Of a stretch of 32,119 nucleotides of DNA, positions 1 to 32,119 are shown one piece after another. The stretch covers positions 78,110-110,228 of the forward strand of contig JAFECP010000020.1 in assembly GCA_018242105.1 (NCBI GenBank). The letters are read 5' to 3'. The notes beneath the pieces are model-generated. The model was not told the DNA's origin. It saw only the letters and a list, made by a program, of their open reading frames with translations, and made no database searches. This stretch comes from Pseudomonadota bacterium. Its GTDB lineage: Bacteria > Pseudomonadota > Alphaproteobacteria > Micropepsales > Micropepsaceae. Position 1 is the stretch's first letter. Each line of letters starts with the position of its first letter. The position numbers were made by a program, and so were the translations under genes.

Positions 1-2
1 GC

Positions 3-3000
3 GGCGGCGGCGCGGGCGGCGTTGGCGCAACAGCATCATCAGGTGCGCTGATCAACAATGCCATTGTGACGGGCGGCATCGGCGGAAACGGCGGTAGTGG
101 CGGCCAAAACTATTCCAGTTCGAACTACTACGAGAGCGGCGGCGGCGGCGGCGGCGGCGGCGGATCCGGCATCTTCGTAACTGGTGGCACGAGCGTCACA
201 AACAATGGCTCGATCCTTGGCGGCAATGGTGGCGGTGGCGGAGTCGGTGGTGGACCAGGTGCATACGGCGGAAATGGCAACGGCTACTATTCGTTTTCAA
301 ATCCGGTTCAGGCAGGCAACGGTACGGGTGGCCGGGGCGGCAACGGAATCACGGCGACAAGTTCAAGCGGCCTGACGATCATCAATAGCGGAACGATCGA
401 AGGCGGTATTGGCGGCGGCGACAATCAGAACGCATATCCGAGTCCTAACGGAGTGCAAGAATATCGCCCGCAGCCGGGTGGCGTCGGCATTCTCGGTAAG
501 AACCTGACGATCACCAACAACAGCAGCGGAACGATTTCGGGCGGGCTTGGCAGCGGAACGGCATACGCCATTCAGTTGACCGGCGGCACCAACAGCATCG
601 TGAACGCCGGCACCATAGGCGATATCTACGCGGGCGCAAATCTGAGCTTTCAGAACAGCAGCGGAAGCGTCGGCAATGTCACACTGGCGGGTGCCACCAA
701 CAATATCGCGATGCTCGGTGGAACTGCCGGAAGCTTCAATCTTTACGGCGCCACGACTGCGTCCGGTACGTTTGGTAGCGGTGTGACGCTGAACAACGGT
801 GCCACGTTCCTGGTTACAGGTGTGGATAGCACGCATGACGTCTCCGGCATCACGACCTTCGACAACCATGGCGGCCTCACCATCGACACCGGCCGCTCCA
901 TCTCGATGTCCACCTTCACCAATGAGAATGGCGCAACGCTGACGTTGAATTCCGGCGCTCAACTCATCGCAACCACGCTTAATCTTCTTTCCGGCAGCAC
1001 GATCACCGGCGCGGGCACGCTGTCCAGCGGTTCGAGCGCGCTCGGATTCGATTCCGGTTCGGTGAGTGTGAATCTGAGCGGCACAGGCGGGCTGGTGAAG
1101 AACGGCACCGGCACACTGACGTTGACCGGCGCCAACACCTATACCGGCGGCACCACGGTCAATGATGGCACGCTGTCCATAAACGCTACCGCGCTGGGCG
1201 GTGGCGATGTCACGCTGGCGCAAGGCACAACGATTCAGTTCACCGGCTCTAGCTTCACCACGACGAACGACTTCCACATCACCGGCGATCCGATTTTCGA
1301 TGTCGCGAGCGGCACGACGCAAACCGTCAGCGGCGTCATCGACGACGCGACCGGCCCCACCAATCCCGGCGTGGTGGAAAAGACAGGCGCGGGCACGCTG
1401 ATTCTATCCGGCGCGAACACCTACACCGGCGGGACGACAATCGAAGCGGGTGTGCTGCAGGCGGGTATCGATACCGTTGGCTCGCATGGCGCGATCACGT
1501 CTTCCGCCATTGGCACCGGCGCGCTCACGCTCAATGGCGGCACGCTGCAATTCGGCGGGGCATACACCATCGCCAACGACATCACACTGGGCGCGAGCAG
1601 CGGCACCATCGACGGCAACGGTTATTTCGTCCAATTGCCCGGCAATATCACTGGCAGCACCGGCATCACTTTCGCCGATACCGCCGTGGGCCGTTCCCAC
1701 ACGTTGCTGTCTGGCAACAACACCTATTCCGGCACCACCACGATTGCCTCTGGCATCGTGGACCTCTCCTCCGCCACCGGGTTGTCAGCGAATTCCGATT
1801 ATGTTGTGAACAATAGCGGGGCAACAAGCGGTGGAGGCATACTGGATCTAAACGGGTTCTCCGGGACGATCCGTTCGCTCGCGGGCAATGCGGGTGGCCA
1901 GGTCCTGAATGGCGGCGCGGCGGCAACGCTCACCATCGCGCCCGCCAGCGGCACCACGACCTTCGCGGGAACGATTTCCGACGGCACGCCGACGTTCCCG
2001 GCCAATACGCTGGCGCTGGTGATAAACAGCGCGCCGGGCACGAAGCAAATTCTCACCGGCGCCAACACCTATGCCGGCGGCACCACAATCCTCGGCGGGA
2101 TTCTGGGCGTGGGCAGCAACACCGCACTCGGCACCGGCGCGGTGACGCTGAACAGCGGCACGCTGGAATCTGAAGGCGATTTCACACTCGGCAACGCTCT
2201 CGTGGTTAACAGCCTCGGCGGCACCATCGACCCCAACGGGCACACGCTCACGCTCAACAGCGGATTCTCCGGCAGCAATCTCGCGACGGTCCATTTCAAC
2301 GGTGCGGGCACGGTCGTTCTCGATGGCGCCAGCAGCTTCGGCGGCAATGTTGTCATCGCCAGTGGCGCAACGGTGGTGCAGGGCTCCGCGGCGGCCACGC
2401 TGCCGGGCAGCAGTGTCGGTGGCTACGAGGTGGATGGCACATTGGGCGTCGTGAACGCGCAAATTTACGGCCTGGGCGGCACCGGAACGATCGAGGCGAC
2501 GGGGAGCGGGACCGGAGCGCTCACGCTCGATATTGCCTCGGGAACAAACACATTCTCTGGAACGCTTGCCGACTACGGCTCCAACGCGCTTTCTCTTGTG
2601 AAGGCCGGCGCGGGCATTCTGAATTTGAGCGGCACCAATACCTTCAGCGGCGGCACAACACTCGATGCTGGCACAATCGGCGCGCTGACCAGCAGCGCGC
2701 TGGGCAGCGGCGGCGTCACCTTGAATGGCGGCACGCTGATCTATGCAAACACCGTCAACCTCGCCAATGCGATCACACTTGCGGGTGATACGGCGCTTGA
2801 GGTGGATGGCACGGATAGCGCCACACAATCGGGCGTCATCGGCGATAACGGTTCTGCGCACATCTTGCAGAAACTGGGCAGCGGCACGCTGACACTGTCG
2901 GGAGCCAACACCTATTCCGGCACCACGAAGCTCACTGCCGGCACGCTGGAAATCGGCAATGCGGGCGCGCTGGGTTCGAGTACGCTGCTGTTCGGCGGTG

Positions 3001-6000
3001 GCACGCTGAAAGCCGGTGGCAATGGCTACACCATCGCCAACAACATCGACATCGACGCCAATGGCGGCATGATCGACGCCAACGGTCAGTCTCTGTTTCT
3101 CGCGGGCGGAATCGGGAACGGCACGAACGGAAATGCCGGCACGCTCACCTTCACCGACACGAGCGGCACAAGCAACGGCTTGATTGTGCTCGAAGGAACA
3201 AGCAGCTACGGCGGAGCGGTGGTCATCGATTCCGGCGTCACCGTGGGCGAAGGTGGCGCGAATACGCTGCCGGGCGGCGCCTACACCGTGAACGGCACTT
3301 TGGATATTACGGGCGCGCAAACAATCTCCAGCCTGACCGGTTCGGGAGCCATGGTAGGGGACTTCGGCGGCGGCACGCTGAGCGTGAATCAAGCTTCCGG
3401 AACAAACACCTTCTCCGGAACGGTGGATGATAACGGCTCCAACCCGCTATCGCTTGTGAAGAGCGGCGCTGGCACCCTGAACTTGAGCGGCGCGAATACC
3501 TTCACCGGTGGCACAACGCTCAGTGCCGGCACGCTGGGCGCGCTGAACAGCAGCGCTCTGGGCAGCGGCGGTGTCACCTTGAACGGCGGCACGCTGGTCT
3601 ATGCAAACACCGTCAATCTTGCCAACGCGATCACACTCGCGGGCGACGCGGTGCTTGAAGTGGACGGCACGGATTCTGCGATCCAATCCGGCGCCATTGG
3701 CGGCAGCGGTTCGGCGCTCAGCTTGCAGAAGCTGGGCGGCGGCACCCTGCAACTCACCCAGGCCAATAATTATTCCGGCACCACCAAGCTCACTGGCGGC
3801 ACGCTGGAACTCGGCAATGTGAGCGCACTGGGGTCGGGCGCGCTGCTGTTCGATGGCGGCACTTTGAAAGTCGATGGCGCTTACATCATCGCCAACGACA
3901 TCAATCTCGACGCCAATGGCGGCACGTTCGACACCAACGGCCACAACACCGAACTGACAGGCACATTGTCGAGCGGTGGTACCGACGGCGCGTTGACCAT
4001 CACCGGCACAGGCAGTTTCAAGGTTTCAGGTCTCAACAATCTGTCCGGCGGCGCGGTTCTCGGTGCGAACGCGCAGATGGAAGTGGCAGGTGCTTCGGGT
4101 ATGGGCGCCGGCGATGTTACCATGAATGCTGGCTCGACCATCCATTTCACCACCACCAACGGCACCTTCACCAATCATTTCCTGCTGGATGGCGATCCCA
4201 CCTTCGATGTTGCCAGCGGCCTGACGACGACGCTGAGCGGCGCGATCTCTGATGTTCCGGCCGGAACGCCGGGCGTGCTGGAGAACAACGGCGATGGCAC
4301 GTTGGTGCTAGCAGGCGCGAACACTTATTCGGGCGGCACAACGCTCAACAACGGAACATTGCGGGTCGGTGTCGACACGGTGGGAGCGCCTGGCAGCATC
4401 ACCTCGTCGGCCATCGGCACCGGCATGCTGACTTTCGGCGGCGGCATCTTGCAGGCAGGCGGCGATTTCACCGTCGCCAATGCAATGGATATGAACACGG
4501 CCGCAGGCGTAATCGACGCAACCGGCCATGCGCTTGCACTCACCGGCGTCATCGGCGGCACGCATGCACTCACGATCACGGACAGCCAGGGCGGCGGCTC
4601 GGTGGCCGTTTCCGGGCTCAACACCTATAGCGGCGGAACGCAGGTCAACGATGCGACGGTCATTCTGAACGGCGGTTCCTCCGGTCCCAGCAGCAGTGTG
4701 CTTGGCACAGGTGCGATCGTGCTGAATGGCGGCGTATTAAAAGCAGGCGTTGGGGGCTTTCTGGTTGAAAGCATTCAACTTGGCACCGGCGGCGGCACGT
4801 TGAGCGCTGGGAACTACACTTACACTTTCGGCATCATAAGCGATGTCAGCGGTTCACAACCGCTTACCATAGGGTTGGCTGGCGATACCGGTACGGTCGT
4901 CCTCGCCGTCAACAACAACTACACAGGCGACACCACCATCGCCGCGGGCACCGCGCGCGCGAAGGGCAGCAGCTCCTTCGGCAGCGGCAGTGTCACCGTC
5001 GATAATGGTACGGCGGTGCAATACGACGATGGCATCAATGTCGCCAACACGTTTGTTCTGAATGGCAATGCCAAGCTCGATGTCGAAAATGCCGATAGCG
5101 CCACGCAATCGGGCGGCATCGTGGAGAACAGCGCCTCTGCAGGATTCATCAAGGCTGGCGCCGGAACGCTGATCCTGAGCGGCGGAAGCAATTACACTGG
5201 GACGACCGCCATTAGCGCGGGCACGTTGACGCTCGCCGCAGCGAATGCCGGAGATTCCGCTTCTGACTATACAGTGGACAGCGGCACGACCCTGTCCGTC
5301 GGCGGTGGGTTGGGCAATGTCTATATCGGCTCGCTTGCCGATGGTGTAAACGGTGGCGGTGCCGTCTCCGCTGGTGCGGGTACCAATCTTTATGTGGGCG
5401 GGACGATCGGCTCGCCCACGCCAAACAGCCGGAACACCACCTTCTCCGGCATCATCACCGCCGATGAATTGGCATATACCGGCTCCGGAACGCTGACGCT
5501 AACCGGAAATTTCAACGCAATCGGCACACTGGTGCTTTGCGGTTGCGTGCAGAGCGGCGGCATCACCTTGTCCGGAAATACGATGACCGTATCCAATGTT
5601 GACGTGGAATCCGGCACGCTATCCATTCAGGACGGCGCGGCTCTCACGGCACCCGGTTTGTATGTATCCGGCGGCGGGACCGCCGCGGCAAAACTTTCGG
5701 TCACGGGCGCCAGCTCCAGCCTGACCCTGACGAGCGCCCCGCTATACATCGGAACAAGTGGCGCGGCTTCGGCGTCGTTTGCCGATGGGGCTGATCTGAC
5801 GGCGCCGGGCGTTGAGATCCTCGGCGGAAGCACGTTCAACATCGGCGACGGCGGCGTTGCTCCGGTTCTCGACTCCAGCCTTGGCATCATCACGTCGATT
5901 GATGGCTCCAATCTCGGCAGCAAGGCGGTCGTGAACGTCTCGGGAGACTTCACGCTGGCCGCGATGCTGGATGGCCCTATCGGATTGGAGGTCAAGGGCG

Positions 6001-8807
6001 GCAACCTGATCCTCACCAATGCTGCCAACGATTATTCGGACCTTACCAGTATCGATGCCGGGGCCACGCTCACCATTGGGAATGGAGCGCAGGACGGCGC
6101 GCTCGGCACCGCCGCGGTGACGGACAATGGCGCACTGGTGTTCAACAACACTACAGCGACTACAATTTCCAACGTCATTGGCGGCAGCGGCACTCTCACA
6201 CAGAAGGGCAGCGGAAAACTCACCCTTGGCATCCAGCAGAACTATACCGGCCTCACCACCATCGCCGCCGGTTCGACGCTGGCATTGACCGGTACCGCCT
6301 CGATCCAGCAATCCAGCGAGGTCTCAGATGCGGGCACGTTCGACATCACGGGCCTGACGAATGGCGGCGCATCCATCCAGACGCTTTCCGGCAACGGCAG
6401 CGTCCTTCTCGGTGCCAAGACGCTTACGATCCTCAACGGATCGACCACCTTTTCGGGAACGATCGACGACGGCGGGGCAGGCGGCAGCGTGACCATCGCG
6501 CACGGCGATCAGGTTCTTTCGGGAACGAACCACTGGACCGGTACGACGACCGTAGCCGCCGGCACGACTTTGACCGTATCGTCTCCCAACAGTTTGAGCG
6601 GCGGGACGATCAAGTTCTTCAACGGCTCGACCATCAAATTCCTCAGCGGCGGTACCTACACGCAGAACGCGGATTTCGTGCAGCCGCAGGCGCCGGTCTA
6701 TGACACCAACGGTCAAACAGTGACGTGGTCCGGCCAGCTCTCCGGTGCCGGCGATCTTGCGATCACCGGCGGCGGCAAGCTCGTCCTCACCAATACGGGG
6801 AACACCTATGCCAACGGCACCGAGGTTTACGGCAACACGATCTTGAATGTCTCGGCCGACGGCAATCTGGGCGGCGTCGCGCCGCTGCAACTGGGCGATG
6901 CGAGCACAAGTGGCACGCTGCAATATGGCGCTGCGTTCGCACTCAATAGCGGCCGCGCGATCGCGCTCAACGCGGGCGGCGGAGCCATCGATACGAACGG
7001 GTTCGACACCACAATCGCCCAAGCGATTGGTGGCGCGGGCGCCTTCACAAAGTCCGGTAGTGGAATCCTGACCTTGACCGGCACTAGTACCTACACTGGC
7101 GTGACATCCGTAACCGGCGGCACGCTGCTGGTGAACGGTTCGATTGCGGCCTCCAGCGGAGTGACCGTCGCATCGGGTGCAACGCTCGGGGGCAATGGCA
7201 CGGTGGGCGCCACTATCATCTCATCCGGCGGCACCATCGCACCGGGAGGCGCCAACGTCCTGCATGTGAACGGCGCGCTTACCTTGGCGAATGGATCGGT
7301 CACCGCCATCGCCGTCACGCCCACAACTGCGGGCCAAATTGCGGCAACAGGTGCCGCGGCGTTGAATGGCGCGCTGGCGATCAGCCAGGGCGCGGGTACT
7401 TATGCTGCGGGCAGTTTCAAGTTGCTCACGGCATCCAGCATCACCGGTACGTTCGACAGCATTACAGGCACAACATTCGCCGGACTGAACTCCGCAATTG
7501 TTTATAGTGCGACGGACGTTGAACTCGATCTCTCGGCACTGCCACCACCCAGCAATAGCGGATCGAGCAGCAGCAACTCGGGCGGCAGTGGTTCCAGCGG
7601 TGGATCAAGTGGTGGCAGTTCGGGTAGCGGCGGTTCCAGTGGTGGGTCGGGCAGCGGCAGCTCGGGCAGCAGCGGATCGAGCGGCGGTAGTTCGGGTAGC
7701 GGTGGATCAAGTGGCAGCGGCGGCGCTGTGGTGACGAAGTTCTTGTTCGATACTTATGGCAAGACGCCAAATCAGATCGCGGCGGGCAAGGCGCTCGCGG
7801 CGGCCGATTCCACTGGCGGGCTCTATGTCGCGATGGGCAATGTCGTCAAAACCGACACGGCGGGCGTTCCGGCTGCGCTCGGACAGTTGTCCGGCGATAT
7901 TCACGCCAGCATCCGCAGCGCGATGATCGAGGACGGCCGTATCGTTCGCGATGCGGTTCTCGATCATGCGCAGTTCGCCGGCGAGGGTGTCTCTGTTTGG
8001 GGGGCGGGCTTCTACAGCAATGGTGGCATCGACAGCGATGGGAACGCCAGCGCGCTCGATCACAACAGCTCGGGCTTTCTCGCCGGTATGGACATGCCGT
8101 TCGGCAACGGCTTCCGCGCCGGTATCGGCGGCGGCGTGGTGTCGAACAACGCTTCGGAGCCCGGCCGCGCGAGCACAGCAAGTGGAAGAAACGGCCATAT
8201 CATCGCCTATGCCGGATGGAACGGCGATGCGCTGACCCTGAAGCTTGGCGGCGATTATGGCTGGGGCGACGTGGACATCACACGCCACGTTGCCGCCCTG
8301 TCGGAAACGGATAAGAGCAATGAGCATCAACGCGCTGCGCAGGTGTTCGGCGAGGCTGCCTATATGATCCAGACCGATGCGGCGCAGATCGAACTCTATA
8401 CCGATATTGCACATATCTCAGCGCGCACTGGCGCCTTCACAGAAAAGGGCGGCTTGAGCGCGCTGTCGGGTGGCGCCAGGAGCGACGATGCGACCTATGC
8501 CACGCTGGGCGTGCGGTTCTCGCTTGCGGATGTGAAGCTGAGCGATATGAGTATCGTGCCCAAGCTCGGCATTGGCTGGCAGCATTCCTTCGACCGGTTC
8601 TCACCCGGACAGGCGCTGACGCTGCAAAACGCGGCGGAGCAGTTCACGGTGCAGGGCGTACCGTTGCGTCCGGACTCCGCGATCGTGCAGGCGGGCATCG
8701 ATCTGATACTCTCGCCCGGGATCATCCTCGAAGCGGGATATGACGGCGCCTTCTCTGCTTCCGCACGCAATCATGCTGTTCGGGGTGAATTGCGCTGGTC
8801 GTTCTAA
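3..8807 (+). CDS. Giant type V autotransporter with many autotransporter-associated repeats (5' end outside window)
   Basis: The reading frame is open from the first complete codon at 3 to TAA at 8805-8807, giving 2934 visible residues. A GTG at 66 is only an internal codon, because the frame upstream is already in the same Gly/Ala-rich protein, so the true start and signal peptide lie to the left. Visible order: a Gly-rich section (about residues 1-110); a long passenger with about seventeen copies of the autotransporter-associated repeat motif, such as LTGANTYTGGTT near 1123 or LTGTSTYTGVTS near 7075; a Gly/Ser linker (about 2515-2575); and a C-terminal autotransporter beta-domain (about 2640-2934) ending in Trp-Ser-Phe, the aromatic terminus expected for BAM insertion. 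By family, the barrel sits in the outer membrane and the passenger forms a surface beta-helix. Adhesion or aggregation is the usual role, but the ligand cannot be read from sequence. I see no terminator hairpin after the stop. Confidence 0.93.
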   Translation, partial: GGGAGGVGATASSGALINNAIVTGGIGGNGGSGGQNYSSSNYYESGGGGGGGGGSGIFVTGGTSVTNNGSILGGNGGGGGVGGGPGAYGGNGNGYYSFSNPVQAGNGTGGRGGNGITATSSSGLTIINSGTIEGGIGGGDNQNAYPSPNGVQEYRPQPGGVGILGKNLTITNNSSGTISGGLGSGTAYAIQLTGGTNSIVNAGTIGDIYAGANLSFQNSSGSVGNVTLAGATNNIAMLGGTAGSFNLYGATTASGTFGSGVTLNNGATFLVTGVDSTHDVSGITTFDNHGGLTIDTGRSISMSTFTNENGATLTLNSGAQLIATTLNLLSGSTITGAGTLSSGSSALGFDSGSVSVNLSGTGGLVKNGTGTLTLTGANTYTGGTTVNDGTLSINATALGGGDVTLAQGTTIQFTGSSFTTTNDFHITGDPIFDVASGTTQTVSGVIDDATGPTNPGVVEKTGAGTLILSGANTYTGGTTIEAGVLQAGIDTVGSHGAITSSAIGTGALTLNGGTLQFGGAYTIANDITLGASSGTIDGNGYFVQLPGNITGSTGITFADTAVGRSHTLLSGNNTYSGTTTIASGIVDLSSATGLSANSDYVVNNSGATSGGGILDLNGFSGTIRSLAGNAGGQVLNGGAAATLTIAPASGTTTFAGTISDGTPTFPANTLALVINSAPGTKQILTGANTYAGGTTILGGILGVGSNTALGTGAVTLNSGTLESEGDFTLGNALVVNSLGGTIDPNGHTLTLNSGFSGSNLATVHFNGAGTVVLDGASSFGGNVVIASGATVVQGSAAATLPGSSVGGYEVDGTLGVVNAQIYGLGGTGTIEATGSGTGALTLDIASGTNTFSGTLADYGSNALSLVKAGAGILNLSGTNTFSGGTTLDAGTIGALTSSALGSGGVTLNGGTLIYANTVNLANAITLAGDTALEVDGTDSATQSGVIGDNGSAHILQKLGSGTLTLSGANTYSGTTKLTAGTLEIGNAGALGSSTLLFGGGTLKAGGNGYTIANNIDIDANGGMIDANGQSLFLAGGIGNGTNGNAGTLTFTDTSGTSNGLIVLEGTSSYGGAVVIDSGVTVGEGGANTLPGGAYTVNGTLDITGAQTISSLTGSGAMVGDFGGGTLSVNQASGTNTFSGTVDDNGSNPLSLVKSGAGTLNLSGANTFTGGTTLSAGTLGALNSSALGSGGVTLNGGTLVYANTVNLANAITLAGDAVLEVDGTDSAIQSGAIGGSGSALSLQKLGGGTLQLTQANNYSGTTKLTGGTLELGNVSALGSGALLFDGGTLKVDGAYIIANDINLDANGGTFDTNGHNTELTGTLSSGGTDGALTITGTGSFKVSGLNNLSGGAVLGANAQMEVAGASGMGAGDVTMNAGSTIHFTTTNGTFTNHFLLDGDPTFDVASGLTTTLSGAISDVPAGTPGVLENNGDGTLVLAGANTYSGGTTLNNGTLRVGVDTVGAPGSITSSAIGTGMLTFGGGILQAGGDFTVANAMDMNTAAGVIDATGHALALTGVIGGTHALTITDSQGGGSVAVSGLNTYSGGTQVNDATVILNGGSSGPSSSVLGTGAIVLNGGVLKAGVGGFLVESIQLGTGGGTLSAGNYTYTFGIISDVSGSQPLTIGLAGDTGTVVLAVNNNYTGDTTIAAGTARAKGSSSFGSGSVTVDNGTAVQYDDGINVANTFVLNGNAKLDVENADSATQSGGIVENSASAGFIKAGAGTLILSGGSNYTGTTAISAGTLTLAAANAGDSASDYTVDSGTTLSVGGGLGNVYIGSLADGVNGGGAVSAGAGTNLYVGGTIGSPTPNSRNTTFSGIITADELAYTGSGTLTLTGNFNAIGTLVLCGCVQSGGITLSGNTMTVSNVDVESGTLSIQDGAALTAPGLYVSGGGTAAAKLSVTGASSSLTLTSAPLYIGTSGAASASFADGADLTAPGVEILGGSTFNIGDGGVAPVLDSSLGIITSIDGSNLGSKAVVNVSGDFTLAAMLDGPIGLEVKGGNLILTNAANDYSDLTSIDAGATLTIGNGAQDGALGTAAVTDNGALVFNNTTATTISNVIGGSGTLTQKGSGKLTLGIQQNYTGLTTIAAGSTLALTGTASIQQSSEVSDAGTFDITGLTNGGASIQTLSGNGSVLLGAKTLTILNGSTTFSGTIDDGGAGGSVTIAHGDQVLSGTNHWTGTTTVAAGTTLTVSSPNSLSGGTIKFFNGSTIKFLSGGTYTQNADFVQPQAPVYDTNGQTVTWSGQLSGAGDLAITGGGKLVLTNTGNTYANGTEVYGNTILNVSADGNLGGVAPLQLGDASTSGTLQYGAAFALNSGRAIALNAGGGAIDTNGFDTTIAQAIGGAGAFTKSGSGILTLTGTSTYTGVTSVTGGTLLVNGSIAASSGVTVASGATLGGNGTVGATIISSGGTIAPGGANVLHVNGALTLANGSVTAIAVTPTTAGQIAATGAAALNGALAISQGAGTYAAGSFKLLTASSITGTFDSITGTTFAGLNSAIVYSATDVELDLSALPPPSNSGSSSSNSGGSGSSGGSSGGSSGSGGSSGGSGSGSSGSSGSSGGSSGSGGSSGSGGAVVTKFLFDTYGKTPNQIAAGKALAAADSTGGLYVAMGNVVKTDTAGVPAALGQLSGDIHASIRSAMIEDGRIVRDAVLDHAQFAGEGVSVWGAGFYSNGGIDSDGNASALDHNSSGFLAGMDMPFGNGFRAGIGGGVVSNNASEPGRASTASGRNGHIIAYAGWNGDALTLKLGGDYGWGDVDITRHVAALSETDKSNEHQRAAQVFGEAAYMIQTDAAQIELYTDIAHISARTGAFTEKGGLSALSGGARSDDATYATLGVRFSLADVKLSDMSIVPKLGIGWQHSFDRFSPGQALTLQNAAEQFTVQGVPLRPDSAIVQAGIDLILSPGIILEAGYDGAFSASARNHAVRGELRWSF
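2535..3090 (+). repeat. Internal duplication in autotransporter passenger, copy 1
   Basis: This segment encodes SGTNTFSGTLADYGSNALSL and then a long block of the form ALGSGGVTLNGGTLIYANTV followed by NLANAITLAGDTALEVDGTD. The same block recurs 858 bp (286 codons) downstream at 3393-3945 with only scattered substitutions. The match continues through GTTKLTAGTLEIGN and the IDANGG segment before fading. Confidence 0.8.
3393..3945 (+). repeat. Internal duplication in autotransporter passenger, copy 2
   Basis: This is the second copy of the 2535-3090 module, in frame and offset by 858 bp at its left end. It carries ALGSGGVTLNGGTLVYANTV and NLANAITLAGDAVLEVDGTD, almost identical to copy 1. It is one codon shorter in the middle (KVDGAYIIAND against KAGGNGYTIANN). 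The closeness suggests a relatively recent tandem expansion of the beta-helix. Confidence 0.8.
7545..7725 (+). repeat. Low-complexity Gly/Ser linker inside autotransporter
   Basis: About sixty codons are almost exclusively Gly and Ser (units such as GSGSSGGSSG), just after a PPPSN segment and before the AVVTKFLFDTYG sequence that leads to the translocator domain. The DNA is an imperfect array of GGC/GGT and AGC/TCG codons, so it is a candidate site for slippage-driven length change. It probably acts as a flexible hinge between passenger and barrel. Confidence 0.75.
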
Positions 8808-8879
8808 CGGGAGCGGAGCACCCATGTTGAGTTGCCAAACCGCAACGTACATCAAATCCAGCCATGGAAGTGGAGCAGG

Positions 8880-9065
8880 GTTTACATCAGCCGGCCCGGC
8901 GAATGTCGGCGATGGCGCCGGCGATCGGCAGATAGAGATCGATCATGGTGCCGTGGCATCGGACGCCTGCGCCAAAAGATAAACGACGATCCGAAGCATC
9001 CGTCTTTGATCAGGACCGTTCGCAACGCGGGCTACATCTTTGCCAGCGCAGTTTCAGCGGCCTGA
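8880..9065 (+). pseudogene. Remnant of the C-terminal DNA-binding domain of an OmpR/PhoB-type response regulator
   Basis: From 8961 the + strand encodes GRLRQKINDDPKHPSLIRTV followed by RNAGYIFASAVSAA and a stop at 9063-9065. This is the recognition-helix end and C-terminal wing of an OmpR-family winged helix (family pattern RLRxKIExDP...LIRTVRGxGYxF). Upstream, the matching DRQIEID segment occurs in a different frame that stops just after position 8980, so at least one frameshift is needed to join them. No receiver domain or intact start exists between the autotransporter stop and this point. I read it as a broken 3' fragment. The rest of 8808-9187 shows no other gene or clear regulatory signal. 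Confidence 0.65.
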
Positions 9066-9187
9066 GCCATCCCGTATCCGACTTCGCGCGTTGCGCAGCT
9101 ATACCGCTTCAATTCATGCACTGGATTCCTTGGAATCTTTGGCTGCCGCGCAATTCACGGGTGGGTCGGGCGATTTTTCGGAATCCA

Positions 9188-10102
9188 TCAGAAATGCGCG
9201 CGTGCGGGTTGATGGCTGGCGTCATTTATCGCCTGATAGGCGCCTGCGGCAACGGCAAGGAATCCGCTGGCGTGAAATCGAAGCAGGGCTCCACGCAGGC
9301 TTTCCTCAAAACGCCCCGTCATCTGATCCGGATCGCGCTGGAGCAGTTTCTGTTTTTCTGCGTCCCGCAGCAGGCGAAACACATGCGAGCGGGAAACGCC
9401 AAACTTGCGCGCAAGCGGAGCCACGGCCATGCGGACCGGGCCCTTTGGCGGATAGGTGTCATCGCTGCTGCCGGAAAGTGCGATTTCGTGCAGGATCGCG
9501 ATGCCGACATCGCGGGTTGCGAACAGGTGCAGCAAATCGGGCTCGGCCTTTTTCAGGATACGTGAAAGGCCGCGGCCGCCATTCAGCGCGAAGAAGCGGA
9601 ATACCTCTGGATCCTTCAACGCTTCAGCAGCGGCCAGCGCCTCCGGCTCTATGATTCCGAAGGCGAGCAGTTCATTGCCTAGCAATTCGAGGAACGCCTT
9701 TTTCATGAGAGGGCTGGGGATATAGCGCCGCACACGCTTATCCGTGACATTGGTGTCGCGCGTGACAAAGCCCATTACGCGCAGCCGCAGGAGGATGGCG
9801 GCCGCATAGCCTGGGCTGGCAAGACCGAGCTCGACGCATACGTCGCGAATGGTTTTCAGGGACAACTCGCCGCGCGCATCGAGATATAGCACGAACACGC
9901 CATACATGACCCGGCGGATGTCTTTGATGGTTCGCGATATCAGCGGATTGCCGGTATGGCGGGCAACGGCCACGCGCGCGGATTGGCGGGCGGCTTCGAT
10001 AAACTTCGGGTGATTGGCAAGCCGCGCGTAGGCGGCGGGTTCTATGCCGTCCCTGTTCAGAACGGCGCTCGCCCAAAATGCGAGTCCAGGTGAATCCGAC
10101 AC
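9188..10102 (-). CDS. Transcriptional regulator with two helix-turn-helix regions (MarR-like winged helix plus C-terminal HTH)
   Basis: A 304-residue protein with no signal peptide or membrane segment. Residues about 66-135 resemble a winged helix-turn-helix (SLKTIRDVCVELGLASPGYA, then a wing with RDTNVTDKRVRRY). Residues about 226-256 form a second HTH (APLARKFGVSRSHVFRLLRD). The start is GTG, directly after an in-frame TAA at 10103-10105, so no longer form is possible. No Shine-Dalgarno is visible; TATATATAA lies immediately upstream, so a leaderless transcript is conceivable. The gene stands alone, with 282 bp to the GH1 gene of the next operon, and nothing shows its target. It could be a local regulator of that operon, but this is only proximity. 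The family name is tentative; the DNA-binding call is firmer. Confidence 0.7.
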   Translation of the reverse strand: MSDSPGLAFWASAVLNRDGIEPAAYARLANHPKFIEAARQSARVAVARHTGNPLISRTIKDIRRVMYGVFVLYLDARGELSLKTIRDVCVELGLASPGYAAAILLRLRVMGFVTRDTNVTDKRVRRYIPSPLMKKAFLELLGNELLAFGIIEPEALAAAEALKDPEVFRFFALNGGRGLSRILKKAEPDLLHLFATRDVGIAILHEIALSGSSDDTYPPKGPVRMAVAPLARKFGVSRSHVFRLLRDAEKQKLLQRDPDQMTGRFEESLRGALLRFHASGFLAVAAGAYQAINDASHQPARAHF

Positions 10103-10384
10103 TTATATATAGGGCCCCGAATCCCTTGATTGCCTATCGGCGTGCACGTTCATCATAATCGCGGTTTTCGGCGCGGAAAACTAGGCGTGCCATTTTTGAA
10201 ATTCAATGGTTCCAATGCCATGGCGGCGCAGCCGCCGAAATGGAGAAAAGCAGATTCTTCTCATATTTTATCGCGTGGCACCTATCCGGCAAACAAGCCT
10301 CGTCGATGCAACGCCACCAGCGGTGGGCCTGGAAATTTGGCGAGGAAAATACCTGGATGGACCGATTTAACGGGCAGCAATGTT
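10103..10384. other. Intergenic spacer without a recognisable gene
   Basis: These 282 bp lie between the GTG start of the HTH regulator and the stop of the GH1 gene, both on the - strand. Open frames here lack a ribosome binding site and resemble no protein I know. A weak 5-bp inverted repeat (CCACC/GGTGG) near 10312-10327 has no T-tract, so I do not call a terminator. The regulator's promoter must lie here, close to 10103-10145. Confidence 0.5.
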
Positions 10385-11692
10385 TCAAATGACATTCGCG
10401 CGCGCGATTGCGCCGAGATGAAGTGCGCTGGGCTTCAGCGTGCGCCTGAAGCTTTCAAGATCGACGCCCACCAGGCCGAAATGCTTTGAATAGCCCGACG
10501 TCCATTCGAAATTGTCGAGCAACGACCAATAGAGATAGCTGTGCACCGGAATGGCGTCGTCCAGGCAGGTGCGCAAACTCGCCAGCGCTTCGTCGATGAA
10601 CTGGATGCGCTGGGCGTCATTGTCCGTCGCGATTCCATTTTCCGTGACATAGATCGGCTTGCCGATGGCCCGGTGCGCCCAGCGGATCACGCCTGCAACA
10701 GCCTGCGGATAGTATTCGTATCCCGCGTCTGTGATGACGGCGCCTTTCGGCGGCATGACGATCCCTTTGTCATCGACCAGGAACCGGGTATAGGGCTGCA
10801 CGCCGACGAAATCGGCATGCGTGCGCGCGACCTCCACCCAGTCGCCGTAAAGCCGCCTGGTATATTCGTCCGCAAGAGAATTTGGGCCGACCGGCTGGAT
10901 GTCCTGCGTCGTGAGCGAAATACCGACAAGAAGCTCCGGCCGCACCGCTTTGATTGCGATATAGGCTTTGCGATGCGCATCCTGCATTAGCGGCGTCGAT
11001 ACTGCCGGATCTGCGTAGGCCATGGTGGAGAAATTCGGTGAATTCGTTGCCTGCGCCGCCGCGGCGATGGCCGCTTTCACCGCGGGAATATATTGGGCAA
11101 CACCGGGCATGATCTGCACCAGCAGTTGGATGTTCGCTTCGTTGAAGGGCGTCGCCATGTGCATCAGGCCGCCCAGATGCTTCACCGCCTTTCCACAGAA
11201 CGCTGCGAATATCTCCGGCGAATCCGGTACCGTGAATCCGCCACGCTCGGCAAACCACAGCGGCACGGTGAAATGGTTGAGCGACACCATGGGTTTGAGC
11301 CCATGTGCGCGGCATGTCTCCAGAACTTTCGCGTAATGATCGAGTTCGGCGTTGGAATAATGGCCCTGGTTGGGTTCGATCCGCGACCACTCGATGCCCA
11401 TGCGGTAACAGTTGAAGCCCAGCTTTGCCGCGATCGCGATGTCATCGGCATAGCGATGATAGCTGTCACAGGAATCTCCAGACCGGTCCTTGTAGAGCGA
11501 CGGCTTCATGTTCTCCATCAACCACGCATCGGCATTGGTGTTGTTGCCTTCGCTTTGATAGGCGGAGATCGCCGTGCCCCAGAGGAAATCTTTGGGCAGC
11601 GCCCGGCGCGGCTGCGGCGTTGCGACTTTCACCTGTGTTGCGCCAATGGCTGCGGTGGCGCCTGCAATCACTTCGCGACGGGAAACGGTCAT
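10385..11692 (-). CDS. GH1 family beta-glycosidase, Tat-exported
   Basis: A 435-residue glycoside hydrolase family 1 enzyme, retaining mechanism, probably acting on beta-glucosides or related sugars in the periplasm. Start chosen at ATG 11692, preceded by AGAGAG; from there the N-terminus is SRREVIAGATAAIGATQ, a twin-arginine signal. A longer in-frame reading exists but would bury the signal. Family motifs are clear: DFLWGTAISAYQSEG (35-49), NHFTVPLWF (139-147), the acid/base Glu185 in TPFNEAN, the nucleophile Glu351 in YVTENGIA, and the C-terminal WSLLDNFEW. Both catalytic glutamates are present, so it should be active. The usual NEP after the acid/base is NEA, a mild deviation. It is the last gene of the operon, 14 bp after the SMP-30 gene. 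The exact sugar and aglycone are unknown. Confidence 0.92.
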   Translation of the reverse strand: MTVSRREVIAGATAAIGATQVKVATPQPRRALPKDFLWGTAISAYQSEGNNTNADAWLMENMKPSLYKDRSGDSCDSYHRYADDIAIAAKLGFNCYRMGIEWSRIEPNQGHYSNAELDHYAKVLETCRAHGLKPMVSLNHFTVPLWFAERGGFTVPDSPEIFAAFCGKAVKHLGGLMHMATPFNEANIQLLVQIMPGVAQYIPAVKAAIAAAAQATNSPNFSTMAYADPAVSTPLMQDAHRKAYIAIKAVRPELLVGISLTTQDIQPVGPNSLADEYTRRLYGDWVEVARTHADFVGVQPYTRFLVDDKGIVMPPKGAVITDAGYEYYPQAVAGVIRWAHRAIGKPIYVTENGIATDNDAQRIQFIDEALASLRTCLDDAIPVHSYLYWSLLDNFEWTSGYSKHFGLVGVDLESFRRTLKPSALHLGAIARANVI

Positions 11693-11706
11693 GGGACGCT
11701 CTCTTG

Positions 11707-12717
11707 TTACCAGTGAATCATGGGAAGCCCGGAAACCGGGCTGATGAAGCAGGGAAGGCTGGTGGCTTTCAGTGTGCCGAGATAAACGGTGCGCAGATCC
11801 ACGCCGCCAAAGGTCACGCTGGTGAGCCACGGCGCGATTTTCCCGCCGGTGGCCGCCATCGTGTCGGCACTAACAAGCTTGCCGCTGTCGAATTCAGCGT
11901 CGAGCCGTAGAGCGGCTTCGCGATCGCCATCTTCAAACAGGGACAACAGCTCGCCTTCGGGGGTGATCGCCACCAGCCGGTCGGCGAAGATCATGGTTGC
12001 CCAAAGATTGCCGTAAGCGTCGAAGGCAATACCGTCGATAAACCCGGATCCGAGAGAACTCGGCCCGTAGATTTCGCGATCGCGCAGCGACCCATCCGGC
12101 ATCACGCGAAGGCGCGTTATCCGCCGCGCGCAGGTTTCGGCTACATAGAGCCATTCCTCTTTCGCATCGAACCGTATCTCGTTGGTGAAATGAAAACCGT
12201 CGGCGACGATGCGGGCGCCGTGGCTATCGATCAACACGATATAGCCGTCGGCCAGATCATTGCGGATCGCATCGGCCCACGGATTGATTTTCGTGGAGAT
12301 AGTGATCCAGAGGCGATCCTTGCTGTCGCGCAGAACGAAGTTCACTTTGCCCAACGGCTTTCCATCGATGCTATCGGCAAGGACATGGCTTTTGCCGTCG
12401 CGCGTCATCAAATCCAGCGTGTCCGTGCCGAAATTCGCGATCAGCAAGTCGCCGTTGCGCGCGAAGGCGAGACCGTTCGGTAGCGTGCCTTCGAACAGGC
12501 TGGGCGCGTCTCCCGGCTTTGCACCTTTGTCCTGTAACGGTGTGACGAGGTTCTGGCTGCCGTTGGGCCGGATGTGCATGACGCCGCCACGCGCGTCCGC
12601 CACCCACAGAGAATCGTCGCGTTCCGCGAGGATGCATTCGGGGCGCGAGAGATCATAGCCGACATGGCGGATGGCTGCCGGGTTGAGTTGCCAGCCTTTG
12701 AGCGGATTGGGGCCCAT
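11707..12717 (-). CDS. SMP-30/gluconolactonase/LRE-like sugar lactonase
   Basis: A 336-residue six-bladed propeller of the SMP-30 family, which hydrolyse sugar lactones with a divalent metal. Probable metal ligands by family position are Glu27 (RPECIL), Asn179 (FTNEIRFD) and Asp228 (GFIDGIAFD); an LPNGLAF segment lies at 79-85. No signal peptide is seen, so it is likely cytoplasmic. Start chosen at ATG 12717: it follows the esterase TGA (12721-12719) by one base, with AAGGCGA inside the esterase end as ribosome binding site. This implies translational coupling. The upstream extension of the frame is Arg-rich, overlaps the esterase and is rejected. In this operon it may open a lactone produced from an oxidised sugar; substrate uncertain. 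Confidence 0.82.
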   Translation of the reverse strand: MGPNPLKGWQLNPAAIRHVGYDLSRPECILAERDDSLWVADARGGVMHIRPNGSQNLVTPLQDKGAKPGDAPSLFEGTLPNGLAFARNGDLLIANFGTDTLDLMTRDGKSHVLADSIDGKPLGKVNFVLRDSKDRLWITISTKINPWADAIRNDLADGYIVLIDSHGARIVADGFHFTNEIRFDAKEEWLYVAETCARRITRLRVMPDGSLRDREIYGPSSLGSGFIDGIAFDAYGNLWATMIFADRLVAITPEGELLSLFEDGDREAALRLDAEFDSGKLVSADTMAATGGKIAPWLTSVTFGGVDLRTVYLGTLKATSLPCFISPVSGLPMIHW

Positions 12718-12718
12718 C

Positions 12719-14350
12719 TCAGTGGCAGTTCGCCTTGGGCGGCAGCGGCGGAGAGGCGAGGCCGACGTTCCAGTTCCACGCGATGCTGCCCGTGGCATGA
12801 CGGCGGCACATCACCTCTTCGTGCAAGCGGTACATACCCGGCATCAGATGATGCGCCGGATGCGGCGTATCGGTGAAATGCATATAGCCGGCGGTGGAAT
12901 CGTAGGCGGGCCACGCCGGTTCGTTCGTTGCATGTGGGTCTCCCGTGCGGGTGAAGCTCGTCCAATAGTCCAGCATCGCCTCGGACAGCTTCGCTTCCTC
13001 TGGCGTCGCAGGGATTTTCGGCCACAGTTTCGGCGTGCGGTCCATGGTGCCGAACATGAAGGGCAATTCGCTGCCGTGGAAGGCGTGAAGCCCGGCATTG
13101 TCCTCAGCCGGATAGCCATGATCGAAGAGATAGAGGAAGGAGGGCTGGCTCAGCGCCGTCTGCTTGCGGACAAGCCGTTCGGCCGTCCAGCCATAGAGCG
13201 CATCGCGCGTCGTCGCCCAGATGCTCTCCTGCATATCGCTGCTGGGATAAAGTTTCAGGAATGCGCCGGCGAGATCGCCATAGCGATCGCGGATCGACTT
13301 CTCGTATGCGGCGGCACTGGCGGCTGGCGGTGGCGCAAGGATACGCAGCGAGCGGATTTCGCCGGCGTTGAAGCCAGCCAGAATCGGCACATGCGCTTGT
13401 TCACCTCTGTCGAACACATCGACGAGCTGTCGAGGCAATACATGCCCATCAACCGCCCCGAACGGTGCAAACCGAGCCGCCGCGGCCGCTGCGGTGAGGG
13501 CCGCCGGATCCATCGCGCGCAAGGCCGCGATGTCGGGCGCATGCAGCGCCGCTGCTAGCGCTTTGCCGCTGTCCTCCGCCGATGAAGCGCCATATTTCGC
13601 GTCCTTCAAATCCGGCGTGGAAACCATGTAGGCGCTTTGGGCGATGGCTTTGGCGAAGAGGCCGCGTGCTGGCGGCGAGGCCATGAGATACATCACGCTC
13701 AGGCCACCGGCAGATTCTCCGGCTATCGTGACATTTGCAGGATCGCCACCGAATGCCGCGATGTTATCCTTCACCCAACGCAATGCCCGAATCTGATCGA
13801 GCAGACCGTAATTGCCCGAGATGTGGAGCGGGTTTTCTGCGCTGAGTCCGGGATGCGCCAGCCAGCCCAATACGCCGAGACGATAATTGACCGTCACGAC
13901 GACAATTCCGCGCTTCGCCATCTGCGTGCCGTCATAGATCGGATCCGCATTCGATCCACCCCATAGCGCGCCGCCATAAATCCAGAAGAATACCGGCGCG
14001 TTATGCGCGTTCGCCGGCGCCCAGATGTTCAGCGAAAGGCAATCTTCGCTCATGGGGATGGGATCGCCGCTGTAAATGTTGGCGATCTTGCTTTCGGGCT
14101 GGAAACATTCCGGTCCGAAGGCCGTGCCGTTCTTCACGCCTTGCCAGCGGGACATCGGAACGGGCGCCTTCCAGCGCAAGGCGCCGACGGGCGGCAGAGC
14201 ATAGGGAATGTCTTTGAAGACGTTCAATGGGCCTTCCGTTTGGCCCTTCAGGATACCGGCTGGCGCATTCACAATCGGTGCATTGCCGGCATAGGAGGGC
14301 ACAGCGAGCGCCAGCGCGGCTGCCACGCAGATCAGGAGAAGGCGAAACAT
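12719..14350 (-). CDS. Type B carboxylesterase, secreted
   Basis: A 543-residue alpha/beta hydrolase of the carboxylesterase type B family. The N-terminus MFRLLLICVAAALALAVPSY is a Sec signal peptide, placing it in the periplasm. Motifs: SEDCLSLNIWAP (101-112), oxyanion-hole region GGALWGG (126-132), NYRLGVLGWLAHP (155-167), nucleophile Ser213 in AGESAGG, probable acid Glu331 in GFNAGEIR, and His425 in AFHGSELPF. The triad is complete. Start chosen at ATG 14350, which overlaps the stop of the MFS gene as TGATG, so the two are translationally coupled. The much longer open frame reaching 14794 is antisense-like sequence of the MFS gene in another frame and carries no signal peptide. By context it may remove an acyl or aromatic ester from a glycoside; substrate not visible. 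Confidence 0.9.
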   Translation of the reverse strand: MFRLLLICVAAALALAVPSYAGNAPIVNAPAGILKGQTEGPLNVFKDIPYALPPVGALRWKAPVPMSRWQGVKNGTAFGPECFQPESKIANIYSGDPIPMSEDCLSLNIWAPANAHNAPVFFWIYGGALWGGSNADPIYDGTQMAKRGIVVVTVNYRLGVLGWLAHPGLSAENPLHISGNYGLLDQIRALRWVKDNIAAFGGDPANVTIAGESAGGLSVMYLMASPPARGLFAKAIAQSAYMVSTPDLKDAKYGASSAEDSGKALAAALHAPDIAALRAMDPAALTAAAAAARFAPFGAVDGHVLPRQLVDVFDRGEQAHVPILAGFNAGEIRSLRILAPPPAASAAAYEKSIRDRYGDLAGAFLKLYPSSDMQESIWATTRDALYGWTAERLVRKQTALSQPSFLYLFDHGYPAEDNAGLHAFHGSELPFMFGTMDRTPKLWPKIPATPEEAKLSEAMLDYWTSFTRTGDPHATNEPAWPAYDSTAGYMHFTDTPHPAHHLMPGMYRLHEEVMCRRHATGSIAWNWNVGLASPPLPPKANCH

Positions 14351-15684
14351 CACACCGATACTCCGTTGATGAGAGATTCTTTTCGCAATACCCGCGCCAG
14401 CCAGACGAACAGTGCGATCGCCAGAACATAGAAGGGCACGAGCATGTAGAACGCGATCTGCAGCGAGTTGTGCGGATGGCTGGCGTGGAAGAAGTCGCTG
14501 ATCTCGCCCACAAAGGTCGGACCAATGCCCATGCCGGTGAAATTCATCACCAGCAACAACAGAGCGCCAGACGTGACGCGCTGGTCGGGCCGCACTTCTT
14601 CCTGCACGAGAGTTACTGACGACGAGAGATAGAAATAGTTGAGGAAATACGGGCCGATCAGGAAGATGAGCGATAGCTGCCAGGTCGGCGCCCAGATAAA
14701 GGCAATGAAGAGGGGGAGCGCCAGCGCAAGCGAGATCGCCGGGAGAATGGCATAGGCTGCTTTCGAGCGGCGGGCGAAGCGATCGATGGCCCATCCAGAA
14801 ACGTAGATGCCCGCACTCATGCCAATGGCGACCACAAGCGCAGACCAGACTGCGACTTCGCTGAGGGTCATTCCTTTCTCGCGCATGAGCAGAAGCGTCG
14901 TGAAATTTCCCGAACCGTAAGTGACGATCTGCGTGATGCCGCTGGCGACGGCGGCCAGCGCCAGCGACGGCCGTGAAAAGAACATTTTTATCGTCTGAAA
15001 GAAGCCGGATGCGGCCATCTCGACGTTTGCGTTGGCCGGCGGGGCGTCAAGACCGCCCCGTTCCGGTTCGCGAACGATCGTGCGGATCAGAATTGCCGCC
15101 ACCACGCCGATTGCGCCAAGAACGATGAAGGCCTGCCGCCAGCTATAAGCGGCGGCGATGGAGGCGCCGAAGGCGATGCCCAGCGCAGCACCGATCGGCG
15201 GACCCAGATTGTAAATGCTCAGCGCGGTGCCGCGCCGGCCTGGCGGGAAGTAATCGGTGATGATCGCGTAAGAGGGCGGGACGCCGCCCGCTTCGCCAAA
15301 GCCAACGGTCATGCGCGCAATCGCGAGCTGCAGGAAGTTTGCAGCCATCCCGCAGGCCATCGTAGCGCCGCTCCAGATCGCGCAGGCGACGGTCAGCACC
15401 CATACGCGGTTCGTCTTGTCTGCGACCCAGCCGACGGGAATAGCGATGAAGCAATAGAAGAGCGCGAAGAGCAGGCCTCCCAACAGTCCGAGCTGACCGT
15501 CGGTAATGTGCAGGCTGTCCTGGATAGGTTTTGCAAGAATCGAGATCAGCGAGCGATCCAGAAAATTCAGGACGTAAACGAAGCACAAGGTGAGAAGCAC
15601 CGCCTTGGCGCGTGCGCGGGAGGATGCGAGCGCAGGCGCGCTCGCGCCGTCGGTCGGCGTTGAGATGACGGATGTCGCCTTCAC
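14350..15684 (-). CDS. MFS transporter, spinster-like
   Basis: A 444-residue major facilitator with about twelve hydrophobic segments. Motifs: NFLDRSLISIL in helix 1 (Asp43-Arg44), the loop 2-3 signature VGWVADKTNR (84-93), and the GEAGGVPPSYAIITDYFPPG region typical of spinster-type MFS proteins common in sphingomonads and caulobacters. Start chosen at GTG 15684 (VKATSVIS), which has a strong AAGGGGA ribosome binding site six bases upstream. The longer ATG reading up to 15834 would run across the divergent promoter palindrome. First gene of the MFS-esterase-lactonase-GH1 operon, divergent from a TonB receptor. It likely imports the product released in the periplasm, a sugar, aryl acid or small glycoside; direction and substrate are inferred. 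Confidence 0.87.
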   Translation of the reverse strand: MKATSVISTPTDGASAPALASSRARAKAVLLTLCFVYVLNFLDRSLISILAKPIQDSLHITDGQLGLLGGLLFALFYCFIAIPVGWVADKTNRVWVLTVACAIWSGATMACGMAANFLQLAIARMTVGFGEAGGVPPSYAIITDYFPPGRRGTALSIYNLGPPIGAALGIAFGASIAAAYSWRQAFIVLGAIGVVAAILIRTIVREPERGGLDAPPANANVEMAASGFFQTIKMFFSRPSLALAAVASGITQIVTYGSGNFTTLLLMREKGMTLSEVAVWSALVVAIGMSAGIYVSGWAIDRFARRSKAAYAILPAISLALALPLFIAFIWAPTWQLSLIFLIGPYFLNYFYLSSSVTLVQEEVRPDQRVTSGALLLLVMNFTGMGIGPTFVGEISDFFHASHPHNSLQIAFYMLVPFYVLAIALFVWLARVLRKESLINGVSV

Positions 15685-15754
15685 CGGTATTCCCCTTCGA
15701 AATCTTTTTATCGTTGTTTTTCTGCACCATGCCGCCGGGCAGGAGCGTTCGTCA

Positions 15755-15780
15755 ATATTCACTAATAGAATAGTGAATAT
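15755..15780. promoter_or_regulatory. Perfect palindrome, putative operator 1 (MFS side)
   Basis: ATATTCACTA and TAGTGAATAT form a perfect 10-bp inverted repeat around a 6-bp spacer, 26 bp in all. On the - strand its end runs directly into TTGACG (15755-15750), a -35-like box facing the MFS operon. It lies in the divergent spacer and shares half-site and total length with the second palindrome at 15827-15852. Confidence 0.65.
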
Positions 15781-15826
15781 CTTCGCTTTTCCTGCGGTGA
15801 GATTGTGCTGTGTGCATCTGCGAAAG

Positions 15827-15852
15827 ATATTCATCCTCGTGTGAATGAATAT
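15827..15852. promoter_or_regulatory. Second palindrome, putative operator 2 (TonB receptor side)
   Basis: ATATTCAT and ATGAATAT form an 8-bp inverted repeat around a 10-bp spacer, 26 bp in all as in operator 1, with centres 72 bp apart. On the + strand its end runs directly into TTGACG (15852-15857), mirroring operator 1. The -10 regions downstream of both boxes are poor, which would suit an activator, but a repressor fits too. The binding protein is unknown. Confidence 0.6.
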
Positions 15853-15936
15853 TGACGGCCACCCGGTTTCCTGCCAGCTTTCGTGAACGCGCCGCAGAGT
15901 GCGGGGACCGCCTGCGGGCGAACGGGGGAGAGATAT

Positions 15937-18312
15937 ATGAAGCTCAAGCTAGGCTTGTCGGCGTCCGTTCTGGCGCTTGTGTGCTGCGGGGGCGCGCATG
16001 CGCAGACGTCCGCCAATTCAGGGTCATCCGCCAGCGCATCAAGCGGCGGCATCGAGGAAGTGGTAGTGACGGCTGAACGCCGCTCCGAGAATCTGATGAC
16101 GACGCCGATAACGGCAAGCGTTCTGACCGGGGCCGATTTGCAGAACCGGGACGTGGTGAACGTCAACGACCTTCAGTTCCTTGCGCCCAATCTGACGGTT
16201 AATGATCTGGGCCAAGGTGTCGACTTCGACATCCGCGGTATCGGCAAGGGCGAGCACAACAGCCAGACGCCGATCGGCGTGGTCCTCTACCGCGATGGCG
16301 CCTCCACCTTTCCGGGATATCTGACCGCGGAACCCTTCTATGATATCAAGGGCGTCGAGGTGTATCGCGGGCCGCAAGGCACCTTCGTGGGCCAAAACGC
16401 GACGGGCGGCGCAGTTTTCGTAACGACGAACGACCCGGTGATCGGCGGCGGTTACGATGGCTATGTCCAGGCACAATACGGAAACTATAACGACGCGCAG
16501 TTCCAGGGTGCGGTCGATATTCCGATCTCCGACACGCTAGCGGTCCGCGTCTCGGGCTTCGGCGAGAGAGAGGACAGCTTCTATTCCATAATCGACCGCA
16601 ATCCGGTCGATGCTTGTCCCAACAACAGATATGACGGCTGCAAGCCGGGCTATAAAAATAATGGTTTGCGGGAAGCGGCCGGACGCTTGAGCGTCCTCTG
16701 GCACCCGACGAACGCCCTCACGGTATCGCTTAAATACGACGCGCTTTATCAGGATTTCGGCGCTGCTCCCGCCGTTCCTTACTCGCAATTGCTGCCGGTC
16801 GGCGCTCCTGTGGCACCTTACGGTGTCCCCAATGACTACCATGACAGCAACCTCTTCCACATCCGTGCGGATGCGCCGGAGGGCCGTATGGACCGGATGC
16901 AGCGTACGATCCTGAAGCTCGACTATTTGTTTGGGAACGGCATCAAATTCCAGTCCATCTCGGATTACAACGTCGGTAATACCCGTTGGCGCACCGATCT
17001 CGATCTCACGGATGGGAAAAATCCGGGCGATTTTCCGTATTTCGGACCGGGTACAAACGGGAACTGGCTGTTCTTCGATAACGTTGGCGAGAAAGTCTAT
17101 TCGCAGGAATTCAACATTGTCTCGCCGGACAACCAGCGGATTACCTGGGTGTTCGGCCTATACGGCCAGGAAAACGATTATACTTGGAACAAGCCGTACC
17201 AGTTCTACATCACCGTTGGGCCACGTTTCCCCGATCCTACACCCAACCCGGCCAATCTTTTCCAGTATGGGTCCTATACGTTCCAGGGAAAGACGACCAA
17301 CCGGGATCTCGCGGCCTTCGGTCAGGTCGAGGCCAAGCTCAGCGACGACGTATCGGTCTCGCTCGGCGGACGCTGGACGACGACCCGCTCGAAGAACGAC
17401 GCCATTTTCTGGAATTATGGCGGAACGCCGTTTGGCACACCGGCTATCGACAACAACTCACAGTCGTCATCTCATCTCACTTACAAGGCGGCGATCGATT
17501 GGAAAGTCAACGAAGGTGATTACCTTTATGGCTTCGTGGCGACCGGCTACACGGGCGGCGGTCTGAACGCCGCGCCCGATGCCTTTACCCCGCAGCAGTT
17601 CGGCCCAGTGACAGACACTGATTATGAACTCGGCTGGAAGAGGTCATCCTGGTTTGATGGGCACATGCGCACGCAGGTGAACGCCTTCTATACGGAGTAC
17701 AACGATTTTCAGGTCACGCTGCCTGATCCGGCCGCTCCGCTCAGGACTTATGAAGTCAATCTTCCCGAAGTGACCAAAAACTATGGCGTCGAAGCCGAAA
17801 CACAGGCGTCGTTTGGAGCGTTTTCCTTCACAGGCAGCGTCGGCCTGCTCAAGACCAAGATCGGCAATTTCTGGGGGATCGATCCGGCATACAACCGGCT
17901 CGCCGCTCTTTTCCCGGGTACATGTAATCCAACGACGGGGCCGACGGGTGGCGCCCAGCCTTACTGCATCAATGTGAAGGGTAATCCGATCACCTACGCA
18001 CCCAGCTTTACCTACAATTTGAGCGCGCAATATGTGTTCAATCTCGGTGAGGGAAATACGCTAACCCCGCGCGTGAACTTTGCACATGTGTCGTCGCAAT
18101 GGGCGTCCATATTCGACAACTCCGCTGTGGGCTACCATCTCGGTGTGCGCAATCTGCTCGGTGCGCAGCTCGAGTGGGGTACCGGAACCTGGCTTGTGTC
18201 GCTCTATGGCGACAACCTGCTCAACAAGCAGTATGTCGCGTCCAACAATTCCGGCGGTCTCTATGCTGGTCCGCCGCGTCAATACGGAATACGCCTGACA
18301 AAGGTTTTCTAG
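15937..18312 (+). CDS. TonB-dependent outer-membrane receptor
   Basis: A 791-residue receptor. Signal peptide 1-22 (cleavage near GGAHA/Q), a Ser/Ala-rich stretch, then the TonB-box region GIEEVVVTAERR (38-49), a plug domain (about 50-165, with VEVYRGPQGTFVGQNATGG) and a 22-strand-type barrel ending in YGIRLTKVF with C-terminal Phe. The repeated DTDYELGWK and YGVEAETQ segments are typical barrel strands. Start chosen at ATG 15937, preceded by GGGGGAGAG; an ATG 54 bp upstream would bury the signal peptide. It imports a scarce or bulky ligand using TonB energy. There is no FecA-type N-terminal signalling domain, so it should not run its own sigma/anti-sigma cascade. Divergence from the esterase-glycosidase operon suggests a glycoside or ester ligand rather than iron; this is inference. 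Confidence 0.92.
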   Translation: MKLKLGLSASVLALVCCGGAHAQTSANSGSSASASSGGIEEVVVTAERRSENLMTTPITASVLTGADLQNRDVVNVNDLQFLAPNLTVNDLGQGVDFDIRGIGKGEHNSQTPIGVVLYRDGASTFPGYLTAEPFYDIKGVEVYRGPQGTFVGQNATGGAVFVTTNDPVIGGGYDGYVQAQYGNYNDAQFQGAVDIPISDTLAVRVSGFGEREDSFYSIIDRNPVDACPNNRYDGCKPGYKNNGLREAAGRLSVLWHPTNALTVSLKYDALYQDFGAAPAVPYSQLLPVGAPVAPYGVPNDYHDSNLFHIRADAPEGRMDRMQRTILKLDYLFGNGIKFQSISDYNVGNTRWRTDLDLTDGKNPGDFPYFGPGTNGNWLFFDNVGEKVYSQEFNIVSPDNQRITWVFGLYGQENDYTWNKPYQFYITVGPRFPDPTPNPANLFQYGSYTFQGKTTNRDLAAFGQVEAKLSDDVSVSLGGRWTTTRSKNDAIFWNYGGTPFGTPAIDNNSQSSSHLTYKAAIDWKVNEGDYLYGFVATGYTGGGLNAAPDAFTPQQFGPVTDTDYELGWKRSSWFDGHMRTQVNAFYTEYNDFQVTLPDPAAPLRTYEVNLPEVTKNYGVEAETQASFGAFSFTGSVGLLKTKIGNFWGIDPAYNRLAALFPGTCNPTTGPTGGAQPYCINVKGNPITYAPSFTYNLSAQYVFNLGEGNTLTPRVNFAHVSSQWASIFDNSAVGYHLGVRNLLGAQLEWGTGTWLVSLYGDNLLNKQYVASNNSGGLYAGPPRQYGIRLTKVF

Positions 18313-18324
18313 CTTGAGCCCCCT

Positions 18325-18366
18325 ATCGGTCGCCGGCATTTACTGCCGGCGGCCGATCTTTTCTTC
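18325..18366 (+). terminator. Rho-independent terminator after TonB receptor
   Basis: ATCGGTCGCCGGCA, loop TTTAC, TGCCGGCGGCCGAT: a 14-bp stem with one G-U pair, followed by CTTTTCTTC. It begins 12 bp after the receptor stop and ends about 20 bp before the acyl-CoA ligase start, so it either separates two transcripts or attenuates read-through. Confidence 0.8.
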
Positions 18367-18384
18367 ACGTTTATCCGCTCTCTC

Positions 18385-19944
18385 ATGCAACCCTATGCTC
18401 TGACCGTAGACAAATTTCTGGATCACGCCGCCAAGTGGTGGGGACGCCGCGAGATCGTAACGGCCGAAGCAGGCCGTGTCGGCTATGCCGAACTGAGAGC
18501 ACGCAGCAATCGTCTATCGGGCGCTTTCAAAGCCCTTGGCCTGCGCTTCGGTGATCGCATCGGCACGCTCGCGTGGAATACGCAGCATCACATCGAAATC
18601 TATTACGGCGCGATGGGCGCGGGCTTCGTCTGCCACACGCTCAATCCGCGCCTGACGATTTCGCATCTCGCCGCGATGGTGAACGAAGCGGAAGACCGCA
18701 TGCTGATGGTCGGCGCAGGCCTCGCTGGCATCGCGCGCGATCTCGCCCTGCGCTGCCCCTGCATCGAAACCGTGGTCTTCCTCGACGGCGAAGCGCCGCA
18801 ATGGGAGATGAGCGGAGATTGCCGCACATTCGCATTCGAAGCGCTGCTGCAAAAGTACGGTGCGCAAACCCGTTGGGGCGATTTCGACGAAGGGGCCGCT
18901 GCCGGCCTCTGCTACACGTCCGGAACGACGGGCGCGCCCAAGGGCGTACTCTACACCCATCGCTCTACCTATCTTCATACATTGCGGTCGCTTCAGGCCG
19001 ACGCCATTGCATTGACGCCCGCGGATTCGGTTCTGGTGGCTGTTCCTCTGTTCCATGTGAATGGCTGGGGCTTCTCTTTCGCGGGACCGGCGGTTGGCGC
19101 AAAGCTGGTGCTCCCGGGCCGTTACACCGATGGCGCGCGTCTGGCGAAGCTCATTCGCGAAGAAGATGTGACGATTGCCGCCGGTGTGCAGACGATCTGG
19201 CTGGGGCTGCTCGATCATCTCGATGCGACGGGCGAAGAGGTTCCCACGCTGAAGCGGGTGATTATCGGCGGCTCCAGATGCCCCGACGCCTTGATCCAGC
19301 GAATGGAAGAGCGTCTCCAAGCGCGCGTACAGACCAGTTGGGGCATGACGGAGCTTTCACCGCTCGGCACGGTTGCGCCGGCACATGGTTCGGAGCGCGC
19401 GGTGGCATCGGGCCGGCCGCCGATGGGATTGGACCTGAAGCTCACAGACGCAGGAGGCCGCACGCTCGCACAGCAGAGAAATGTCAGCGGCCATTTGAAG
19501 GTGAAAGGCGCCAGCGTTGTGAGCCGCTATTTCAAAGCCGAGAACGACGTGCTGGATGCCGAAGGCTATTTTGACACCGGCGACCTCGCCATGATCGACG
19601 ACGACGGCAACCTCACGATCACGGGGCGCTCCAAGGACCTGATCAAATCGGGCGGCGAATGGATCAATCCGGGCGAGATCGAGCGCATCGTGGGACGCTT
19701 GCCCGGCGTCGGGCAGGTCGCGGTTATCGGCCGTGCGGACCCGAAATGGGGCGAGCGTCCGATCCTGATCGTGGAGCTGCAGAAGAGCCATACGCTCGAC
19801 GAGGAGGCACTGCTGGATGCGCTGCGCGGCAATGTCGCGGACTGGTGGATACCGGATGAAGTGATCCAGGTGGCGGACATGCCGCTGGCGGCCACAGGCA
19901 AGATTGACAAGAATCGTCTTTGCGCGGAATACGCTAGAGCCTAG
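18385..19944 (+). CDS. AMP-dependent acyl-CoA synthetase (ligase)
   Basis: A 519-residue member of the ANL adenylation superfamily that activates a carboxylic acid to acyl-AMP and then acyl-CoA. Core motifs: P-loop YTSGTTGAPKG (177-187), SWGMTELSP (318-326), YFDTGDL (395-401), hinge GRSKDLIKSGGEWI (414-427) and catalytic Lys506 in ATGKIDK. The length and the GGSRCPDALIQRMEE segment resemble medium-chain or methylthiopropionyl/fatty-acyl ligases; aryl acids remain possible. Soluble, cytoplasmic. The start MQPYALTVDKF is the first in frame after the terminator and has no convincing Shine-Dalgarno. No clear promoter fits between terminator and start. Next to the esterase operon it could activate an acid released by ester cleavage, but fatty acids are equally possible. 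A TetR regulator follows. Confidence 0.88.
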   Translation: MQPYALTVDKFLDHAAKWWGRREIVTAEAGRVGYAELRARSNRLSGAFKALGLRFGDRIGTLAWNTQHHIEIYYGAMGAGFVCHTLNPRLTISHLAAMVNEAEDRMLMVGAGLAGIARDLALRCPCIETVVFLDGEAPQWEMSGDCRTFAFEALLQKYGAQTRWGDFDEGAAAGLCYTSGTTGAPKGVLYTHRSTYLHTLRSLQADAIALTPADSVLVAVPLFHVNGWGFSFAGPAVGAKLVLPGRYTDGARLAKLIREEDVTIAAGVQTIWLGLLDHLDATGEEVPTLKRVIIGGSRCPDALIQRMEERLQARVQTSWGMTELSPLGTVAPAHGSERAVASGRPPMGLDLKLTDAGGRTLAQQRNVSGHLKVKGASVVSRYFKAENDVLDAEGYFDTGDLAMIDDDGNLTITGRSKDLIKSGGEWINPGEIERIVGRLPGVGQVAVIGRADPKWGERPILIVELQKSHTLDEEALLDALRGNVADWWIPDEVIQVADMPLAATGKIDKNRLCAEYARA

Positions 19945-20013
19945 GCGGACGGACGGGGCCGTTCGCCGACAGGCTGGAACATGCTCCATGGCGCACGCAA
20001 TGAAGGCCGATCA

Positions 20014-20709
20014 ATGACGCGAACCAAGGCGAAAACTCCCCGCAAAGCCAAAAAGAAGAAAGCCCCCCGCACCAAGGCCGAACAACGTGCCGAGACGCTG
20101 GAGCAGATTCTGGATGCGGCCGAATTCCTGTTTTCCAAGCACGGTCTTCACGGCGTGACCTTGCGCGACGTGGCGCTGAAGGTCGGCGTGCACACATCGC
20201 TGATGCACTATTATTTTGAGGACAAATTTGCACTGTTCAAGACGGTATTCGTCCGGCGCGCGCCGGTGACCAGCGAGCGCCGCATGAAGGCCCTCGACCA
20301 GTATGAGAAGAATGCCAAAGGCAAGCCAACGGTGGCCGGTGCGCTACACGCCTTTCTGGACACAGACTACGACCTCTACATGAGCGGCGGTGAGGGGTGG
20401 AAAAATTACGGTGCCTTCGGTTCGCAATTGTCTAACACGCCGGAAGGCGCGGCGATGTTCGATGAACATTTCGATCCCGTGGTGCTGCGCCTGATCGGAA
20501 TATTGCGGAAGGCGATGCCGGACGTTCCTGAAGAGAACATATTCTGGGGTTATCACTTCATAACCGGCAGCTTCATGCACTCGCTGTCGCGCAGCGGCCG
20601 TCTCGATCGCCTTTCCAATGGATTGTGCAAGTCCGGCGATCTTGACGCCGTGAAAGCGCGCATGGCGGAATTCATGGCAGCGGGATTTTCCTCGCTGCGC
20701 AAGCGGTAG
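20014..20709 (+). CDS. TetR family transcriptional regulator
   Basis: A 231-residue regulator. After a very basic N-terminal tail (KAKTPRKAKKKKAPRTKAEQ) comes a TetR HTH at about 26-75 (ILDAAEFLFSKHGLHGVTLR, VGVHTSLMHYYFEDKFALF), then an all-helical ligand domain with GYHFITGSFMHSL. Start chosen at ATG 20014 because GAAGG sits seven bases upstream; an ATG at 19981 has only a weak site. It follows the acyl-CoA ligase on the same strand after 69 bp, and TetR proteins beside acyl-CoA ligases often respond to acyl-CoAs, so self and ligase control is plausible. A 7-2-7 imperfect palindrome (CGGACGG/CCGTTCG) at 19950-19965 could be its site or just a hairpin. The lysine-rich extension is unusual. 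Confidence 0.85.
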   Translation: MTRTKAKTPRKAKKKKAPRTKAEQRAETLEQILDAAEFLFSKHGLHGVTLRDVALKVGVHTSLMHYYFEDKFALFKTVFVRRAPVTSERRMKALDQYEKNAKGKPTVAGALHAFLDTDYDLYMSGGEGWKNYGAFGSQLSNTPEGAAMFDEHFDPVVLRLIGILRKAMPDVPEENIFWGYHFITGSFMHSLSRSGRLDRLSNGLCKSGDLDAVKARMAEFMAAGFSSLRKR

Positions 20710-20726
20710 CGATCTTCCACGAAGGG

Positions 20727-22061
20727 CTAGTGGCGCGAGTCCGCCGCGAGGGCCGCCGTGTCGATTTGCGGATCGTGTATCGCCGCCACCGCACGCATCT
20801 CAATACGATATGCACGGCCGCTGAGTGCGAAGAGCAAAACCCCGGACAGCATGGCGACACCGCCAGAGATAAGAAAGAACTCCGGCACCGGCACCACACT
20901 CCACAATGCGCCCATCGCGCCGGCCGCGAGGTTTCCGAAAAACGCGGCCATGAACCAGGCGGCGATCGCCGTGGCGGCGAATTCCAGCGGCGCAAGCTTG
21001 CCGAACAATCCCAATCCCACCGGGAGGATGAACAACTCCCCGACAGTGTAGACGAAGAAGAACAGAACCAGCCATAGCCAGTTTGCGCGCGCATCGCCCG
21101 ACGTATGGGCGATGAGGGCGAGAAGCAGATAGGACGCGCCGACGATGAACGCGCCGGTCGCCATCTTGCCGATGCTGCCGGGTTCCTTTCCGTGCTGCGC
21201 CTTGCGTGTCCAATAGGCCACGATCACCGGCGTGAAGAGGAAGATCACAAGCGGATTGAGCGACTGGAACCACGTCATCGGGATCGAAAAGCTGCTGCCG
21301 ACGTGACGGTCCACGCCGCTGTCCGCCCACAACGCCACCGTATTGCCGGACTGTTCGTAAGAAGCGCGGAAAATCACCACGATCGCGATCACCGCCAGCA
21401 GCAGAAGATAGACTTCCAGCTTCGCGCGCGGCCTTTCGCCGGAAACGATGCGCGCCGGCGCGTCCTTCGGATCGTTGTTCTTGGGAAGATATCGCGACCC
21501 GCCGAGATAGGTGACCATGCCGATCACCATGCCGATGCCGGCCAGTGCGAAGCCCCAATGCCAGCCATAGATCTCGCCCACGGTGCCGCAAACGAAGGGC
21601 GCGAGGAAGGCGCCCAGATTGATGCCGACATAGTAGATGTTATAGGCGGTGGCGCGGCGCGGATCGTCCGGCGCGTAAAGTTGATTGATCTGGCTAGCGA
21701 GGCTCGGCAGGAAAAGGCCGTTGCCGACGGCGATGGTGGCGAGTGCGACGTAGAACGCCGGCTCGAACGCCATGAGGAAATGCCCCAGCGCCATGATCGA
21801 GCCGCCGATGATCACCGCGCGCCGCCGCCCGAGCCAGCGATCCGAGATCACGCCGCCGATCAATGGCGTGAAATAGACGAAGGACGAATAGAGGCCATAG
21901 ATATAGGAAGAATGCGTCTGTGAGATCAGCAGCTCTTTCGTCATATAATAGACGAGCAGGGCACGCATGCCGAAGAAGGAGAATTGGTCCCACATCTCGG
22001 TGAGAAAGAGGATCGTCAGCCCGCGGGGATGGCCGAACCAGTCCTTCGGCGCCGCGTTCAT
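20727..22061 (-). CDS. POT/PTR2 family peptide transporter
   Basis: A 444-residue proton-dependent oligopeptide transporter of the inner membrane, with about twelve to fourteen helices. Family landmarks: GMRALLVYYM after helix 1, YNIYYVGINLGAF, YEQSGNTVALWAD, SLNPLVIFLFTP and GELFILPVGLGLFGKLAP. The helix-1 motif, normally ExxER(F/Y), reads E22-M-W-D25-Q26-F, so the second acid is Asp and the Arg is Gln. That motif is tied to proton coupling, so coupling may differ. The start ATG overlaps the stop of the dehydrogenase gene as ATGA (22061-22058), meaning translational coupling. Import of di- or tripeptides, perhaps with D-residues, for the upstream dehydrogenase and the nearby M81 peptidase is a context inference. 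It belongs to the same broad family as MlrD. Confidence 0.9.
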   Translation of the reverse strand: MNAAPKDWFGHPRGLTILFLTEMWDQFSFFGMRALLVYYMTKELLISQTHSSYIYGLYSSFVYFTPLIGGVISDRWLGRRRAVIIGGSIMALGHFLMAFEPAFYVALATIAVGNGLFLPSLASQINQLYAPDDPRRATAYNIYYVGINLGAFLAPFVCGTVGEIYGWHWGFALAGIGMVIGMVTYLGGSRYLPKNNDPKDAPARIVSGERPRAKLEVYLLLLAVIAIVVIFRASYEQSGNTVALWADSGVDRHVGSSFSIPMTWFQSLNPLVIFLFTPVIVAYWTRKAQHGKEPGSIGKMATGAFIVGASYLLLALIAHTSGDARANWLWLVLFFFVYTVGELFILPVGLGLFGKLAPLEFAATAIAAWFMAAFFGNLAAGAMGALWSVVPVPEFFLISGGVAMLSGVLLFALSGRAYRIEMRAVAAIHDPQIDTAALAADSRH

Positions 22062-23194
22062 ACACGGCTCCGCGCGGCAACGGCAAAACGCTGCGGCGAG
22101 AGCTGGGCGATGGGGATGTCATCGATGTCCGGTGTTTTGTCTCGTACGAGCGCTGCAGCCAGCCTTGCGGCGGCCGGCGCAGTTTGAATGCCGTAGCCGC
22201 CTTGTCCCGCAAGCCAGAAGAAGCCGTGTTGCACGGGATCAAACCCTATGACGGGGGAACGATCCGGCGCGAAGGAGCGAAGCCCCGCCCAGCGTTTGCG
22301 GATGCGCGTGAATTTGAGGGTTGTGGCGGTTTCGACGCGGTCGATAGCGACCGCGATGTCCAATTCTTCCGGCTGCACGTCGCAAGCGCTGACTGGCGTT
22401 TCATCCGCGGGAGAGATCAGCAAGAGCCCCGCGTCGGGTTTCATATAAAACGTCTCGTCGATATCGATCACCATCGGCCAACTGCCGGCCGCGAGGTTGC
22501 CCGGAAGCTCCACCAGAATCGCCGTGCGGCGGCAAGGACGGATGTTCAAAGGCGCAGCACCGGCTTTTCGCGCAATAGCATCGGCCCATGCGCCGGCGGC
22601 ATTTATGACGATCGGCGCAGAAAACATTCCACTAGACGTCTGGACGATCCACCGTTCCCCCTGCCGGGCAAGTGCCTGCACGTCAGCATTCAGGACAAGC
22701 TGACCTCCTGCCTTGCGGAAGCGGCGTAGATAGCCCTGATGCAGCTCATTCACGTCCACATCGGCGGCATCGTCTTCAAACACCGCGGCGCTGACATAGT
22801 CCGGCCGGAGAATAGGGCAGGCGCGCAACGCTTCCTCTCGCGTCAATCGCCGGATGGAACCGGCAAGATCGGAATTCCGCGCGAAGTCTTCCAGATGTGG
22901 CACCTGTTCTTCTCGCGCGATATAGAGAGAGCCGCGCGGCCGCACCAGTGCGTGTGCGGTGAAGCCTTCCGGTGGCGCATAAAAGAAATCCCGGCTCGCG
23001 CGGGAGAGCGCACGCACCACGCTGTTGCCGTAGATCTCCGAAAACAGCGCGGCCGAACGTCCGGTGGAGTGATAGCCCGGAGATTCCTCACGCTCCAGAA
23101 CGGCGACGCGCCGGGTCTGCGCAAGCTCCGCCGCCACAGAGGCGCCCGCGATGCCCGCGCCAATCACGATGATGTCGAATGTTTCGATGCTCAT
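22058..23194 (-). CDS. FAD-dependent D-amino-acid dehydrogenase, DauA-like (DAO fold)
   Basis: A 378-residue flavoprotein with an N-terminal dinucleotide fold, VIGAGIAGAS (10-19), and GYHSTGRSAA (40-49). It closely resembles, from memory, Pseudomonas D-arginine dehydrogenase DauA across its length: LHQGYLR, VINAAGAW, FYMKPDAG, WAGLRSF, GQGGYGIQT. It should oxidise a D-amino acid (or a related amine) to the imino acid, passing electrons to a quinone or other acceptor. Residues matching DauA Tyr53, Arg222, Tyr249 and Arg305 are kept (Tyr55, Arg223, Tyr250, Arg306). DauA Glu87 and His48, which contact the arginine side chain or active site, are Ser89 and Leu50 here, so a basic substrate is unlikely. 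Start chosen at ATG 23194, next to the FAD fold; no good Shine-Dalgarno. Coupled to the POT gene by ATGA. Confidence 0.85.
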   Translation of the reverse strand: MSIETFDIIVIGAGIAGASVAAELAQTRRVAVLEREESPGYHSTGRSAALFSEIYGNSVVRALSRASRDFFYAPPEGFTAHALVRPRGSLYIAREEQVPHLEDFARNSDLAGSIRRLTREEALRACPILRPDYVSAAVFEDDAADVDVNELHQGYLRRFRKAGGQLVLNADVQALARQGERWIVQTSSGMFSAPIVINAAGAWADAIARKAGAAPLNIRPCRRTAILVELPGNLAAGSWPMVIDIDETFYMKPDAGLLLISPADETPVSACDVQPEELDIAVAIDRVETATTLKFTRIRKRWAGLRSFAPDRSPVIGFDPVQHGFFWLAGQGGYGIQTAPAAARLAAALVRDKTPDIDDIPIAQLSPQRFAVAARSRV

Positions 23195-23328
23195 GCGTGA
23201 GTCAGACCATCGCAATCCGGTTTTGCCCGCCACGCGGTGGATAATTCCGGATGCTGTCAATGACGGATTGCATCGGGAACGTGGACCTTTTCGGCTTGAG
23301 CTTTCTATGCTGCTGTAGTTTTATTATA

Positions 23329-23344
23329 GAGAAATATTTTTCTC
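23329..23344. promoter_or_regulatory. Inverted repeat in the dehydrogenase / M81 peptidase divergent spacer
   Basis: GAGAAA-TATT-TTTCTC, a perfect 6-bp inverted repeat, ends 22 bp before the peptidase ATG in an AT-rich part of the 172-bp spacer (23195-23366). Its place near the likely promoter suggests an operator. ATATTTTT and GAAAATAG, both near it, also occur in the XRE/TonB spacer at 25545-25552 and 25584-25591. Confidence 0.35.
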
Positions 23345-23366
23345 AATCGGAAAATAGAGATATCGC

Positions 23367-24830
23367 ATGCGTGTTTTTGTTGCCGGGCTGATCACCGAAA
23401 CGAATACCTTCGCGCCATGGCCAACGGGCCTGCAGGGGTTTTCGCAGGAAGGTCCGTTCCACGGCGATGTCACCACACGGGGGCGGGATTCCGAGATGGG
23501 CGTGCTGGCGGCGGCCTGGAAAGAACTTTGCCGTGAGAAGGGATTCGAATTTGTCGAAAGCCTTTTCGCCATTGCCCAACCTTCGGGACGCGCGGTGCAA
23601 AGCGTCTATGAGAATTTTCGCAACGAGATTCTGAACGATTTGAAAGTCAAAGGGCCGTTCGATGTCGTTCTGTTGTTCCTGCATGGCGCGATGGTGTCGC
23701 AGGACTGTGACGATTGCGAAGGCGATATTCTGGCCCGGGTACGCGAGATCGTGGGTCCCAAGGTGGCGGTCGGTGCGGAGCTCGATCCGCATTGTCACCT
23801 GACGCCGCTGATGGTGGAGAAGGCGGACGCCATCATCCTGATGAAGGAATACCCGCATATCGACTATATGGAGCGGGGCAAAGAGCTGTTCGATATCTGC
23901 ACCGGCATGGCGGACCGCAAGCTCAAACCGGTCTCATACCTGTTCGATTGCCGCATGGTCGGCTTTTATCCCACCACAACGGAGCCCATGCGCAGCCTCG
24001 TGGACAAATGCTCCGCGGCCGAGAAACGGCCAGGCGTGCTATCGGTGAGCATCGGCCACGGCTTTCCTTGGGGTGACACGCCGGAAACCGGAACGAAAGT
24101 GCTTGTCGTCACCGATGGCAATGCCTCCCTCGCGCAATCGCTCGCCACTGAGATCGGCCATGACATTTATGCCAATCGGGAGGCGTTGCTGCCAAAATTT
24201 CCAAACATCGAGGGAGCGTTAGGCGCCGCGCGTGAAACCAATGGTTGCGCGGTTCTGGCCGACACTGCGGACAATGCGGGCGGCGGCGCGCCAAGCGATA
24301 ACGTCTCGCTTTTGCGCGCGATGATCGAGTACAAGGTGGAAGACGCGGTGTTCGGCTGCATCTGGGATCCGATAGCCGTCCGCACTTGTGCGGAAGCCGG
24401 TGTGGGGGCGACACTGCCGCTGCGCATTGGCGGAAAATGTGGGCCGGCGTCGGGCGATCCGATCGATGTAACCGCAACTGTAAAAGCTTTCCGCGCCGAT
24501 CACGATCAGCAGGGACTGGGACCGGCGCGCTCGCCGATGGGCGACTCCGTATGGATTGAAATCGAAGGGATCGATGTCGTGCTCATGTCCACGCGCACGC
24601 AAACCTTCGCGCCTGATGCGTTTACAGGGCTGGGAATAGACCTCAAGGGCAAGCGCATCATTGCGCTGAAATCGAGTTGGCATTTCCAGGCGCTGTTTGG
24701 ACCGATCGCCGGCCGCATCGTTCCGGTGGCGACGCCAGGGGCGATTCAAATGGATTTTGCCGCGATCGATTATCGCAAGAAGCGCGATCAGGACTTCTTC
24801 CCCCGCGTGAAAAATCCACTGGGGCTTTAG
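23367..24830 (+). CDS. M81 family metallopeptidase (MlrC-like)
   Basis: A 487-residue protein of the M81 family, named after microcystinase MlrC, a zinc peptidase that cleaves linear microcystin and Adda-tetrapeptide. No signal peptide: cytoplasmic. Visible motifs: GLITETNTF (7-15), LHGAMVSQD with DDCEGD (105-120), ELDPHCHLT (138-146), EYPHIDYMERG (161-171), GHGFPWGDTPETGTK (230-244) and NAGGGAPSDN (303-312). These Asp/His clusters are the expected metal sites. Start ATG 23367 has a TAGAGA-type site ten bases upstream. Many proteobacteria hold M81 homologues with no microcystin link, so the natural substrate may be another small peptide or amide. It is divergent from the dehydrogenase-POT pair, and its stop overlaps the convergent XRE-cupin gene by four bases (24827-24830). 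Confidence 0.88.
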   Translation: MRVFVAGLITETNTFAPWPTGLQGFSQEGPFHGDVTTRGRDSEMGVLAAAWKELCREKGFEFVESLFAIAQPSGRAVQSVYENFRNEILNDLKVKGPFDVVLLFLHGAMVSQDCDDCEGDILARVREIVGPKVAVGAELDPHCHLTPLMVEKADAIILMKEYPHIDYMERGKELFDICTGMADRKLKPVSYLFDCRMVGFYPTTTEPMRSLVDKCSAAEKRPGVLSVSIGHGFPWGDTPETGTKVLVVTDGNASLAQSLATEIGHDIYANREALLPKFPNIEGALGAARETNGCAVLADTADNAGGGAPSDNVSLLRAMIEYKVEDAVFGCIWDPIAVRTCAEAGVGATLPLRIGGKCGPASGDPIDVTATVKAFRADHDQQGLGPARSPMGDSVWIEIEGIDVVLMSTRTQTFAPDAFTGLGIDLKGKRIIALKSSWHFQALFGPIAGRIVPVATPGAIQMDFAAIDYRKKRDQDFFPRVKNPLGL

Positions 24831-25522
24831 GGCTTCGTCCTGCGCTTGCGCCCGGGTTTTGGCTTCTCCGCGCTGCCTTCGCGCCGCACCGCTTCCATCA
24901 ACTGCGACTCCGGCCCGGAGCAGATGGAGAGAATGCGGCAGGGACCGGCCTCGCCTTTGAGATAGGCGTGTCCCATGCCGCTGTCAAAATAGAGTGAGTC
25001 TCCTTTTCGCAGAACGAGCGGTGCATAGAGTTCGGAGTGAAATTCAACCGTGCCCTCCAAAACATAGGCATATTCCTCGCCGGAGTGGCGGATCATCTCG
25101 CCGAACTCATTGAGTGTGCGCTTTCTCAGTTCGGCGATTACCGGAACGAAGCGCTTGTTGAGGAAATCGGCCACAGGATAGATGTGGCCGTAATTTTCGG
25201 TGCCGATTTCCTGGCCCTGTCCAGCGGGTGTGAAGCTGCGGCGTCCGCTGACCGTGCCGGGCACACTCGCGATTTGGGGTGTGAAAAGCTGTGAGATGTC
25301 CACGCCCAGGCCGGCGCTGATGCGCGCGAGCTTGTCGTAGCTGAGGGACATCCGGTCGTTCTCGATCTTGGAAAGGGTCGAAACCGGCAGCTCGGTACGC
25401 TTGCTCACTTCGGCCAGCGTCCAGCCGCGCTGCATGCGCAAGGCTTTCAGGGCCGCGCCTGGCCGCGCAGAGGTGCGGCCAGCCACAACGCGATCTGCCA
25501 GTTTCAAACGGTTTTGCGACAT
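24827..25522 (-). CDS. XRE-cupin transcriptional regulator
   Basis: A 231-residue protein: XRE/Cro-C1 HTH at about 22-80 (ALRMQRGWTLAEVSKRTELP, STLSKIENDRMSLSY) and a C-terminal cupin at about 140-205 (EEYAYVLEGTVEF, LRKGDSLYFDSGMGHAY). This class often controls catabolism or uptake of amino acids, amines or peptides, with the cupin sensing a ligand. The C-terminus is a basic tail, KPKPGRKRRTKP. Start chosen at ATG 25522, with GGAGA ten bases upstream; the open frame extends further but covers the divergent TonB receptor promoter. It is head-to-head with that receptor and tail-to-tail with the M81 peptidase, so both, and the dehydrogenase-POT pair, are its likely targets. Confidence 0.88.
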   Translation of the reverse strand: MSQNRLKLADRVVAGRTSARPGAALKALRMQRGWTLAEVSKRTELPVSTLSKIENDRMSLSYDKLARISAGLGVDISQLFTPQIASVPGTVSGRRSFTPAGQGQEIGTENYGHIYPVADFLNKRFVPVIAELRKRTLNEFGEMIRHSGEEYAYVLEGTVEFHSELYAPLVLRKGDSLYFDSGMGHAYLKGEAGPCRILSICSGPESQLMEAVRREGSAEKPKPGRKRRTKP

Positions 25523-25648
25523 GATCCGAGTCTCCGTCCCAAGGATATTTTTAATCGTCTCGAGTGTCGAATTTAGCATATCTGAAAATAGTTGCATTAT
25601 TGGAAAAAATCGGTGACATTTGTCCCGATGTGCTAATTGGGGGAAAAG
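25523..25648. promoter_or_regulatory. Divergent promoter region of XRE-cupin gene and second TonB receptor
   Basis: This 126-bp spacer is AT-rich compared with its surroundings and must hold both outward promoters. It contains ATATTTTT (25545-25552) and GAAAATAG (25584-25591), the same short words seen just upstream of the M81 peptidase. They could be parts of a common XRE-cupin site. I find no long perfect palindrome here. Confidence 0.4.
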
Positions 25649-27781
25649 ATGGCACGCCGGATTGCAAGCGTACTTCTCGGGTCGATTTCGCTGATAGCGC
25701 TGACCGCGCCGGTATGGGCTGCGCCGGACTCTATCGAAGAGGTGGTTGTCACTGCGAGCAAACGCGCCGAAAAACTTCAGAACGTGCCGATGAGCGTCAG
25801 CGCGGTGTCCGGCGACGCGCTGCAGCATCTTCAGGCCACCAGCTTCGCCGATCTGGTATCGCTGATTCCGTCCATGGCTTCGTCGGCGTCCGATCCGGGC
25901 CACACGCGCCTGATCCTGCGCGGCATCAACACCAACGGCATCGGTGCCACGCTCGGCACCTATATCGATGAGACGCCATTTGGTTCCTCCAATGCGCTCG
26001 CCAACGGTGCGGTTACCACGCCGAATATCGACACGTTCGATATGGCGCGTGTCGAAGTGCTACGCGGGCCGCAGGGCACCCTATACGGCGCCACCACGCT
26101 GGGCGGTCTGTTGAAGTTCGTCACCAACGCGCCGGATCCCAGCGGGTTCGACGATCTCTTCCAGGTCGGCATCAACGATGTGGCCCATGGCGGTATCGGA
26201 TGGTCGGGCAAGGGCATGCTCAATATTCCGCTGGCCGACAATTTTGCCGTGCGTGGCGTACTCTATCACAACGACACATCCGGCTTCATTGACGACCCGG
26301 TCCGCGGCAAGAAAAACATCAACGGCACGAAGGATACCGGCGGCCGCTTGTCCGCGCTCTGGCAGGCGACCCCCGATCTGACGATCCGCGTCACCGGCCT
26401 TGCACAGAACCTCACGCTCGATGGCTCCAGCGCTGTCGATGTGACTTACGTTCCGTCAGCGACCTCGCCATCGGGATTGGCCTATGGGCTGACGCCGTTC
26501 TCCGGTCCCTATCAGCAATCGCGCACGGCGCCCGAACCTTCAACGGTCCGGTATCGTCTTTACAACACGACGATCGATTGGAATCTCGGATTCGGCACGC
26601 TGACTTCGGCGACCAGTTACGGCAAGTTCACGGATCACTCGTCGCAAGACGTGACGGCGCTTTACGGCACGCTGCTCTTCACCGACTTCCGCCAGAAGAA
26701 ATTCACGCAGGAACTGCGGCTGGCTTCCCCCGACAATCAAAAGCTCGAATGGCTTGCCGGTTTCTACTACACGCATGAAACCGAAGGGCAGTTACAGAAC
26801 ATCGCGCCCACGCGCCATGGCGTCGGCCTCGGCACGCTGACCTTCGATTCCGGTTATGCCGAAACGGCGGGGTTCCTCGACTTCACCTATCACTTCACCG
26901 ATGCCTTCGACATCGCGCTTGGCGGCCGCTACGCCGGCAACAGTCAGCATGCCAACGAGTTCGGGCTTGCCAGCGCCAGGGGCGATTCATCGGAAAACGT
27001 GTTCACCTGGTCGATCGCGCCCAGTTGGCACCTCAACGAAAATGCGATGGTCTATGCGCGGGTGGCCAAGGGTTATCAGCCTGGCGGGCCGAACGTGCTG
27101 CCGCCCGCGCCGCCCCCGGCCGTACCCAAGTCGTTCAACTCCGACACGCTGATAAACTACGAATTGGGCTTCAAGGACACGCTGGACGATGGCCGCCTCT
27201 CGCTGGATGTCGATGCGTTCTACATCAACTGGAACAGCATCCAGCTTCTAACCTACATCAATAGCTACAGCGTCAATGGCAATGGCGGAACGGCGACGAG
27301 CAAGGGCTTCGAATGGAATGCCGCTTGGACACCGGTGGATGGTCTCGATTTCCGCTTCGGTGGCGCCTATGTGGATGCCTACCTGACTGCCGACACCGAT
27401 CCGATCTTGATTGGCGCCAAGAACGGCGATCCGCTACCCTATGTTCCCAAGTGGAGCATGGCGCTTGATGGCGACTATCACTTTGCGCCGACCGGCGATT
27501 TTGCTCCCTTCGTCGGCACGAGCTGGCGCTATGTCGGCCAGCGCTTCACCAGCTTCGATGCCTCGTTCGGCCAGACGCGTTATCCTAGCTACAACGAGTT
27601 CGATCTGCGTGCAGGCGTGGATTACAAGGATTGGGCGGTTGAGTTCTACGCCAAGAACGTCACCGACAAGCGCGCATTCTCCCAGACCTTCCTGGGCGGC
27701 TCGGCCGCGAATGGCGGGGCGCCGGTGGTCTATATCGATCAGCCGCGCACCATCGGCGTAACGCTCACGGCCAAGCTTTGA
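25649..27781 (+). CDS. TonB-dependent outer-membrane receptor
   Basis: A 710-residue receptor. Signal peptide 1-24 (PVWA/A), TonB-box region SIEEVVVTASKR (28-39), plug domain (about 45-165, with VEVLRGPQGTLYGATTLGG), then a barrel with YARVAKGYQPGGPN, NYELGFKDTLDDG and AVEFYAKNVTDKR, ending in TLTAKL. Start chosen at ATG 25649, with GGGGGA just before it; an in-frame TTG four codons earlier is rejected because it sits inside the ribosome binding site. No signalling extension. Lacks siderophore-specific features I would recognise, and resembles the many sphingomonad receptors placed beside catabolic genes. Head-to-head with an XRE-cupin regulator and upstream of a periplasmic hydrolase, it probably imports a peptide or peptide-like compound; ligand not proven. 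Confidence 0.92.
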   Translation: MARRIASVLLGSISLIALTAPVWAAPDSIEEVVVTASKRAEKLQNVPMSVSAVSGDALQHLQATSFADLVSLIPSMASSASDPGHTRLILRGINTNGIGATLGTYIDETPFGSSNALANGAVTTPNIDTFDMARVEVLRGPQGTLYGATTLGGLLKFVTNAPDPSGFDDLFQVGINDVAHGGIGWSGKGMLNIPLADNFAVRGVLYHNDTSGFIDDPVRGKKNINGTKDTGGRLSALWQATPDLTIRVTGLAQNLTLDGSSAVDVTYVPSATSPSGLAYGLTPFSGPYQQSRTAPEPSTVRYRLYNTTIDWNLGFGTLTSATSYGKFTDHSSQDVTALYGTLLFTDFRQKKFTQELRLASPDNQKLEWLAGFYYTHETEGQLQNIAPTRHGVGLGTLTFDSGYAETAGFLDFTYHFTDAFDIALGGRYAGNSQHANEFGLASARGDSSENVFTWSIAPSWHLNENAMVYARVAKGYQPGGPNVLPPAPPPAVPKSFNSDTLINYELGFKDTLDDGRLSLDVDAFYINWNSIQLLTYINSYSVNGNGGTATSKGFEWNAAWTPVDGLDFRFGGAYVDAYLTADTDPILIGAKNGDPLPYVPKWSMALDGDYHFAPTGDFAPFVGTSWRYVGQRFTSFDASFGQTRYPSYNEFDLRAGVDYKDWAVEFYAKNVTDKRAFSQTFLGGSAANGGAPVVYIDQPRTIGVTLTAKL

Positions 27782-28005
27782 GGGACGTCATGCAACTCCG
27801 TTTTGTTGGTTCGGTGTTGCTTGGGAAAATCTAGCCGATTTCTTGAGTGGCACGATCTCGCCGATCTCGACGGGCCGGTCTTTCTGGCGAAAGATCGCGC
27901 CGGTTGCGATCCATCAAACCGGTACAGAGCCATATGGGCCCGCCGGTTGAGGCAATCCGGAACGGTCACGGCAAGCAGCCGGTTCGTAGTTTGGGAAGAA
28001 ACGCC

Positions 28006-30027
28006 ATGACAAAAATAAAGCTTGTTGTTGCTCTTGCGCTTGCCGCCACCCTGGCTGGCTCTGCTTACGCTGCTGTGACGCCGCCCACGACGGGCCCCGC
28101 TACCACGCCGCCCGCTGCGACACCGGCGCCGGCGCCGGTGAGCATCGCACCGCCTGCAGCGAAAGCCGTGGCGCATGCGCTGACCGCGGAAGACTTGCAC
28201 ACCTTCTTCGACGGCATGGTGCCCTATGCGCTGCACAATGGCGACATCGCGGGCGCGACTTTCGCCATCGTGAAGGATGGCCACATCATTTTTGCGCAAG
28301 GCTATGGCTATGCCGACCTCAAGTCGAAGAAGCCGGTCGTTGCGGACCAGACCTTGTTCCGCCCCGGCTCGATCTCCAAGCTTTTCACCTGGACGTCGGT
28401 GATGCAGCTCGTCGAGCAGCACAAGCTCGATCTCGACGCGGATGTGAACACCTACCTCGACTTCAAGATTCCGGAAGCTTTCGGCAAGCCGATCACGCTG
28501 CGCAACATCATGACCCACACGGCGGGTTTCGAGGAAAGCATCAGCGAGCTCTTCCTTCAGAAGCCGGAACAGCAATACCCGCTCGGCGAATATCTGCAGA
28601 AACACATGCCGGAACGCATCTTCCCGCCGGGAAAGGTGGTTGCCTATTCGAACTATGCCACGACGCTGGCGGGATACATTGTGCAGCGCGTATCCGGCGA
28701 GGATTTCAACGACTATGTGGCCAACCACATCTTCAAACCCCTCGGGATGAGCAACTCCACGTTCAAACAGCTTCCGCCTCCGGCGCTGATGAAGAGCATG
28801 GCCACCGGGTACAAGCAGGCCTCCAATCCTACGCCCGTACCGTTCGAAGTCGTCGAAGCTGCGCCCGCCGGTGCGCTGTCGTCCACCGCCACCGATATGG
28901 CGCGCTTCATGATGGCTCACCTGAACGGCGGCCAATATGACGGTGCGCGCATCCTCAAGCCCGAAACGGTGAAGGAGATGCAAACCCGTAACTACACGCT
29001 AGCGCCCGGCCTGAACGGATTCGATCTGGGATTTTACGAGGAGAGCCGCAACGGCCATCACATCATCGGCCATGCGGGCGATACCGAGGCGTTTCACAGC
29101 GATCTGCATCTGATCCTCGACGCCAATACCGGCTTTTTCATGTCGCTCAACAGCGCTGGCAAGGAAGGTGCGGCGGAAGCGGTGCGCGTGGCGATCTTCC
29201 GCGCGTTCCTCGATCGCTACTTCCCATACACGCCGCCGGCGGAAAAGACGGTCGCCGATCCGAGCAAGGATGATGCACGCGTCGTGGGCTATTATATCGC
29301 CAGCCGCCGCAAGGATTCGGCGCTCGCACTTTTGTTCCAACTCGGGCAGACGGCGGTCTCCGAGCAACCCGACAAGACGATCACCGTGGAGATGCTGAAG
29401 GATTTCAGCGGAGCGCCCAAGAGGTGGCGCAACGTCGGCCCGCTCACCTATCGCGAAGCCGGCGGTCAGGCGCATCTAAAATTCGTGACGGGCGATGACG
29501 GCAATATCGACTACTTCACATCGGACGATTTCATCCCCGTCGAGCTTCTGCAGAGGACGCACGGGCTCTACCAGTTGAACGATCTGAAGCGGTTCGGCCT
29601 GAGCACGATACTCGTCTGCGCGCTCACGGTCGCCATCTGGTTCGGCGGCTGGATCGCGCGCCGCCGCTTCGGCAGATCGCTGGAGATGACCGATCGCCAG
29701 CGCCGGCTGCGGCTGGGTTCACGGCTCGGCGCGATGCTTTATCTCGCGGTGGTGGCGGGTTGGGTCGCGCTTCTCACTGCCATCCAGGCCGATGAAACGC
29801 TGCTGCTGGGCGGCAGGCTCAGCCCATGGCTGGCTGCGCTCTATGTGCTGGGTGCGCTCGCCTTCCTTGGCGGGTTGGCGATGATCGCGAACGGGGTGCT
29901 GCGTGCACTGGGCGGTCCCGGCGGCTGGCTTGCGCGCGCCGGCGACGTCGTGCTCGCGCTTGCAGGGCTTTATGGTGTGTGGGCGATCTGGGCTTATGGC
30001 TTCGCCAACTTCCACTTCAATATCTGA
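28006..30027 (+). CDS. S12 (class C beta-lactamase fold) serine hydrolase with C-terminal membrane domain
   Basis: A 673-residue protein. Signal peptide 1-22 (GSAYA/A), a Pro/Ala/Thr-rich linker (24-54), then a penicillin-recognising serine hydrolase domain (about 60-405): SxxK as Ser122-Ile-Ser-Lys125, YxN as Tyr214-Ser-Asn216 and HxG as His356-Ala-Gly358, all intact. After about residue 425 comes a separate region with four hydrophobic segments near 532-550, 573-592, 608-632 and 646-668. The catalytic domain should be periplasmic and anchored to the inner membrane by this tail. Possible activities are D-aminopeptidase, esterase or beta-lactamase; MlrB of microcystin degraders is in the same broad family. 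Start ATG 28006 follows GGAAGA. It lies 224 bp after the receptor, probably the same direction of expression. The 224-bp spacer (27782-28005) holds no gene I can support. Confidence 0.88.
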   Translation: MTKIKLVVALALAATLAGSAYAAVTPPTTGPATTPPAATPAPAPVSIAPPAAKAVAHALTAEDLHTFFDGMVPYALHNGDIAGATFAIVKDGHIIFAQGYGYADLKSKKPVVADQTLFRPGSISKLFTWTSVMQLVEQHKLDLDADVNTYLDFKIPEAFGKPITLRNIMTHTAGFEESISELFLQKPEQQYPLGEYLQKHMPERIFPPGKVVAYSNYATTLAGYIVQRVSGEDFNDYVANHIFKPLGMSNSTFKQLPPPALMKSMATGYKQASNPTPVPFEVVEAAPAGALSSTATDMARFMMAHLNGGQYDGARILKPETVKEMQTRNYTLAPGLNGFDLGFYEESRNGHHIIGHAGDTEAFHSDLHLILDANTGFFMSLNSAGKEGAAEAVRVAIFRAFLDRYFPYTPPAEKTVADPSKDDARVVGYYIASRRKDSALALLFQLGQTAVSEQPDKTITVEMLKDFSGAPKRWRNVGPLTYREAGGQAHLKFVTGDDGNIDYFTSDDFIPVELLQRTHGLYQLNDLKRFGLSTILVCALTVAIWFGGWIARRRFGRSLEMTDRQRRLRLGSRLGAMLYLAVVAGWVALLTAIQADETLLLGGRLSPWLAALYVLGALAFLGGLAMIANGVLRALGGPGGWLARAGDVVLALAGLYGVWAIWAYGFANFHFNI

Positions 30028-30037
30028 GAGGAGCCCA

Positions 30038-30100
30038 ATGCGATCCCTGCTTACGGCGCGGCGGTTGCCGGATTTTTCGGCCCGTCCGGCACAGTTCTAA
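30038..30100 (+). CDS. Possible 20-residue small ORF
   Basis: A short frame, MRSLLTARRLPDFSARPAQF, starts ten bases after the serine hydrolase stop behind a good GAGAGG ribosome binding site. It resembles nothing I know. It may be a small translated ORF, the 5' stub of a lost gene, or chance. Weak support. Confidence 0.25.
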   Translation: MRSLLTARRLPDFSARPAQF

Positions 30101-30118
30101 GGGCTTCAGAATGCGGAG

Positions 30119-30136
30119 ACCCGTACCATTGCGGGT
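30119..30136. terminator. Weak hairpin between convergent genes
   Basis: ACCCGT and GCGGGT can pair (five bp plus one G-U) around a 6-base loop, followed on the + side by GTTTAC, in the short spacer between the hydrolase (+) and the symporter (-) genes. It is short and lacks a good T-tract, so it is only a candidate bidirectional terminator. Confidence 0.25.
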
Positions 30137-30138
30137 GT

Positions 30139-31359
30139 TTACAGGTCTGCCGCTTCCATGCTTGCGCTGCCTTCCCACGCGTTGACCACCACGCAAGCGA
30201 CGGCGTTGCCGACGATGTTCGTCGCGCTGCGGCCCATATCGAGGATGTGATCGACAGCGAGCACCAGCAGCAATCCGGATTCCGGCAAATGGAAATAGGG
30301 TAGCGCCGCCGCGATGACGACCAGCGAGGCGCGCGGCACACCGGCCATGCCTTTGCTTGTCACCATCAGCAGAAGCAGCATCATCACCTGTTGCCCCCAG
30401 GACAGATCGATCCCGTAGGCTTGCGCGATGAAGAGGATCGCAAAGGTGCAATACATCATCGAACCGTCGAGATTGAACGAATAGCCCAGCGGCAGCACGA
30501 AGCTTACGATCCGCCGCGGCAGGCCGATGCCTTCCAGCTTTTCGAGCAGTTGCGGATAGGCCGCCTCCGAACTTGCCGTGGAGAAAGCCAGCAGCACAGG
30601 GCTACGGATGGCGATGGACAACGCATTGTCGCGGCGCACGGCATAGCCGGCAGCCAGCATCAACAGCCACAGCAGGATCAAGGCGCCATAGAAGCCGAGC
30701 ACGAATTTCGCATAGACGCCCAAGATGCCCGCGCCCTGCGTCGCCACCGTCGAGGCAAGCGCCGCAAACACCGCGAATGGCGCCGTCATCATCACATAGC
30801 CGGTCACGCGCAGCATGATCGATGCGATCTGCTCGACCAGCGCCAGCACCGCGGTCGCGCGCTCCTTCGCAGCGGCGATCGCCGTGCCGACGAAGCAGGA
30901 GAACACGACGATCTGAAGAATCTCGTTATTCGCCATGGCCTCGATGGCGGAGCGGGGGACCAGATGGGTGACGAAATCCGATAGGGAGAAGGTCGCGGCG
31001 ATGTCGGTCTTGCCGGTCGTGGGCAGGGCCAATCCAACGCCCGGCTGCAACAGATGGACCATCGCAAGCCCGAGCGACAGCGACACCAGCGAGGCGAACA
31101 CGAACCACAGGATCGTCTTGCCGCCCACGCGCCCGATCGCGGCGGCGCCTTCCATATGGGCGATGCCCGCGACAAGGGTGGAAAACACCAGCGGAGCGAT
31201 AATCATCTTGATCAGACGCAGAAAAACATTAGTGACGATGCCGAGCCCGTCCGTCACGGATTGTATCTGCGGCGCGCTCAGCCATTCATGGCTTGCCAGC
31301 CCGAAGGCAATGCCGCCGATCATAGCGGCAACCAGCCAGAAGGCGAATTTGCGGTTCAT
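30139..31359 (-). CDS. DAACS-type acidic amino-acid:cation symporter
   Basis: A 406-residue inner-membrane symporter of the dicarboxylate/amino-acid:cation family. Landmarks: LRLIKMIIAPLVFSTLVAGI in helix 2, hairpin 1 AFSTASSEAAYP (258-269), helix 7 YSFNLDGSMMY (293-303), hairpin 2 SKGMAGVP (335-342) and helix 8 VDHILDMGRSATNIVG. Compared with the archaeal aspartate transporter GltPh, Asp370, Asp374, Arg377 and Asn381 match Asp390, Asp394, Arg397 and Asn401. Arg plus the second Asp indicate an acidic amino acid rather than a C4-dicarboxylate, since DctA-type carriers lack that Asp. Start chosen at ATG 31359, overlapping the racemase stop as ATGA; a longer reading lies inside the racemase gene and is rejected. 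Aspartate or glutamate, possibly the D-forms, is the likely substrate. Confidence 0.9.
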   Translation of the reverse strand: MNRKFAFWLVAAMIGGIAFGLASHEWLSAPQIQSVTDGLGIVTNVFLRLIKMIIAPLVFSTLVAGIAHMEGAAAIGRVGGKTILWFVFASLVSLSLGLAMVHLLQPGVGLALPTTGKTDIAATFSLSDFVTHLVPRSAIEAMANNEILQIVVFSCFVGTAIAAAKERATAVLALVEQIASIMLRVTGYVMMTAPFAVFAALASTVATQGAGILGVYAKFVLGFYGALILLWLLMLAAGYAVRRDNALSIAIRSPVLLAFSTASSEAAYPQLLEKLEGIGLPRRIVSFVLPLGYSFNLDGSMMYCTFAILFIAQAYGIDLSWGQQVMMLLLLMVTSKGMAGVPRASLVVIAAALPYFHLPESGLLLVLAVDHILDMGRSATNIVGNAVACVVVNAWEGSASMEAADL

Positions 31360-32066
31360 TGCGATGTGCCTTTGGCTTCTTCGACCGTCGCGCTGACGAG
31401 AGCATCGAGCGCATCCACGTTTGGCAGGCGCGAATTCGGCGGCCCAATCACCGAAAGCTCGGTGCACGCGATCAGGAACGCATCTGCGCCGGTGCGTTCA
31501 AGTGCTGCGGCGATGCCGTCGTAATCACGCCTGTGCTGATCTGTGAGGTTTCCGGCCTTTACGGCGCGAATAACGGCCAACATCCGCGCCTCATCCGCCG
31601 CGTTCGGAAAGAGCGCCGTGAACCCGGCTTCTTCCAACCGCGATTCATAAAGCCCGACCTTCTGCACGGCGGGCGAGGCGAGCATGCCGATCTTGCTGGG
31701 CCTGGGTGTTTGCGCCGCGAGCCGCGCGATGGACAGCGCCACCATATCGAGCACCGGTATCGAAACCGCTTTGGCGATGGCGGGCAGGTAATAATGCGCC
31801 GTGTTGCAGGGCATGGTGAGGAAGCTGGCGCCCTGTTTTTCCAGTCCGCGGGCCATCGCGATCAGCACCGGCAACGGGTCTTCGCCGCCGCCTTCGAGCA
31901 GAGCGGCAAGGCGCGAGGGAATTTTCGGATTGTTATCGACGAGAACGTGGATGTGATCGGCATCGTCGCGCGCCGGTGTAGCCGCGATGATGCGGCGCAG
32001 GAAGTCCGCCGTCGCTTCCGGCCCCATGCCGCCGATCACGCCGGCGATCTTTTCGCGCGGGTTCAC
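31356..32066 (-). CDS. Aspartate/glutamate racemase family protein
   Basis: A 236-residue cytoplasmic enzyme of the cofactor-independent Asp/Glu racemase superfamily. It has GVIGGMGPEAT (9-19), the first catalytic Cys87 in TMPCNTAHYY and the second Cys201 in IACTELSVIG. Both thiols and their motifs are intact, so two-base racemisation is expected, most likely of aspartate given the GGMGPEAT and PCNTAHYY signatures. Start is GTG 32066, which overlaps the stop of the preceding gene as GTGA; its own stop overlaps the symporter start as ATGA. The three genes are thus translationally chained. It probably interconverts L- and D-acidic amino acids brought in by the symporter. Confidence 0.9.
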   Translation of the reverse strand: MNPREKIAGVIGGMGPEATADFLRRIIAATPARDDADHIHVLVDNNPKIPSRLAALLEGGGEDPLPVLIAMARGLEKQGASFLTMPCNTAHYYLPAIAKAVSIPVLDMVALSIARLAAQTPRPSKIGMLASPAVQKVGLYESRLEEAGFTALFPNAADEARMLAVIRAVKAGNLTDQHRRDYDGIAAALERTGADAFLIACTELSVIGPPNSRLPNVDALDALVSATVEEAKGTSQ

Positions 32067-32119
32067 GAATAGGTCGGAAGATCGAACGCGTCGGGATAGG
32101 CGAACAGGCCCGCCGACCC
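32063..32119 (-). CDS. C-terminal end of an unidentified gene cut by the window edge
   Basis: On the - strand a frame enters at the right edge and reads GSAGLFAYPDAFDLPTYS before TGA at 32065-32063. The stop overlaps the racemase GTG start by the classic GTGA arrangement, which supports it being a real upstream gene in the same operon. Eighteen residues are too few to name a family. Confidence 0.55.
   Translation of the reverse strand, partial: GSAGLFAYPDAFDLPTYS

Follow-up and report, generated by a model that had tools for sequence, protein, structure and literature searches.

A conserved gene cluster from a Micropepsaceae bacterium predicted to scavenge short D-amino-acid peptides

MlrC, the M81 enzyme of the microcystin pathway, cuts the Adda-Glu bond, in which glutamate is both of the D-form and iso-linked, as in the L-Ala-D-iGlu unit of the cell wall. 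The pathway's layout, in the passages of PMC12474180 that treat it, comprises a periplasmic S12 enzyme, a POT carrier and a cytoplasmic M81 enzyme, and the relevant text of PMC5852478 describes MlrC as cleaving a peptide bond. We found no link between M81 enzymes and D-amino acids in open-access PubMed Central, and those passages of PMC5852478 describe none. Here we analyse a locus within the window, the whole 32,119-nucleotide stretch of DNA under study, from a soil-type bacterium. It carries a gene set that is conserved and apparently co-regulated, and that shares parts with the microcystin pathway but is not that pathway.

Gene content and comparison with the mlr pathway

Six genes occupy positions 20727-30027 (Table 1). 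The open reading frames listed in an earlier note on this DNA are real and in place, and Pfam and NCBIfam bear out their families. The POT and DauA-like frames share 4 nt, and by hydropathy the S12 protein begins with a stretch resembling a signal peptide and has four hydrophobic segments towards its C-terminus. On the flanks, an SDF symporter (30139-31467) was rejected as a member of the system, as it was not found in L036-L039, and an upstream TetR/FadD/MFS/esterase block was set aside as a separate unit that occurs apart in L044.

Table 1. Features of the locus, in window coordinates
Feature	Position	Strand	Remarks
POT/PTR2 peptide transporter	20727..22061	-	TIGR00924, 303 bits (cut-off 130); lacks the ExxER arginine, reads EMWDQ
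DauA-like FAD D-amino-acid dehydrogenase	22058..23194	-	DAO fold; ORF extends to 23260, likely start 23194
Predicted operator TTTTCTCAATCGGAAAA	23338..23354	+	DauA/M81 divergent promoter, 12 nt 5' of M81 start
M81 zinc peptidase	23367..24830	+	DUF1485 + MlrC_C; no hydrophobic segment
XRE-cupin regulator	24827..25522	-	HTH_3 + Cupin_2; start MSQNRL; listed ORF to 25903 overlong
Second conserved element GAAAATAGTTGCATTATTGGAAAA	25584..25607	+	Gap between regulator and TonB receptor; contains operator half-site
TonB-dependent outer-membrane receptor	about 25649..27781	+	Pfam/NCBIfam; recurs in relatives and module B
Probable remnant of dipeptide epimerase/DgcA-like racemase	27854..27898	+	15 codons, 8 identical
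S12 serine hydrolase	28006..30027	+	PF00144, 673 aa; SISK, YSN and HAG motifs

Our searches recovered two true mlr loci, each with a CPBP protein between the POT and M81 genes. As the earlier note had observed, the present locus has no such MlrA-type protein, at least among nine that were scanned from 18385 to 31467; the genome encodes five PF02517 proteins, none of them in the window and one about 30 kb past its end on the same contig. The two systems share an M81 family enzyme, a POT carrier, a periplasmic S12 protein and the order of compartments, and differ in the linkage to DauA, XRE-cupin and TonB genes that marks the present locus.

The best PDB match of the window's M81 enzyme is MlrC (7ylq, 323 bits), and it combines the DUF1485 and MlrC_C domains with all four zinc ligands of MlrC (E39, D167, H169 and H191 in the text consulted of PMC9982164, one passage of which gives H196 as the fourth). 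A specific MlrC-like substrate pocket was rejected, as positions W59, F67 and F96 of MlrC read F, R and I; given that these positions vary across M81, no specificity was assigned from the pocket. Identity to the M81 proteins of the two true mlr loci is 39%, and the NCBIfam MlrC model gives 338 bits against a cut-off of 999 and 1172 for a true mlr copy. A joint clade of MlrC with the window's M81 group, which was chosen after the tree had been seen, was rejected (p-AU 0.001). Matches covering fewer than 380 query residues were left out of the main tree; in a quick tree, which retained three of the distant loci L011-L031, the window's 12-row group was less firm and L184, which lacks DauA, fell among its rows.

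The S12 protein is longer than MlrB (673 against 541 aa) and has membrane segments at its C-terminal end; over part of the chain it is 28% and 25% identical to MlrB, and it lies in a separate group of the tree. Its second-best match among solved structures is the alkaline D-peptidase 4y7p. The S12 tree is a quick tree of frames of at least 300 aa from M81 or module loci, together with own-genome paralogues, and for this reason MlrB's neighbours in it (L074, L075 and L177; SH-aLRT 92) are only a hint. On these comparisons the specific relationships to MlrC and MlrB claimed earlier are not supported, and the M81 and S12 proteins are not their orthologues.

For the carrier, the claimed kinship with MlrD is supported at the level of the subfamily. 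Set against generic POTs, both belong to the same unusual subfamily without the ExxER motif; the window protein is 39% identical to the POT of the mlr loci, but MlrD forms a separate long branch. The tree was built from 40 of 120 relatives of MlrD, 15 of 120 relatives of the window's carrier and six generic POTs, and omitted L122, L152, L154, L156, L158, L159 and L191; another POT tree had seven generic POTs, two of them near-identical. A POT gene beside M81 is narrowly distributed, at 3 of 12 family loci (Rhizomicrobium) and in 0/40 and 0/15 regions elsewhere, and was otherwise seen only at mlr loci.

Linkage, modules and regulation

The DauA-like protein has P. aeruginosa DauA as its best PDB match (323 bits), with which it shares family, flavin fold and the carboxylate-binding arginines of DauA-like enzymes (equivalents of R222 and R305), as well as Y53 and Y249. 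In contrast to that D-arginine dehydrogenase, its proton-relay H48 is replaced, and a serine stands in place of E87, which binds the guanidinium group according to the portion of PMC11193025 consulted. Loss of these two residues was rejected as a mark of the module, as DauA copies unlinked to M81 lack them too (H48 in 20/20, E87 in 19/20; 20 of 28 copies were fetched, two of which lie near a distant M81 of 28-33% identity).

Using window queries, we found DauA homologues (45-54% identity) in 11 of 40 M81 neighbourhoods from other alphaproteobacterial families and in 0 of 20 control regions, drawn from only 12 genomes; a twelfth match, L067 at 26%, was left uncounted. The co-location of DauA and M81 is thus above chance. 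Across 35 M81-bearing genomes, 12 of 40 DauA copies lie within about 10 kb of M81, and further M81 regions from Sphingomonadaceae contain DauA in 4/15, with an XRE gene alongside in all four.

Conservation of the gene set in relatives, for which the earlier note had asked, was confirmed: all six genes occur together in three Rhizomicrobium-type genomes (G054, G048 and G045). A further genome, G037, shows those parts that its short contigs contain, and in G023 the cluster is rearranged and lacks the POT gene. The locus has the appearance of two modules fused together. In module A, M81, DauA and XRE-cupin genes go with a palindromic operator; module B consists of TonB, S12, dipeptide epimerase/DgcA-like racemase and POT genes, in that order. 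All of the ten loci retrieved from one genus in another class show module B in colinear form, none of them with an XRE-cupin gene, and the module also lies on two named plasmids (Novosphingobium sp. EMRT-2, NZ_CP039697.1; Croceicoccus marinus, NZ_CP019603.1). With these operons the window shares TonB, S12 (39-57%) and POT (47-68%) genes, and an XRE-cupin gene adjoins several module B loci (L118, L119, L122, L144, L148, L149, L160 and L161); the window differs in having gained M81 and DauA, while of the epimerase there is only a probable remnant. M81-FAD oxidoreductase-XRE loci of other Alphaproteobacteria, such as Sulfitobacter alexandrii (NZ_CP018080.1), share with the window M81, the DauA-like enzyme, XRE-cupin and an operator-like palindrome, but have TRAP, ABC or MFS transport and often lack an S12 or TonB gene. 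In G106 and G239, from other families, the M81-DauA pair accompanies S12 and TonB genes and an MFS carrier replaces POT.

Three relatives, G054, G023 and G037, have the epimerase in their clusters. Its scores are 314-393 bits with the DgcA model (cut-off 400) and 180-259 with that for L-Ala-D/L-Glu epimerase (cut-off 343). It is absent from G048 and G045, so that an Ala-Glu-type substrate need not apply. The window's lineage has probably lost the gene, as judged from the remnant, a match of E 0.001 in 400 nt with composition correction off; at another place the genome encodes a homologue of 44% identity. Given this probable loss, D-residues would be handled by hydrolysis and oxidation rather than epimerisation. 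The DgcN-DgcA D-glutamate pathway resembles these loci in the racemase of some relatives' clusters and in DgcN-like genes at six module B loci, but the window has no intact copy of either gene. This route was rejected for the window's genome (G000, 93.7% complete), which gave no DgcN match; a search of six Rhizomicrobium module genomes, two of them 81-86% complete, found DgcN in none.

An operator pattern derived from the window and related promoters gave one match at up to three mismatches, against 0.04 expected, and the pattern for GAAAATAGTTGCATTATTGGAAAA likewise comes from the same promoters that show it. A matrix built from the M81 promoters of five Rhizomicrobium loci scored at least 13 bits in 7/8 loci with the regulator, 1/32 without it and 2/20 controls. 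A first pattern, TTTTCYNATNNGAAAA, missed the window's site because the spacer there is one base longer; the second pattern, used instead, has one exact match per genome, 5' of M81, in 5/5 genomes. For a 16-base form, 9 of 12 exact matches in 14 genomes fall in M81-DauA-XRE loci. Exact matches only were counted, since one-mismatch matches to the first pattern are widespread (49 in G234 against 24 for a reversed control). Operator-like sites also occur at the module B units of L118 and L144. This shared site argues for co-regulation of the cluster genes.

Proposed function and alternatives

The conserved gene set, the DauA-M81 linkage, the operator and module B support the earlier suggestion of a system for D-amino-acid peptides. 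We consider it reasonably probable that the cluster scavenges short peptides of this kind, most likely cell-wall (muropeptide) fragments. The gene set, its conservation, the active-site residues and the operator-like sites are directly observed, and from them we infer every biochemical step, what the substrate is and in which direction regulation acts. The TonB receptor would bring peptides across the outer membrane, where the periplasmic, membrane-anchored S12 protein would trim them, and the POT carrier would deliver di- and tripeptides to the cytoplasm. The M81 zinc enzyme would then hydrolyse the peptide bond adjoining a D-residue, and DauA would oxidise the freed D-amino acid to its keto acid, D-Ala being a more likely substrate than D-Arg. 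The XRE-cupin protein is predicted to bind the conserved palindrome and so couple the promoters.

The D-amino acids of cell-wall debris make up an important reservoir of carbon and nitrogen. With its receptor, hydrolase and carrier, its enzymes for D-residues and a regulator whose operator can be recognised, the cluster would form a testable route to it. Scavenging of this kind would also be a natural function for the M81 family apart from microcystin breakdown. Several observations weigh against this reading, among them the narrow distribution of POT beside M81, the epimerase missing from two relatives and the lack of DgcN matches: most M81 regions also lack DauA (29/40; 11/15 in Sphingomonadaceae), XRE-cupin genes also stand beside M81 without DauA (L046, L176, L179 and L187; a Roseomonas plasmid), one control region reaches 19.4 bits on the operator matrix while the regulator locus L056 fails it, and S12 substrates are not readable from sequence.

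It is conceivable, if rather doubtful, that microcystin degradation arose by recruitment from a widespread toolkit for scavenging D-peptides of the cell wall. MlrC would come from the M81 family, relatives of which pair with DauA; MlrD from the ExxER-less POTs, found elsewhere in company with S12 and a dipeptide epimerase; and MlrB from the S12 proteins of similar loci, with MlrA added as ring opener. The window's M81 might then cut an MlrC-like X-D-Glu bond. The window, with M81, POT and S12 side by side, would if so represent that toolkit and offer an origin for the pathway.

The earlier note had read the locus as an Mlr cluster with a different entry enzyme, which survives as a working principle and not as membership. 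We regard such a variant microcystin or cyanopeptide degradation cluster as very unlikely. The three proteins do lie together in the predicted compartments of MlrC, MlrB and MlrD, MlrC's zinc ligands and MlrD's subfamily are kept, and among the regions examined POT-M81 adjacency is confined to Rhizomicrobium and mlr loci; against this stand the low identities to the true mlr loci, the rejected MlrC clade, the grouping of MlrB with other S12 proteins and the altered pocket. A different entry enzyme also appears unnecessary, because the epimerase of the relatives suggests dipeptides of the cell-wall type, not a cyclic toxin, as substrate.

Scavenging of D-peptides must further be weighed against general dipeptide utilisation in which D-stereochemistry is incidental, an unlikely reading. 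In its favour, no D-specificity is known for POT carriers, and a Dpp-like ABC permease family, one member of which scans as BPD_transp_1, occurs in 13/52 M81 neighbourhoods against 2/20 controls (the same regions, hence not independent). Against it stands the recurrence of partners specific for D-residues, namely DauA, DgcA-like racemase/dipeptide epimerase, DgcN and M55 D-aminopeptidase. Quite unlikely, too, is catabolism of N-substituted D-amino acids or amides, with an amidohydrolase-like M81, DauA oxidising its product and the peptide genes mere neighbours. On Sulfitobacter and Roseomonas plasmids M81 indeed lies near Amidohydro_3 and CobW proteins, with TRAP or ABC transport rather than POT; however, the M81-DauA pair accompanies S12 and TonB genes in Rhizomicrobium, G106 and G239, and MlrC itself cleaves a peptide bond (PMC5852478, in the passages cited above). 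That POT-DauA-M81-XRE and TonB-S12 are independent units adjacent by chance is highly improbable: they are found apart in other genomes, but several Rhizomicrobium genomes carry both side by side, as do G106 and G239 with MFS for POT, and relatives of the XRE-cupin gene also accompany module B units, joined in L118 and L144 by operator-like sites.

Gene layout and conservation of the cluster

The window belongs to a 3.2 Mb genome of 78 contigs, and all the genes that the earlier note had reported in it, encoding a POT transporter, a DauA-like dehydrogenase, an M81 peptidase, an XRE-cupin regulator, a TonB receptor and an S12 serine hydrolase, are present at the positions it gave. Frame reading corrected two probable gene starts (see table). 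The POT and DauA reading frames, both on the minus strand, share 4 nt; M81 is transcribed divergently from these two genes, as is the regulator from the TonB-S12 pair. Of four named loci matched by the M81, one from an unclassified proteobacterial metagenome genome comes nearest (86%). The nearest to bear a genus name is from Rhizomicrobium (85%), and Rhizomicrobium names also top the list of relatives of the S12.

Features of the window and of two other M81 loci
Feature	Sequence	Position	Remarks
Gly-rich 2913-aa frame	window	66-8807	end reads like an autotransporter beta-domain
Genes reading as GH1-like, SMP-30-like, carboxylesterase-like, MFS and TonB receptor	window	10385-20709	AMP-binding ligase and TetR also identified here by domain scan
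POT transporter	window	20727-22061	ExxER arginine missing
DauA-like gene, start	window	23194	probable; MSIETF
Predicted operator, TTTTCTCAATCGGAAAA	window	23338-23354	palindrome-like; 12 nt upstream of M81; kept in four relatives
XRE-cupin gene, start	window	25522	probable; MSQNRL
Sodium:dicarboxylate (SDF) symporter	window	30139-31467	adjoins the S12 gene
M55 D-aminopeptidase	L042	1379-2242	
Amidohydro_3 protein and CobW-type metal chaperone	L163	9468-11869	

An M81 of any kind (E <= 0.001) was found in 33 of 96 family genomes. All six genes lie together in three relatives (G054, G048 and G045). In a fourth, G037, DauA, M81, XRE and the TonB start share one short contig and TonB, epimerase and S12 a second, and G023 holds a rearranged cluster with everything except the POT.

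At class level, M81 at E <= 1e-110 occurs in 57 of 387 genomes, the window's own counted, at 83 places in addition to the window's. We sampled 40 regions at the better-scoring places (35 genomes; contig ends shorten some) together with 20 control regions from 12 genomes. DauA homologues of 45-54% identity were present in 11/40 M81 regions versus 0/20 controls, and the XRE-cupin gene in 8/40, each time with DauA, versus 0/20. S12 was found in four of the 40 (two at 41-42%), epimerase and POT in none. Counting open-frame clusters gave DauA in 20/52 regions versus 0/20 controls, a second and non-independent tally that adds to these 40 the window and 11 regions from the family. DauA is carried by 32 of the 35 M81-bearing genomes, in 40 copies, 12 of which have an M81 no more than about 10 kb away. 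Fifteen Sphingomonadaceae M81 regions contained DauA in four cases and XRE in seven, three of these without DauA, and neither POT nor epimerase in any. G106 and G239, which belong to two other families, have M81, DauA, XRE, S12 and TonB but an MFS carrier instead of the POT; in G220, where the contig is cut, M81, DauA, XRE and an MFS gene are visible.

The predicted operator

The pattern TTTTCTCAATCGGAAAA, the predicted operator of the regulator, matches once in the window against 0.04 expected, the pattern itself having been taken from these promoters. The exact site occurs once per genome, always upstream of M81, in the window's genome and in G054, G048, G045 and G037. An independent test used a matrix trained on the five Rhizomicrobium sites only. 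At 13 bits or more it recovered 7/8 class-level loci with the regulator, 1/32 without it (Fisher p 3e-6 for loci with versus without) and 2/20 controls, L056 being the sole regulator locus below this threshold. The corresponding counts were 7/8, 6/32 and 3/20 at 12 bits and 6/8, 0/32 and 1/20 at 16 bits, and the top control region reached 19.4 bits. A 16-base form, TTTTCYNATNNGAAAA, falls within M81-DauA-XRE loci at 9 of its 12 exact places (14 genomes), and one more exact place, in G220, lies within a TonB-S12-epimerase-XRE locus. A second conserved element, GAAAATAGTTGCATTATTGGAAAA, stands between the regulator and TonB genes.

Comparison of the enzymes with true mlr loci

The four zinc ligands described for MlrC (PMC9982164) are all conserved in the window M81. 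The S12 retains SxxK, YSN and HxG, and the proteins closest to it have a length of about 670 aa. H48 and E87 (P. aeruginosa numbering) are replaced in 22/22 M81-linked DauA proteins, and R222, R305, Y53 and Y249 are retained wherever covered; DauA copies from other places lack H48 in 20/20 and E87 in 19/20.

A search of 397 genomes, inferred to be Sphingomonadaceae, found MlrC in two, at 100% and 90%. Both loci carry S12, POT, CPBP (MlrA-type) and M81 consecutively; in the first, the M81 scores 1172 bits, above the NCBIfam MlrC cut-off. Identities to the window proteins are 25-28% for S12, 39% for POT and 39% for M81. In an 88-protein M81 tree the window falls within a 12-row group (support 100/94), picked after tree inspection, that spans three families and has DauA at every locus; forcing MlrC into it was 47 log units worse (p-AU 0.001). 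Another tree, built quickly and including sphingomonad M81s, again placed MlrC elsewhere, and put the M81 of L184, a locus without DauA, among the window's nearest rows. This M81 is 54% identical to the window's and lies in an mlr-carrying genome (G1071), with no DauA match in the 20 kb region retrieved. MlrB (541 aa) falls outside the module S12 group. MlrD groups with the module POTs versus seven generic POTs (100/100); its sampled relatives are intermixed with them, MlrD itself sitting on a long branch. The ExxER motif, which has a role in proton coupling, is present in the solved POTs used for alignment, and its arginine is missing across a large subfamily including MlrD, the window POT and the module POTs. 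Of MlrD's 120 nearest proteins in a large database, four have ExxER and one has a gap at the motif; of the window POT's 120, none has it and one has a gap.

MlrB is assigned to the periplasm, MlrC to the cytoplasm and MlrD to the inner membrane (2025 knock-out paper, PMC12474180), the same layout that hydropathy suggests for the window proteins. The likeness to mlr is thus one of toolkit and layout rather than of membership.

A second module and a proposed pathway

In G054, G023 and G037 an additional mandelate-racemase-family gene lies between TonB and S12. The G054 protein is DgcA-like (372 bits; cut-off 400) and matches L-Ala-D/L-Glu epimerase more weakly (244 bits; cut-off 343). The long S12 (E <= 1e-130) occurs in four genomes of a 397-genome phylum sample, the window's own among them. 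In the genus of G816, from another class, POT homologues were found in 9/20 genomes at 13 places. TonB, S12, epimerase and POT, here module B, are colinear on a single strand at 10/10 fetched places, none of which holds the M81, DauA or XRE of module A; two further POT places have S12, epimerase and POT together. Named examples are plasmids of Novosphingobium sp. EMRT-2 and Croceicoccus marinus, with XRE, serine hydrolase, dipeptide epimerase, peptide MFS transporter, TonB receptor and a DUF1611 protein that is DgcN-like (446 bits; cut-off 480). DgcN-DgcA converts D-Glu to L-Glu (PMC10845958).

The TonB-S12 gap of the window contains a 15-codon match to the C-terminal part of the epimerase, roughly as far from S12 as expected, which is probably, though short of proof, an epimerase remnant. 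Elsewhere in this genome, contig 26 (L121, L147) and contig 78 (L146) carry more S12 (41-46%), TonB and XRE-cupin genes and a 44% epimerase, which are second copies of module B parts.

Read from sequence, the pathway would run from the TonB receptor to a periplasmic S12, the POT, a cytoplasmic M81 and then DauA. Because the epimerase and M81 plus DauA alternate between the modules, we suggest that they are two answers to one problem, which we infer to be a D-residue beyond ordinary peptidases. The earlier note's gene observation stands, and its interpretation is supported in part. The cluster gives a testable link to how microcystin degradation originated.

Among neighbouring genes, the SDF symporter had no match in four fetched loci (L036-L039); it could be a carrier of D-Glu/D-Asp or dicarboxylates. 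The CobW-type chaperone at L163 may supply zinc to M81. The TetR, ligase, esterase and MFS genes co-occur again in L044 and partly in L036, and are a separate conserved unit.
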